Shown: positions 1 to 54,747 of the stretch, in pieces | How the letters are laid out: the number at the start of each line of letters is the position of its first letter | Numbering within the stretch: the stretch's first letter is position 1 | NCBI GenBank assembly: GCA_013042995.1 | Contig: JABDPB010000009.1 | Coordinates: 1-54,747, forward strand | Source of the DNA: Ignavibacteriaceae bacterium | GTDB taxonomy: Bacteria > Bacteroidota > Ignavibacteria > Ignavibacteriales > Ignavibacteriaceae | DNA length: 54,747 nt | Direction of reading: 5' to 3' | Position numbers and translations under genes: made by a program | The notes under the pieces: generated by a model | Databases searched by the model: none | The model's input: only the letters and a program-made list of their open reading frames with translations | What the model was told of the DNA's origin: nothing

Positions 1-1013
1 CAAGACGGTTATATGAAAAGGTTGAGGAGCTGGGCGGGAAAAAATTAGTTATTTCTGAATGCGGACATGGTTACCGATCAACGAGATGCGAGGCTCCAAA
101 TTGGGGCGGATATGATGTTCCGTTTGAGATGGAAAGCTCGGTTGATACAATGCTTAGGTACATTAAAGAAGGAAGGATTAAAGTAGATAAAAGTAAAAAC
201 ACGACACCTGTAACTTTTCACGATTCTTGCAACAATGCTAGAAGCTGTGGACTTTACGAAGAGCCTCGCGAATTGCTTCAGCTTGTTTGCTCTGATTTTA
301 GAGAAATGTACCCGAACAGAGCTGAAAACTACTGCTGTACTGGAGGTGGTGGTGCAATGTCAATGTCAGAATATACAAACCGAAGATTGAAATCAGGAAT
401 TGTAAAAGCAAATCAACTTAAAGAAACTGGTGCTTCAACCGTAGTAACCTCGTGTCACAATTGTGTTGATGGATTAACTGATGTTATTCGACATTACAAA
501 CTTGGTATGCAAGTTACACAGCTAGTAAATTTAGTTTCGAATGCACTTGTAATTGAAGAAAAAGTCGCTGTGCCGATTGAAGTAGTACCAGAAGCTGAAG
601 AACTTGAATTTGCAGGCCGTAAAATTCTTGTCGCAGATGATGAACCTGATTTTGTTACATTTATTTCTACTTTACTTGAAGATAACGGTGCCGAAGTAAT
701 AAAAGCTTACGATGGCGAGCAGGCTTTAGAACTTGCACGAATAGAAAAACCTGATTTGATTACGCTCGATATTTCAATGCCAGGTAAATCAGGAGTTGAA
801 GTTTTCGAGGATATTAAAAAGGATAAATCATTAAGAGACATACCTGTTTGCATAATTACTGGCAAGCCTGAACTGAGAAAGCTTATTTACGAACATCCTG
901 ACTCTCATCCGGAAGGTTATATGGACAAGCCCATCACAGAAGATGGATTAATAAGAAATCTTCGTAAGATTTTTGAAGTAGGGCAAGAGGAAAAGGTTTC
1001 TGCTGAGAAATAA
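1..1013 (+). CDS. HdrD/GlpC-like CCG-domain protein fused to a response-regulator receiver domain (5' partial)
   Basis: The reading frame is open from base 3 into the window edge, so the start lies upstream; the ATG at 129 is internal. The visible N-terminal part carries a CCG (cysteine-rich, heterodisulfide-reductase D type) domain: a Cys after HDS, the NYCCTGGGGA motif and a terminal SCHNC. In the family this domain holds a non-cubane iron-sulfur cluster used in thiol/disulfide or quinone-linked redox chemistry. The C-terminal ~120 residues form a complete REC domain (VADDE acidic pair, phospho-acceptor Asp in LITLDISMPG, ITGK, and the lysine of MDKP). It is followed after 14 bases by a PAS-PAS histidine kinase, its likely phosphodonor. 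The N-terminal ferredoxin-type clusters expected for HdrD proteins would be upstream of the window. The fusion is seen directly; control of redox activity by phosphorylation is inferred. Confidence 0.88.
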   Translation, partial: RRLYEKVEELGGKKLVISECGHGYRSTRCEAPNWGGYDVPFEMESSVDTMLRYIKEGRIKVDKSKNTTPVTFHDSCNNARSCGLYEEPRELLQLVCSDFREMYPNRAENYCCTGGGGAMSMSEYTNRRLKSGIVKANQLKETGASTVVTSCHNCVDGLTDVIRHYKLGMQVTQLVNLVSNALVIEEKVAVPIEVVPEAEELEFAGRKILVADDEPDFVTFISTLLEDNGAEVIKAYDGEQALELARIEKPDLITLDISMPGKSGVEVFEDIKKDKSLRDIPVCIITGKPELRKLIYEHPDSHPEGYMDKPITEDGLIRNLRKIFEVGQEEKVSAEK

Positions 1014-1027
1014 AAATTAAGATTGAA

Positions 1028-2434
1028 ATGGACGAGATTTATAAAAAATATTTCGATTCCGTTCCTAGCTATCTTACTATACAGGATAAAGATTTTCATC
1101 TTTTGGATGCAAATCAAAAATTCAAAAATGATTTTGGCGAAATAGAGGGTCGATATTGTTATCAAGTATACAAAAACCGATCTGAAAAATGTGAGAACTG
1201 TCCTGTTGAGAAAACTTTTCGTGATGGACAACCACACACCAGTGAAGAAAAAATTAAAACCCACAATGGAAATGATGTTTGGGTAATTGTTAATACTTCT
1301 CCCATTTATGATGATAATGGAAATATCATTTCCGTAATGGAAATGTCAACCGATATTACCGACGCAAAAAACCTTCAAGATCAACTAAGAACTAGCCAAC
1401 AAAAATACCATCTGCTTTTTGAGGAAGTGCCGTGCTATATATCTATTCAGGATAAAAATCTTAAAATAGTCGAAGCCAATCGCATGCACAGAGAAGCTTT
1501 TGGAACCTCATTTGGAAGTATGTGTTACAAAGTATACAAACATCGCAACACAAAATGCGAACCGTGCATAATTCAGCAAACATTTGAAGATGGTAAAATT
1601 CATTCACATGAAGAAGTGGTGACTTCGCAGGACAATAAACGTATAAATGTAATGGTTTATGCCGCTCCAATTAAAAATGGCAATGGTGAAGTTGAGCACG
1701 TAATTGAAATGAGTACTGACATAACTGAAATTCGGCAATTGCAGGATAAACTATCCTCAGTTGGATTGTTGATCGGTTCAATTTCTCATGGAATTAAAGG
1801 ACTGCTAAACGGTCTTGACGGAGGTATCTATTTAGTAAACACAGGTCTGAAAAAAGATGACCGAAAAAGAATAGATCAAGGTTGGGAGATTGCATCACGA
1901 AATATCAGGCGTATTAGAAGTATGGTAATGGATATCCTATATTATGCAAAAGACCGTGAACCGCAATGGGAAGATATAACAATAAAAGAACTCACGGATG
2001 AGGTATGCGAAAACTTCGGCGATAGGGCTAAACGGAATAACATTGATTATATTTGTGAAATTGATCCGGATGCTATAAAAATGGAAGCTGATAGAAATGC
2101 ACTCCGTTCTCTTCTGATAAATTTGCTAGATAATTCACTTGATGCATGCAGGATTGATACAAAAAAGAAAACTCATACAGTAACTTTAAAAGTGGATCAA
2201 GACGCTGATCAAATTGTTTTTAATGTTTCTGATAACGGAATCGGAATGGATCGTGAAACCCGCGAAAAAGCATTTAGTTTATTCTTTTCATCAAAAGGTG
2301 CCGGCGGCACAGGTTTAGGTTTATTTATTGCAAATAAAATTGCCGAAGCTCACGGCGGTTCAATTAAAATTGAATCTGAAGAAGGAAAAGGAAGTGAGTT
2401 TATGGTAAAGATGTTAAAAAAGCGCCCAGACTAA
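1028..2434 (+). CDS. PAS-PAS sensor histidine kinase with Cys-motif PAS domains
   Basis: A soluble 468-residue kinase with no membrane segments. PAS 1 spans about residues 5-110 and PAS 2 about 125-235. Each carries the same C-x10-C-x2-C motif (C44/C55/C58 and C166/C177/C180). The phospho-accepting His is in SISHGIKG (about 254), a variant of the usual H-box. The catalytic domain has an N-box (LINLLDNSLDAC), G1 (DNGIGMD) and G2 (GAGGTGLGL). It lies 14 bases after the HdrD-REC fusion and probably shares its transcript, so the fused REC is a likely target. It is a paralogue of the kinase at 3403-4875. The triple-Cys motif suggests sensing of redox state or a metal/cluster; that is inference. 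Confidence 0.93.
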   Translation: MDEIYKKYFDSVPSYLTIQDKDFHLLDANQKFKNDFGEIEGRYCYQVYKNRSEKCENCPVEKTFRDGQPHTSEEKIKTHNGNDVWVIVNTSPIYDDNGNIISVMEMSTDITDAKNLQDQLRTSQQKYHLLFEEVPCYISIQDKNLKIVEANRMHREAFGTSFGSMCYKVYKHRNTKCEPCIIQQTFEDGKIHSHEEVVTSQDNKRINVMVYAAPIKNGNGEVEHVIEMSTDITEIRQLQDKLSSVGLLIGSISHGIKGLLNGLDGGIYLVNTGLKKDDRKRIDQGWEIASRNIRRIRSMVMDILYYAKDREPQWEDITIKELTDEVCENFGDRAKRNNIDYICEIDPDAIKMEADRNALRSLLINLLDNSLDACRIDTKKKTHTVTLKVDQDADQIVFNVSDNGIGMDRETREKAFSLFFSSKGAGGTGLGLFIANKIAEAHGGSIKIESEEGKGSEFMVKMLKKRPD

Positions 2435-2464
2435 ATTTTATTCGCCAACATCTTTATTACTCAT

Positions 2465-2818
2465 TTAATAAGAATGAGTCCCTAAAACAACATCCATCCC
2501 AAACTTTTTCTCTAAAGTAATTTTCAAATGGTCGTAGTCAATTGGGCATTCCGCGGTTTCCATTGCAAGTTTAATACAAGTACCTAAATGAAGCTTTTCG
2601 ATTGGTCTTTCAAGGTTATTTGCAACTTCATTGAGGAGTTTCATTCGTGGTACGGCTAGACCAGGACAATCACCGCAATCCGTCATTGCTACCAATTCAA
2701 TATCATCATATCTAGCAAATTCCCCATTTCGCTCATAAATTCCTTTGTAGCACTTTGCACATGCAATGCACGAGTGATCCTGAATTCTTTTACAATAAAG
2801 TATAGCAATCTTTGACAT
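2465..2818 (-). CDS. CGGC-domain small cysteine-rich protein
   Basis: A 117-residue protein with eight cysteines: CKRIQDHSC, CAKC, TDCGDCPG, GTC and ECP. The CGDC centre and overall size fit the CGGC domain family, proposed to bind metal; the function is unknown. There is no signal peptide or membrane segment, so it is cytoplasmic. It is the last gene of the minus-strand redox block, 49 bases after a stand-alone REC protein, and converges on the plus-strand kinase with about 30 bases between the stop codons. A redox or metal-handling accessory role is inferred from context only. Confidence 0.8.
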   Translation of the reverse strand: MSKIAILYCKRIQDHSCIACAKCYKGIYERNGEFARYDDIELVAMTDCGDCPGLAVPRMKLLNEVANNLERPIEKLHLGTCIKLAMETAECPIDYDHLKITLEKKFGMDVVLGTHSY

Positions 2819-2867
2819 ATTTACCTCATATCGTTATTTAAAATTTAAAATAGATTTTCTTAAGTAA

Positions 2868-3386
2868 TTACTCAGAATTATTAAGCAGCTCTTTTAATTT
2901 TTTTAGAGTTTTAGGATCGGAACTATCAATTAAATTTTTCAGATTACTTTGTAATTCAACAAGCTCCGCTTTTTCCTTTTCATCATCAGTAGTTTCCATA
3001 TTCAAAGTCTTTTTTATTGCTGCAATATAATTGTGCGGTTTGACTGGTTTTTCCAAGTAGATTCCGGGTCCAGACATCGTAAGTTCCTTTAAATCTGCTT
3101 TGCCAAGATCATCACGAGCATGTCCTGTTACAATAATGACAGGGATTCTGGACCATTCTTTATTTTTATTTAATTCTCTATAAAATTTAGCTCCTGACTT
3201 TTTTGGCATTACTAAATCCAAAGAGATCAAATCAGGTGATTGTTTTTTCACTTCCTCTATTGCTTTATCACCATCTTCAGCCACTATAACTTCAAAGCCC
3301 GCTTCGAGAAGAGCGGCATTAAGAAAATTACGAACATCCGCCTCATCATCCACAACTAAAATCTTCTTCTTATCTCCAATAGGCAT
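2868..3386 (-). CDS. Stand-alone response regulator (REC only) with helical tail
   Basis: A 172-residue protein: REC domain at residues 8-130 with VVDDE, phospho-Asp in LISLDLVMPKKSG, the switch Thr in IVTGH and the lysine in YLEKPVKP. A ~40-residue charged helical tail follows. There is no DNA-binding or enzymatic output domain. Between beta-4 and beta-5 there is a longer-than-usual loop ending in GPGIYLEKP, shared with the other receivers in this region. A good ribosome-binding site (AAGGAG) precedes the ATG. It lies 16 bases after the PAS-PAS kinase stop, so the kinase at 3403-4875 is its likely partner. Its output is probably by protein-protein contact. Confidence 0.92.
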   Translation of the reverse strand: MPIGDKKKILVVDDEADVRNFLNAALLEAGFEVIVAEDGDKAIEEVKKQSPDLISLDLVMPKKSGAKFYRELNKNKEWSRIPVIIVTGHARDDLGKADLKELTMSGPGIYLEKPVKPHNYIAAIKKTLNMETTDDEKEKAELVELQSNLKNLIDSSDPKTLKKLKELLNNSE

Positions 3387-3402
3387 TGTAGACTCCTTTA
3401 TT

Positions 3403-4875
3403 TTATTTTTTATCTTTTGTTTCTTTATAGAGAGCTAGCAACCTTTTTCTTGGAAACACCATTCTAAACATTGCACCTTTGCCCTTTTGGGAATCGACTA
3501 AAATTTTACCTCCATGTTCTTGTACTATTTTTCTTGTTGTTAATAGTCCAAGTCCTGTTCCTGCTCCTCCTTTTGTAGTGAAGAAAGTTGTAAATATTTT
3601 ACTTTTTATTTCATAATCGATACCACTGCCATTATCAGTTACTTCAAATATAAGTTTATCTCTCCCTTCATAAAGCTTTAATAAAACTTCAGTTCCTTTT
3701 TGTTCACCCATCGAACAAGCATCAAGTGCATTTGACACTAAATTTGTAAGGCAGGTGTGAATTCCAGCTGGATCAAGTGGAGCAGTTTTTACTTTTTCAC
3801 TAATTTCTGTCTTTAGTTCAATTCCTGACTGTGCAGCTATATTTTTATAAAGATCGATTATTTCATATATAAGGTCTCTGGGATCCACAAGCTGTAATTC
3901 AGGCAAACGACCTTTTGAAAAACTAAGAAAATCTTTAACAAGAGATGTGGTTTTGTCGAAATTTCTATCCAACATTTCCCAACCCTGGTTTATCATCTCT
4001 TTACTATTTTTCTTCAATCCAAGGCTGACAATATATTTTCCTCCCTCTAAACCCATCAGAATGTTTTTTATACTATGAGCAAGTCCTGCAACTGTTTGGC
4101 CAACAGCACTAAGTCTTTCGGCTTCAATAACTTTATGTTCTAATTTTTTTAATTCTGTAATATCATTCGATATTTCAATTACGTGAGCAACATCGCCACT
4201 GCCACGCATTAGCGCTGATGTTGACACCTGATAATTAATATCCTGTCCTCTTTTTCCGATTCCTTTCTGAGTAGAATGATGAACTTCACCATCTTTAAAA
4301 GTTTTTTCAGCCGGACAATTTCGACATTTAGTTTCACGTCTTTTATATACTTTATAGCAGTGTTCTCCCAATACATCACCAAAGTTTTCCCTAAAGGCTT
4401 CATTGGCTCGAACAATTCTAAAGTCTTCACCAATTACTGTTATATAACATGGTACCCTATCAAACAGAATCTGGTATTCCTGCTGCCACCTGTTAATTTC
4501 GGTTACAGTTCTGGTCATTTCCATTACAAAATCAATATGGTCATTCTCTTTGTTTTTAATAGGAATAACGTGACCTACATAATGTGTCTTGCGTCCATGT
4601 TGATCAACTCCAACCGCATCAGCAACAACAGCACGTCCTTTTTTAAAGACCTCTTCTGATGGACAATCGTTGCATGGATTTTCTAATTTTTTATACACCG
4701 AATAACATTTTTTCCCTTTCCAGTTTCCAAAATAGTCTTTAAAATTTTGATTAGCCTCAACGACGTTATAATCCCGATCGATGACCGCCACATTAAAAGG
4801 TACCTGTTCAAACAATTCCCCATAGATTAATTCTCTTACTTGCTCCGGGGTATATTTTTGATTTATACTTTTAAT
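3403..4875 (-). CDS. PAS-PAS sensor histidine kinase with Cys-motif PAS domains; possible AUU start
   Basis: A soluble kinase paralogous to the one at 1028-2434. Two PAS domains each carry C-x10-C-x2-C; numbered from the TTG at 4815 these are C37/C48/C51 and C153/C164/C167. The phospho-His is in LAHSIKNI and is followed by an N-box (LVSNALDAC), G1 (DNGSGID) and G2 (GGAGTGLGL). The first conventional start is the TTG at 4815, but that cuts the first PAS helix and has no spaced ribosome-binding site. The frame stays open 20 codons further, to an ATT at 4875-4873 that overlaps the stop of the upstream REC gene and has TAGGAG five bases before it. I prefer that AUU start, without certainty. It sits between two REC genes, its likely targets. 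Confidence 0.85.
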   Translation of the reverse strand: MKSINQKYTPEQVRELIYGELFEQVPFNVAVIDRDYNVVEANQNFKDYFGNWKGKKCYSVYKKLENPCNDCPSEEVFKKGRAVVADAVGVDQHGRKTHYVGHVIPIKNKENDHIDFVMEMTRTVTEINRWQQEYQILFDRVPCYITVIGEDFRIVRANEAFRENFGDVLGEHCYKVYKRRETKCRNCPAEKTFKDGEVHHSTQKGIGKRGQDINYQVSTSALMRGSGDVAHVIEISNDITELKKLEHKVIEAERLSAVGQTVAGLAHSIKNILMGLEGGKYIVSLGLKKNSKEMINQGWEMLDRNFDKTTSLVKDFLSFSKGRLPELQLVDPRDLIYEIIDLYKNIAAQSGIELKTEISEKVKTAPLDPAGIHTCLTNLVSNALDACSMGEQKGTEVLLKLYEGRDKLIFEVTDNGSGIDYEIKSKIFTTFFTTKGGAGTGLGLLTTRKIVQEHGGKILVDSQKGKGAMFRMVFPRKRLLALYKETKDKK

Positions 4876-5281
4876 TTGAACTCCTATGTAATTGTTTGGT
4901 TTCTAAAAGATGATTTACACTTTGTATAAACTCATCCACATTTATCGGTTTTTCCAAATAAGCTTCTGGTACTTTAATAGCATCATCTTTAACATAATTC
5001 CTGAAATCAAATTTTCCACTTTCTATTGCACCGCTAATAATTATTACAGGTATCTGATGGAATTCTTCATTTTGGCGAAACCTTTTATAGAAAGACAATC
5101 CAGTTTCGTGAGGCATCATAATATCAAGACAAATCAAATCTGGTTTAATATCATGAAGTAACTCTAATCCATTTTTTACGTTACTATTTGAATATGTCTC
5201 ATAGCCATTTGCCTGCAGAATAGCCATTAAATATGCGATTACATCAGGTTCATCATCAATTATTAATATTTTCTTTTTCAT
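4871..5281 (-). CDS. Stand-alone response regulator (REC only)
   Basis: A 136-residue single-domain receiver: LIIDDE, phospho-Asp in LICLDIMMPHETG, switch residue in IISGA and the lysine in YLEKPIN. The extended loop before YLEKP (about 20 residues) matches the other receivers of this block. No output domain is present. Its start overlaps the 3' end of the NrfD-cytochrome gene by 26 bases and its stop overlaps the proposed start of the following kinase, so it is translationally coupled to both. That places a phospho-acceptor directly inside the operon of the membrane complex. Action by binding the complex or relaying phosphate is inferred. Confidence 0.93.
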   Translation of the reverse strand: MKKKILIIDDEPDVIAYLMAILQANGYETYSNSNVKNGLELLHDIKPDLICLDIMMPHETGLSFYKRFRQNEEFHQIPVIIISGAIESGKFDFRNYVKDDAIKVPEAYLEKPINVDEFIQSVNHLLETKQLHRSSN

Positions 5282-7157
5282 CTTTACTCATTTCTGATTG
5301 ATTTTTTTCCTTTTCTATGTTTGGCAGAATTACGCTGTTAAAATGAGGAAGTGTAGTTTTCCACTTTAAATTTTCAGCCACTTGATCGTGAATCTTAACT
5401 TTGTGGCAGGATTTACACTCCGTAAGGTTTTGTTTGTTTAGTTCATCTGCTTTTATGAAGTGGCAGGAAACACACAACTGATGAAATGCATCTGTATAAG
5501 AGATCGCAAAATATTTTTGGCTACCTATAAACCTTGCATTGTTAAAGTCATACTTTGGATGACAATCAACACAGTTTTTTGCTGATTTAGATTCTCTTTG
5601 CACACCTTCAACATGGCAATTATCACATTTAATATTTGCACCGCTTGAAGAAGCATGCCAATTGTGTTTAAAGTAATCAACTGGTTTATACATGTTTGTA
5701 TGACACTCCCAGCAGCTATTTTCTATAAATCTTGGCAGCGTTAAATGATGACATTGGGCACATTGATCTTCTCCAAGTCTTGCAATATGTTCTTTATGCG
5801 GAAATTCAACCAAATTATCATCCTTATTACCATTAATCAGTAATCTCTCTATTCCGCTTGCTCTGCTAACAGTTATTTCTTCAATTCCTTTCCCGTGTAA
5901 TTTTTTTTCTGGCATAAGAGCCATACCAACTGCAAAACTTAATACAAATGCAAGTGAAAATTTTGTTAAAGAGGCAGCATCGGGTGTTCCAAGCCAAGCG
6001 TGCGATGAATAATCAAAAGATGGAGCAGTATGCGGAAGTGATTCTGGATCCTGAGGTTTTAAATCCCAAATATTAAAGTGCTCTATTACAAATAAGAAAA
6101 CTAATGCTGCTGCAGACACAACACCAAGGCTAATTGTGATTTCCATCCACGATGGTGTATAACTATCTCCAGTTATACTTAGCATAGTCAATCCACCAAC
6201 ATTAATTCTGTTAAATACCATTCCAAACACAACCATAAAAGAACCTATCCACTGTGCTTTTATATTTCTACGCATCTTCGGAACAGAAAAAATTATTATT
6301 GGAAAAATGATTGAAATGAAAATTTCAGATATGAATACAAAGCTTTCCCAGCTTCCATTTAATACAATTGTAATTTCACCCGCGGCAAGAATATCTATAA
6401 TTTTTACTATGAGGTAAATTGATAAAACCCACACAACCGTTTTACCGAGTTTTTCAACAAGACTAGTCTCAGGCTTACGTTTATATAGCCAATGAGATGC
6501 TAAACTTTCAAAGGCCACCATCATCAATCCAAGCGCAACGGCTGAAAGAAAAAATTGGATAGGTAGTATGTTGGAATACCACAGCGGATGAAGCTTAAAA
6601 GGCATTATTAAAAACAGTGAGCCAAGTGATGATTGATGCAGAGTTGAAAGCATAATTCCCAGTAAGACAAAAACAAAACGAAACTTCATTAAAAAGTTTC
6701 TGATCTTGGCGTAGCGACTGTATTTTTCAAGTGGAACAGGACTAAACTCTAGCAGCAGAACTGCTGAGTACAACATTACACACCAACCGACTTCAAACAA
6801 TGGAGAATGCGGATTCCAAAAAATTATCATATGCCAGATATTCCACGGTAAACCTAAATCGAAAAGCAAACCGAGAATTACTGCCATATATCCAAGAAAG
6901 GCAGTTAATACCGCAGGTTTAACAAGTGGATGAAATTCCTCTCTTTTCATTATGTAAAAGATAGCGGTCATAACAAAACCGCCAGCTGCAAGTGCAACAC
7001 CACCCATAACATCAAAACCTATCCATAAACCCCATGGGGTTGAATCAGTTAAATTTGTTGTTGCACCCAAACCGAAGATAAAACGATTCAGCCCGACTGC
7101 TGCAGCAAATCCTGTAATTAACCATAATATAATTTTTGTGTTCTGAACTCTATTCAT
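5256..7157 (-). CDS. NrfD-family quinone-interacting membrane subunit fused to a hexaheme cytochrome c
   Basis: About 630 residues. The N-terminal ~400 residues hold roughly nine or ten hydrophobic helices of the NrfD/PsrC/HmcC/DsrP family, which binds menaquinone in the membrane. After a last helix (AFVLSFAVGMAL) the C-terminal ~200 residues carry six CxxCH heme c motifs: CAQCH, CWECH, CDNCH, CVDCH, CVSCH and CKSCH. The cytochrome part should therefore face the periplasm. I chose the ATG at 7157 (GGGG upstream; family-like MNRVQ start) over the ATG at 7178. It overlaps the ferredoxin gene by 8 bases. In Dsr, Hmc and Qrc complexes the cytochrome is a separate subunit, so the fusion is unusual. 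Its likely role is electron exchange between periplasmic hemes and the quinone pool. Confidence 0.9.
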   Translation of the reverse strand: MNRVQNTKIILWLITGFAAAVGLNRFIFGLGATTNLTDSTPWGLWIGFDVMGGVALAAGGFVMTAIFYIMKREEFHPLVKPAVLTAFLGYMAVILGLLFDLGLPWNIWHMIIFWNPHSPLFEVGWCVMLYSAVLLLEFSPVPLEKYSRYAKIRNFLMKFRFVFVLLGIMLSTLHQSSLGSLFLIMPFKLHPLWYSNILPIQFFLSAVALGLMMVAFESLASHWLYKRKPETSLVEKLGKTVVWVLSIYLIVKIIDILAAGEITIVLNGSWESFVFISEIFISIIFPIIIFSVPKMRRNIKAQWIGSFMVVFGMVFNRINVGGLTMLSITGDSYTPSWMEITISLGVVSAAALVFLFVIEHFNIWDLKPQDPESLPHTAPSFDYSSHAWLGTPDAASLTKFSLAFVLSFAVGMALMPEKKLHGKGIEEITVSRASGIERLLINGNKDDNLVEFPHKEHIARLGEDQCAQCHHLTLPRFIENSCWECHTNMYKPVDYFKHNWHASSSGANIKCDNCHVEGVQRESKSAKNCVDCHPKYDFNNARFIGSQKYFAISYTDAFHQLCVSCHFIKADELNKQNLTECKSCHKVKIHDQVAENLKWKTTLPHFNSVILPNIEKEKNQSEMSKDEKENINN

Positions 7158-7920
7158 CTTTATTTCCCCGATCTTCATTTTGATTTTTACTTAGTTCCAT
7201 TCTGCGTCTTATTATCCAATTTAAACCAAGCATAAAACCACCCATTCCAACAAAAGCAAACGGAACAGATTTCATTGCAGGCTCCGTTGTTTCAGGGAGC
7301 GGCTTGTTTCCAAGATGAGTATTGTACGATAGAAAACTAAGATCAATATCTGAAAGGTAGAGTACTGAAGTACCGCCTATCTCATTTTCACCCCAGACTT
7401 TGTTTATGTATTTCCCAGGATTTTCTGCTATTCGATTATGAGCAATCTTTAATAGTTCATTGCGATCGCCAAAAATTGTTGCACCTTCCGGACAGATTTT
7501 TGTGCAGGCAGGTTGATCTCCATTTTTAATTTTATCAAAACATAAAATACATTTTCTAACATAAGGTACAGATTGGTCCCAATCATAACGTGGAATTCCA
7601 TATGGACAAGCCATCATACAGTAACGACAGCCAAGGCATTTATCACTATCGTAAACAACAGCACCCTCATTCGTTTTCTGTAATGCACCAACAGGACAGG
7701 CCGTTACGCACGCTGGCTCCAGACAATGCCGGCATTGTTTTCGTATAAAATGATTTCCAGGTTTTTGAATTATCGATGTCCAATTCTCTGCAGATAAACC
7801 ATCATTTTTCTGCCATATTCTTGGAACATCCATTTCGAGATTATTTGTTTCTTTACAAGCAGAAACACACTTAAGACAGCCAATACATTTTGTAATATCT
7901 GTTAAAATTGCTTTACTCAA
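7150..7920 (-). CDS. Four-cluster [4Fe-4S] ferredoxin subunit with C-terminal membrane anchor (HmcB/DsrO-like)
   Basis: About 256 residues with four Cys clusters: CIGCLKCVSAC, CRHCLEPACVTAC, CLGCRYCMMAC, and the split CILC...ACTKIC. This is the DmsB/HybA/HmcB pattern, holding four [4Fe-4S] clusters that pass electrons between partner subunits. A hydrophobic helix near the C-terminus (FAFVGMGGFMLGLNWII) would anchor it. There is no twin-arginine or Sec signal, so the iron-sulfur domain probably stays in the cytoplasm, unlike DsrO. The start is most likely the TTG at 7920: it overlaps the upstream stop as TTGA and has AAGGAG seven bases before it. The longer frame from 7953 adds a non-homologous leader inside the previous gene. 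Confidence 0.9.
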   Translation of the reverse strand: MSKAILTDITKCIGCLKCVSACKETNNLEMDVPRIWQKNDGLSAENWTSIIQKPGNHFIRKQCRHCLEPACVTACPVGALQKTNEGAVVYDSDKCLGCRYCMMACPYGIPRYDWDQSVPYVRKCILCFDKIKNGDQPACTKICPEGATIFGDRNELLKIAHNRIAENPGKYINKVWGENEIGGTSVLYLSDIDLSFLSYNTHLGNKPLPETTEPAMKSVPFAFVGMGGFMLGLNWIIRRRMELSKNQNEDRGNKDE

Positions 7921-8621
7921 ACCGCAGCTCCTTTTTTGTTTAATGTTGAGCAAACTGCTTCATCAGTTTCTGGGGGAAATTTCCACGCAATTGTGCACAC
8001 CACCTGTGAAAGAGGCATTAATACACAATGTGCAATTTTTGTAAATGGAATCAGGATAAAAATCAAATTGCCTGAAAGTACGTGCATAAGCATAAAAAAC
8101 TGATAGTAAGTGGGATTTACATTTAGATGAGCACAAACAAATCCTGTAATAAAAGGAATCAGCAACAAAATGGGCCAAAGATAATCCTGCTTGCGGCTTA
8201 AAAAACTTGACGATTTGTTAAACATTCGTCCCATCAAAAGTGCAATTGCAAATACAATTGTTGAAATAGTTAACCAATAAGCCCAATCAAATGGAAGAGT
8301 AATCCAAGAAATACCAATTGACTTTTCCCATTGCTTTACATGTGCATATAGGAAAATTGGAACCACAAGTAATCCAATATGAAAGAGCGTTGAAAAGGTT
8401 GAATAGAAAGGACGATTGCGAGCTACTCTATTTACGGGGAAAAACCATTCCAGTCCTCTACTTAGTACGAGCTTCCACGGCATATTTTTATCACCTGCTT
8501 TTCGGTATGCTTTATATATACCCCAAATATCCAACATAAAAATTCTTATCAAACCTAAAAGCATTATTGCAAAGGTCAGTCGAAATAATGGTCCTTTTGC
8601 AAATTCAAGCCAAGATTCCAT
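7917..8621 (-). CDS. NarI/DsrM-like cytochrome b membrane subunit
   Basis: A 234-residue membrane protein with five to six hydrophobic helices (near residues 12-32, 76-94, 112-130, 150-168 and 176-198). Conserved histidines within helices (FHIG, MHVLSG, KIAHC) are plausible heme b ligands, as in NarI, DsrM, HmcE and TmcC. The expected job is electron transfer between quinone and the cytoplasmic DsrK-like partner encoded immediately upstream, 2 bases away. The stop overlaps the start of the ferredoxin gene. The order DsrK-like, DsrM-like, ferredoxin, NrfD-cytochrome defines one membrane complex of the Hmc/DsrMKJOP type. Confidence 0.87.
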   Translation of the reverse strand: MESWLEFAKGPLFRLTFAIMLLGLIRIFMLDIWGIYKAYRKAGDKNMPWKLVLSRGLEWFFPVNRVARNRPFYSTFSTLFHIGLLVVPIFLYAHVKQWEKSIGISWITLPFDWAYWLTISTIVFAIALLMGRMFNKSSSFLSRKQDYLWPILLLIPFITGFVCAHLNVNPTYYQFFMLMHVLSGNLIFILIPFTKIAHCVLMPLSQVVCTIAWKFPPETDEAVCSTLNKKGAAV

Positions 8622-8623
8622 AG

Positions 8624-10093
8624 TTAGTTTTCCTTCGGTAATGATTCTGATTTAGCTTCTTCTTTTTCGATGAGTGAATCATCAAAAATTATCGCTTTAT
8701 AAATTAAATCATGAAGACCAACTACCTCGCAAGCGATACCCTGATCTTCAACTAATTCTCTAAGTTGCTTTTTACAGTTAGCACAAGGAGCAACTAAAAT
8801 TTCGCAGCCCGATTTTCTTATTTGATCTGCTTTTAGTTTGCCGCCAACCGTTGTTCTGTATGTTCTTAATTCATCAATTGAAACTGTTCCGCCGCCACCA
8901 CCGCAACAAATATTGTTTTCACCTGATGGAGTCATTTCAACATAATTTTTACAGAACGCTTTTAACAGTTCGCGAGGTTTATCAATTATCCATCTTTGTC
9001 GGGCAATATTACAAGGGTCGTGGTATGCTACTTTTTCTGTTACAATATTTGGATTAAATTTTAATTTTCCTTCTTTCCAAACCATATATGTGTATTCCAT
9101 AATGTTAATTACCAGCGGAGCATCTTTTCCTCCGCAATAAGTAGGAATAAAGTACTTTGCCGAACGGGAAGCATGCCCACACTCACCGATTAAAATATTT
9201 TTACCCCTCAGTCTTTTGGTTTCTTCATCAACTTTCTTCACAACTCTTTCCAGCATTCTATCGCTGTAAAAAAGACCGTAGTTAATTCCATCGAAATATC
9301 CTGTACCAGTTGTCCAGGAATCACCTGTAGCAGTAAAAACTGCAGCAATACCCATTAATGATTCTGCTTCCATTAAAAAATCACTTACTGCAGGAAAGAA
9401 AACATATTCAGTATCTTCAACATCAATAGGAAATTTTATTCTCACAGATTTTTCTTCGAACATATCGTCTTCTAAAAACTCAAGTGTATCCTTCAATGCA
9501 GGAACCGGAATTGCAGATGTGTTTTTAGTTGCACCTTCCAACTGTTCACGGGTACTTACAACTAAAGCTCTTGGTGCTATTCCAATTTCACTTAAAATAT
9601 ATCTTCCTAAATGTGTTATTAATGCATGATCAATTCCTGAGGGGCATTCTAGCGAACATCTTTTGCATGCTGTGCAGTTCCAGAAGCTATCTGCCATCTC
9701 CTGAATTTTATCATCAGTTAAATAACCACTTCCTAATAATCTTCCTTTAATCAAACCGCCAATCGTAAAATGACGTCTATAAACACTTAAAAGTAATTCA
9801 GAACGGTAACAAGGTATGTCTTTCAAATCTCCCGTTGCCTGGTAAACCTGGCATGTGGTCGCACATCGAGAGCACTTAGCACTCATTCTAATAAAATGAT
9901 CGAGTGCCATTTTATAATTTGAATGTTTAAGGATTGCAGCAAATGCCTCTAAAAATCTTCGCGGTCTTTCAGAAACATCAAAATCTTCGATATGATAGCG
10001 AACGTCAAGCTTTTGCTTCTCAATCGTTTCAGGTTTTCTTAATGATTTAAATGCTTTCTGCTTTTCTTCATCTGTAATGACAGTAGTATTCAT
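8624..10093 (-). CDS. HdrD/DsrK/HmcF-like iron-sulfur protein (CCG domain)
   Basis: A 489-residue soluble protein. Two N-terminal cluster motifs are present: C74-x2-C77-x3-C81-x13-C95 (non-canonical spacing) and C140-x2-C143-x2-C146-x3-C150 followed by Pro (canonical [4Fe-4S]). The C-terminal CCG domain has HDPC, NICCGGGGG and APCANC, which in HdrD and DsrK bind a non-cubane [4Fe-4S] cluster at the catalytic site for disulfide or heterodisulfide chemistry. AGGAAACAA precedes the ATG. It is 56 bases after the NifX-like gene and 2 bases before the DsrM-like gene. It is the probable cytoplasmic catalytic subunit of this complex; its physiological substrate cannot be read from the sequence. Confidence 0.93.
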   Translation of the reverse strand: MNTTVITDEEKQKAFKSLRKPETIEKQKLDVRYHIEDFDVSERPRRFLEAFAAILKHSNYKMALDHFIRMSAKCSRCATTCQVYQATGDLKDIPCYRSELLLSVYRRHFTIGGLIKGRLLGSGYLTDDKIQEMADSFWNCTACKRCSLECPSGIDHALITHLGRYILSEIGIAPRALVVSTREQLEGATKNTSAIPVPALKDTLEFLEDDMFEEKSVRIKFPIDVEDTEYVFFPAVSDFLMEAESLMGIAAVFTATGDSWTTGTGYFDGINYGLFYSDRMLERVVKKVDEETKRLRGKNILIGECGHASRSAKYFIPTYCGGKDAPLVINIMEYTYMVWKEGKLKFNPNIVTEKVAYHDPCNIARQRWIIDKPRELLKAFCKNYVEMTPSGENNICCGGGGGTVSIDELRTYRTTVGGKLKADQIRKSGCEILVAPCANCKKQLRELVEDQGIACEVVGLHDLIYKAIIFDDSLIEKEEAKSESLPKEN

Positions 10094-10149
10094 TTGTTTC
10101 CTGTTTTATTCAAAAGTGTAATTATCATTAATATTTATTCCCATGTAAT

Positions 10150-10902
10150 TCATACGGCTAAGTTAAATGCTTTTTCATGTCCTTCAATTGGTCTTTGAAG
10201 AATTGGTATTAATGAACTACAGGATTTATCTAAATTCTTTATTTTATTTTCAGGACTTAAATATTCTATGCCATAATCTTTGCAGCTTTTTTCCAGTTTT
10301 GGATTCATTAAATAAACATATACTCTTGCATTAAATTGTGTCTTAGTATTGTGATGAAATTCTTTTATCTCTTGCTCAGCTTTATAAATCTGTGCACCAC
10401 AACAAACAGCAATTTTGATTTGCTTGCCACATACCGGACAGTTCATTTTGGCGATAAGATCTATCAAGTATGTATCTTCCTCTGAGGATAAAGAAACTGA
10501 ATATCCGTTATTTCTGAATAATTCATCTGCCCAGCTAACTAAATCATCATGAGAAACAATTTGATCGGTCTCGGAACTGTCTTGAGTTACTTCATATTTA
10601 TTTAACTCACCATGAAGATATAAATCCAATGCTGCACTAATTTGTTGATTAATATTTGGTATTACAGAAACACCCATTGCAAGTAGTTGATCTTTGTAAA
10701 AATTTTTTATTCCATTGCAAATAATTGTTTGAACTTCGTATAGCCTGAGCAATCTTACTCGCATAAATCCTTCACTAGCAACACATTTAATCTTTTTTGA
10801 AGACACAATTCTTTTGTTTTTAATTGAATGGATTTCAAACTGCTTAGCAGCTTCAAAACATGGAGCTATCTGATTGTGAAGGATTGGTATTGCAACATTC
10901 AT
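10150..10902 (-). CDS. NifX/NafY-type (dinitrogenase cofactor biosynthesis fold) protein with Cys-rich C-terminal domain
   Basis: The N-terminal ~100 residues match the NifX / dinitrogenase iron-molybdenum cofactor fold (start MNVAIPI, then PCFEAA, then IICNGI and a Gly-Val-Pro turn). This fold commonly binds iron-sulfur or Mo-type precursors. A linker follows, then a C-terminal part with CPVCGKQIKIAVCCGAQIY, a Cys-rich segment I do not recognise as a named family. No nitrogenase genes are nearby, so a role in cluster handling for the Hdr-type complex, or as a redox sensor, is more likely. I chose the ATG at 10902: a sigma54-type promoter overlaps the alternative ATG at 10911, and the family begins at MNVAIP. 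It leads the second complex operon. Confidence 0.75.
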   Translation of the reverse strand: MNVAIPILHNQIAPCFEAAKQFEIHSIKNKRIVSSKKIKCVASEGFMRVRLLRLYEVQTIICNGIKNFYKDQLLAMGVSVIPNINQQISAALDLYLHGELNKYEVTQDSSETDQIVSHDDLVSWADELFRNNGYSVSLSSEEDTYLIDLIAKMNCPVCGKQIKIAVCCGAQIYKAEQEIKEFHHNTKTQFNARVYVYLMNPKLEKSCKDYGIEYLSPENKIKNLDKSCSSLIPILQRPIEGHEKAFNLAV

Positions 10903-10914
10903 AAACTCCATCGT

Positions 10915-10930
10915 TGCAACCTAAATGCCG
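10915..10930 (-). promoter_or_regulatory. Probable sigma54 (-24/-12) promoter
   Basis: On the minus strand the sequence reads CGGCATTTAGGTTGCA, which has the invariant GG-N10-GC spacing and a good match to the -12 TTGCA element. The -24 element is CGGCA instead of TGGCA. The gene just upstream encodes a sigma54 activator. The predicted transcription start (about 10904) falls 2 bases before the ATG at 10902, implying an almost leaderless message, or else that the site is fortuitous. Confidence 0.6.
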
Positions 10931-10935
10931 AATAT

Positions 10936-11042
10936 TTGCAACTAACTTAAGTTGTTATATTGAATAAGTTACAGGAGTGCAATAATATTTGATGATGCAA
11001 ATATTGCAACCTTATTGTTGCGTTGCAACAGTAGTTGTTGCA
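10936..11042. promoter_or_regulatory. Array of GTTGCAA-type inverted repeats (candidate activator binding sites)
   Basis: Within about 110 bases there are several copies of TTGCAAC/GTTGCAA. The best is a perfect inverted repeat, TGCAACA-N5-TGTTGCA, at 11024-11042. A second, TGCAAC-N6-GTTGCG, is at 11005-11022, and a weaker one, TTGCAAC-N8-GTTGTT, is at about 10936-10955. They lie 6-130 bases upstream of the putative sigma54 promoter, where enhancer sites for an NtrC-type activator are expected. The sigma54 activator gene ends at 11077, directly next to the array. Binding by that activator is inferred. Confidence 0.6.
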
Positions 11043-11076
11043 TTAAGTGCACTTTACAAATGGGAAAGCAGTTATA

Positions 11077-12429
11077 TTAATATTGATCAATGTTGATATT
11101 GTAGCGCTTAATTTTACGCCAGAGTGTTGTGCGGTGGATTCCTAATTGTTCAGCAGCTTTTGAAACAGCTCCACCACAATTTTGAATGGCATTTATAATC
11201 CTTTCCTGTTCATCAATTGATTCTGTAACAGGTGTGGATTCTGATTTTATATCAGTGAATGAATCCTGTTCTCTAGGTAAAAGCTCAGGAGAAAGATGTT
11301 CTCTTTTAATTATACTTCCATGACAAAGAACAAAACCGTGCTCGATTATATTTTCAAGTTCTCTTATATTTCCTGGAAAATTATATCTCATTAAAATGTT
11401 CATAACGTTTGGACTAACGCTTATAATTTTCTTTCCTGTTTTTGCATTAAACTTTCTAATAAAGTGATCAACTAAAAACGGAATATCTTCTCTTCTGTCT
11501 TTCAATGCTGGCAAATCAAATTTTACAACTGCAAGCCGGAAGTATAAATCATCTCTGAATTTTGCCTGTGCTACAAGATTTTTTAAATCTTTATTACTTG
11601 CGGCGACAACTCTTAAATTGGCTTTTATGGTTTCTGTACTGCCAAGTGGTTCGTATTCCCTTTCCTGTAAAAGCCGGAGTAGTTTTACCTGCGTTGAAAG
11701 GGGCAGTTCACCTATCTCATCAAAAAAAACAGTGCCTCCGTTTACTTTTGTTAGTTTTCCCTCTTTATCTGTTTTAGCATCTGTAAATGCACCCTTAACA
11801 TATCCGAACAATTCAGATTCAAATAATTGAACTGGAAGTGTACCGCAGTTTATTACAACATAATTTTTATTTTTTCTTGGACTAAGGTTATGAATTGCCC
11901 TTGCAAAAAGTTCTTTGCCGGAACCGGAAGGTCCCTGAATTAAAACCGTGCTTTCACTTTCTGCAATATCCGGCAAAATAGCAAATAGTTTATGCATTCG
12001 CGGGCTTTTCGATATTATATCTTCAAGCGAATAACTGCGTCTTAATTCTTTTCGCAAATGTTCGATTGTTGAAAGATCTCGGAAAGTTTCTACGGCACCC
12101 AAAATTTTACCTTCTTCACTTTTAAGTACTGCAGTTGAGATGCTAATAGGAATTTTATCACCCTGATTATTAATAATATTTACTGGGCGGTCTATAGCTT
12201 CAATTCCAGTTTCAAGTGTATCCTGAAGTAGGCAGTTTTCACAAATATCGGAATGAAAAACATCCTGGCAATGTTTGCCAACTGCTTGGGAGGCAGGAAC
12301 GCCGGTTATTTTTTCTGCAGCACGGTTAAAGCTGGTAATAATTCGCTGGCTATTAACAGTGAAAACGCCGTCTGCTATAGAACTAAGTATAACTTTAAAG
12401 AAATCAATATTTTCTTGGTCCTCATTCAC
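11077..12429 (-). CDS. PAS-containing sigma54-dependent transcriptional activator (NtrC family)
   Basis: 450 residues. The N-terminal PAS domain (about 10-120) carries C54-x8-C63-x2-C66, the same type of Cys motif as in the nearby kinases. The AAA+ domain (about 135-370) has Walker A GPSGSGKE, the sigma54-contact loop GAFTDA (a variant of GAFTGA), Walker B VFFDEIGEL and the arginine-finger region FRDDLYFRL. The C-terminal Fis-type helix-turn-helix reads SKAAEQLGIHRTTLWRKI. No REC domain is present, so the PAS signal should control it directly. The start is GTG at 12429. It is flanked by a REC gene and by the repeat array in front of the NifX-like operon, its probable target. Confidence 0.94.
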   Translation of the reverse strand: MNEDQENIDFFKVILSSIADGVFTVNSQRIITSFNRAAEKITGVPASQAVGKHCQDVFHSDICENCLLQDTLETGIEAIDRPVNIINNQGDKIPISISTAVLKSEEGKILGAVETFRDLSTIEHLRKELRRSYSLEDIISKSPRMHKLFAILPDIAESESTVLIQGPSGSGKELFARAIHNLSPRKNKNYVVINCGTLPVQLFESELFGYVKGAFTDAKTDKEGKLTKVNGGTVFFDEIGELPLSTQVKLLRLLQEREYEPLGSTETIKANLRVVAASNKDLKNLVAQAKFRDDLYFRLAVVKFDLPALKDRREDIPFLVDHFIRKFNAKTGKKIISVSPNVMNILMRYNFPGNIRELENIIEHGFVLCHGSIIKREHLSPELLPREQDSFTDIKSESTPVTESIDEQERIINAIQNCGGAVSKAAEQLGIHRTTLWRKIKRYNINIDQY

Positions 12430-12501
12430 TTTTTAACAAATCCTTTTCATAAATACATTGCAATAAAATCAATAAAAAAATATTAATGAGCTTGCTCCAG
12501 A

Positions 12502-12885
12502 CTAAATCTTCAAAAGCTCCTTAACTTTTTCTAAAAGTTTATCTCTATCAATTGGTTTTTCAAAATAACCTTCCGGTGCATGAACCTGTTTGCGAGTTTC
12601 GATAAATCTTTTGAAGTCCAACGAGACGCCTGTTACAAGTATTACTGGAGTATTTTTTGTTACTTCATTTTCTTGTAATTCACGCAGAGCCTTCACACCC
12701 GATTCCTCAGGCATAGATACATCCAATGTAATGATATCAGGATTTTCTTCCACAGCTCTTTTAACACCATCTTTGCCGTTCACGGCAGATATAGTGTTAA
12801 ATCCGTTATCGTCAAAGAATGTAGTTAAGTAAGTAATTACATCTGTTTCATCATCAATAATTAATATTTTTTTTGCTTCTGCCAT
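12502..12885 (-). CDS. Stand-alone response regulator (REC only)
   Basis: A 127-residue single receiver domain: LIIDDE, phospho-Asp in IITLDVSMPEESG, switch Thr in LVTGV and the lysine in YFEKPID. It has the same extended loop ending in APEGYFEKP as the REC fused to the CCG protein at the window start. No output domain is present. Of two adjacent ATGs (12888, 12885) I prefer the second, which is better spaced from GGGG. It lies between the first HdrD-like gene (44 bases downstream of its stop) and the sigma54 activator. No kinase is adjacent; the kinases at 1028 and 3403 are the nearest candidates. Confidence 0.92.
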   Translation of the reverse strand: MAEAKKILIIDDETDVITYLTTFFDDNGFNTISAVNGKDGVKRAVEENPDIITLDVSMPEESGVKALRELQENEVTKNTPVILVTGVSLDFKRFIETRKQVHAPEGYFEKPIDRDKLLEKVKELLKI

Positions 12886-12932
12886 CATTTGCCCCTGTGC
12901 TTGAATTTAATTATAAGTTAATTTCTTATTTT

Positions 12933-14543
12933 TTATTTCAATTCCCATTCGATAAACGGTTTTTCGATATCCACCATTGCATTAACAATAAGTTCAACAA
13001 GTCCACCGTAAATAATTCCAGCTTTGTCAAAAGCATTATAATAAGTGAGTCCGTCTCTAAAAGTACCTTTGCAGTTAGAACAAGGTGAACAAACATACTT
13101 GTAAGTTGAAGGTTCAATTTTATCCTGAAATGCATCAAGTATTTGTTTGAATTTCATTCTAAATGAAAGTCCATTTCGCCAGTCTGGGAAATTTTTTCCC
13201 TGCATAATTGCAAAACCACTGCCCCCACCGCAGCAGTAGTTGTGAACTCCATGTGGTACCATTTCCCTAAATTGTGGACACAAGTAACGCAATATTTTTC
13301 TTTGCGGCTTAACAATGCCCATTGCTCTAACCGCATTGCACGGATCATGCAAAGTAACTGGAAAATCATTTTTATTCGGATCAAATTTTATTTTGCCACT
13401 AAAAACTATTTCCTCTAATATCGGATACGCACTTTCCCTTGGGATGATATTCTCATCAATTAAAATTCTATCGGCAACTGGCATTAAAGCTTTATGAGCA
13501 TGCCCGCACTCGCCCATAACAATTCGGTTGACGTTAAGTTCTTTGGCAATTCGTATATGTTCAAGTGCTACTCTTGCAAGCTGTGCATCATCGTACCAAA
13601 GACCGTAATTTACTGAATCATATCCACCCATTTGAGAAGACATCGTCCAATTTATTCCTGCCTTTTCAAATATAATTGCAAAAGCCATAATGTTTTCTGG
13701 CCAGGAAAGAAATTCTCCAAAATTATGAATAAGTAATATATCAGCATCTTCTTTATCAAGCGGCATTTTGATATCCAATCCAGTCATATCTTTTAGATCT
13801 TCTTCAATAAATTCTACAATATCAAGCATTGCCGTTGGATTTGTTCCCGTTGATGAACCGGTTGCAAGCTGTTTCATCGAACCTGATTTGTGAAGTTCTT
13901 CAGCTGCTAAACCTAATTCCTGGCTCATTAATTTTCTTATTTCTCTCGAAATCAAACCGTTATCTACACCAATCGGGCATGCTTGAGCACATCTTCGGCA
14001 AAGTGTACATCGATAGGAAAGTTCAGCAAGCCTTGCAACTGTTTCCCAGTTTAAATCAATATCGGAGCCGCTAAATTTATGATAAAATTTTCCACCGGGT
14101 TTTAAATATTTATTAATTATGCGTCTTAAAATTTCTCCACGGAAAATCGGTCTGTAAATTTCTTCTTTTCCACTGGCAATATAAACCGGGCATTCATCCG
14201 AACAGGATTGGCACTTAACACAGTTTTCCATGGAAAGCAAAAGGGGTTGAAGTAATATCCAATTATCTTCCTTGCTTAGTAATTTTTTCAGTCCGGATAA
14301 AAATTTTGCTACAAGCTCTTGTTTTTCTTCTTCAGTTTCAGGTTTAGGAATTGCAATTCCTGAAAAACCATCTAATGAATGTTCAAGCCTGTTTTTTTGG
14401 TCTTCAGTTAATTCTTTCATCGGAGGATCAACCCAATCATCGTAAGGCGGTGGGAGCTTTATAAATTCAGAAGGATCAAGCTCCGTTATTTGTTCTTGGA
14501 TTTTAGAAAAGTCTTTAACCGATTTCATCTTATTGTCACTCAT
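12933..14543 (-). CDS. HdrD/TmcB/DsrK-like iron-sulfur protein (CCG domain)
   Basis: A 536-residue soluble protein with a ~100-residue N-terminal extension. Two canonical C-x2-C-x2-C-x3-C-P motifs (C108-C118 and C179-C189) bind [4Fe-4S] clusters. A C-terminal CCG domain follows, with HDPC, NYCCGGGSG and SPCSNC. It is a divergent paralogue of the protein at 8624-10093. The ATG overlaps the stop of the membrane-protein gene (ATGA), with GGAG before it, so the two are translationally coupled. Together they form a two-subunit TmcBC/DsrMK-like module that could oxidise or reduce the quinone pool against a cytoplasmic disulfide, thiol or iron-sulfur partner. The partner is not identifiable here. 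Confidence 0.93.
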   Translation of the reverse strand: MSDNKMKSVKDFSKIQEQITELDPSEFIKLPPPYDDWVDPPMKELTEDQKNRLEHSLDGFSGIAIPKPETEEEKQELVAKFLSGLKKLLSKEDNWILLQPLLLSMENCVKCQSCSDECPVYIASGKEEIYRPIFRGEILRRIINKYLKPGGKFYHKFSGSDIDLNWETVARLAELSYRCTLCRRCAQACPIGVDNGLISREIRKLMSQELGLAAEELHKSGSMKQLATGSSTGTNPTAMLDIVEFIEEDLKDMTGLDIKMPLDKEDADILLIHNFGEFLSWPENIMAFAIIFEKAGINWTMSSQMGGYDSVNYGLWYDDAQLARVALEHIRIAKELNVNRIVMGECGHAHKALMPVADRILIDENIIPRESAYPILEEIVFSGKIKFDPNKNDFPVTLHDPCNAVRAMGIVKPQRKILRYLCPQFREMVPHGVHNYCCGGGSGFAIMQGKNFPDWRNGLSFRMKFKQILDAFQDKIEPSTYKYVCSPCSNCKGTFRDGLTYYNAFDKAGIIYGGLVELIVNAMVDIEKPFIEWELK

Positions 14544-15463
14544 TTTTTCTCCTCAGTTGGATTAGTTGTTGCTACTTCTGCCCATGTCTTTCCAGTTTGA
14601 ATATGTGGAGCAGACCAGCTAACACCAAAATTCAATGCTTCTTTAATTTTCTTTTCAAGCTTACCACCTTTTACGTTCGGTTCGTCTTCCCATCGTACTT
14701 TGTGATAAGTAAAATATTTTGCAAAAAGATGCATCATTCGAGTTATTGGGAAATAAAGAAAAAATAAAGAAAGTAAAATTACGTGGATGATAAATGAAAC
14801 ATCATTTATCGCCGCAAAATTTAAAGTGAATAAATTTTTAACAAATATTTTACTTTCTATAAAACCTGTATTTGAGTTTACCAGTGTTATAAACACAACT
14901 ACGCCTAAAATCAATATGAAATAAAGATTTGTAAAATCCATTGCTGAGTTGTAAAACTTAAATTTCTTATCTGTAGCCCGCTGAAAAATCAAACCTATAC
15001 AGCCGAGACAGGTTAGCACAAGACCACCATAGCCAAAAATATTTATTACGTTGTTTAGCAGGATCCCCACAAATAATGTGTCAGTATTTAGCACCACTAA
15101 ACTAGCTAAATCAAATAAAACTGAGATAACAATTAAAAAGAAGGTAGCCACAATTAAATACAATCCTAAATGAAATGGAAAAGAAAAATACCAGAGCTTT
15201 CTGTTGTGAATGTAAACACCTTTCAGGAATATTATCTCTTCAAACATTGCCCAAAATTCTGCAATGTGGCTTTTCTTAATTTCATTTTTCCACCACTTCG
15301 GTTCTTCATAATAGGAACCGCCGTATTTATTTTTTTCGTGGGCAACTGGATACAATTCCCATCTAACGTGTACCGGTGCACTTGAATACTTAATTATTTT
15401 TGAAAAAACCAATACAATGAATACAAATAAAGAAAAGTAAGTGAACAGATACAGTAGAATCAT
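14540..15463 (-). CDS. TmcC/DsrM/NarI-like integral membrane redox subunit
   Basis: 307 residues. An N-terminal helix is followed by a cytoplasmic stretch containing PVHVRWELYPVAHE, typical of TmcC-like proteins, then four or five further helices (about residues 95-120, 132-160, 175-195 and 220-245). Histidines in FHLGLY and FIIHVILL are candidate heme b ligands. It is the membrane partner of the coupled HdrD-like gene. AGGGGTT precedes the ATG. It lies 62 bases after the MerR gene in the same direction, so it is probably under MerR control. Confidence 0.86.
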   Translation of the reverse strand: MILLYLFTYFSLFVFIVLVFSKIIKYSSAPVHVRWELYPVAHEKNKYGGSYYEEPKWWKNEIKKSHIAEFWAMFEEIIFLKGVYIHNRKLWYFSFPFHLGLYLIVATFFLIVISVLFDLASLVVLNTDTLFVGILLNNVINIFGYGGLVLTCLGCIGLIFQRATDKKFKFYNSAMDFTNLYFILILGVVVFITLVNSNTGFIESKIFVKNLFTLNFAAINDVSFIIHVILLSLFFLYFPITRMMHLFAKYFTYHKVRWEDEPNVKGGKLEKKIKEALNFGVSWSAPHIQTGKTWAEVATTNPTEEKK

Positions 15464-15525
15464 TTTTTAACCCCTGAATATTTTTTCAAAATTATTTTTA
15501 CTACTTAGACATCGATATTAAAAAT

Positions 15526-16005
15526 TTAATCTTCTAATGCTTTATTAATTATTTTACGTTTTTTATTATTATCACCAGTACTGTGAAGCAGCACCTTAAT
15601 TCCTTCCGTATGTAGTGTACCAAAACGGTAGACATGACATTTTCTGCATTCATTTCCCTGCCTTGTACAATGTGCATCTTTTATCATCCAGCATGGTTTT
15701 GTACTTCCTTTAAAAGCTAAACAATTGTTTCTTACTTCTTCACTGCAGGGCAGCAAATCCCAACACGGTAAAATCGCCTCTATTCTTCGAATCCCTTCAA
15801 TATTAAATCCTAAATTTCTTATCAAATGCTGAATTGTTCGGAGGCGTTCAATATCTTCGTATGAAAAAAGTCTATGCCCAGATGCACTACGGTGTGAAAT
15901 AATTAAGCCTTGTTCTTCGTACTTACGAATTGCAGAGACTGAAAGTCCCACCTTTTTCGCAAGTGTTCCTATTGAGATAACCGGGTCTAAAGAATTATTA
16001 TTCAT
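15526..16005 (-). CDS. MerR-family regulator with a seven-cysteine C-terminal domain
   Basis: 159 residues. Residues 10-78 are a MerR winged helix-turn-helix (IGTLAKKVGLSVSAIRKYEEQGLI, here described by its start IGTLAKK and the RKYEEQGL signature; GHRLFSYEDIERL follows). The rest is a cysteine-rich module with seven Cys (C81, C87, C95, C105, C113, C120, C123) in the pattern CW...C...C...PCW...C...C-x2-C-x-VY. I know this pattern only as a recurrent, unnamed Cys-rich domain in regulators of anaerobes; it probably holds a metal or iron-sulfur cluster. The gene precedes the TmcC-like/HdrD-like genes in the same orientation and is their likely regulator, sensing redox or metal state. Confidence 0.88.
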   Translation of the reverse strand: MNNNSLDPVISIGTLAKKVGLSVSAIRKYEEQGLIISHRSASGHRLFSYEDIERLRTIQHLIRNLGFNIEGIRRIEAILPCWDLLPCSEEVRNNCLAFKGSTKPCWMIKDAHCTRQGNECRKCHVYRFGTLHTEGIKVLLHSTGDNNKKRKIINKALED

Positions 16006-16056
16006 TGAAAATGTTTAAAAAACTAAATAAAATCCTGTTGTTAAAATAAAGAATAG

Positions 16057-16074
16057 CTACAATTAATAGTGTAG
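16057..16074 (-). promoter_or_regulatory. Candidate MerR operator
   Basis: CTACA-N8-TGTAG is an inverted repeat about 55 bases upstream of the MerR start, in the 288-base gap 16006-16293 that separates this block from the selenium locus. MerR proteins bind dyads placed in the spacer of their own promoter. I could not define convincing -35/-10 elements around it, so this is tentative. The rest of the gap shows no gene. Confidence 0.25.
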
Positions 16075-16293
16075 GTTACTAATTAGAAATGATTTTTGTG
16101 TTCAAGTTGTTGGTGCGATCTACCCTCTTCAAGTAAATGCCTTTTTTCAATTCAATAGCCAGAAAAATAATGGTCATTTATAAAAAGATTTAATTTATTT
16201 CTCAAATAGATTGTCTATGATTTTTAATTTTAATAACTGATTTAGTTAGATTTACAAAAGCATTAATTCTTTTTCCTAATATTGGGGATTAAC

Positions 16294-17481
16294 ATGGACG
16301 GAATAATTTATTTAGATAATGCAGCTACTACCTATCCTAAACCTCCTGAAGTTTATCAATTTATGAACGAATTCTTCCAAAAACACGGTGTAAATCCTGG
16401 TCGCTCAGGATATGATATGTCTTTGGAAACCGAAGAAATTGTGCATACAACGCGTCAAACTTTAACCAATTTTTTTAACGGTACAGATCCCAATCAATTA
16501 ACGTTCAGCTACAATGCAAGCGATTCACTAAATATGATTATCGGTGGAATGTTAGAAAAAGGCGATCACGTTATCACTAGCAACGTGGAACATAATTCTG
16601 TACTCCGTCCACTTTATCATAAAAAACACGCAGGCGAAATTGAAGTAACTTATATTCCGTTTGACCAAAAAGGTTACATAAATCCAGATGATATAAAAAA
16701 GGCTTTCAAAAAAAATACTAAGATGGTAATTCTGAATCACAGTTCTAATGTAATTGGTACAATTCAACCTATTGCAGAAGTTGGAAAGTATTGCAAAGAA
16801 GCAGGAATATATTTTGCGATTGATGCAAGCCAGACTGCGGGTGTCATAAATATAGATATTGAAGCAATGAATATTGATATCGTTGCATTTACAGGACACA
16901 AATGTTTAATGGGTCCAACAGGTATCGGCGGATCTTACATTCGTAAAGAAGTTCCGATAAAAGGAACACGTTTTGGTGGTACAGGTGTCCGTTCTGCTTA
17001 TCCATTTCATTTAGAAGAATTTCCATACAGAATGGAATGCGGAACTTTGAACATTGTTGGTATTGCGGGTTTACTTGCAGGGCAAAAATGGATCAAAAAA
17101 GAGGGAATGGAAAATCTTCACAAAAAGGAAATGAACTTATGGTGCAGACTTAAAAACGCTTTGTTAGAAATTGATGGTGTATCTCTTTACTGCGCTGATA
17201 GCGAAGAAAATCATAATGCTGTTTTAAGTTTTAATGTTGCAGGTTGGGATGCTGGAAATATCGGAACAATGCTTGACGTGGATTACAATATTGCTTGTCG
17301 AACTGGATTACAATGTGCACCACTGGTACACACTCAATTGGGTACGGATAAATTACACGGAACTGTACGATTGAGTATAGGAGCATTTAATACAGAAGAT
17401 CACATAGATACTGCGATTGATGCAGTTAAAAATATTGTTCAGCTTAAAGGTGAACTTCAAAAAGAGAAGTCCATTTCATAA
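16294..17481 (+). CDS. Aminotransferase class V, cysteine desulfurase family protein
   Basis: 395 residues from the ATG at 16294, which has TTGGGG before it; the frame also allows a TTG at 16282. Fold-type I PLP enzyme: LDNAATTYPKP at the N-terminus, the NHSSNVIGT turn, DASQTAG, the PLP lysine in FTGHKCLMGPTG, and the catalytic Cys loop RTGLQCAPLVH (group II, SufS/CsdB-like). This type is often found beside selenium genes and could deliver sulfur or selenium (selenide from selenocysteine). It converges on the selD fusion, with 19 bases between the stops. Substrate preference cannot be told from sequence. Confidence 0.88.
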   Translation: MDGIIYLDNAATTYPKPPEVYQFMNEFFQKHGVNPGRSGYDMSLETEEIVHTTRQTLTNFFNGTDPNQLTFSYNASDSLNMIIGGMLEKGDHVITSNVEHNSVLRPLYHKKHAGEIEVTYIPFDQKGYINPDDIKKAFKKNTKMVILNHSSNVIGTIQPIAEVGKYCKEAGIYFAIDASQTAGVINIDIEAMNIDIVAFTGHKCLMGPTGIGGSYIRKEVPIKGTRFGGTGVRSAYPFHLEEFPYRMECGTLNIVGIAGLLAGQKWIKKEGMENLHKKEMNLWCRLKNALLEIDGVSLYCADSEENHNAVLSFNVAGWDAGNIGTMLDVDYNIACRTGLQCAPLVHTQLGTDKLHGTVRLSIGAFNTEDHIDTAIDAVKNIVQLKGELQKEKSIS

Positions 17482-17500
17482 ATTATGTTTTAATATATGA

Positions 17501-19705
17501 TTAACTAACAATTATTCTAAGCTTTTCCTCTTTAATTATTTCTCCAATTACTTTAGCCTCTGTTACTCCCTCTTTTTTTAATGTATTAATTAGCTTATTA
17601 GCTTCAGATTTATTAACCGATATTAATAATCCACCCGAAGTTTGAGCATCATTCAGCAATATTTTTTTCATTTCAGAAAAGTCTGAGCTGTATTTAACAA
17701 AAGGATTGGTATAACTTAAATTATCTCTTGTACCTCCAGGAATATTCCCAGCAACTGCCAGCTCTAATACTTTTGGTAGAAAATTTATAGTATCAAATTC
17801 AATTATCGCACTGGTTTTTGAGGCATTCATCATTTCCAGCAAATGCCCAAGCAAACCAAAACCCGTTATATCAGTGCAAGCATTAACATTAAATTTTTGC
17901 ATAATTTCAGCAGCTGTTTTATTTAGCTCTACCATTATTCCAACTAGAAACTTTTCATCTTTTTTGTTCAATAATCCTTTTTTCAAAGCGGTTGAATAAA
18001 CTCCAGTTCCTAATGGTTTTGTTAAGATTAATACATCACTAGCTTTTGCACTACTATTTGTAATTATTTTTTTATTGTCAATAATACCTGTAACTGCTAA
18101 TCCGTATTTCGGTTCAGTATCATCAACGGTGTGTCCCCCGATTATTGCAATTCCTGCTTCATTTGCTTTAGCGTTCGCACCTTCAAGAATTCTTCTTAAA
18201 ACTTCCAGTGGTAAACGGTTACTCGGAAATCCGACAACATTTAGTGCAAAAATGGGTTTCCCTCCCATTGCATAAATATCACTTAATGAGTTTGCCGCAG
18301 CAATTTCTCCAAATTGAAAGGGATCATCAACTACTGGTGTGAAGAAATCAACTGTCTGAACTAAACTTTGATCTTCATTTAATTTATATACAGCAGCATC
18401 GTCTGATGAATTAATTCCGACTAATACTTTTTTATCATTTGGCACCGGTATTTTCTTTAACACCTCTTCTAAAAGCTGCGGACGTAATTTGCATGCGCAA
18501 CCCAAGCCATGTGTAAATTGTGTTAATTTGATTTCTGCACTTTTGTGGCCAATAACCTTTGCCTCCTCTTTTTGCTGCAAATTCTTAATAACTTTATTAA
18601 TTTCTCCTACGGCTTTTTTAATTTCTTCGTTTGTAGTATATCTGCCTGTAGAAAATCGAATAGTACCCATTGCATAATCAATTGGAACTTTCATTGCATC
18701 TAGCGTCGCTGATATATCAACACTATCGCTGTGGCAGGCTGCTCCTGCTGATACCGCAACAGAATTAAATTCTGAAATAATTGTGCTCGCTTCTATTGCT
18801 TTGAAACTGATATTAGATGTGTTTGGGAGCCTTTTTTCCAGATTTCCATTTATAATGAAATCCGACAGTTTTTCCTTCAATTTTTGCTCCAATAAATCAC
18901 GCGTAACTTGCATATTTTTTCTATATTTAACTAATTTTGTTTGAACTAAATCACAAGCTTTACCCAGCCCTACTATTTCAATTATATTTTCGGTCCCTGC
19001 TCTTCTGTTCAATTCGTGATCTGCACCGTGGATGAATTTCTCCAGTTTTATACCGGATCGGACATAGAGTGCTCCCACACCTTTGGGAGCATAGAATTTA
19101 TGCCCGGCAATTGAAAGTAGGTCGATCCCCAAATCATCAACTTTAACTTTAATTTTTCCTATTGTCTGGGCACAATCAGAATGTACTACTATCCCTTTCT
19201 TATAAGCGAGTTTTGCAATTTCATTAATTGGCTGGATTGTTCCAACTTCATTATTTGCGTGCATTACACTTATGAGAATTGTATGCTGTGTAATTGCTTT
19301 TTTTACATCTTTTAGATTTACTAACCCTGTTTTATCAACAGGTAAATATGTTACCTTAAAATTTTTTGTTTCAAGATATTTACAAACCTCTGTAACCGCG
19401 GGATGTTCAATCGATGTTGTGATTATATGATTACCTTTTTCCCTGTTTGCAAATGCGTAGCCTTTAATTGCATAGTTATTTGATTCAGTACCGCCGCTTG
19501 TAAATATTATTTCATCAACTCCACAGCCAAGCATAGAAGCTACTTGTTTTCTTGCTTTCTCAATCGCGTCTCTTGCTTTTGCTCCATAGTAATGTGAGCT
19601 GGAAGGATTTCCAAAATTTTCAAAAAGATACGGCTGCATAACCTCTGCAACAAGCGGATCTATTGGTGTGGTCGCATTACAATCTAAATATATAACTTTA
19701 TCCAT
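17501..19705 (-). CDS. selD: Cysteine desulfurase - selenophosphate synthase fusion (IscS/NifS-SelD)
   Basis: 734 residues with two whole enzymes. Residues 1-~385 form a NifS/IscS-like PLP enzyme: LDCNATTPIDP, SGGTESNN, the PLP lysine in SIAGHKFYAPKG, and the active-site Cys in SAGAACHSDS. Residues ~392-734 are SelD: the catalytic pair in THGLGCACKL (Cys rather than Sec, plus Lys), then SSDDAAVYKL, QTVDFFTP and GGHTVDDTE. SelD makes selenophosphate from selenide and ATP; the desulfurase half can release selenium from selenocysteine, so the fusion would channel selenide. The start overlaps selB by 8 bases. It is the last gene of the sel operon. Confidence 0.95.
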   Translation of the reverse strand: MDKVIYLDCNATTPIDPLVAEVMQPYLFENFGNPSSSHYYGAKARDAIEKARKQVASMLGCGVDEIIFTSGGTESNNYAIKGYAFANREKGNHIITTSIEHPAVTEVCKYLETKNFKVTYLPVDKTGLVNLKDVKKAITQHTILISVMHANNEVGTIQPINEIAKLAYKKGIVVHSDCAQTIGKIKVKVDDLGIDLLSIAGHKFYAPKGVGALYVRSGIKLEKFIHGADHELNRRAGTENIIEIVGLGKACDLVQTKLVKYRKNMQVTRDLLEQKLKEKLSDFIINGNLEKRLPNTSNISFKAIEASTIISEFNSVAVSAGAACHSDSVDISATLDAMKVPIDYAMGTIRFSTGRYTTNEEIKKAVGEINKVIKNLQQKEEAKVIGHKSAEIKLTQFTHGLGCACKLRPQLLEEVLKKIPVPNDKKVLVGINSSDDAAVYKLNEDQSLVQTVDFFTPVVDDPFQFGEIAAANSLSDIYAMGGKPIFALNVVGFPSNRLPLEVLRRILEGANAKANEAGIAIIGGHTVDDTEPKYGLAVTGIIDNKKIITNSSAKASDVLILTKPLGTGVYSTALKKGLLNKKDEKFLVGIMVELNKTAAEIMQKFNVNACTDITGFGLLGHLLEMMNASKTSAIIEFDTINFLPKVLELAVAGNIPGGTRDNLSYTNPFVKYSSDFSEMKKILLNDAQTSGGLLISVNKSEANKLINTLKKEGVTEAKVIGEIIKEEKLRIIVS

Positions 19706-21647
19706 TTTCTGTTATTTGTTCCTTACCTTTTTCTGTAATTCTGCGCAGATCACCGTCTCTAAAAGTTGTTTCTTCAGAATCGAAAAGATTAAGCAACAGC
19801 AAACATATTTTTCTATTTCCTTTTATCAAATCACGAAAAGCTGCAACAGTTATTCCATCTGAATGATTATCAAAATAATTGAGCAGTTTTTTTCTGCAAT
19901 TCCTTACAATTGAAGAATGAATATAAGTACTTTCAACTTTTATCAACTTATTTTCTGAGGTAAGAAGTTTAATTATTTGATTTAACCTCTTTTCATCAAT
20001 TCCTTTTGTTTTAGCCTGAAGAACAAGCTTAGCATGAAGAGGTACATGCATATTTGAATTTTTGAAGTATTTTTCAATAAAACCTACCTGCTTCTCCAAT
20101 TTATCATCTAGTTTTGCTGAATGATTGTAAAGTGACCAAGTATTTTCAATTTGTTTTAATTTTTGCTCTGTTACGAGTTCACTCAATATTGATTTTAAAA
20201 TAATTTCAGTTGAATCATTCAAATATTTATTAACAACTCCACTCAGTTCATCAGCGGTTCTCCCCTTTTCCAGCATTGCATTTTGTTTGTGAAAGTTTTC
20301 AACGCTTCCTAAAATTTCAGCAGCTATTTTTTTCTTCTCACTGCTTAATATTAAATAAGTTTCGGTCTTAGTATTTATTAAAGAAATATCATCGGGTAAG
20401 GACGAATTAACTGAATCAGTAACATTGTTTGCGTGAAAAAAAAATTCTTCGGTATTATTTTTTAGAGATACCGGTTTTCTTTTTTTTCTAACTTCGGAAA
20501 AAATAAATTCTCTATTATCTCCGTTAGAAATTTTCCTTAATTGATTTATAGTTTTTTCTGTTCTTCTTTTGTGATGAAGGGGATTAGCATCAAATATTTC
20601 TCCGCCGCCTAATGTTTTCAATCCGGAAGTATTTCGAATAATAAATCTATCCCCTCTTAAAACTACACATGGTTCACTCAAGTGAATCTGTGCTATTACG
20701 GTTTCACCTCCTGTTGCTTTACTTTTATCAATCAAATGCATACTGGCTTGATTGCTGTAAGTGCCTGTTAGGAATATTACATCAGACCAGGTTCCAATTG
20801 GTCTTATGTATTTGAAAAGACTCAATTGAACATCAATCATCAATGTAGGTTCAATAAATCTATCGGAAAGAAGCATTCCTCTTTTAAATTCCTCTTTGCT
20901 TAAACCAACAAGATTTAAAGAAACTCTATTCCCTGTAGCAATATTTTGGACTTCCTTTCCGTGTCTTTCAATTTTTCGTATCCGCAACTCTTTGTTTGCT
21001 GGCAGGAGAAATAATTTATCATCTTTCTTAATCATTCCTCCGAGTGCTGATCCGGTAACTACAGTTCCGAAGCCTGCAACACTGAAAATTCTATCAATAT
21101 ACATTCTGAATATTTTTGAATTCTCAATTTTGCTGCTCTTTTCTACTACTCCCATTAAATATTTTTTTATTGACTCAATGCCTTCACCCGTAACTGCAGA
21201 GGTTCGTAAAATCGTACAACCTTCCAAGAAAGAATCCTCTAAAGAATCTTTTATGTCATTTTCAATCTTTGCAATAGATTCTTGATCTACTAAATCAATC
21301 TTAGTTAAAACAACAAATCCTTTTTTAATCCCAAGTGATTCTGCAATTTGAAGATGCTCGATGGTTTGCTGCATAATGCCACTATCGGCTGCAATTACCA
21401 ACAAAAGAATATCAATTCCATGCGCACCGGCTACCATAGTGTTTACAAAATTTTGATGGCCGGGGACATCAACAATGCCAATGCTGTTATCATCCGGTAA
21501 ATCCAGGTGAGAAAAACCGAGATTGATTGTAATTCCCCTTTGCTTTTCTTCTGGATGGGTATCGCAGTCAAATCCTGTAAGTGCTTTTATTAATGCTGTC
21601 TTTCCATGATCGATGTGCCCTGCGGTACCTAAAATAAAATTTGTCAT
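19698..21647 (-). CDS. selB: Selenocysteine-specific elongation factor SelB
   Basis: 649 residues. The GTPase domain has G1 AGHIDHGKTAL, G3 DVPGHQNF and G4 LTKIDLV. Beta-barrel domains follow (FRMYIDRIFSVAGFGTVV begins domain 2). The C-terminal half is the winged-helix array that binds the SECIS RNA (TAFR-like region DGITVAAFRDLIKGNRK near the end). SelB delivers Sec-tRNA to UGA codons. ATGA-type overlap with selA upstream and an 8-base overlap with selD downstream show one operon. Length is normal for the family (about 610-650). Confidence 0.96.
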   Translation of the reverse strand: MTNFILGTAGHIDHGKTALIKALTGFDCDTHPEEKQRGITINLGFSHLDLPDDNSIGIVDVPGHQNFVNTMVAGAHGIDILLLVIAADSGIMQQTIEHLQIAESLGIKKGFVVLTKIDLVDQESIAKIENDIKDSLEDSFLEGCTILRTSAVTGEGIESIKKYLMGVVEKSSKIENSKIFRMYIDRIFSVAGFGTVVTGSALGGMIKKDDKLFLLPANKELRIRKIERHGKEVQNIATGNRVSLNLVGLSKEEFKRGMLLSDRFIEPTLMIDVQLSLFKYIRPIGTWSDVIFLTGTYSNQASMHLIDKSKATGGETVIAQIHLSEPCVVLRGDRFIIRNTSGLKTLGGGEIFDANPLHHKRRTEKTINQLRKISNGDNREFIFSEVRKKRKPVSLKNNTEEFFFHANNVTDSVNSSLPDDISLINTKTETYLILSSEKKKIAAEILGSVENFHKQNAMLEKGRTADELSGVVNKYLNDSTEIILKSILSELVTEQKLKQIENTWSLYNHSAKLDDKLEKQVGFIEKYFKNSNMHVPLHAKLVLQAKTKGIDEKRLNQIIKLLTSENKLIKVESTYIHSSIVRNCRKKLLNYFDNHSDGITVAAFRDLIKGNRKICLLLLNLFDSEETTFRDGDLRRITEKGKEQITENG

Positions 21648-23017
21648 ATTACACTTTTTACCATTTGAGCAACCGCTGGAATATCTTTTTCAAAAATTGT
21701 AAGAACATCAAAATGAATTTCGCCTTTTCTTAAAATACTTAAAACCGGAATTTCTGCTTGCATTAATTTTTTATAAACATTTTTTCCAAAGTTATTATTA
21801 ATTTCTTTTGGAATTAATACAACAGAATAACTCTCCAATTTAACTTGTGGCAGTGACCCGCCACCGCTGAATGCCGTGCTTTCTCTAATCTCAGATTTTA
21901 TTTGATGAATTTGAAATTCATGATATAATTTTTCGGCTAGTACTTTTAACTCTTCTTTTGTTCGATTCAGAAGTTTGAATATGGGTAAGTTGGTTTCATT
22001 TTTAATGTAAGCTCTTAACACAGCAGAAAGCAAAGCGATTGTAAGCTTATCAACTCTGTATGTTCGCATCAAGGGATTTTTGGAAATTTTATCAATCAGT
22101 TTCTTTTTACCTGCAATTATACCGGCTTGCGGTCCGCCGAGTAATTTATCGCAGCTAAAAGTTACAATATCCACACCTGATGTAAAGCTTTTTTTAACAA
22201 CAGGCTCATCGGCTAGTTCTTTTTTCCCCGGCTTAATAAGAAGACCGGAACCAATATCGTACATCAAAATCAATTTGTTTTTCTTTGCAAGGGCAGATAG
22301 TTCTTTCAGGTTGACTTCTTCAGTAAATCCTTCGATTGCATAGTTTGATTTATATGCTTTGAATATTAAAGCGGTGTTTTTATTAATTGCTTTTTTATAA
22401 TCTGAAAGTCGTGTTCTGTTAGTTGTTCCTACTTCAATCATATTTGTTCCGCTTGAAGTGATAATTTCTGGTAACCGAAATGATCCGCCAATTTCTACCA
22501 ATTCACCCCGTGAAATAATCGTTTCTCTTCCTTCTGAAAAAGTTCTTAACACAAGTGAAACAGCAGCTGCATTATTATTAACAACAACCGCTTTTTCTGC
22601 GGTCGTTAAAAATTTCAGTAACTCAACAATGTGAGCAGTTCTCTTGCCCCTTTTTCCGGTATTTAAATCAAATTCTAGATTTGAGTATCCAGCAATTGTC
22701 GGTTTTATTTCTTCAAAAATAGTCTCTCCAAAGGGCGCTCTTCCTAAATTTGTGTGCAGTATAATTCCACTTGCATTAATTACCCTTTTAAGTGATTGTC
22801 CGCTGCATTTTTCAGCTAAAGAATCTATTTTTACAATAATTTCATTTGATGAAGGAACTTTAATACCTTTTTTAATATCTAACCGAACCTCATTTAATAC
22901 ATTCCTTATGCAATATTTAACAAATTCGCTGTTATAGTTTTTCTTTAAATTTTTTATTTCAATTTGTACAAGTAAAAAATCAACGGCAGGAATTTTTTGA
23001 AGCTGCTTTTTCGACAT
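21644..23017 (-). CDS. selA: L-seryl-tRNA(Sec) selenium transferase SelA
   Basis: 457 residues, normal length. It has the SelA N-terminal domain, then RVINASGIILHTNLGRAPF, GKRG in the substrate region, VVNNNAAAVSLVL, and the PLP lysine in FSCDKLLGGPQAG. It converts seryl-tRNA(Sec) to selenocysteyl-tRNA(Sec) with selenophosphate. The gene starts 23 bases after the tRNA-Sec gene and overlaps selB by 4 bases. No strong ribosome-binding site precedes the ATG. Confidence 0.96.
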   Translation of the reverse strand: MSKKQLQKIPAVDFLLVQIEIKNLKKNYNSEFVKYCIRNVLNEVRLDIKKGIKVPSSNEIIVKIDSLAEKCSGQSLKRVINASGIILHTNLGRAPFGETIFEEIKPTIAGYSNLEFDLNTGKRGKRTAHIVELLKFLTTAEKAVVVNNNAAAVSLVLRTFSEGRETIISRGELVEIGGSFRLPEIITSSGTNMIEVGTTNRTRLSDYKKAINKNTALIFKAYKSNYAIEGFTEEVNLKELSALAKKNKLILMYDIGSGLLIKPGKKELADEPVVKKSFTSGVDIVTFSCDKLLGGPQAGIIAGKKKLIDKISKNPLMRTYRVDKLTIALLSAVLRAYIKNETNLPIFKLLNRTKEELKVLAEKLYHEFQIHQIKSEIRESTAFSGGGSLPQVKLESYSVVLIPKEINNNFGKNVYKKLMQAEIPVLSILRKGEIHFDVLTIFEKDIPAVAQMVKSVI

Positions 23018-23040
23018 GGGAATGCTTTGTTTGTTATTCA

Positions 23041-23134
23041 GCAGAGAGGGCAGGAATCGAACCTGCCACCGACGGTTTTATCCGCCGACTACTGGTTTTG
23101 AAGACCAGCCGGAACACCAGTCCCAACCCCTCTA
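23041..23134 (-). tRNA. selC: tRNA-Sec (anticodon UCA)
   Basis: On the minus strand a 94-base cloverleaf can be drawn: 8-bp acceptor stem (TAGAGGGG with CCTCTCTG, including two G-U pairs), D-stem GGGAC/GTTCC with TGGT loop, anticodon arm CTGGT-CTTCAAA-ACCAG with anticodon TCA, a long variable arm (CGGCGG/CCGTCG), and T-arm GCAGG-TTCGATT-CCTGC. The 8-bp acceptor, long variable arm and TCA anticodon are diagnostic of tRNA-Sec, and the anticodon arm closely matches E. coli selC. CCA is not encoded. It sits inside the sel operon, 23 bases before selA. Confidence 0.97.
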
Positions 23135-23135
23135 T

Positions 23136-23537
23136 TTAAAATTTCGGTCCTTCGCCAAAAAAATTCTGATAGTTATCTGCATCGTCACCAAAAATTTCCA
23201 ACTCTTCTTCTCGTAATTTGTATGTGCAGTGCTCGCCGGCTATTCCTGAAAATAATATTTCAGAAACTTTTTTGTTTTCATCTGTAAGAATAACTTTAAC
23301 AAGATTTTGATTTATTTCCAGCGCCGCAAGATTAGAATGGCAAATTGGACATAAATAATGATGCAGCTCACCCTCTTTAACTTTAAAAAAAGGATTAGTT
23401 ATTGTTTGATAATTTCCCAGTTCCGGACTGAGAAAAATTAATCCCCTTACCCCATTTTTTGTTTTTACTGAAAAGACAATTTTACCTTCAACATTAAGTA
23501 TACCCCTGCAATAAGGACAATGGAAAGTTTGTGCCAT
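23136..23537 (-). CDS. Small two-CxxC (zinc-ribbon-like) protein of unknown function
   Basis: 133 residues with CPYC at 7-10 and CPIC at about 63-66, a possible zinc ribbon formed by two knuckles. An acidic, aromatic C-terminal tail and one further Cys (EHC) are also present. There is no signal peptide. GGGAG lies seven bases before the ATG. Its stop codon ends one base before the 5' end of tRNA-Sec, so it is probably co-transcribed with tRNA-Sec, selA, selB and selD. I do not recognise the family; position is the only link to selenium. Confidence 0.8.
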   Translation of the reverse strand: MAQTFHCPYCRGILNVEGKIVFSVKTKNGVRGLIFLSPELGNYQTITNPFFKVKEGELHHYLCPICHSNLAALEINQNLVKVILTDENKKVSEILFSGIAGEHCTYKLREEELEIFGDDADNYQNFFGEGPKF

Positions 23538-23700
23538 AACAACACTCCCTGTTTTTCAGATAATTTATTAATTAAACATAAATAACAATTTTTTTGAAGG
23601 CAAATGATTTGTACATCTAAAACGATATAACAAATAATTTTTCAAGCAAAATGATTTATGTTTAAATTCCAAAACAAAACAAATATTTATTATTTTTCGA

Positions 23701-24786
23701 ATGAACTCTACTTATCAATTAGATAAAAAATATTTAAAGCGATGCTTTATCCTAGCGAAAAAAGGTGCAGGAAAAGTAAGTCCAAATCCACTTGTGGGTG
23801 CTGTGATTGTAAAAAGTGGAATTGTAATTGGCGAGGGCTGGCATAATAAATATGGAGATTCGCATGCTGAAGTTAATGCCATTACTAATGCCAAAGTAAA
23901 TATTTCAGGTGCAACACTTTACTGCAATCTCGAACCTTGCTGCCATTCTAAAAAACAAACACCTCCGTGCGTCCCGCTTTTAATTGAAAATAAAATTAGT
24001 CGAGTTGTAATCAGCAACATAGATCCGAATAAAGAAGTAAATGGAAGAGGAATAAGGCAATTAAAGAATGCCGGGATACAAGTATCAACAGGAATTTCAG
24101 AACAGGAAGGACAAGAGTTAAACAAATATTACTTTAAATATGTGAGCAAAAAAATACCATACATTTCTATTAAAATCGCACAGTCTATTGATGGAAAAAT
24201 TAGTGAATCAAAAAATAAGCAAACCTGGTTAACCGGAGAGAAGTCTGTTAAGTATGTTCATAAACTTCGTTCGGTTTATGATGCAGTACTAGTTGGAGCA
24301 AACACCATTAAAACTGATGATCCGCAATTAACAGTTAGAAAAGTAAAAGGAAGAAATCCTATACGTATAATTATTGATGGCAAGCTGAGTATATCATTAA
24401 AATCAAAGGTGATTGAGACGGACGACACTCAAAATACTTGGATATTCACTTCGAAAAGTTCGAACAAAAGAAAAGTAAAATCATTAACTGAAAATGGAGT
24501 GAAAGTATTTCAATTAAAATCCAATGAGAATAATTCATTAAGTTTAAAAAAGATATTGAATATACTAACCAAAGAAAAAATCACATCACTTTTAGTAGAG
24601 GGCGGTGCGGATATTTTTACTCAGTTTATTCAGAAAGAACTATTTGATGAATTGATAGTACTGCAATCCCCAAATATTCTAGGTAGAGGAATCTATTCTC
24701 AAAACATCCAAAAATTGAAAAAACTTGAATTATTAAGCACCTCAAAACTTGGTGAGGATATTAAACTCGTCTACGGTAAAAATTAA
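23701..24786 (+). CDS. ribD: Bifunctional riboflavin biosynthesis protein RibD
   Basis: 361 residues. The N-terminal deaminase (residues 1-~145) has SPNPLVGAVIV, the zinc-binding HAEVNAI and EPCCHSKKQTPPC. The C-terminal pyrimidine reductase (about 150-361) has KIAQSIDGKI, DDPQLTVR and the LLVEGGADI glycine motif. It performs the second and third steps after GTP cyclohydrolase II. It is the first gene of a compact rib operon (ribD-ribE-ribBA-ribH). The leader 23538-23700 shows no FMN riboswitch and no strong ribosome-binding site. Confidence 0.96.
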   Translation: MNSTYQLDKKYLKRCFILAKKGAGKVSPNPLVGAVIVKSGIVIGEGWHNKYGDSHAEVNAITNAKVNISGATLYCNLEPCCHSKKQTPPCVPLLIENKISRVVISNIDPNKEVNGRGIRQLKNAGIQVSTGISEQEGQELNKYYFKYVSKKIPYISIKIAQSIDGKISESKNKQTWLTGEKSVKYVHKLRSVYDAVLVGANTIKTDDPQLTVRKVKGRNPIRIIIDGKLSISLKSKVIETDDTQNTWIFTSKSSNKRKVKSLTENGVKVFQLKSNENNSLSLKKILNILTKEKITSLLVEGGADIFTQFIQKELFDELIVLQSPNILGRGIYSQNIQKLKKLELLSTSKLGEDIKLVYGKN

Positions 24787-24825
24787 TACAATTAGTTTCT
24801 TGCTGAAAATAATTAACTTTGCAAT

Positions 24826-25470
24826 ATGTTTACAGGAATTATTGAAGAAATAGGTAAAATCGATAAAACTCAGCCAATTGCGGGAGGAATATCTCTTAAA
24901 ATCGAAGCTAAAAAAATTATTGAAGATATTTCTGTAAACGATTCAATTTGTATTGATGGCGTTTGTTTAACAGCAACAAAGCTGGATGATTCAGCGTTTT
25001 GGGTAGATGCAGTGGGTGCAACTTTAGAAAAATCTACCTTTGTAAACAAAAAATCTTCTAAATCTGTAAACCTTGAACGTTCCGTTAAATTGAATGACCG
25101 ACTAGGTGGACATTTGGTTCAGGGACACATAAATGGAATCGGAATCATTTCAGAAATAAAAAAACTGGGAGAAAACTATTTACTTAAGATTTCACTTACT
25201 AGCGATTTAGAAAAATATTTAGTTAAAGAAGGTTCAATAGCGATTAACGGAATAAGTTTAACAATTGCAGATGTGCATGAAAATCAGATTGCACTTTCCG
25301 TTATTCCACACACCTGGCAGAACACAACTTTAAAGTATAATCAGGTTAATGATAAAGTTAATATAGAAGTGGATATCTTAGCTAAATATGTTGAAAGATT
25401 GTTATCAAAAAATAATGGTGGTGTAAAAAATAATATATCAGAAAATTGGCTTAAGGAGTTAGGTTATTAA
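24826..25470 (+). CDS. ribE: Riboflavin synthase alpha chain
   Basis: 214 residues, the family's usual length. It opens with [12 protein letters not shown] and shows the two-fold internal repeat of the lumazine-binding domain: the first half has [12 protein letters not shown] and [13 protein letters not shown]; the second has [26 protein letters not shown] and [16 protein letters not shown]. It dismutates two lumazine molecules to riboflavin. Its stop overlaps the ribBA ATG by one base (TAATG). Confidence 0.96.
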
Positions 25471-26708
25471 TGATAAATAATAACGAGTATAATTTTAATT
25501 CAATTGATGAAGCAATAGCTGATCTTCGTAAAGGAAAAATGCTAATAGTTGTTGATGATCCAGATCGTGAAAACGAAGGTGATTTGATAATGGCGGCGGA
25601 ATTAGTAAAACCAGAAGATGTAAACTTTATTACACGTGAAGCACGCGGTTTGTTGTGTTTACCAATCACACGAATGAGAGCCGAAGAGCTAAATTTCGAT
25701 CATATGGTACAAAATAATACTTCTTTGCATAAAACTCCTTTTTCTGTTTCAATTGATTACAGGCACGGAACAACTACCGGCATATCTGCTGGGGACAGAG
25801 CAATAACCATAAATAAGGCTGCTGACGAAAAAGTAAAGCCGGCTGATTTTGCAAGACCAGGGCATATCTTTCCTTTAATTGCTCGCAGAGGCGGAGTACT
25901 CAAGCGTGCCGGACATACAGAAGCTGTTGTAGATTTAGTTAAACTTGCAGGATTGAAACCGGTTGGAATTTTATGCGAGATAATGGATAAAGACGGCACA
26001 ATGGCAAGAGTTCCTCAATTGATGGAAATGGCAAAAAAATATGATCTTAAAATTATTACCATTGCAGATTTAATTGAGTACAGAAGAATTCGTGAAAAGC
26101 TTGTCAAGAGAAAAGTTACCGTAGATCTTCCTTCTAAATACGGTGTATTTAAATTACATCTCTACGAAAACACACTGGATCCAAATGATAATCCCATCGC
26201 ACTGGTTAAAGGTGAAATGCGTGAAGATGAACCTGTTTTAGTGAGAGTTCATTCCGAATGTTTAACAGGCGATGTGTTTGGTTCAATGAGATGTGATTGC
26301 GGTGACCAGCTTTCCACTGCATTAAGAATGATTGAAAAAGAAGAACGCGGTGTTGTACTTTATATGCGACAGGAAGGAAGAGGCATAGGTTTGGTAAATA
26401 AACTTATGGCTTATCACTTGCAGGAAGAAGGAAAGGATACAGTGGAAGCAAATGAAGCACTCGGTTTTAAACCTGATTTACGCGATTACGGAACTGGCGC
26501 ACAAATTCTAAAAGATCTAGGTTTGAAAAAAATTAAGTTGATGACTAACAATCCTAAAAAAATTATAGGATTAAAAGGATATGATATTGAAATTGTTGAA
26601 AGAGTTCCGCTGGAAATTCCTCCTAATGAAGTAAACCAGAATTACTTAAAAATAAAACGCGATAAACTGGGGCATTTAATTAAAGCAGATTTAAAGATTC
26701 AAAAATAG
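25470..26708 (+). CDS. ribBA: Bifunctional DHBP synthase / GTP cyclohydrolase II
   Basis: 412 residues. The N-terminal RibB domain (1-~205) has [16 protein letters not shown] and [14 protein letters not shown] and makes 3,4-dihydroxy-2-butanone 4-phosphate. The C-terminal RibA domain (about 210-405) has [11 protein letters not shown], the zinc cysteines in [10 protein letters not shown] and [11 protein letters not shown], and opens GTP. All catalytic motifs are intact in both halves. It is translationally coupled to ribE and is followed 17 bases later by ribH. Confidence 0.97.
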
Positions 26709-26725
26709 ACTTTAAAGGAAGAACA

Positions 26726-27190
26726 ATGGCAAACATTATTGAAGGTAAACTGACTGCAAAAACTAAAAAGTTTGGAATTGTAGCGAGCAGGTTTAATGAA
26801 TTAATAACTAACCAACTTATCAACGGAACAAAAGACTGCTTGCTTAGGCACGAATGCAAAGAAACAGATATTACTATTGCATGGGTGCCTGGCTCTTTTG
26901 AAATTGCAGCAGTGGCAAAAAAAATGGCTAAGTCTAAAAAGTACGATGCAATAATTTGTCTAGGCGCAGTTATACGCGGCGGAACTCCTCACTTCGATTA
27001 TATTTCTTCAGAAGTATCTAAGGGTGTTGCGCAAGTTGGTTTGGACACAGGATTACCAGTTATTTTTGGTGTGCTCACTACAGATACAATTGAGCAGGCA
27101 CTAGAAAGGGCAGGAACTAAAGCAGGCAACAAAGGCTGGGATGCTGCAATATCAGCAATTGAAATGGTTAATTTATTTGGGAAGTTGTAG
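26726..27190 (+). CDS. ribH: 6,7-dimethyl-8-ribityllumazine synthase
   Basis: 154 residues. Family motifs: [39 protein letters not shown], and the C-terminal [18 protein letters not shown]. It condenses the RibA/RibD and RibB products to lumazine and normally assembles into an icosahedral shell. AAGGAAG precedes the ATG. A decayed copy of its 3' end lies 5.3 kb away at about 32494-32600. Confidence 0.97.
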
Positions 27191-27586
27191 ACCTCAATTA
27201 CTTTTGATTAAAAAACTTTCAAGTAACTATTTAGGTGTTTAAATACTCTTAACAGAATTTTAATCTACAGATTAAAAATCTTTTTTGTTTATTGTATTTC
27301 TAATTTGTAAAATTATTCTTTCCAATCGCCTCTAATTTCCTTGCGCCGATCATTATACCAGTTTATAATCAGCATCAGCAAGATAAACCAGATTTGCAAT
27401 CTACCCTCTTATTTTCTTTAAATCAGGGCACCCGTAGAAAAGTAGAAATTTCTATCCAAATAGTCTTTTTTACACTGAATCATTTTTAGAAAAACTATAA
27501 ATAGTTTATAGAATGTAATACTTTCATTGGTGTAAATTTTGTACGTTTAAGTACATAATTCAGTCGAGATAAAAAGAGGAATTGCC
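27191..27586. other. Intergenic region with three short palindromes and a possible micro-ORF
   Basis: 396 bases separate the rib operon from the next gene. Perfect or near-perfect dyads are TAGAAATTTCTA (27443-27454), CTATAAA-TAG-TTTATAG (27495-27511) and TGTAC-GTTTAA-GTACA (27540-27555). The last two lie within 95 bases of the following start codon and may be operators or hairpins. A minus-strand micro-ORF (27313-27399) is listed separately. I see no known RNA or riboswitch. Confidence 0.4.
27313..27399 (-). CDS. Possible 28-residue single-pass membrane micro-protein
   Basis: A TTG-started frame, preceded by AAGAGGG, encodes MQIWFILLMLIINWYNDRRK followed by a short charged tail. It has one hydrophobic segment of about 12-13 residues with a positively charged cytoplasmic side, the usual look of tiny membrane proteins. 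It is isolated on the minus strand between two plus-strand genes. A frame this short can arise by chance, and no family can be assigned. Confidence 0.25.
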   Translation of the reverse strand: MQIWFILLMLIINWYNDRRKEIRGDWKE

Positions 27587-29287
27587 ATGAAAATAATGGT
27601 CATCACTCTACTGCTAATACTTACATCATCTGCTTTTGCCAATCCGCATTTCACAATAGGAAGCAATCCCTACTACACTTATTTTGCTTATCCGCATGAT
27701 ATCCTGCATTGGCCAAATGCAGCTGTCTTCTCTCATTTCTATCCACAGACTCTTCCGTGGCAGGGACACGTGACAAATCTAAATGAACGTCCAAATGATA
27801 CTTACATAAGTAACTACAATTACTTTGATTTTCCTATTCCAAATGGATACACTGGCGATCCAAACGACATTAAGTCCTATATGAGAGCCTCATCTTATAT
27901 TTTTCAGAATAGAATAGGTTTGGGTGGACTTTGGAATTTCGGATCCTGGGGCAAGGTATTTCTGGAAGTTGGAACGACTCAAATAGATCTGGAACAACGT
28001 GTTGAGGGAGTTGTTCGTAATAATGAAACATTGGAACTTATTCCTGTAAATGCAAGAACGGATGGGTTGAGAACCCAGTATGACTTTCACTTTATATACG
28101 CAAATTATCTCTTTGGTAATCCTTTTGGATTTAGTGCAAGGTACAAGGCTAATAATATGGAAGCACCGGAATCGGAAATCAGGTTCACAAAGAATGGGAC
28201 AGAAACAGTTTCAAATCATCTCACCTGGGGATGGACTACTTCACCCTGTGCACATATCTTTGAGACTTCAAGCCAGAATTTTGATGCATGGTTACTAAAT
28301 GATTATACTCTCTATAATGGAGGGCAACTTGACTTGCAGCTTAGTTATGAATACGGCAATCACAAATCAGCAATTCGCTATAGGGGCAGGAGAGAAAACG
28401 GACAGACTTACTATTGGAAAAGTAATCTTCCAGATTCTGTGCCGGGATATAATTTTTCTGGATCATATATTACAGATGACAGGTTTGAAGATGAAATTGC
28501 TGATGACTTGATACGTGCATATTCAAAGATAAAATTTTGGGAAATTGGTGATGCTGATCTGGGTTTGTTATTTTTCCTTCAATATGCTAATCGTAATAAC
28601 AACGTAGTGAGCACAAGCAGTGAAGCAAATAGTGAGCCCCGAAGCAGTGATTCTGAAAATGAATATGTAATTGAAATAAATCCATGGTTGAATTACAAAT
28701 TCGGAAAAAGTTATTTTGATTTCGGATTGCTACTTGAATATTCGATAACCGACATGAATAATTCAGCTCCCCGTTGGAATGGTGAAATTGGTGCCACAGA
28801 AAACGGCGTCATCAGAAATTCATCGCCCTATGAAAATGGATTTAGTCCTTCATGGGAATCTTTTTCTCAAGGCAGCTATAGTTTTTTTGCAACTGGATTT
28901 GAAGCGACTGCTTCCATTAATATAACCGGGCGTTTTTCTGCTCTTGCAGGTGTTTTGCTTTTGCGCAAGTACAGCTTCATTAACAAGGAATATGGCAGAT
29001 CGGAAATTCCGGAAGGCGGTGAGGAATATGTTTTCACGCCATCCCATTCAAGGGACGACTATAAAAATGAAACCTGGATGACCGGATCAATCGGGTTTGC
29101 GTACGGTTGGGGTCCGTTGCAGATGATTGCAACCATGCATCTTCCACTTGCTTATTTACTTGAAAAAAATACTGAGCTTATAGATGAGGGCAGTACGCCA
29201 CTTGTTGATTTAACACAGCGGAATGTTTGGGCAGTACAGGAACCAGTTAGCTTCAGGTTACTTCTTGTTTTTGGTTTGGAGCGATAA
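27587..29287 (+). CDS. Exported protein of unknown function, probably an outer-membrane beta-barrel
   Basis: 566 residues with a clear signal peptide (MKIMVITLLLILTSSAFANP, cleavage after AFA). The mature part alternates aromatic and polar residues in long strands (for example LGLLFFLQYANR and GSIGFAYGWGPLQMIATMHL) and ends in a typical strand, FRLLLVFGLER. This suggests a large barrel. The strongly aromatic N-terminus (YYTYFAYPHDILHWPNAAVF) is distinctive. I do not recognise the family. A run of dyads precedes the gene; AGAGGAATTGCC supplies a ribosome-binding site. Confidence 0.85.
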   Translation: MKIMVITLLLILTSSAFANPHFTIGSNPYYTYFAYPHDILHWPNAAVFSHFYPQTLPWQGHVTNLNERPNDTYISNYNYFDFPIPNGYTGDPNDIKSYMRASSYIFQNRIGLGGLWNFGSWGKVFLEVGTTQIDLEQRVEGVVRNNETLELIPVNARTDGLRTQYDFHFIYANYLFGNPFGFSARYKANNMEAPESEIRFTKNGTETVSNHLTWGWTTSPCAHIFETSSQNFDAWLLNDYTLYNGGQLDLQLSYEYGNHKSAIRYRGRRENGQTYYWKSNLPDSVPGYNFSGSYITDDRFEDEIADDLIRAYSKIKFWEIGDADLGLLFFLQYANRNNNVVSTSSEANSEPRSSDSENEYVIEINPWLNYKFGKSYFDFGLLLEYSITDMNNSAPRWNGEIGATENGVIRNSSPYENGFSPSWESFSQGSYSFFATGFEATASINITGRFSALAGVLLLRKYSFINKEYGRSEIPEGGEEYVFTPSHSRDDYKNETWMTGSIGFAYGWGPLQMIATMHLPLAYLLEKNTELIDEGSTPLVDLTQRNVWAVQEPVSFRLLLVFGLER

Positions 29288-29537
29288 GGAGACTATTGAT
29301 TCACGGAACAAGCGTTTAGTATATTGCTCCCTGCCCGGAGCTTAAAAGAGATTGTTCGCTAGTGTTGCTAACATTAATAAAATAAAGACACTAAATAAAT
29401 AATTCCTACCTGTAAATATTTCTTTATTTCTCTCTACGGAAACCCACTATTTAGCGTAAATCTATATACAGTTACATTTTGTTTGGTACAATTATTAGAT
29501 CAGAGGAGTATTGAGTTTTCTAAAGTGGTAAATAACA

Positions 29538-30257
29538 ATGGAACATATATCATTAGAAATATTCTTTGATTCAGAAACAGATTGGGAAATTAATCAATAC
29601 AGAATACTTGCGGAATTAAAAAAAGCCCGGACTGAATTTGGTCAAAAGAAAATTTATCCTTCACTTGCAATGCTTATCAAACTAAACCGGGAACTGAATC
29701 AAATAAAAGATGAACGAGTTAATCTCAGCCAGAATTTTCCAAAACAGATTAAGGGTTTTGATTTTAAGGAACAAAAAATAATTTTTGAAACTTCAAAGAA
29801 TCTTGAACTCAATGATAATATTGAAGTAGTATTCGATTTAATTGATTGGGCATTACCCTACATTAACGAAACTATTGAGGAGGGAACCGTTTTATTTGAT
29901 TTCGTGGACGAGAACATGTTATTAGAGCAAGTTGGTATTCTACCCATGTATAAAGAGGAAGGGTACTTTATGATTACAGATAATATTGCATTAGAGCTGC
30001 AGGTCCATCGTTATGAATGCTCAATATTTTCATCCGGTAAGGATAAATACAGGTCATTAAATACTAAGATTGTTAAAACTGAAAAACAGGGAATAATAAA
30101 AAAGTTACCAGAGACGATTAAACAGGAGCTTATAAAGGAAAGAACTGATTTACCAAATCCGGCAACTTATCTTTTAGATTCAGATCTGGATTTTCCATTC
30201 ACCGAAACAATAATGCCGGTTGCTAAAAGAAAAATGATATCCCATATTGCAGTTTGA
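29538..30257 (+). CDS. Conserved-looking cytoplasmic protein of unknown function
   Basis: 239 residues, no signal peptide, no membrane segment and no obvious motif; charged and slightly acidic. The region around residues 95-150 (acidic stretch with WALPYINETIEEGTVLF and then MYKEEGYFMI) looks like a folded domain. The gene is flanked by an exported barrel and tex but is not coupled to either. A 250-base gap (29288-29537) before it shows no gene. Function not assignable. Confidence 0.75.
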   Translation: MEHISLEIFFDSETDWEINQYRILAELKKARTEFGQKKIYPSLAMLIKLNRELNQIKDERVNLSQNFPKQIKGFDFKEQKIIFETSKNLELNDNIEVVFDLIDWALPYINETIEEGTVLFDFVDENMLLEQVGILPMYKEEGYFMITDNIALELQVHRYECSIFSSGKDKYRSLNTKIVKTEKQGIIKKLPETIKQELIKERTDLPNPATYLLDSDLDFPFTETIMPVAKRKMISHIAV

Positions 30258-30286
30258 AGTGTCTACATCTAACACAATCGACCAGA

Positions 30287-32416
30287 CTATTCCTGCTTCA
30301 TACTTAACTGAATTCGTTTTCGTTCAACATCAACATCAACAACTCTAACCACTATTTTCTGGTCTAACTTTAACACCTCGGACGGGTCTTTTATAAAACG
30401 ATCTGTTATTTGCGAAATATGCAGCAAGCCGTTTTCTTTTATTCCTATGTCTACAAAAGCACCAAACTTAGTAAGATTTGTTACTATCCCCGGCAAACTC
30501 ATTCCCGGTTTTAAATCTGTTATTTCGTTTATCACTTCTGAAAATGAAAATACTTCTGCCTTACCCCTTGGATCCAGTCCCGGCTTTTCTAGTTCCTGCA
30601 TAATATCTTTTAAGGTTGGTAAACCTACTGTGTCTGTTACGTAATGATTGATATCAATCTGCTTGCGTAAATTTGCTGCTTCAACTAATGATTTAATCGG
30701 TTGAGATAAATCTTTTGCCATCTTTGTAACTATCGAATAACTTTCCGGATGAACAGCGCTATTATCAAGCGGATTCTCAGCCCCGGGTATCCTTAAAAAT
30801 CCTGCAGACTGCTCAAATGCCTTTGCTCCCAGCCCGCTTACCTTTATTAGGTCCTTGCGTGAACTAAAAGTTTTGTTCTCATTCCGGAAATTAATAATTG
30901 ATTTTGCAAGCTTTGGTCCGATGCCCGATACATAACTAAGCAAATGGTGGCTGGCTGTATTTAAATTTACACCAACCTGGTTTACAGCAGAAGTTACTAC
31001 CTGATCCAGACCATCTTTCAAATTATCCTGGTTAACAGCATGCTGATATTGTCCCACACCAATTGATTTGGCATCAATTTTAACAAGCTCGGCAAGCGGA
31101 TCCATCAACCTTCTTCCGATAGATATTGCACCACGGAAAGTTAAGTCTAGATCGGGAAACTCCTCTCGTGCAGATTCAGAAGCAGAATAGACGGATGCGC
31201 CTGCTTCATTTACCATAAATATTTCTGTTGTACTGGAATTGTCAACCAGAGATTTAATAAACTGTTCAGTCTCTCTGCCTGCAGTTCCATTACCAATTGC
31301 AATTGCTTCTACTTTATATTTTTTCAGAAGCCCTTTTACTTTCTCAGTTGCTTCAACTTCTTTAGGCTGCGGAGGATGCGGAAAAATGGTTGTGTAATGC
31401 AACAAGGTTCCCTGCTGATCAAGGCAGACAAGTTTGCAGCCCGTCCTGAACCCGGGATCAATTGCCATTGTAACTTTTGGACCGAGCGGAGGAGACAAAA
31501 GTAACTGGTGCAGGTTTTCAGCAAATACACTGATTGCCTCTTCATCTGCTTTGGTTTTAGAACTGTTTCTAAATTCAGTTTCAATTGAAGGTGCCAATAA
31601 TCTTTTGTAAGCATCTTTGATTGATAATCCGACCTGAACGGCAGATTCATTTTTATTTTTTATAAAAATTTTTTCAATGCTCTCAATTGCAGATTCATTT
31701 TCTATTGAAATTGATACACGCAATATCCCTTCCTGCTCTGCTCTTCTGATTGCAAGCAGACGGTGACCTGCACAACGTTCTAACGGTTCGCTAAAATCAA
31801 AGTAGTCCTGGTATTTTGTTCCTTCATCTTTCTTTTTCTCTATTACTTTTGAACTGATAATTGCATCACGCTCAAATAGCTGCCTGATTTTATTACGGGC
31901 ATCAGCATTTTCATTAATCCATTCTGCAATAATATCTCTTGCCCCAGCTAACGCTGCTTCGATATCCGGCACTTCATCATTTAAATATTTTTCTGCAATC
32001 TTATCTATCTTATCATCCTTCTGCGCCATTATTATTTCTGCAAGAGGTTCTAATCCTTTTTCCCGCGCTGCGCTTGCCCTGGTTTTTCGTTTTGGTTTGT
32101 ATGGAAGATAAATGTCTTCAAGCTCTGTCATATTCCAGCAGCTATTGATTTTCTCTTCCAACTCAGGAGTTAACAATTCCTGGTCGTTAATACTTTTTAG
32201 AATAGCTTCACGTCTTTTAACTAATTCCAGCAATCTTTTCCATTCCTTTTCAATTGCTGTTATCTTTGTTTCATCAAGACTTCCCGTTGTTTCTTTTCTG
32301 TAGCGGGAGATAAAAGGAATTGTCGCACCCTCTTCCAGCAGTTTAACTGTATTTGAAACCTGGGATTGATTTATAGAGAGTTTGCTGCTTATATGTTTAA
32401 CTAAATTTTCTGTCAT
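30287..32416 (-). CDS. tex: Tex family transcription accessory / RNA-binding protein
   Basis: 709 residues. It has the Tex N-terminal helical domain, a YqgF-like RNase H fold (MAIDPGFRTGCKLVCLD; IAIGNGTAGRETE), two helix-hairpin-helix motifs (VSGIGPKLAKSIINFR and VSGLGAKAFEQSAGFLRI), and a C-terminal S1 RNA-binding domain (GIVTNLTKFGAFVDIGIKENG). Tex proteins bind nucleic acid and influence transcription. The gene is complete and of slightly less than usual length (about 720-780). Confidence 0.96.
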   Translation of the reverse strand: MTENLVKHISSKLSINQSQVSNTVKLLEEGATIPFISRYRKETTGSLDETKITAIEKEWKRLLELVKRREAILKSINDQELLTPELEEKINSCWNMTELEDIYLPYKPKRKTRASAAREKGLEPLAEIIMAQKDDKIDKIAEKYLNDEVPDIEAALAGARDIIAEWINENADARNKIRQLFERDAIISSKVIEKKKDEGTKYQDYFDFSEPLERCAGHRLLAIRRAEQEGILRVSISIENESAIESIEKIFIKNKNESAVQVGLSIKDAYKRLLAPSIETEFRNSSKTKADEEAISVFAENLHQLLLSPPLGPKVTMAIDPGFRTGCKLVCLDQQGTLLHYTTIFPHPPQPKEVEATEKVKGLLKKYKVEAIAIGNGTAGRETEQFIKSLVDNSSTTEIFMVNEAGASVYSASESAREEFPDLDLTFRGAISIGRRLMDPLAELVKIDAKSIGVGQYQHAVNQDNLKDGLDQVVTSAVNQVGVNLNTASHHLLSYVSGIGPKLAKSIINFRNENKTFSSRKDLIKVSGLGAKAFEQSAGFLRIPGAENPLDNSAVHPESYSIVTKMAKDLSQPIKSLVEAANLRKQIDINHYVTDTVGLPTLKDIMQELEKPGLDPRGKAEVFSFSEVINEITDLKPGMSLPGIVTNLTKFGAFVDIGIKENGLLHISQITDRFIKDPSEVLKLDQKIVVRVVDVDVERKRIQLSMKQE

Positions 32417-32493
32417 TGTTTTCTATGAAACAGGTTATTATAAATTGTAAGTACAAATATAAGCCGCTGTAATTCCACCCAAAAGCACATTTA

Positions 32494-32600
32494 ATTATTA
32501 CAACAGATGAAATTGGGCAGGCTTTGGAAAGAGCATGAACAAAAGCAAGCAAAAAAGGTTGGATTCTAGTCCAATCCAGTTGAATAGTCTAGATCAAAAA
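32494..32600 (+). pseudogene. Degenerate 3' fragment of ribH
   Basis: Translated from 32497, the frame reads ITTDEIGQALERA-stop-TKASKKGW, matching [22 protein letters not shown] near the ribH C-terminus; a Gly codon (GGA) has become TGA. After a one-base shift, weak similarity continues through the ISAIEMV part. No upstream part of ribH is recognisable. It lies in the 301-base gap 32417-32717 between tex and the ABC exporter, which otherwise holds only AT-rich sequence. It is best read as a decayed duplicate of ribH. Confidence 0.7.
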
Positions 32601-32717
32601 ATATATAATCTCAATCAGTTTCTGCCTAAGCGCTTGTAATAATCTTTTATAATTAATTGCTTTAGCATAAGTTACAGCCCATCTCAATAATTTATTTATT
32701 TCAAATCAAAGAGAAAT

Positions 32718-34463
32718 ATGGATAAAAAAAGTAAAACAAACGTTAAAATAGGACACGTTTTTAAAACTATAATCTGGCCAAGAAAAAAAATCCTGCTTGT
32801 TGGTCTACTGCTCATTATAATAAGCAGGTTAGCCAGCCTTGTTTTACCCGGCGCAAGTAAGTTCCTTATGGATGATGTTATTGGAAAAGGCAACGTTGAG
32901 ATGTTAAAAATATTATTAATTGTCGTAGGTGCTTCAATCATTGTTCAGGCAGTAACTTCTTTTCTGTTAACAAAATTATTAAGCGTGGAAGCGCAGCGTC
33001 TGATAGCTATTCTACGAGCAAGAATTCAAAAGCAAATACTTAAACTGCCTATAAGGTTTTTTGATGACAATAAATCCGGTGCTCTTGTTTCAAGAATAAT
33101 GAGTGATGTAGAAGGTGTAAGAAATCTTGTAGGCACTGGTCTTGTTCAGTTATTCGGAGGAATTCTTACTGCTGTAATTTCATTATTCCTGCTAATAAGT
33201 ATTAGTCCTATGATGACTTTATATGTTCTTGTGCCCGTTTCAATATTTGGTCTTATATCATTAAAGGCATTCGGTTATATCAGACCGATATTCAGACAGC
33301 GAAGAGTAATTAATGCAGAAGTTACAGGTAGACTGACCGAAACACTTGGCGGTGTAAGAGTAATTAAAGGTTTCAACGCAGAGCCACAGGAAATAAAAAC
33401 TTTTGAAGCCGGGGTTGATAGGTTATTCCAAAATGTAAAGAAAAGTCTTACCTCCACCAGTCTTGTAACCAGTTCTGCTACGTTCCTGCTTGGAGTTGCA
33501 TCAACAGGTATTATGGGCATTGGTGGATATATGATAATAGACGGTCAGTTAACAATCGGCGAATTTTTATCCTTCACTTTGTACCTTGGTTTTATGATTG
33601 CCCCGATAATACAAATGAGCAACATAGGTTCACAACTTACAGAAGCTATGGCGGGATTAGACAGGATGGAAGAGATAATGAATATGACTCCTGAAGATGA
33701 TGGTACCGTTAGGAATATTGAACTTAAAAAGATTAACGGTGAGATAATTTTTGATAATGTATCTTTTGCTTACCAAGAAGGAAAGAATGTGCTTAAGAAT
33801 ATTAGCTTCACTGCACACCCGGGAACTGTAACTGCTTTAGTCGGAACATCAGGTTCAGGCAAAACTACAATTGCTGGAATTGCTGCATCATTTCTAACAC
33901 CGGAAATTGGCAGAGTTACAATAGACAGCAATGATATGTCTAAGGTTTCACTTAATAGTTACAGGAGTAATCTGGGCGTTGTTCTTCAGGATGACTTTTT
34001 ATTTGAAGGTACGATTAAAGAAAATATACTATTCCCTCGCCCCGATGCATCAGAAGATAGATTATTAGGCGCAGTTGAAGCGGCTCATGTTCACGAGTTT
34101 ACAGAAAGGCTGGAAGACGGACTTCAAACCCTTATCGGGGAAAGAGGAATTAAGCTTTCGGGAGGACAAAGACAAAGAGTTGCAATTGCAAGAGCATTGC
34201 TGGCAGATCCTAAAATACTCATCCTCGATGAAGCAACTTCTAACCTTGATACAGAGAGTGAAACTTTCATCCAGGAAAGTCTGAAAGAATTGATGAAAGG
34301 CAGAACAACTTTTGTAATAGCACACAGGTTAAGTACAATCAGACAGGCGGATCAGATACTGGTTATTGAAAATGGTGAAATAGAAGAACGCGGAACTCAC
34401 AAGGAATTGATTGAAAAAGAAGGCAGATACTTTGAACTTTATACTTACCAGGCAAGGATATAA
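32718..34463 (+). CDS. ABC exporter half-transporter (MsbA-like, fused permease and ATPase)
   Basis: 581 residues. The N-terminal membrane domain (about 20-320) has six helices and the family coupling region. The C-terminal ATPase has Walker A GTSGSGKTT, the Q-loop LGVVLQDDFLFEGT, signature LSGGQRQRVAIARALL, Walker B ILILDEAT and the switch His in FVIAHRL. It should work as a homodimer, exporting lipids or drugs; the substrate cannot be told. It converges with the gene at 34477-35151, 13 bases between stops. Confidence 0.96.
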   Translation: MDKKSKTNVKIGHVFKTIIWPRKKILLVGLLLIIISRLASLVLPGASKFLMDDVIGKGNVEMLKILLIVVGASIIVQAVTSFLLTKLLSVEAQRLIAILRARIQKQILKLPIRFFDDNKSGALVSRIMSDVEGVRNLVGTGLVQLFGGILTAVISLFLLISISPMMTLYVLVPVSIFGLISLKAFGYIRPIFRQRRVINAEVTGRLTETLGGVRVIKGFNAEPQEIKTFEAGVDRLFQNVKKSLTSTSLVTSSATFLLGVASTGIMGIGGYMIIDGQLTIGEFLSFTLYLGFMIAPIIQMSNIGSQLTEAMAGLDRMEEIMNMTPEDDGTVRNIELKKINGEIIFDNVSFAYQEGKNVLKNISFTAHPGTVTALVGTSGSGKTTIAGIAASFLTPEIGRVTIDSNDMSKVSLNSYRSNLGVVLQDDFLFEGTIKENILFPRPDASEDRLLGAVEAAHVHEFTERLEDGLQTLIGERGIKLSGGQRQRVAIARALLADPKILILDEATSNLDTESETFIQESLKELMKGRTTFVIAHRLSTIRQADQILVIENGEIEERGTHKELIEKEGRYFELYTYQARI

Positions 34464-34476
34464 AATATTTTCAAAA

Positions 34477-35151
34477 CTATTTGTACGTATTATCGGCAGC
34501 TTCAAAGCTCAACAATAACCTGCCATTAATTCCATAGTAAAAAGAATTTTCAGACTGCATTAAGTCCTTTGAGACAAATGGTGAAACTACGAAATGAAAA
34601 TTTTTGGTTACGTCTACGAGCCAATTTATTCCAAGTGATATGGTTCTACTATTATCAAATTGTGAATCATCTCTAAAGTATCCTCCATCGCTTGATGTCG
34701 ATAAAAATCCGTACGATAACTCTAGAGCAATTCTCATAGAAAGCTGTTTTACTTTTATTATTCTCGGATAAACACCCAACCCCAAAAGCAAACCGGATGA
34801 ACTGAATTCAGTACTTTGACTGGATTTAACAGATCCGCTATAGTACCCAGCAAGTATTTTAAGTACTAAATTATTGTTTCTTCTTTTTACATTGTAAGCA
34901 GCGTAAACCAGATTTGCTGATGAATTGTAACTGCTGGATGAGTATTCGTTGTCTAATTTTCCACTTCCTATTTGAAAACCTATATCTACAACTCCTAATG
35001 CAGTAAATACAAAATCTAAAGTAGAGGAATTAGAAATATTATTTTTTGAAAATGTATATCCGCCGCTAATTCCAAAATCATCATTTTCAATAAACTCACT
35101 TTGACTAAAAAGGAAGGAAGGAAAAAGGATAATGAGAAATATAATTTTCAT
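34477..35151 (-). CDS. Small outer-membrane beta-barrel protein, unknown function
   Basis: 224 residues with a signal peptide (MKIIFLIILFPSFLFSQSEF, cleavage after FS). The mature part is made of amphipathic strands rich in Ser, Gly and aromatic residues (SGGYTFSKN; LLLGLGVYPRIIKV; ISLGINWLV), with a C-terminal strand (LLLSFEA) then a short tail. It resembles OmpA/OprF-type eight-stranded barrels in general shape only. AGGGG precedes the ATG, and a 10-bp AT-rich inverted repeat lies 14 bases upstream. Confidence 0.8.
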   Translation of the reverse strand: MKIIFLIILFPSFLFSQSEFIENDDFGISGGYTFSKNNISNSSTLDFVFTALGVVDIGFQIGSGKLDNEYSSSSYNSSANLVYAAYNVKRRNNNLVLKILAGYYSGSVKSSQSTEFSSSGLLLGLGVYPRIIKVKQLSMRIALELSYGFLSTSSDGGYFRDDSQFDNSRTISLGINWLVDVTKNFHFVVSPFVSKDLMQSENSFYYGINGRLLLSFEAADNTYK

Positions 35152-35164
35152 ACAGTTACCCCTA

Positions 35165-35244
35165 AAAAATTCTTAAAGAATTTTTCCTCGAGCTTTAAAA
35201 AATCAACGTTTCACAACAACAGCAACCGAATTCTTAAAAAGAAT
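35165..35244. repeat. Two related AT-rich inverted repeats upstream of the barrel gene
   Basis: AAAAATTCTT-A-AAGAATTTTT (35165-35185) and ATTCTT-AAA-AAGAAT (35230-35244) share the core ATTCTT/AAGAAT. They fill the gap between the korB stop (35264) and the start of the minus-strand barrel gene (35151). They could be paired operator sites for the barrel gene or weak hairpins after korB; the sequence does not decide. Confidence 0.4.
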
Positions 35245-35263
35245 AAGCAAAGTACTCGCTTTA

Positions 35264-36118
35264 TCATGCAAAGCTCTTCAGTACTTTATCAAGCGAATAT
35301 TTATCGCCGCCATTTGTATTATCACAGACTTTTGTAATTACGTTTTGAAGTCTGTCTTCAAGAGTCGGCTTTTGCACTTGATAAAATATGCCCGTATAAA
35401 TTGGCTGGTCGGAGTACGCTCTTTCCAATGCAACCATTTTATTATCCGTTGGATGATCTTCAGGCAAAGGCTGAAGTATTGCTTTCAATCCTTTTGCATC
35501 GAGAAGTGGAAATGTTCTGCAGGGAGAAAGAATGTAAACAATTGACATTCCTTTGTGGGAAATTGCTTCCATTAAAATTTGAGTGAGGGATTTTGGATCT
35601 ACTCCGTTTGCACGTGCAACAAAAGAAACATCGTACGATAAAAATATCGGGATAGCATCCAGTGTATCTTCAAATACACCATGCGGAGAGGTTTTAGTTT
35701 TTACACCAAGTGGAGAAGTAGGAGATGTTTGTCCTTTTGTTAAACCGTAAATCTGGTTATCAATTAATAAATAATTCATATCAACATTTTTTCGTGATGC
35801 ATGAGCAATATGTCCGCCGCCAATTCCAAGTCCGTCACCATCACCTCCAACTGCAAATACAGTTAATTCCGGATGAGCTGCTTTCACACCTAATGCAGTT
35901 GGAACCGCACGTCCATGAGTGCCATGAAGCGAATACGTATTTAAAAAATGTGAAAGTCTCCCGGAGCACCCAATTCCTGAAACCGAAACAATATTTTCGG
36001 GATCAATATCTAAATTCAATAATGCTCTCTGGATGCTTACAAGAATGCCATAGTCACCACAGCCCGGGCACCAGACCGGTTCGATGATGCTTTTATAATC
36101 TTGCAATGTTTTTTTCAT
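35264..36118 (-). CDS. korB: 2-oxoacid:ferredoxin oxidoreductase, beta subunit (KorB-like)
   Basis: 284 residues from the ATG at 36118 (AGGA six bases before); the frame extends to 36124. WCPGCGDYGIL and the thiamine diphosphate/Mg motif GDGDGLGIGG followed by NQIYGLTKGQTSPTS are typical of the beta subunit of 2-oxoglutarate (Kor) or related oxidoreductases. SGIGCSGR is also present. It converts 2-oxoacid and CoA to acyl-CoA with reduction of ferredoxin, or the reverse in the reductive TCA cycle. The start overlaps korA by 26 bases. Substrate (2-oxoglutarate or other) is inferred from similarity to KorB. Confidence 0.9.
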   Translation of the reverse strand: MKKTLQDYKSIIEPVWCPGCGDYGILVSIQRALLNLDIDPENIVSVSGIGCSGRLSHFLNTYSLHGTHGRAVPTALGVKAAHPELTVFAVGGDGDGLGIGGGHIAHASRKNVDMNYLLIDNQIYGLTKGQTSPTSPLGVKTKTSPHGVFEDTLDAIPIFLSYDVSFVARANGVDPKSLTQILMEAISHKGMSIVYILSPCRTFPLLDAKGLKAILQPLPEDHPTDNKMVALERAYSDQPIYTGIFYQVQKPTLEDRLQNVITKVCDNTNGGDKYSLDKVLKSFA

Positions 36119-37928
36119 CAACAATCCTCGCTACTTTTTCAATTCCAGTAAAAATTTCTTCCGGAGTTATTGGTACTCCTTCAGATTTATGAATTTCAAT
36201 CGGTTTAATACCGAATTTTGCTTTAACAAAGTGAGCAAACTGACCAGTAAAGTTTTCTTCAACAATAATTACCTGCTTTAAACCAGCAAGAAAATTTCTA
36301 ACCTGGCTTTCAGGTAGTGGAGAAAGAATTTTTGGATGCAGATGTCGGAACAAAATTCCCCGCTGTTCTGCAAGCATCCGTGCTTCGCGAATCGCACCCT
36401 CAGTTGAACCCCAACCTATCACACCAATCTTTGCTTCTTCAGGTCCTTCATATTCCGGTGGATTTTTTTCTAGTATGTGCGTAAGAGTTTCTAACTTTTT
36501 AAATCTTTTCCTCATCATCTTTAAATGATTATCTGGGAGATAACTTGCTTTTCCAGTTTCATCGTGTTCAAGTCCACCACCAAGGTATTGTCCGCCTTTC
36601 AGGCCGGGTGAAGTAATTGGCGACACACCAGTTGCAGTATCTAAAAATCGTTTGTACTCATTTAATTTTTCAGGATCCATTTGAATCCTGGATGCAAGTT
36701 CAATTTTTTCCGGAGATGGAATAGAGATTGTTTCTCCTGAAACGGAGTTGTCAACTTCAATAATTTTTGAAAGATCGGGCATTCGCACAGTTGCTTTTCT
36801 ATAACCGATTGATTGATCGGTTAAAACTACTACCGGCATCTGTAATCGCTCTGAAATATTAAATGCACGTATGGTTTGATAAAAACAATCTTCAACAGAT
36901 GATGGTGCAAGTATGACTCTAGGAGCTTCTCCGGATGTTCCATAAATAGCAAACTTCAAATCAGACTGCTCTGTTTTAGTTGGAAGACCCGTACTTGGTC
37001 CGCCTCTCTGAACATCAACTATGACTAGCGGTAGTTCCAGCATGGATGCTAAGTTTAACTGCTCGCCCATTAACTGCAAACCGGGACCCGAGGTTGGAGT
37101 TATTGCTTTTTCACCAGCAAACGAAGCACCAATGCAAGCGGATAGTGAAGCAATTTCATCTTCTAGCTGAATTGCCCTACCTCCAACTTTGGGCATTAGA
37201 TCAGTCAGGGTTTCAAAAATGGGGGTGGCCGGTGTAATTGGGTATCCGGCAACAAATCTGCATCCGGCGGCAATTGCACCAAGTGCTACAGCTTCATTTC
37301 CTGAAATTAACATGTAATGTTCTTTTGCCTGGGTATCCGAAACAAGTTTAAACTTTTTTTCCCAATTACCTTCTTCAGCTGTAAAGTAGCCTGCTTTAAG
37401 AGCGTTTAAATTATTTTTTATAACGTCGCCACCCTTTGCGCCATAGCGGTCTTTTATCAATTTTTCTAACACACCAAACTCTACACCAAACAAATGTCCG
37501 AGAGCACCCAAAGCCACAACATTTTTTCCAAGTTTTGCTCCGGTAGCATCAACAACAAGTTTTGTTAGTTTAATTGGATAGCATTCAGCATTTAAATCCT
37601 CTTTTATTTCAACTTCATCAGGATCATAAATTAGTGTGCCGCCCGGCTTTAAATCTTTTATGGTTACGTCATACGCCTGCTGATTAAACGCAATTAAGTA
37701 ATCAACTGTGCTTCCCATAGAATAAATTTTTTCATGCTTTATTCTGATTTGAATCATTGAGAAACCGCCTTTTATTTCGGCAGGATATGTTATATAAGTA
37801 AATACTTGGTAGGCAGTTCTTGCAGCAACCTGTGCAAATAATTCCCCTGCACTTATTACGCCTTCACCTCCTTCCCCGCCTATTCGAATTGCAAAATCAG
37901 TTTCAGAGTGGTTTTGATTACCTTCCAT
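36093..37928 (-). CDS. korA: 2-oxoacid:ferredoxin oxidoreductase, fused gamma-alpha subunit (KorA-like)
   Basis: About 611 residues. The N-terminal gamma domain (IRIGGEGGEGVISAGELF) is followed at about residue 210 by the alpha (pyrimidine-binding) domain: GNEAVALGAIAAGCRFVAGYPITPATPI and EDEIASLSACIGASFAG. This gamma-alpha fusion is the common KorA form. Start choice is uncertain: ATGs at 37961, 37943 and 37928 and a TTG at 38003 are in frame. I used 37928 because GGGG is nine bases before it and the family begins just before the FAIRIGGEGG motif. It is translationally coupled to korB; ferredoxin is the expected electron acceptor. Confidence 0.92.
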   Translation of the reverse strand: MEGNQNHSETDFAIRIGGEGGEGVISAGELFAQVAARTAYQVFTYITYPAEIKGGFSMIQIRIKHEKIYSMGSTVDYLIAFNQQAYDVTIKDLKPGGTLIYDPDEVEIKEDLNAECYPIKLTKLVVDATGAKLGKNVVALGALGHLFGVEFGVLEKLIKDRYGAKGGDVIKNNLNALKAGYFTAEEGNWEKKFKLVSDTQAKEHYMLISGNEAVALGAIAAGCRFVAGYPITPATPIFETLTDLMPKVGGRAIQLEDEIASLSACIGASFAGEKAITPTSGPGLQLMGEQLNLASMLELPLVIVDVQRGGPSTGLPTKTEQSDLKFAIYGTSGEAPRVILAPSSVEDCFYQTIRAFNISERLQMPVVVLTDQSIGYRKATVRMPDLSKIIEVDNSVSGETISIPSPEKIELASRIQMDPEKLNEYKRFLDTATGVSPITSPGLKGGQYLGGGLEHDETGKASYLPDNHLKMMRKRFKKLETLTHILEKNPPEYEGPEEAKIGVIGWGSTEGAIREARMLAEQRGILFRHLHPKILSPLPESQVRNFLAGLKQVIIVEENFTGQFAHFVKAKFGIKPIEIHKSEGVPITPEEIFTGIEKVARIVDEKNIARL

Positions 37929-38190
37929 TTCAAGTGTCCCCATTTCAGGATGTGTGTGCATAAAATTTTTTAGAACTCTTTTAGTTTCTGCAATTATTAG
38001 CAAAATCTATACTGTAAAAATATATCATATTTAAGCATTAAAAAAAGCTTTTGATGAATGCATTGAGTAATATTTTACTTTTTAGTACTAATTGTGTTGC
38101 TGCCACTGAATTTTATTGGGTTAAATATTTTACCATTCCTTCACTGAGTACTGATGATAAGACTCCAAATTAATTTTTTTCTTGATAATC

Positions 38191-38204
38191 AGACAAATTT
38201 GTCT
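38191..38204. promoter_or_regulatory. Perfect 14-bp palindrome upstream of the fasciclin gene
   Basis: AGACAAATTTGTCT is a perfect dyad 66 bases before the fasciclin ATG, in the divergent gap 37929-38270 between korA and this gene. Its place fits a dimeric repressor or activator operator. No cognate regulator is adjacent. Confidence 0.4.
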
Positions 38205-38270
38205 TATTTTATCCAGCGCAATTATTTAAACCTAAAAATTATTATTTATTATCAACTAAAGAGGGAAGAG

Positions 38271-38825
38271 ATGAAAGTATTGATCATTTTTCTTTCAACA
38301 TTGCTTTTATTTACGATCAATTCCTGCGATAAACAGCATTCTGATTCATCCAGTAATGAAACTACCTTTGAAAATCTTCACGGGCAGTCAGGAGTTGTTG
38401 ATGAAGATTCAAAACCACACATTCTTCAAATAGCAATTAATTCTCCTGATCACTCGACACTTGTTGCTGGTGTCCAAGCTGCTGAGTTAGAAAATGTACT
38501 TGTAAATCCGGGACCGTTAACGGTTTTTGCACCGACCAATGCTGGATTTGATAAATTACCCGAAGGAGCGTTGGATGATTTACTGAAACCGGAAAACAAA
38601 AATAAACTTGCTCGTATTATAACTTCACATGCAGCGCCCGGCACATTCGATTTGGAATTACTTAAAGATGGATCTAAACTTTATATGGCAACCGGACAAT
38701 ACCTTGACGTTGAAGTTAAAGATGGGGATACTTATGTAGACGGAGTTAAAATTTTAGGCAGCGTTGATGCATCTAATGGTATAGTGCATGTAATTGATGA
38801 AGTATTTCTTTTTGCTGCTGAGTAA
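38271..38825 (+). CDS. Fasciclin-domain lipoprotein
   Basis: 184 residues from the ATG at 38271, preceded by GAGGGAAGAG; the frame also extends upstream to 38154 without a start I trust. The signal peptide ends in a lipobox (FTINSC, Cys about residue 19), so it is a lipoprotein. One FAS1 domain occupies most of the rest: PGPLTVFAPTNAGFDKLP (H1 box) and ASNGIVHVIDEVFL (H2 box). FAS1 proteins mediate adhesion in eukaryotes; the bacterial role is unclear. A strong terminator follows, so it is probably monocistronic. Confidence 0.93.
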   Translation: MKVLIIFLSTLLLFTINSCDKQHSDSSSNETTFENLHGQSGVVDEDSKPHILQIAINSPDHSTLVAGVQAAELENVLVNPGPLTVFAPTNAGFDKLPEGALDDLLKPENKNKLARIITSHAAPGTFDLELLKDGSKLYMATGQYLDVEVKDGDTYVDGVKILGSVDASNGIVHVIDEVFLFAAE

Positions 38826-38837
38826 ACTGGTATTATT

Positions 38838-38864
38838 CAGCCGTGAATATGGTATTCGCGGCTG
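38838..38864 (+). terminator. Rho-independent terminator after the fasciclin gene
   Basis: CAGCCGTGAATA-TGG-TATTCGCGGCTG forms a 12-bp stem (one G-U pair) with a three-base loop, followed by ATTTATTT. It starts 12 bases after the fasciclin stop and ends 7 bases before the stop of the convergent BNR gene. It is strongest for plus-strand transcription; the minus side lacks a T-run. Confidence 0.85.
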
Positions 38865-38870
38865 ATTTAT

Positions 38871-41800
38871 TTAACTATTATCGTAATCCTCTCTAGTAAT
38901 CACTGTTATTTCATCCATACCCATAGCTTTCAATTCAGAATTAATCCTATTAAGCACATCTGTTAAAATCAAATCTATTTGAGTTCTATACTGTAAAAAT
39001 ATTCCTTCGAGTAAATTCAATCGTTCGATTTGTGACTCTGTTGGTTTTCCGGAATAATTAATAATACCCGCATAAATATCTCCAACTTTTTCTGCCAGCT
39101 GCTTTTCTCCTGACAAACGATGCGGACTGGTTGCAACTAATTCTGTATGAATTCGTTCAAGATTTTCAGCAAGTTCAGCAAAGTCCTGTATTACATCTCC
39201 ATCATCTATCTTAGATATAATTTTATCCAGCTTCTCATTTAAATCCTTCACCTGTCTGTCGGCAAAAGAAATATCTTCAAGTAAATCATAAGATTTATTT
39301 AAAGTAGAAATCTGCAGTTGCATATCTTCTTCGGAATGTCCTGATTCTGGATCAGACTTTAAAGTAATCATACCTTCGTAAGTGTTTTCACCTTTTTTAA
39401 TTACAATCTTATAGTCTCCAGGTGGGAAAGTTGGTCCAAAAGCTGTTCGAAAAACAAGCCGTGGTGATGAAGCTTTTACTTTTGGACGTTTTTTTCTCAC
39501 ACCCCATTCAACTCTATTAATTCCTTTGTTCTTTCCAGCTGGAAGATTTTTAATGAGCTCCCCATCAGAATTATAGATTTCGATTGACATATCACCAAAT
39601 ATATGGCGCTTTTGCAGATAGTAAGTAATAAGAGCTGTTGATGAAGGATTCGATCCTCTAAACTCGTGATCACCGGAAATGCCATAAGCAAATTTTGGAT
39701 TTGTAATTGTGTATGGTTCGGTTGGAAAAATAGTAAGTTCAGTTGCAAAGACATCATCTGTTAATAGTCGTAGCGGGGTAATGTCATCTAAAATCAAAAT
39801 TCCTCTTCCGTGCGTTCCAATTACAAGATCGTTTTCTGTAGGATGAACTACAATCTCGTAAATAGGAACCTTTGGGACATTTCCTTCAAAACGAATCCAA
39901 TTTTTTCCTCCATCTATTGTTATATACAAACCATAATCTGTTCCGAGGAAAAGTAGATTGGGATTAACATAATCTTCAGTAATAGTACGACCAAATGTTT
40001 CAATGTCATTATTTGCAAGCGAGGTCCAGTTTTCACCTAAATTGGTTGTTTTAAAAACATAAACATTTTTATCACCATTTCTGTGTCCATCGAAAACAAC
40101 ATAAGCAGTGTTCATATCAAAATTACTTGCTGAAACTTTTGAGCACCAAGTATTTTGCGGAAGATTATCAATATTTGAGGTTACATCATTCCAGCTTTCA
40201 CCGTCATTTATTGTTACCTGTAAATTACCATCATCAGTCCCCACCCAAATTATTTGACTGTTTAATGGTGATTCACTGATCGTATAAATTGAGCAATGAT
40301 TTTCTGCGGTTGAATTATCAATTGTAATTCCACCCGACTCTTCCTGTTTTTGCTTTTGGGGATCGTTTGTTGTTAAATCAGGCGAAATTTTTTCCCACGA
40401 ATCACCCCTGTTTGTGGTTCTGAAAAGATACTGAGCCCCAGCATACATAACACCATCGTTTGTCGGTGAGAAAGTAATAGGAGTATCCCAATTGTATCTT
40501 AATTTTTCATCAGGATTATCAGAGAAAGGTCTTATTTCCTTTATCTCTCTTGTATTTTTATAAAAACGCATTATGTTTCCACCCTGGTACTGCCAGTAAA
40601 GAATATTTTCATCTTTTGGATCGGGCAGAACATTAAAGCCATCACCGTAGCCAACATTCAGCCAATCGCAATTTGTAATTCTACCAACACTTTCAGATGG
40701 TCCAACCCACGAGCCGTTATCCTGTAAACCACCATAAACATTATATGGCTTTTGATTATCAACGCTAACGTGGTAAAATTGTGAGAGCGGCAGGTTCTGT
40801 GCATGGAGCCATGTGCTGCCTTTATCATAAGTAATGTATAAACCGCCATCCGTTCCTAAATACATATTTTTGTTATCGTTCGGATTTATCCAAAGTGCAT
40901 GATGATCAGAATGGACTCTTCCACCTTCCACGAAAGGTGATGTAAATGAGTAACCACCATCTTCACTAACATTCAAAGAAAATCCGGGTTTGTAGATTCT
41001 GTTTGTGTCAATAGGATCAGCAACTATAAGTGAAAAGTAAAATGGTCTTTCACCAACAGTAGGTGAAGTAGTTTTAAGTTCCCAAGATTCACCTCTATCG
41101 ATTGATTGATAGAGTCCTGTTTTTTCTGATTCAATTACTGCATAAATAATATTTGGATCGACTTGAGAAATCTCAACTGATATTCTTCCAAGATCATCGA
41201 ACCTTTCTTCAATCACTACTAGCTCCCAATTTACACCGCCATCTGTAGTACGATATAAATTACTTCCTGCTCCGCCTGAACGGAATGTATATGGTTTGCG
41301 CTGAAAATCCCACATTGCCGCATAAATAACATTTGGATTTTCGGGATCCATGGCTAAATCGGAACATCCAGTCGTTTCACTTACAAAAAGAATTTTTCTC
41401 CAGGTTGTTCCTCCATCCGAAGTTTTAAAGACTCCCCTTTCTTCGTTCGGTGCCCAAACATTTCCTAAAGCTGCAACATAAACTTCATCACTGTTTACAG
41501 GATTAATAGTTATCTCTGCAATATGATTAGAATTATCTAATCCTACATTCTTCCATTTTTCTCCGCCATCATCACTTTTATAAACACCGTTACCAACACT
41601 TATGCTGTTTCGTGTCCATGGTTCACCAGTTCCAACCCATACTACATCGTTATTATTCTGATCCACTGTAACTGCACCTATAATTTGCACTTCATCTTCA
41701 AACACGTCTTTAAAAGTTGTACCCCCGTTAGTGCTTTTCCACAATCCCCCGCTAGCTGCACCGACATAAACTAATAGCGGATTTTCTTCTGAGGCATCAA

Positions 41801-41954
41801 TTGAAGCTATCCTGCCACTCATTACTGCAGGACCGATGTGTCTCGCCCTCATTGTTCCAAAAAAACTGGATTTTAGTTTTTTATTTTGTGCCGTAACACT
41901 TAAAGAGCTGATAATTATTAGTGAAATAAATAGAAAGATGGATTGCTTTCTCAT
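38871..41954 (-). CDS. Large secreted BNR/sortilin-like (VPS10-type beta-propeller) protein
   Basis: 1027 residues with a signal peptide ending in SVTAQ. Residues ~30-720 contain many Asp-box (BNR) repeats of the form S-x-D-x-G-x-T-W (for example STNGGTTF, SDDGGEKW, TSDGGTTW, SIDRGESW, TTDGGVNW), which build beta-propellers as in VPS10/sortilin and sialidase-like proteins. The catalytic residues of sialidases are not evident, so binding is more likely than hydrolysis. The C-terminal ~300 residues have a strand-rich part then a coiled-coil-like helical region. It is co-transcribed with the lipoprotein-sorting-like gene 6 bases upstream. Such proteins are frequent in Bacteroidota/Ignavibacteriota; the substrate is unknown. 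Confidence 0.9.
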   Translation of the reverse strand: MRKQSIFLFISLIIISSLSVTAQNKKLKSSFFGTMRARHIGPAVMSGRIASIDASEENPLLVYVGAASGGLWKSTNGGTTFKDVFEDEVQIIGAVTVDQNNNDVVWVGTGEPWTRNSISVGNGVYKSDDGGEKWKNVGLDNSNHIAEITINPVNSDEVYVAALGNVWAPNEERGVFKTSDGGTTWRKILFVSETTGCSDLAMDPENPNVIYAAMWDFQRKPYTFRSGGAGSNLYRTTDGGVNWELVVIEERFDDLGRISVEISQVDPNIIYAVIESEKTGLYQSIDRGESWELKTTSPTVGERPFYFSLIVADPIDTNRIYKPGFSLNVSEDGGYSFTSPFVEGGRVHSDHHALWINPNDNKNMYLGTDGGLYITYDKGSTWLHAQNLPLSQFYHVSVDNQKPYNVYGGLQDNGSWVGPSESVGRITNCDWLNVGYGDGFNVLPDPKDENILYWQYQGGNIMRFYKNTREIKEIRPFSDNPDEKLRYNWDTPITFSPTNDGVMYAGAQYLFRTTNRGDSWEKISPDLTTNDPQKQKQEESGGITIDNSTAENHCSIYTISESPLNSQIIWVGTDDGNLQVTINDGESWNDVTSNIDNLPQNTWCSKVSASNFDMNTAYVVFDGHRNGDKNVYVFKTTNLGENWTSLANNDIETFGRTITEDYVNPNLLFLGTDYGLYITIDGGKNWIRFEGNVPKVPIYEIVVHPTENDLVIGTHGRGILILDDITPLRLLTDDVFATELTIFPTEPYTITNPKFAYGISGDHEFRGSNPSSTALITYYLQKRHIFGDMSIEIYNSDGELIKNLPAGKNKGINRVEWGVRKKRPKVKASSPRLVFRTAFGPTFPPGDYKIVIKKGENTYEGMITLKSDPESGHSEEDMQLQISTLNKSYDLLEDISFADRQVKDLNEKLDKIISKIDDGDVIQDFAELAENLERIHTELVATSPHRLSGEKQLAEKVGDIYAGIINYSGKPTESQIERLNLLEGIFLQYRTQIDLILTDVLNRINSELKAMGMDEITVITREDYDNS

Positions 41955-41960
41955 TTTTCT

Positions 41961-42755
41961 TTACTCCGGTTTTTCTTCAGATTCAATTTTATCTTTCACT
42001 TCATCTGTATCTGTTGTATCAGTAGAATCGATTGGGGCAGTTACTTCAGGCAAAGCAAAAAGTGATTCTTCAATTTCCAAATCATATTTAACTTCATCAA
42101 AAGTCATTTGCATAACTGTTTGTCCATCTCTTTTTGTTTCAAGTGAAAACGGACTTAACATATCATTTACATATTTATAGTTGCTGTAAAACGATTCCGT
42201 TTCAACTTCAACACCCTGCATTTTCATTTTAGTGCTTGTTTTTAGAATTACATAGTTCTCAGAATCTATGTAAGTATTTATAATGTCACCATTTGGTCTG
42301 GTTAACTTTAGGACATAAGTTTCAATGTCATCAACAGTTTCCGTTCCTATAAATTCAACTTGATAGTCTTTTGCCTTATAGTTATGGAGCATACCATCAT
42401 AATCGGCTTGCAGAGTCATGCGATCAACCTGTTCTGCAGTCATTGGAATTGGATCTGTTGAACCGGCAAAAGGATTAACAGCCCAGCCCTCTTCGCCGTC
42501 AAACGCAGTTATTATTTCCATTCCCTGGAATGTAGCCTCTGAACGAAAGTACATTGGTCTCTTGTGGTATGAAGTAAATGGGATTTCCATTTGCCCTTGC
42601 ATAATTTTACCGGTAGTACTAAATGTATTAGTCTCCAACAATTTGTCCTGACCGATGACAGCAAAATGTTCTTCTAAAATCTCATCAACGGTTTGAGCCG
42701 TAACACTAATTGTAGCGAAAATTGTAAGTGTAAAAAGAAAAATTAAGTTTTTCAT
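41961..42755 (-). CDS. Exported LolA/LppX-like (outer-membrane lipoprotein-sorting fold) protein
   Basis: 264 residues with a signal peptide (MKNLIFLFTLTIFATISVTAQ). The mature part has the antiparallel strands typical of the LolA-type fold: GKIMQGQMEIPFTSYHKRP, ITAFDGEEGWAVNPF, ETYVLKLTRPNGDIINTYID. The C-terminus is an acidic Thr/Asp/Glu tail. It is probably periplasmic and binds a hydrophobic ligand. It precedes the BNR protein by 6 bases in one operon, so the two may act together at the envelope. Confidence 0.82.
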   Translation of the reverse strand: MKNLIFLFTLTIFATISVTAQTVDEILEEHFAVIGQDKLLETNTFSTTGKIMQGQMEIPFTSYHKRPMYFRSEATFQGMEIITAFDGEEGWAVNPFAGSTDPIPMTAEQVDRMTLQADYDGMLHNYKAKDYQVEFIGTETVDDIETYVLKLTRPNGDIINTYIDSENYVILKTSTKMKMQGVEVETESFYSNYKYVNDMLSPFSLETKRDGQTVMQMTFDEVKYDLEIEESLFALPEVTAPIDSTDTTDTDEVKDKIESEEKPE

Positions 42756-43082
42756 AATTCCCTCTTGGTAAGTAAGTATAAGAATATTCTATTTTTAGCA
42801 TTTTTAATATAGGAAATGTTAGTGATTAATAATTTAAGAGTGAAACCGTTTATCATTGTATAGTTTCATTTCAAATAAAACCCAAGACTAGGATTTATCT
42901 GATTAAGTACTATTCAATGAAGCAATTATTTTTCGTGATGTATCACACAAAGTTCTGAAACTTCAACAGCTAGATTTTTGTTAATATATATAATAAACTG
43001 TTAATTTGTATATCTAAAATTAGAACTATTTCGTATTTTTACTCTTGAAATACGTTAAAATTTGTTAGAATAGAATTTTTAA
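42756..43082. other. Divergent intergenic region
   Basis: 327 AT-rich bases between the divergent LolA-like and DAHP synthase genes. A possible promoter for the latter is TTGAAA-N15-TAGAAT near 43044-43070, with short spacing. No gene, RNA or strong dyad was seen. Confidence 0.35.
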
Positions 43083-43925
43083 ATGAATAGACTACACGAA
43101 ACAAAAGTTAAAAAAATCAATTCTGAGCACAATACAATTGTTAACAGTAAAGATTTAACATTAGGTGAAGGCTACTTTACAGTAATTGCTGGTCCATGTG
43201 CTGTTGAACGTGAAGATATTGCAGTTGAAACAGCAATAGCAGTTGAAAAAGCAGGTGCTAAGATTTTCCGCAGTTCTCTATTTAAACCCAGAACCTCACC
43301 ATACACTTACCAGGGTTACGGATTGGAAGGAATTGAAATTTTAAGAAGAATAAAACAGGAAACAAACCTGCTTCTTGAAACTGAAATTCTTAGTAGTGAT
43401 CATATTGAAGAACTCTCGCAAGAAGTTGATATTTTCCGGGTTGGTTCGAGAAATATGGATAACTATGAATTATTAAAAGCTGTCGGGCGAGAAAACAAAC
43501 CGGTAATTCTTAAAAGAAACATGAGTGCAACTTTAGAAGAATTTCTCCTTGCTGCAGAATATATTCTTTCTGTTGGTAATGAAAACGTTATTCTTTGTGA
43601 ACGTGGAATTAGAACTTTCGAAACCTATACACGCAATACGCTTGATATACTTGCAATTCCTGCTCTAAAGGAATTAACACATCTCCCGGTTATAGTTGAT
43701 CCATCACACAGCACAGGCAAAAGTAGCTTAGTTCCAGCTGCAAGTAAAGCTGCACTCGCTGCAGGTGCCGATGGTTTAATTGTAGAGGTTCATCCTAATC
43801 CCGCAAACTCTTATTCGGATGGTCATCAATCATTACAGATTTCAGAATTTGAAAAAATGATGAAAGAAATTTTTGAACTTGCTAAAGTGCTTGGTAAAAA
43901 ATTTGATATTCCTATCTTAACTTAA
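43083..43925 (+). CDS. aroF: 3-deoxy-7-phosphoheptulonate synthase (type I-beta)
   Basis: 280 residues. Motifs: VIAGPCAVE, FRSSLFKPRTSPYTYQG, VGSRNMDN, PVILKRNMSATLEE, LCERGIRTFE and VIVDPSHSTG, which place phosphoenolpyruvate, erythrose 4-phosphate and metal ligands. It catalyses the first step of the shikimate pathway. There is no N-terminal regulatory (ACT or chorismate-mutase) domain, so allosteric control by such a domain is absent. It stands alone, without other aro genes nearby. Confidence 0.95.
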   Translation: MNRLHETKVKKINSEHNTIVNSKDLTLGEGYFTVIAGPCAVEREDIAVETAIAVEKAGAKIFRSSLFKPRTSPYTYQGYGLEGIEILRRIKQETNLLLETEILSSDHIEELSQEVDIFRVGSRNMDNYELLKAVGRENKPVILKRNMSATLEEFLLAAEYILSVGNENVILCERGIRTFETYTRNTLDILAIPALKELTHLPVIVDPSHSTGKSSLVPAASKAALAAGADGLIVEVHPNPANSYSDGHQSLQISEFEKMMKEIFELAKVLGKKFDIPILT

Positions 43926-44033
43926 TAGCTTATCTCAATTCTCAATCAAACATTTTAATTACTTAAAACATTGCAATTAAAGCAATTAATTCTTTTTTTA
44001 GTATTTAAAGATTTATTCTAATTTAATTTTTGA

Positions 44034-45761
44034 ATGCAAACTAACGCTTCGATTGAAATCCTTCCTATAATTTTCGGGCTACTCGGTGGATTGGCTCTGT
44101 TCCTTTACGGAATGGAACAGATGACTGATGCCCTTACAACTGTCGCTGGCAGTAAAATGAAAAATCTTCTTGCACGAATGACTTCCAACAGAGTTAAGGG
44201 AGCAATTACTGGTGCATTTGCCACGGCAGTTGTTCAATCATCCTCAGTTACTACAGTTCTTGTTGTTGGTTTTATTTCCGCAGGTTTACTAAGTCTTGCT
44301 CAGGCGATTAGCATAATTGTCGGAGCACAAGTTGGAACAACAATAACAGTTCAAATTATTGCTTTTAGAGTAACCGAATATTCACTGTTAATGATTGCAA
44401 TTGGTTTTGGGGTAAGATTTTTAGTTAAGCAGGAAAAAATTAAATATCTTGGATTGATGTTAATGGGATTTGGTTTGATCTTTTTAGGAATGCAGCTTAT
44501 GAGTGATGCTACCTATCCCCTTCGCTCCTATGAACCTTTTGTAAATGCAATGAGGTATATGGAGAATCCGGTGATTGGTATTTTAGTTGCCGCAACATTT
44601 ACTGCAATCATTCAAAGCTCGGCAGCAACAATAGGAATAGTAATTTCACTGGCAACACAGGGCTTTATTACTTTGGAAGCTGGTATTGCATTAACTTTAG
44701 GTGCAAACGTTGGTACTTGCATAACTGCAATATTGGCATCAATTGGAACTAACCGTGAAGGCAAACAAGCTGCAGTTAGTCATGTATTAATTAATATAAT
44801 CGGTGTAGCAATATGGCTTCCTTTTCTCTATAATTTAGAAGAAGTAGTTAGGTATATTTCACCTTCATTCGAAAATTTATCAGGAATAAATAAAATTGCT
44901 TCAGAGGCACCGCGGCAAATAGCAAACGCACATACGATTTTTAATCTTGCAAACTCTATTATCTTTTTACCTTTTACAGGAATTTTGGGAAAATTAATTT
45001 CCTGGATTCTGCCCGTAAAACCTGAGTTAGTTCCAGAAATAGTGGAACCAAAATATGTTAACAAAATATATCTTAAAACACCAAACATCGCACTTGACAG
45101 AGTAAGAATGGAGATTGCGAGACAGGCTAAAAGAGCTTTGTGGATGGTAAAAGAAATTCCCACAGCTTTAGATTCCGATGATAAACAAAAACTGAAACTG
45201 GTTAGAAAGATGGATAACGAAGTTGATGCTCTCCATGAAATAATTATTGACTTTTTAGGCAAACTCTCTAAGGAAGAGTTAACAAATGTTGAATCTAATT
45301 TACTGCAAGGTTATTTATCTGCCGCAAATTATATTGAAAATATAGGCGATGTTGTTGAAACAAATTTATACACGCTAGGAAAAGAAAGACTAAAATCTGA
45401 TCAGGAATTCAGTGAGAAACTGGATCAATTTACAAAACCATATTTTAATAAGGTTATTGAAAGTCTAGATCTATCAATAAATTCTTTGACTGAGGGTGAT
45501 TTGAAAAAAGCTGAATTAGTAATCGAAGCCAAATCTGAAGTAACCGAGCTTGCCGACAACGCTCTGGATCACCTGTCAAAACGATTGCACAGTGAGAAAA
45601 ACCTGGAACTCTCCGAGTTCAGAATTCAAATAGATGTGATAGAAAATTTTAGGAGAATTTATTACCTCGCAAAACGACTTGCTAAAACTGTTACTACCAT
45701 GAATTTTATGGACAACAATTTAATTCAACCTCCCATTCAAGAAGAACTTCCTTTTCAATAA
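44034..45761 (+). CDS. Na/Pi-cotransporter family protein with PhoU-like C-terminal domain
   Basis: 575 residues. The N-terminal ~320 residues contain two Na/Pi-cotransporter repeats with the QSSS signatures (TAVVQSSSVTTVLVVG and TAIIQSSAATIGIVIS) among about eight helices. The C-terminal ~220 residues are a PhoU-like helical bundle. Members (YjbB/NptA type) move phosphate with sodium, often outward. No phosphate regulon genes are adjacent. No clear ribosome-binding site precedes the ATG. Confidence 0.94.
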   Translation: MQTNASIEILPIIFGLLGGLALFLYGMEQMTDALTTVAGSKMKNLLARMTSNRVKGAITGAFATAVVQSSSVTTVLVVGFISAGLLSLAQAISIIVGAQVGTTITVQIIAFRVTEYSLLMIAIGFGVRFLVKQEKIKYLGLMLMGFGLIFLGMQLMSDATYPLRSYEPFVNAMRYMENPVIGILVAATFTAIIQSSAATIGIVISLATQGFITLEAGIALTLGANVGTCITAILASIGTNREGKQAAVSHVLINIIGVAIWLPFLYNLEEVVRYISPSFENLSGINKIASEAPRQIANAHTIFNLANSIIFLPFTGILGKLISWILPVKPELVPEIVEPKYVNKIYLKTPNIALDRVRMEIARQAKRALWMVKEIPTALDSDDKQKLKLVRKMDNEVDALHEIIIDFLGKLSKEELTNVESNLLQGYLSAANYIENIGDVVETNLYTLGKERLKSDQEFSEKLDQFTKPYFNKVIESLDLSINSLTEGDLKKAELVIEAKSEVTELADNALDHLSKRLHSEKNLELSEFRIQIDVIENFRRIYYLAKRLAKTVTTMNFMDNNLIQPPIQEELPFQ

Positions 45762-45931
45762 GTAGAAAATTAATATAATCTGGATTCAGTCCAATTAATC
45801 ATTTACAAATTATTATATAAAATTTAATTAGAATATTTAAAATAATTTTATATTGCAAAGGTTAATTACAAATATTGATACTGGCCGCTGGGAGCACATA
45901 ATTTTTAGTTCTTAATTTAATGGAGAATAGA

Positions 45932-46576
45932 ATGCGAAATAACATTATAGTTAAATATTCAAAATTGCTTATAATTTTTTTTACAATTAGTTTATTTATA
46001 GTTTCAGAAGGTTCAGCACAGATCGAGCTTTTCGGTTTTGGTGGATATATGACCTACAGTAGTGTACCTGTCAGAGAAGGAAACCTATCTTTTGAAGACG
46101 GGAACAATTATGGTTTTGGTTTAGATGTCGGAATTGACAGAGGAATTTTAGTTGAACTTAATTACACACACAATCAAACCTCTGCAAGACTAAGACGATT
46201 TAATGGCGGAGATGAGCCTTTGTTCGATATGAATACTCATTACATTCAGCTTGGTGCTCAATACGAATTTAGACGTAACAGCAAACAAAAAGCATTTCCT
46301 TATACACTGGTAACTGCGGGTGCAACATTATTCGATGCTAAAGATGCCACACTCAGCGATGAATGGAGATTCTCAGTTGCATTTGGCGGTGGAGGAAAAT
46401 TTTTCTTGGGTAAAAACATTGGCTTAAGATTACAAGTAAGAATGCTGCTACCTCTTACATTTTCCGGTGGTGGATTATGGTGTGGTACGGGAGGTTGCAG
46501 TGTTGGTGTGGGAAGCTGGGCAACCTTGGCTCAATTTGATTTTACAGCAGCGTTTTTTATTCGATTAGGGAAATAA
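45932..46576 (+). CDS. Exported small beta-barrel (OmpA/OmpW-like), unknown function
   Basis: 214 residues from the ATG at 45932, chosen over 45920 because GGAG lies six bases before it. The signal peptide ends in EGSAQ. The mature protein starts with IELFGFGGYMTY and has strands typical of small outer-membrane barrels (YIQLGAQYEFRR; WRFSVAFGGGGKFFLG; LRLQVRMLLPLTF), ending in FTAAFFIRLGK. A CGTGGC disulfide candidate occurs near the end. Function unknown. Confidence 0.83.
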   Translation: MRNNIIVKYSKLLIIFFTISLFIVSEGSAQIELFGFGGYMTYSSVPVREGNLSFEDGNNYGFGLDVGIDRGILVELNYTHNQTSARLRRFNGGDEPLFDMNTHYIQLGAQYEFRRNSKQKAFPYTLVTAGATLFDAKDATLSDEWRFSVAFGGGGKFFLGKNIGLRLQVRMLLPLTFSGGGLWCGTGGCSVGVGSWATLAQFDFTAAFFIRLGK

Positions 46577-46677
46577 ATAAAAACAGTAAAAAATACTGTG
46601 TGGGTTATAGATTAATTTCGGGCGAATAACTCAGACACTGAAAGTGGGAAGTTTTTATTAATAAATATTTTACAAAA

Positions 46678-48228
46678 TTGAAAATCAATGTTGTAATTTT
46701 CTTACTTCTTTTGATTGCGACGAATATTTTTAGCCAGTCAGATCAATTTACTAGTTTAAGTTCTGTATTATATAATAAGGAATATAATTCGGCACAATCT
46801 TCAAAATTTCCCTCAACAATCGAAAGCCTCGCGTTTAAACCTAACTTTAAAGAATGGGGAAAAGTAAATCTGCCAGCTTCTGTTTTAGGTGACAATTTTG
46901 AACCCTGGGAATCGAAAAAACATTTCTGGTTAGGTGCGGCGGAAATTGCAATCTTGGAGTTTATTCCTTGGGCACTGGCACGCTGGATTAGAAAGTGGGA
47001 GAATCCGGGAGACAACTGGGCAAAAGTTAATTCTAAAACCTGGTGGCAAAACATCAGCAAAGGTTGGGAATATGATGGTGATAACTTTCAAACGAATAAT
47101 TTTGCTCACCCTTATCATGGGGCGCTCTTTTACAATGCAGGAAGAACAAACGGATACGATTTTTGGGAATCCACGGCCTGGGCTTTAACTGGTAGCGCGA
47201 TCTGGGAATATTTTGGTGAAACCTTCAGACCCTCCATTAACGATTGGGTTTATACAGGAATTGGAGGATCGAATTTAGGGGAAATATTATATCGTTTATC
47301 ATCAATGGTCACTGATAACAGGGCCACTGGTTCCGACAGAGTTTGGTCTGAGATTTTTGGAACACTTCTAAATCCGGTTAGAGGATTTAACAGATTAGTA
47401 ACCGGTGAAATGAATCAAAACTTTGATAACCCAAGTTGGAGCAGACCAAAAGATTTTGTACTTGCTTTCGATGCCGGAACCAGAACAGTTGATCTAAATG
47501 GAATAAAAGATCTCAGGAATAAAAGCGTTCAAGGTTTATTCAGCATGGAGATGGCTTACGGACTGCCAATAACTGCAAGGAAACCATTTGATTTTTTTGC
47601 TATATCAATGGGAATCTCTTCAGAAGCTCCACATTTTACGCAACTAAACACTACTGGTTACCTTTTTGGTAAAGTAATTAAACCATTGCAACACTACTTC
47701 GGTGTTTCGCTTGATTTTACTTATAACAACATTTCTCCTCCTAAAACACCCGGCGTAGATGAAGAAGGTTTTGAAGGATTGTTATATGGCTCTGCAATGA
47801 TACACCCTTATGTATTGTCAATATTTCCAATAGGACAAAAAACTTTATTTGTTACAACAGTTGGAATAAATGCTGTTATGATGGGTGCAACCCCTAATGA
47901 TTATTTTATTGATGTTGAGGGAAGAAATTATGATATGGGACCTGGTGTAGGCTTTAGGTTTATGGGCTCAATCAGGGAAGGTATATGGGACTATTTACGA
48001 ATAATGTATTTTGGAAACTGGATCTGGACACAAACTGAACCTTCTGATTCAAAACACAGAGTTCAAATATTTTATCTGGAAGGTGAATATCCGCTTACAT
48101 CGTTTTTTGCGTTTGGCATTGGTGCTGGAGTCTATTGGAGAACAAGTTTATACGAAAACTTTCCTGATGTTGATAGAAATCATCCAATACTTAAGGTTTT
48201 CTTTAAGACGGCAGTTATTAATTTATAA
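46678..48228 (+). CDS. DUF3943-like exported protein
   Basis: 516 residues, starting at TTG 46678; no ATG is available nearby and the upstream frame has no better start. The signal peptide ends in NIFSQ. Residues ~70-200 hold the hydrophobic, Trp-rich region with the HPYHGALFYNAGRTNGYDFW motif and a following WEYFGE, which I associate with DUF3943. The remainder is strand-rich and probably forms a barrel at the outer membrane. It follows another barrel gene by 101 bases. Function unknown. Confidence 0.8.
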   Translation: MKINVVIFLLLLIATNIFSQSDQFTSLSSVLYNKEYNSAQSSKFPSTIESLAFKPNFKEWGKVNLPASVLGDNFEPWESKKHFWLGAAEIAILEFIPWALARWIRKWENPGDNWAKVNSKTWWQNISKGWEYDGDNFQTNNFAHPYHGALFYNAGRTNGYDFWESTAWALTGSAIWEYFGETFRPSINDWVYTGIGGSNLGEILYRLSSMVTDNRATGSDRVWSEIFGTLLNPVRGFNRLVTGEMNQNFDNPSWSRPKDFVLAFDAGTRTVDLNGIKDLRNKSVQGLFSMEMAYGLPITARKPFDFFAISMGISSEAPHFTQLNTTGYLFGKVIKPLQHYFGVSLDFTYNNISPPKTPGVDEEGFEGLLYGSAMIHPYVLSIFPIGQKTLFVTTVGINAVMMGATPNDYFIDVEGRNYDMGPGVGFRFMGSIREGIWDYLRIMYFGNWIWTQTEPSDSKHRVQIFYLEGEYPLTSFFAFGIGAGVYWRTSLYENFPDVDRNHPILKVFFKTAVINL

Positions 48229-48273
48229 ATTGATTAATAGACAAGTTTGAAAAATTATTAAAGGAAATTAATG

Positions 48274-48846
48274 ATGAAAAAAATATTTTTTATCATCTTA
48301 ACATTATTATTATTCGGTTCTAAGTTAAATTTATTTGCACAAACTGAGGGATTTTTGAAGAACAGAATTATGGTTGAAGGTTTGTTCATAAGAAATCTTG
48401 GTAACTTCAGTGAAGTCTGGGCAAATGCTGCAGGTGGATATGTTGGTTATGGAATTGCTTTCCTCGATCACAATCTCTTAATGTTAAGAACTGGCTATAT
48501 AAAAAATAATTTGAGGGATGGGGTTAATTATCAGGATGCATCCTCCACAATTATTCCACTCGAGATTGGAGGAAGATATTATTTTATTGATAGTAGATTT
48601 ATGCCCTTCATTCAGTTTATGAACGGTCTAAATTTGGTTTTCGAGAACACAAATCTTGAGGGCGAAAGAGGAGATAAAACACTAGTAAAATATGCCTTTC
48701 AGGTAGGTTTCGGTTTAACTGTTAACCTAATGGGTAATTTGAATATAGATTTAGGAGTAAACTATCAATCTAATTTCTATAAAACCGAGGCAATGAATAC
48801 CGGATTTAAGTATGTCTTCGGAATTGGTTTTGCATTAGATAAATAA
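48274..48846 (+). CDS. Exported small beta-barrel protein, unknown function
   Basis: 190 residues from the second of two adjacent ATGs (48271, 48274), with AAAGGAAATT upstream. The signal peptide ends in LFAQ. The strands (RIMVEGLFIRN; LLMLRTGYIKN; FQVGFGLTVNLMGN; FGIGFALDK) suggest an eight-stranded outer-membrane barrel. It precedes the AI-2E family gene by 15 bases. I do not recognise a named family. Confidence 0.8.
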   Translation: MKKIFFIILTLLLFGSKLNLFAQTEGFLKNRIMVEGLFIRNLGNFSEVWANAAGGYVGYGIAFLDHNLLMLRTGYIKNNLRDGVNYQDASSTIIPLEIGGRYYFIDSRFMPFIQFMNGLNLVFENTNLEGERGDKTLVKYAFQVGFGLTVNLMGNLNIDLGVNYQSNFYKTEAMNTGFKYVFGIGFALDK

Positions 48847-48861
48847 TAAAATCATATACTT

Positions 48862-49899
48862 TTGGATCATTTAAATAAAAAACACGTTGATTCAACGCAA
48901 GTCTTAATTGTGCTTGCCTCCTTTATAATTATTGTAGCGGGAATGAAAGCTGCAGAGTCTATAATCATTCCTTTTTTACTTGCAATTTTCATTTCAATAA
49001 TTGCTTCACCTCCATATGTTTGGCTTCAAGATAAAGGCATACCAAAAGGGATAGCTTTGCTAGTTGTAATTCTATTATTTCTAATTGCTATTTCATTAAT
49101 TGGATTACTCGCGGGTACTTCAGTGACTGATTTCACTTCAAAAATTCCATTTTATCAACAAAAATTAGAAAGTCAGACTGAAGCTATTGTAGAGTGGTTT
49201 ATTCAGGCTCAAATTATCGAACCAGACTTTAAACTTACTGAAGCATTTAATCCCGCATCAGTACTCAAACTTGTTGGGGATACATTAAATCAAGTAAGTA
49301 ACTTGTTTGCAAACGGTTTTCTAATATTACTAACTGTAATTTTTATAATGCTGGAAGTAACTAGCTTACCATTAAAACTTAAAAAAATATTTTCGAATCC
49401 TGAGGAATCTATCAAACGTGTACAGGCTGTTGCCCAAAACATAAACAAGTATATAGCAATAAAAACATGGATTTGTTTGGGAACTGGAATCCTAGTTTAC
49501 ATATTACTACTAATAATAGGTGTGGATTATCCACTGCTATGGGCAGTCTTGGCATTTGCTCTCAACTACATTCCAACCGTGGGCTCTATCATTGCACTAG
49601 TCCCTCCGGTATTGCTTTCAATAGTACAGCTTGGCTTTGTTGAGGCAATGATAATTCTTATTGGGTATATAGTTATCAATACAATCATGGGCAATATCCT
49701 CGAACCAAAATTTATGGGTAAGGGATTGGGACTTTCCACATTAGTTGTATTCCTTTCTCTCATTTTCTGGGGCTGGGTTCTTGGACCTATAGGAATGCTT
49801 TTATCTGTACCTCTTACAATTACAATTAAGATGGCTCTTGATAGCACAGAAGAAACTCGTTGGCTTGCAATTTTGCTGGGCCCTGAAAGTGATAAGTAA
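48862..49899 (+). CDS. AI-2E family (PerM-type) permease
   Basis: 345 residues, starting at TTG 48862; the frame is closed by TAA just upstream, and family members begin at about this distance from the first helix. Eight hydrophobic segments are present in the family's pattern (first pair around AAESIIIPFLLAIFISI, last four after residue 190), with the conserved Pro-Thr-Val-Gly (NYIPTVGSIIALVPP) and GNILEPKFMGKGLGLS. Family members export AI-2, or act as Na/H antiporters; this one's substrate is unknown. Confidence 0.92.
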   Translation: MDHLNKKHVDSTQVLIVLASFIIIVAGMKAAESIIIPFLLAIFISIIASPPYVWLQDKGIPKGIALLVVILLFLIAISLIGLLAGTSVTDFTSKIPFYQQKLESQTEAIVEWFIQAQIIEPDFKLTEAFNPASVLKLVGDTLNQVSNLFANGFLILLTVIFIMLEVTSLPLKLKKIFSNPEESIKRVQAVAQNINKYIAIKTWICLGTGILVYILLLIIGVDYPLLWAVLAFALNYIPTVGSIIALVPPVLLSIVQLGFVEAMIILIGYIVINTIMGNILEPKFMGKGLGLSTLVVFLSLIFWGWVLGPIGMLLSVPLTITIKMALDSTEETRWLAILLGPESDK

Positions 49900-49913
49900 A
49901 TAATTTTTGATCT

Positions 49914-50957
49914 ATGAGTTTAACAATTCTAAAGCAACTTTCTAAAACGGTATTAATATTTGTTATTTCCTTTCTGGTATTTTCAGATATCTACGCACAA
50001 AGAGAAGATATAGTTATAATGCAAAATGGTGATAATATAACCGGTGAAATAAAAAGATTAGAGCTTGGAATACTTATTCTTAAAACAGATGATATGGAAA
50101 CCATCAGTATTAAGTGGGATAAAGTTAGAAGTGTACAAACTAAAAATATTTATGCGATTGAACTACAGGATGGCAGAGTATACTATGGCTCTATTTGGCC
50201 GGGAGATATAGAAGGCTCACTAATAATTAAAGGAGTTACTGCCGAGAATAGACTATTTATGGAGTTTATAGTAAAAATTACACGCATTAAAGAGTCCTTT
50301 TGGGATATTTTAGATGGTTACATCAGGTTAGGCGCAAGCTTTACAAAAGCAAGTAGCGTTGGTCAATTTAGCGCAGGATTTAGTGGTAATTACAGAACAA
50401 AAATATTTCTAGCTGAACTAACTGCCAATTCTGTGATTACGACCACTGGTGATAAGCCAACTTCAAGAAAACAAGACATTACGTTTTCTTATAGAAGATT
50501 TCTAGAAAAAAAATGGTTTTGGGGTGCATTACTAAGTGCTGAAGAAAATACTCAACTTGGTATTCAATTAAGAACAACTTTAGGTGGTGGTATAGGTAAA
50601 TATTTTCTTCAGACTAATACAAACTGGTTTAATGGTTTAGCAGGTTTGACACTTAACCGTGAGTGGTTTGTAGATTCTACAAAGGCCGTTAATAATATTG
50701 AAGGTTTAATTAATGGGGAATATAAATTATTCATTTATGATCATCCAAAAGTAAGCATCAACACTTCCCTCAATGTCTTCCCAAGTATTACAAACTTTGG
50801 GAGGATTCGTACCGATTTTAATGTAGATTTGGATTGGGAAATTATTATTGACTTTTATTGGGTGTTATCCTTTTACTTTAATTTTGATAGCAAACCAACA
50901 ACTACTGCATCAAAAACTGATTATAGGTTTGAGACTTCGTTTAAATATGAACTTTAA
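49914..50957 (+). CDS. DUF481 exported outer-membrane protein
   Basis: 347 residues with a signal peptide ending in DIYAQ. Residues ~30-105 form a small beta domain (MQNGDNITGEIKRLELG; ELQDGRVYYGSI). Residues ~135-347 match the DUF481 barrel: GASFTKASSVGQFSAGFSGNYRT, FSYRRFLEKKWFWGALLSAEEN, and a C-terminal strand YRFETSFKYEL. DUF481 proteins are small salt- or stress-linked outer-membrane proteins of uncertain role. It lies 14 bases after the AI-2E gene and 14 before the FadL-like gene, probably one operon. Confidence 0.85.
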   Translation: MSLTILKQLSKTVLIFVISFLVFSDIYAQREDIVIMQNGDNITGEIKRLELGILILKTDDMETISIKWDKVRSVQTKNIYAIELQDGRVYYGSIWPGDIEGSLIIKGVTAENRLFMEFIVKITRIKESFWDILDGYIRLGASFTKASSVGQFSAGFSGNYRTKIFLAELTANSVITTTGDKPTSRKQDITFSYRRFLEKKWFWGALLSAEENTQLGIQLRTTLGGGIGKYFLQTNTNWFNGLAGLTLNREWFVDSTKAVNNIEGLINGEYKLFIYDHPKVSINTSLNVFPSITNFGRIRTDFNVDLDWEIIIDFYWVLSFYFNFDSKPTTTASKTDYRFETSFKYEL

Positions 50958-50971
50958 ATTTGGAGGGCAAA

Positions 50972-52321
50972 ATGAAAAAAGTTTACAGTGCAATATTGTT
51001 TATATTACTAATTAACTCGACTAGTTATGCACAAGAAACATACTACTGGAATGTAACATACGGAACACGTTCAACACTTTTGGGTGGTGCTGTTATTGGT
51101 AGTGTCTCAGATTTAAGTGCAACATATTATAATCCGGGGGCTGTTGCCCTTTTTGAAGATGTTCAATTCATTTTGAGTGCAGAGGTATATCAATATGAAA
51201 ATTTTACAATTAAAGATGGTGCTGCTGAGGGCCTTGATCTTAATTTTTCAACGATAACCCCATCTCCTTCTTTCTTGGCTTTCGATTTGGACTTTGATTT
51301 TCTTGGTACTGATAGACTGGCCATTTCATTATTAACTAGACAGAGCGCTGATTTTGAATTTTCCTCGAGGATCATTGATTCAATTGACGTTATAGGATCT
51401 TCACCAGGAAAAGAAAGTTTTGCTGGCGGTTTTGTAACTGAAAAGAAATTTGATGATATCTGGGGTGGTGTAACATATTCTACAAAATTAAGTGAGTTAG
51501 TTGGTGTGGGTATAACCGGATATCTTGCCTATATTCCATTAAGAAAAGAAGGTGAGACTATTTTGCAAGCATTATCCTCTCAGGGAGATATAGCATCATT
51601 TACGAATATCGAAAATTATAGATTTAATAGTCTAAGAGCACTTGTTAAGTTCGGGATTGGAATTGACTTACGTCCTTTAACTTTAGGTTTAACTCTTACC
51701 TCACCAAGTTTAAGCATTACAGGTTCTGGTTCAGTTGGGACTCATACATTTTTGAGTGGTGTGGATTCAACCATATTTCAGAGCAATTATCAGGATGATG
51801 TAAAGGCTGAATATAAAAATCCTTTGTCGGTCGGTGTCGGCGGTGCATATCAATTTGGCAAATTTAATTTGCATTTAAGTGCAGAATGGTTTGATAAAAT
51901 AGATAGTTATATTGTATTAGACTCTGAACCTTATGTTTCTCAAGGTAGCGGCGAACAATTAATTAATGATTTAACTCATGAAGCTAAAAGTATTATTAAT
52001 TATGGATTGGGATTAGATTACATCATCAATAAAGAATTCTTTATATCAGCCGGCTTTACCACAGATTTTTCAGCAAAGATAAGAAATACAAATACTAACT
52101 TATCCTCAGCTGCAAACTGGGATGTATATCATATTTCGGCTGGTGCAACATTTCCAATCGGAGGCTCATCGACTACACTTGGTATCTCTTATTCTCTTGG
52201 CAACGATAAATTTCAAAACGATGTTGATCTAACACCCGACCCGGATAATCCGGATGAAATTGCAAGAGAAAATGAAGTTAGTTTTTCAAGAATTAAAGTA
52301 CTATTTGGTTTTGAACTCTAG
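50972..52321 (+). CDS. OMPP1/FadL-like outer-membrane transporter
   Basis: 449 residues from the ATG at 50972, chosen because GGAGGG precedes it; the frame also begins at 50960. The signal peptide ends in SYAQ. It has the family's N-terminal feature (RSTLLGGAVIGSVSDLSATYYNPGA), and the mature body is a large barrel with a FadL-type end (EVSFSRIKVLFGFEL). FadL proteins move long-chain fatty acids or other hydrophobic compounds across the outer membrane; the ligand here is unknown. Confidence 0.87.
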   Translation: MKKVYSAILFILLINSTSYAQETYYWNVTYGTRSTLLGGAVIGSVSDLSATYYNPGAVALFEDVQFILSAEVYQYENFTIKDGAAEGLDLNFSTITPSPSFLAFDLDFDFLGTDRLAISLLTRQSADFEFSSRIIDSIDVIGSSPGKESFAGGFVTEKKFDDIWGGVTYSTKLSELVGVGITGYLAYIPLRKEGETILQALSSQGDIASFTNIENYRFNSLRALVKFGIGIDLRPLTLGLTLTSPSLSITGSGSVGTHTFLSGVDSTIFQSNYQDDVKAEYKNPLSVGVGGAYQFGKFNLHLSAEWFDKIDSYIVLDSEPYVSQGSGEQLINDLTHEAKSIINYGLGLDYIINKEFFISAGFTTDFSAKIRNTNTNLSSAANWDVYHISAGATFPIGGSSTTLGISYSLGNDKFQNDVDLTPDPDNPDEIARENEVSFSRIKVLFGFEL

Positions 52322-52424
52322 GTTTGTTTCAAGTGAATAAAATAGTTGAATGAACCTTATCGAAGATTCACATTAAGTATTTTATATAAAACATTATATA
52401 ATTTTATAAACGAAAGAACTTAAA

Positions 52425-52922
52425 ATGAAATTGATGATTTTATTATTCACCCTTATTTTGTACACATTTACATTTGCACAGGGACAATATATTGAATTGG
52501 CAAGTTCAGATTTTAAGACTAAAAAAGTTGCAGTAATTACAGAAGCAATGCAGTTCACACCTGAAGAAGCAGAGATATTTTGGCCCATTTACAGAGATTA
52601 TGATTACGAGTACACAAAAATTGGTGACCAGGAAATCTCTTTAATCAAAGAATATGCAGAGAATTTTGAAACACTTACAGATGAAAAAACCACTGAGCTT
52701 ATGACAAAATCTTTTGAGATTGATAGTCAGTTGCTTGATTTACAAGAATCTTATTTCAAAAAAATATCTAAAGCACTAAATCCACAACTAGCTGCACGTT
52801 TTATGCAAATTGAATCTCAAATACAAAATTTTGTTCAGCTTTCAATAGCATCACAAATTCCATTGGTTGGAGATGCTCTGGAAGATTTAAAGTCTGATGA
52901 AAAAGGGCTTGAGTTACGATAA
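52425..52922 (+). CDS. Small periplasmic helical protein, Spy/CpxP-like
   Basis: 165 residues with a signal peptide (MKLMILLFTLILYTFTFAQ). The mature part is almost entirely helical and charged, with TPEEAEIFWPIYRDYDYEY and FFKKISKALNPQLAARFMQIESQ-like segments typical of small Spy/CpxP-type periplasmic proteins. It is probably a chaperone-like or stress protein; a specific role cannot be inferred. It stands 104 bases after the FadL-like gene. Confidence 0.7.
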   Translation: MKLMILLFTLILYTFTFAQGQYIELASSDFKTKKVAVITEAMQFTPEEAEIFWPIYRDYDYEYTKIGDQEISLIKEYAENFETLTDEKTTELMTKSFEIDSQLLDLQESYFKKISKALNPQLAARFMQIESQIQNFVQLSIASQIPLVGDALEDLKSDEKGLELR

Positions 52923-52999
52923 ATTTTAGGTTTGTATTTATGCTTGCTGTAACTATAAATTTAATTTTACAATTCTAACTAATTAACCGGAGAATTTAG

Positions 53000-53680
53000 A
53001 TGAAAAAACAATTGAAAAGGTTATTGATTTTATCATTATTTACAATCATTACATTCTCAATAAACAGCTGCTACAACGATTACGGTTTAACCACTCAAGA
53101 CTACGATCTAGTTTCAACATTTTTCAAAAAAGGTGTTGATTTCAAAAAATTTCAAACTTTTACTTTGTTAGATACTGTCATGCGAGTTACAAATGATGGA
53201 GAAGATCCCAGTAATGTTGATACAAGATATGATAATCAAATTTTAAATGATATAGAAAGAAATATTAAAAATTTTGGTTATAGCCAAATAAGACAGGAAG
53301 ATGTTGATTCAACAAATCTGCCCAGCGTTGTGATTTTAGTATCTTCAGTTTCTTCAACTAATTATGCATACTCACCGGGCTACTGGTGGGGTTATTGGGG
53401 ATGGTATCCCGGCTGGAGTTATTATCCTGGCTATGGTTCTGGATGGGGCGGTTATTATCCCTGGTATCCGGGTGGAACAGTTTATTCATACACTACAGGC
53501 TCTATATTTATTGAAATGGTTGATCCCACAGATATCGATACAGAAAATAGAAGGGTCAATTTACAATGGGGAGCAGGAATTAATGGCTTAACAGATGATT
53601 CCTCTCAAAATCTATCCAGGAGAATTAAGGAAGCAATTGATCAAAGCTTCAAACAATCACCTTACTTAAGAATAAATTAA
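53000..53680 (+). CDS. DUF4136-type lipoprotein with Tyr/Trp/Gly-rich insert
   Basis: 226 residues. The signal peptide ends in a lipobox (SINSC, Cys about residue 24). The DUF4136 fold spans the rest: DFKKFQTFTLLD near the N-terminus and SLDQSF-like ending (IKEAIDQSFKQSPYL). Residues ~125-160 are unusually rich in Tyr, Trp, Gly and Pro (SPGYWWGYWGWYPGWSYYPG), a surface-exposed low-complexity insert also seen in other DUF4136 proteins. CGGAG lies eight bases before the ATG. Function unknown. Confidence 0.85.
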   Translation: MKKQLKRLLILSLFTIITFSINSCYNDYGLTTQDYDLVSTFFKKGVDFKKFQTFTLLDTVMRVTNDGEDPSNVDTRYDNQILNDIERNIKNFGYSQIRQEDVDSTNLPSVVILVSSVSSTNYAYSPGYWWGYWGWYPGWSYYPGYGSGWGGYYPWYPGGTVYSYTTGSIFIEMVDPTDIDTENRRVNLQWGAGINGLTDDSSQNLSRRIKEAIDQSFKQSPYLRIN

Positions 53681-53727
53681 CAATTAAGTAAAGAATAATT
53701 TTTGAAACGAAAAATTGGATTTACAGA

Positions 53728-54351
53728 ATGAAAACTAAAATTATAATTTTATCTCTCTGCTTATTTACAGTAACAGCTTTTTCTCAAGAATTTATTTCTG
53801 ATTTTACATGGAATTTTGGATTTACTGCTGATAAACTCAACGAATATATTCCGAACAATAGCTACACAGGTTTTGGAATTGAAGGAAGAAGATTTTTTCA
53901 AAAGAATATCTCCGGTGGACTTTCTTTAGGCTGGAATATTTTTGATCAGAGAATAGCAGAACCTATTACAATTGATCAAGAAGGTTTTGGCGGAACAGTT
54001 TCCGGAACACAAGTCAGATACGTAAATGCCTTTCCGCTTCTGGCAAACCTGCATTACTATGTTGGAAAAAGAAAAGATTTTAGAATTTTTCTCGGAGGAG
54101 GAGTTGGAGTTTATTATATACTTCAAAGACTCGATCTCGGTGTGTGGCAATTGGAATCGAACAACTGGCATTTTGGTTTAGCTCCCGAAGCTGGTATACT
54201 GGTACCTCTTGGTGATGGACAAACCCACATTATTGTTACCGGCAGATACAACCATGCGTTTAGTTCCGGTAAATCGATTGGTGGAAATGAAGATAATTCC
54301 TACTCTTACTGGAGCTTGAACTTTGGATTTGCATTTTCAAGCAGAATGTAA
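53728..54351 (+). CDS. Exported small beta-barrel protein
   Basis: 207 residues with a signal peptide (MKTKIIILSLCLFTVTAFSQ). The strands (WNFGFTADKL, GIEGRRFFQKNISGGLSLGWNI, FLGGGVGVYYILQR, YSYWSLNFGFAFSSRM) indicate an eight-stranded outer-membrane barrel of the OmpA/OmpW kind. Its stop is one base from an in-frame ATG of the next lipoprotein gene, so the two may be co-transcribed. Function unknown. Confidence 0.82.
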   Translation: MKTKIIILSLCLFTVTAFSQEFISDFTWNFGFTADKLNEYIPNNSYTGFGIEGRRFFQKNISGGLSLGWNIFDQRIAEPITIDQEGFGGTVSGTQVRYVNAFPLLANLHYYVGKRKDFRIFLGGGVGVYYILQRLDLGVWQLESNNWHFGLAPEAGILVPLGDGQTHIIVTGRYNHAFSSGKSIGGNEDNSYSYWSLNFGFAFSSRM

Positions 54352-54374
54352 TGGAAAGAAAGTCTAATAATATT

Positions 54375-54747
54375 ATGAAGAATACTTTTTACCTCTTGAT
54401 TATTGCACTAATAGCGTTTTCCTGTTCGCCGGATTTACCTATAGTACCCCCAATAAACTCTACTGCAACCGGTGAAAGTCATCCGGGAAAGTTTGTTTGG
54501 TATGATTTAATGACTGATGATATATCCTCTGTAAAGCCATTCTACGCTGAATTGTTTGGATGGGAATATATCGAAACCGGTGAGCCTGGTAATGATTACA
54601 CTGTCGTACTTCACAAAGGAAATCCAATTGCAGGTATGTTTGAGTTGAGAGATGTAAAGGCCGAACAAAGATATTCTCAGTGGATAAGTTACTTGTCGGT
54701 GGATAATATGAAATTTGCAATTGAATATACAAAGCAAAATGGCGGCA
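54375..54747 (+). CDS. VOC-fold (glyoxalase/bleomycin-resistance superfamily) lipoprotein (3' partial)
   Basis: The frame stays open to the window end. From the ATG at 54375 the product has a short signal peptide with lipobox (AFSC, Cys about 16). The VOC pattern follows: GKFVWYDLMTDD, FYAELFGWEY, YTVVLHKGNPIAGMFEL. An earlier ATG at 54351 is in frame but puts charged residues before the signal. Members with this layout are often non-catalytic or act on small substrates; function unknown because the C-terminal part is missing. Confidence 0.85.
   Translation, partial: MKNTFYLLIIALIAFSCSPDLPIVPPINSTATGESHPGKFVWYDLMTDDISSVKPFYAELFGWEYIETGEPGNDYTVVLHKGNPIAGMFELRDVKAEQRYSQWISYLSVDNMKFAIEYTKQNGG

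Follow-up and report, generated by a model that had tools for sequence, protein, structure and literature searches.

Can a redox subunit of a respiratory complex be switched by phosphorylation of a receiver domain carried in its own chain? The question is raised by the first gene of the window, by which we mean the whole stretch of 54,747 nucleotides analysed here, an entire contig (C48) of the 3.44-Mb draft genome of an Ignavibacteriaceae bacterium (assembly GCA_013042995.1, contig JABDPB010000009.1). A preliminary description of this DNA took the gene for an HdrD-type CCG redox protein directly joined to an intact receiver (REC) domain and followed by a cognate-looking kinase. To our knowledge, sulfate and sulfite reducers are described as controlling their respiratory complexes mostly at the level of transcription.

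The fusion gene spans two contigs

The open reading frame at positions 3–1013 of the forward strand lacks a start codon, as the contig edge cuts the gene. When the genome was searched for members of the family, the 5′ part (the first 290 codons, L102:16603-17474) was located at the end of another contig, C97, whose positions 35347–35473 are identical to positions 1–127 of the window. This exact 127-bp overlap makes the two contigs neighbours and places the dsr/apr cluster carried by C97 near the complexes of the window on the chromosome. The joined frame is a single open reading frame of 585 amino acids that starts with an ATG and encodes, in this order, two [4Fe-4S] motifs, one full CCG motif, a short linker and a REC domain. 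The fusion placed at the contig edge by the preliminary description is thus real, and the window holds its 3′ part only (Table 1). The search for further CCG and REC architectures that the same description had proposed yielded 66–68 fused homologues of roughly 50–77% identity, in about a dozen phyla and one clade, four of them in single-contig MAG chromosomes. These homologues, together with the contig overlap, rule out an assembly artefact or a chance fusion.

Table 1 Features of the CCG-REC gene and the adjacent kinase gene (positions in the window)
Feature	Position	Strand	Basis
CCG-REC gene, 3′ part, 336 codons	1..1013	+	Open reading frame list, Pfam, contig overlap
C-terminal CCG domain, full cysteine set	210..464	+	PF02754 40.5-42.7 bits, invariant cysteines
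Linker, redox core to receiver	546..614 (boundaries approximate)	+	Low pLDDT at L007 451-470, variable length
REC domain	624..959	+	PF00072 73.6 bits, conserved residues
Soluble PAS-PAS histidine kinase, H254 (codon 1787-1789)	1028..2434	+	Pfam, 55-kinase alignment, adjacency, co-divergence, model

The redox half resembles HmcF, TmcB and DsrK

The Pfam CCG model matches residues 70–154 of the 336-residue frame above its cut-off (40.5 bits), and the CCG cysteines are C76, C111-C112, C151 and C154. The full-length relative L007 displays Fer4_8, CCG and Response_reg domains, with Fer4_8 and CCG over cut-off. Across the fused sequences, all eight cysteines of two C-x2-C-x2-C-x3-C cluster motifs are invariant, as are the CCG cysteines (C344, C379-C380, C419 and C422 in L007 numbering). 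In the degenerate N-terminal CCG repeat, an E-C-G-H motif is retained that also occurs in DsrK. With its two [4Fe-4S] motifs ahead of a complete CCG cysteine set, and with a gene for a NarI-like cytochrome b next to its own, the protein belongs to the Fe–S/CCG superfamily of HdrD, DsrK, TmcB and HmcF-like subunits.

An AlphaFold2 model of L007, built from a 75-row alignment (mean pLDDT 88.7, pTM 0.71), consists of two well-predicted parts separated by a low-confidence stretch at about residues 451–470. In its predicted fold, the redox half resembles EtfD (Z 27, 383 residues, 3.2 Å) and HdrB (Z 20.8). The linker, which is flexible according to this model, varies in relatives from 8 to 53 residues between the domain-model ends.

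Among the three NCBIfam models used to place the redox half (HmcF, TmcB and DsrK), HmcF is the nearest, followed by TmcB and DsrK. L007 scores below the cut-off of each: 337 bits against 750 for HmcF (NF045711), 314 against 735 for TmcB (NF045724) and 257 against 400 for DsrK (NF045796). Identity as DsrK is ruled out by its score, and the true DsrK of the genome is encoded elsewhere. Of the label "HdrD-type CCG redox protein", the CCG redox protein stands and the HdrD type can be refined: the subunit is better stated to be of the HmcF/TmcB/DsrK kind with a NarI-like cytochrome b and ties to DsrAB and DsrC, rather than a methanogen-type HdrD.

A single clade with a patchy distribution

A tree of 113 redox cores, calculated by a quick method with SH-aLRT support only, contains one fully supported clade of 66 fused, 4 split and 11 REC-less sequences, which is separate from HmcF/TmcB, from DsrK and from a sister clade of REC-less Zixibacteria sequences. 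In a tree of the receivers, which is built from few columns and has many unresolved forks, the fused RECs need only two label changes, and the starred branches force one. The simplest reading of these trees is a single fusion event followed by losses or splits. Six Nitrospirota sequences together with L070, L071, L072 and L075 lack the REC and are nested in the fused clade, as if by loss. The REC-less Zixibacteria sequences are no evidence of REC loss, since they form the separate sister clade, and the apparently REC-less form in L069 is a REC broken by a gap of N bases.

The host labels of the family include Zixibacteria, Myxococcota/Deltaproteobacteria, Acidobacteriota, Thermodesulfobacteriota, Planctomycetota, Calditrichota, Ignavibacteriota, Bacteroidota, Electryoneota, Poribacteria, Gemmatimonadota, Elusimicrobiota and Riflebacteria. 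These records come from metagenome assembly, and some of the labels may be erroneous (that of L072, "Nealsonbacteria", is doubtful). A restriction of the fusion to one lineage is ruled out: its distribution is patchy, yet extends over many phylum labels. Within the phylum of the host, two of 198 genomes match the family, the second with a REC-less form.

An intact receiver with a conserved output face

Pfam Response_reg matches residues 208–319 of the 336-residue frame above its cut-off, and the domain carries the acidic pair D212/D213, the phospho-acceptor D256 (codon 768-770), T286 and K309. All sampled fused relatives whose sequence extends over these positions keep the acidic pair, the phospho-acceptor aspartate and the lysine. 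At the switch position, 54 have a threonine and 14 a serine. The predicted fold of the L007 receiver half matches canonical receivers with a Z of about 21. This full set of residues within a receiver fold is that of a phosphorylatable receiver, as the preliminary description had it, and rules out a degenerate pseudo-receiver.

The usual output face of receivers comprises α4 and α5. Compared to the stand-alone receivers described below, the fused RECs are more conserved in α4 (3.31 versus 2.49 bits) and α5 (2.73 versus 2.12 bits) and nearly equal in α3 (2.64 versus 2.54 bits). As the fused copies are less diverse overall (mean identity 0.58 versus 0.47), the conservation of α4 and α5 is no more than a hint that the output face has a specific partner.

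A soluble kinase with two cysteine-bearing PAS domains

The kinase gene begins 14 bases past the stop codon of the fusion gene. Its product has the attributes of a histidine kinase, namely a phospho-acceptor histidine, an N box, G1 and G2 boxes and the DHp and ATPase folds. An alignment of 55 kinases shows H254, N369, D402/G404/G406 and G427/G429/G431 to be invariant. HATPase_c exceeds its Pfam cut-off, and the sequence has no Pfam match to HisKA. The structure model has a PAS-PAS-DHp-CA arrangement, in which residues 233–307 form the DHp helices.

Both PAS domains carry cysteines: C44, C55 and C58 are conserved in PAS1, which has an additional C14 in 67% of kinases, and a C-x29-C-x10-C-x2-C set in PAS2 (C136, C166, C177 and C180) is invariant in the 55 kinases. 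A metal, Fe–S or thiol sensor is a plausible function for these sets.

A conserved gene set

The gene order around the fusion is conserved: macro domain, HmcE/TmcC-like cytochrome b, CCG-REC, PAS-PAS kinase and, in many cases, a stand-alone REC. By strict criteria, the kinase gene starts no more than 400 nucleotides after the fusion in 55 of the 59 fused loci that have enough downstream sequence; the other four fusions have no adjacent kinase. An HmcE-like gene, for whose product HmcE and TmcC are the best NCBIfam matches, lies upstream of the fusion in 56 of 63 fused loci. Here it occupies L102:15870-16613, and two histidines are invariant in its family. A gene for a macro domain of the ADP-ribose-binding type (L102:15371-15904) lies directly upstream of the cytochrome b gene, as in 51 of 59 fused loci. 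The stand-alone REC follows the kinase in 37 of 53 fused loci and is absent from 16. Overall, the fusion is real, widely conserved and functionally coherent, and its gene set is conserved across about a dozen bacterial phyla.

None of the intact REC-less relatives has the kinase next to it, the N-gap-broken L069 being the one apparent exception. Four Desulfobacterota genomes (L162, L163, L165 and L166) encode the receiver on its own, in a gene that lies between those for the CCG protein and the kinase. As these split receivers fall outside the fused ones on the receiver tree, simple fission is unsupported.

In many loci, genes for sigma54, Rrf2-like or helix-turn-helix regulators, which vary between lineages, are found upstream of the module. 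L010:2983-3771 and the 18 loci of cluster 5 encode, also upstream of the module, an excisionase-type HTH_17 DNA-binding domain in one chain with a receiver-like domain of weak match.

Receiver and kinase diverge together

Pairwise divergence was compared in 38 complete loci. The fused REC correlates with the kinase (r 0.79, full partial correlation 0.75) and far less with its own redox core (r 0.41, partial 0.14), which in turn correlates with the HmcE-like cytochrome b (r 0.75, partial 0.62). The stand-alone receiver joins the block of receiver and kinase (r 0.59, 30 loci). Two co-diverging blocks thus appear in these sequences, one of core and cytochrome b and the other of receiver and kinase, with the stand-alone receiver, and both receivers could share one kinase. 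No coevolution limited to the docking helix of the kinase was found; PAS, DHp and CA all correlate with the fused REC.

Considering (i) the adjacency of the kinase in 55 of 59 fusions, (ii) the joint absence of REC and kinase, and (iii) the correlated divergence of the two, the adjacent kinase is likely the partner of the fused REC, which bears out the preliminary view of it as cognate.

The module is linked to the Dsr pathway

DsrA exceeds its cut-off in 47 of 50 family-bearing genomes and in 44 of the 47 that have the fused form (L069 included). Among 132 Zixibacteria genomes, it is present in 27 of 32 with the fused form, in none of 11 with the REC-less sister and in 20 of 89 with neither (fused versus rest, Fisher p 7e-11, kinship ignored). 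Because 20 DsrA-bearing Zixibacteria genomes have no module, the latter is either not essential to the pathway or was missed in incomplete MAGs. In L017, the gene order is dsrA-B-N-L-C-[macro-HmcE-CCGREC-kinase]-RsbRD-dsrM-K-J-O-P, and in the Syntrophaceae loci L037, L054, L055 and L073 the module also lies among dsr genes.

In the host genome, the module adjoins the dsr operon. C97 carries dsrA, dsrB, dsrN-like, dsrL-like and dsrC genes, a gene for an RsbRD protein, dsrMKJOP and aprA, with DsrA, DsrB, DsrK, DsrM and AprA over their cut-offs (725 bits for the true DsrK, 539 bits for DsrM). The host is a probable sulfate or sulfite reducer, and the presence of a true DsrK in this set makes the fused protein an additional DsrK-like subunit.

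Most of the REC-less Zixibacteria sisters, whose genomes have no DsrA, share an operon with a DsrC in which both C-terminal cysteines are preserved; this gene context suggests that the redox partner is a DsrC-type carrier. In L171-L181, this sister module has the order DsrC, cytochrome b, CCG.

DsrC-like proteins of another form are encoded near the module at L076:821-1150, L077:8685-9020, L081:8676-8999 and L085:8712-9044, and in L042, L053 and L075. In all seven loci, the second canonical cysteine is missing; about 17 residues ahead of the penultimate one lies a cysteine in an FPCG motif. In Nitrospirota loci, an FPCG-bearing DsrC-like gene directly follows the REC-less CCG gene.

Other complexes of the window

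A second, Hmc/Dsr-like complex is encoded on the reverse strand at 2868–10093. It comprises an NrfD-class III cytochrome c fusion, a Fer4 protein, a NarI-like subunit and a DsrK-like CCG protein, and has its own PAS kinase (3403-4815) between two stand-alone RECs (2868-3386 and 4871-5281). On the same strand, 11077–15463 holds a third CCG/cytochrome b pair (DsrK-like, 536 amino acids; NarI-like, 307 amino acids), a stand-alone REC (12502-12888) and a PAS-sigma54 activator, so that all three complexes of the window are accompanied by receivers. Judged from its translation, the reverse-strand open reading frame at 17501–19705 joins a cysteine desulfurase to a selenophosphate-synthetase-like domain, and the genes beside it appear selB- and selA-like.

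A model of the switch and its alternatives

Combining these findings, we favour, with modest confidence, a kinase-switched oxidoreductase on the menaquinol side of the Dsr pathway, in which phosphorylation of D256 of the fused REC by the kinase would alter electron exchange or assembly. CCG-REC would be the cytoplasmic catalytic subunit of a membrane oxidoreductase with an HmcE/TmcC-like cytochrome b in sulfite reduction, and would carry its receiver on a flexible linker. The kinase, whose two cysteine-bearing PAS domains may read a cytoplasmic redox, thiol or metal signal, would autophosphorylate on H254 and hand the phosphoryl group to D256. Phosphorylation would alter the α4-β5-α5 face of the receiver, which could then contact the core, the cytochrome b or DsrC and change the exchange of electrons between the menaquinol-side cytochrome b and the thiol or disulfide partner of the CCG site, most likely DsrC; alternatively, assembly of the complex would change. 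The stand-alone receiver, where present, may be a second target or a competing phosphate acceptor. As far as sequences can tell, phospho-control of electron flow through CCG-REC is likely, and action on DsrC or a similar thiol, switched by the kinase on the menaquinol side, is the most likely form of it. The core itself can probably work without the switch, as the REC-less Nitrospirota homologues suggest.

The signal might instead run in the opposite direction, such that the Fe–S/CCG complex acts as a sensor of electron flow and, through its redox state, controls whether the attached REC is phosphorylated, while the kinase and the stand-alone REC, or nearby sigma54 or helix-turn-helix regulators, convey the respiratory state to gene expression. 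The stand-alone REC after the kinase in 37 of 53 fused loci, the sigma54, Rrf2-like or helix-turn-helix regulators upstream in many loci and the correlation of the kinase with both RECs would suit this arrangement. We consider it unlikely, given that the kinase has cysteine-bearing PAS sensors of its own, that the upstream regulators vary by lineage while the fused REC and the kinase do not, and that four fusions have no adjacent kinase and 16 of 53 loci no stand-alone REC.

A role of the fused REC as a phosphate sink, or as a tether that holds the kinase at the membrane complex, would leave redox activity unaltered and make the stand-alone REC the output. Two receivers per kinase in most loci, a flexible linker and a fused REC that is weakly correlated with its own core are all compatible with such a role, which is nonetheless improbable: the fused REC is more constant than the stand-alone one and also better conserved, above all in α4 and α5. 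Least probable of all, and in our judgement very much so, is a structural or docking domain for which phosphorylation is no longer relevant. The core keeps its conservation where the REC is absent (the nested Nitrospirota homologues) or separate (one Desulfobacterota group), but the acidic pair, the phospho-acceptor aspartate and the lysine are kept in every fused sequence that covers them, with Thr or Ser throughout, and intact relatives that lack the REC lack the kinase too.

The favoured kinase-switched oxidoreductase can be extended, tentatively, to an undescribed and widespread class of Dsr complexes, in which the passage of electrons between the quinone pool and DsrC, or a carrier like it, might be switched rapidly by His-Asp phosphorylation of the catalytic subunit itself, from a soluble kinase that senses sulfur or redox state with its cysteine-bearing PAS domains. 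The conserved gene set suggests phosphorylation control of electron flow in sulfite and sulfate respiration. If the model is true, cells tune the flow of electrons into DsrC-linked sulfur respiration at the post-translational level. D256, H254 of the kinase and the α4 face offer concrete targets for a test, and a function may be suggested for the receivers beside Hmc- and Tmc-type complexes.

Comparison with known systems

No description of a receiver fused to an HmcF/TmcB/DsrK-like subunit was found in the open-access literature searched. The preliminary description had considered two-component control of an Hdr-type enzyme undescribed. Within the literature searched, this holds for the fusion; the two-component link is not wholly without precedent, because rrf1 and rrf2 beside hmc have been published, being cited as regulators of hmc expression (PMC10924467), and because we see RECs beside tmcB-like genes.

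The Hmc (HmcF/HmcE) and Tmc (TmcB/TmcC) complexes of Desulfovibrio-type sulfate reducers likewise have a cytoplasmic Fe–S/CCG subunit beside a NarI-like cytochrome b. They provide the best NCBIfam matches for both subunits of the CCG-REC module, and REC genes are found near some HmcF and TmcB genes. According to one paper, their cytoplasmic partner is not known and may be DsrC or ferredoxin (PMC4215793). In contrast to these complexes, the CCG-REC module has no periplasmic cytochrome gene, carries its REC in-chain and has a macro-domain gene upstream, and its redox subunit scores far below both cut-offs and forms a separate clade.

DsrMK and its paralogs (dsrM2, dsrK2) share with the module the pairing of a CCG/Fe–S subunit with a cytochrome b and the ties to dsr genes; dsrMK paralogs occur near dsrAB in Acidobacteria (PMC6018796) and in Ca. 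Thermonerobacter (PMC6338057). The texts consulted on these paralogs mention no receiver, and from DsrK itself CCG-REC is set apart by its score (257 versus 400 bits) and by the true DsrK and DsrM on C97. EtfD of Mycobacterium and HdrB/HdrD, which the redox half resembles in predicted fold (EtfD and HdrB), differ in sequence (15–18% identity), have no receiver and serve ETF or CoM-S-S-CoB systems. An Fe–S-binding receiver protein (PMC7078487) also ties a receiver to Fe–S chemistry and a kinase, but there the cluster is bound by the receiver, whose role is in feedback control. A phosphorylatable receiver and an enzyme are likewise combined in one chain in response regulators that have enzymatic output domains; in CCG-REC, the receiver is joined to a respiratory redox subunit that belongs to a membrane complex.
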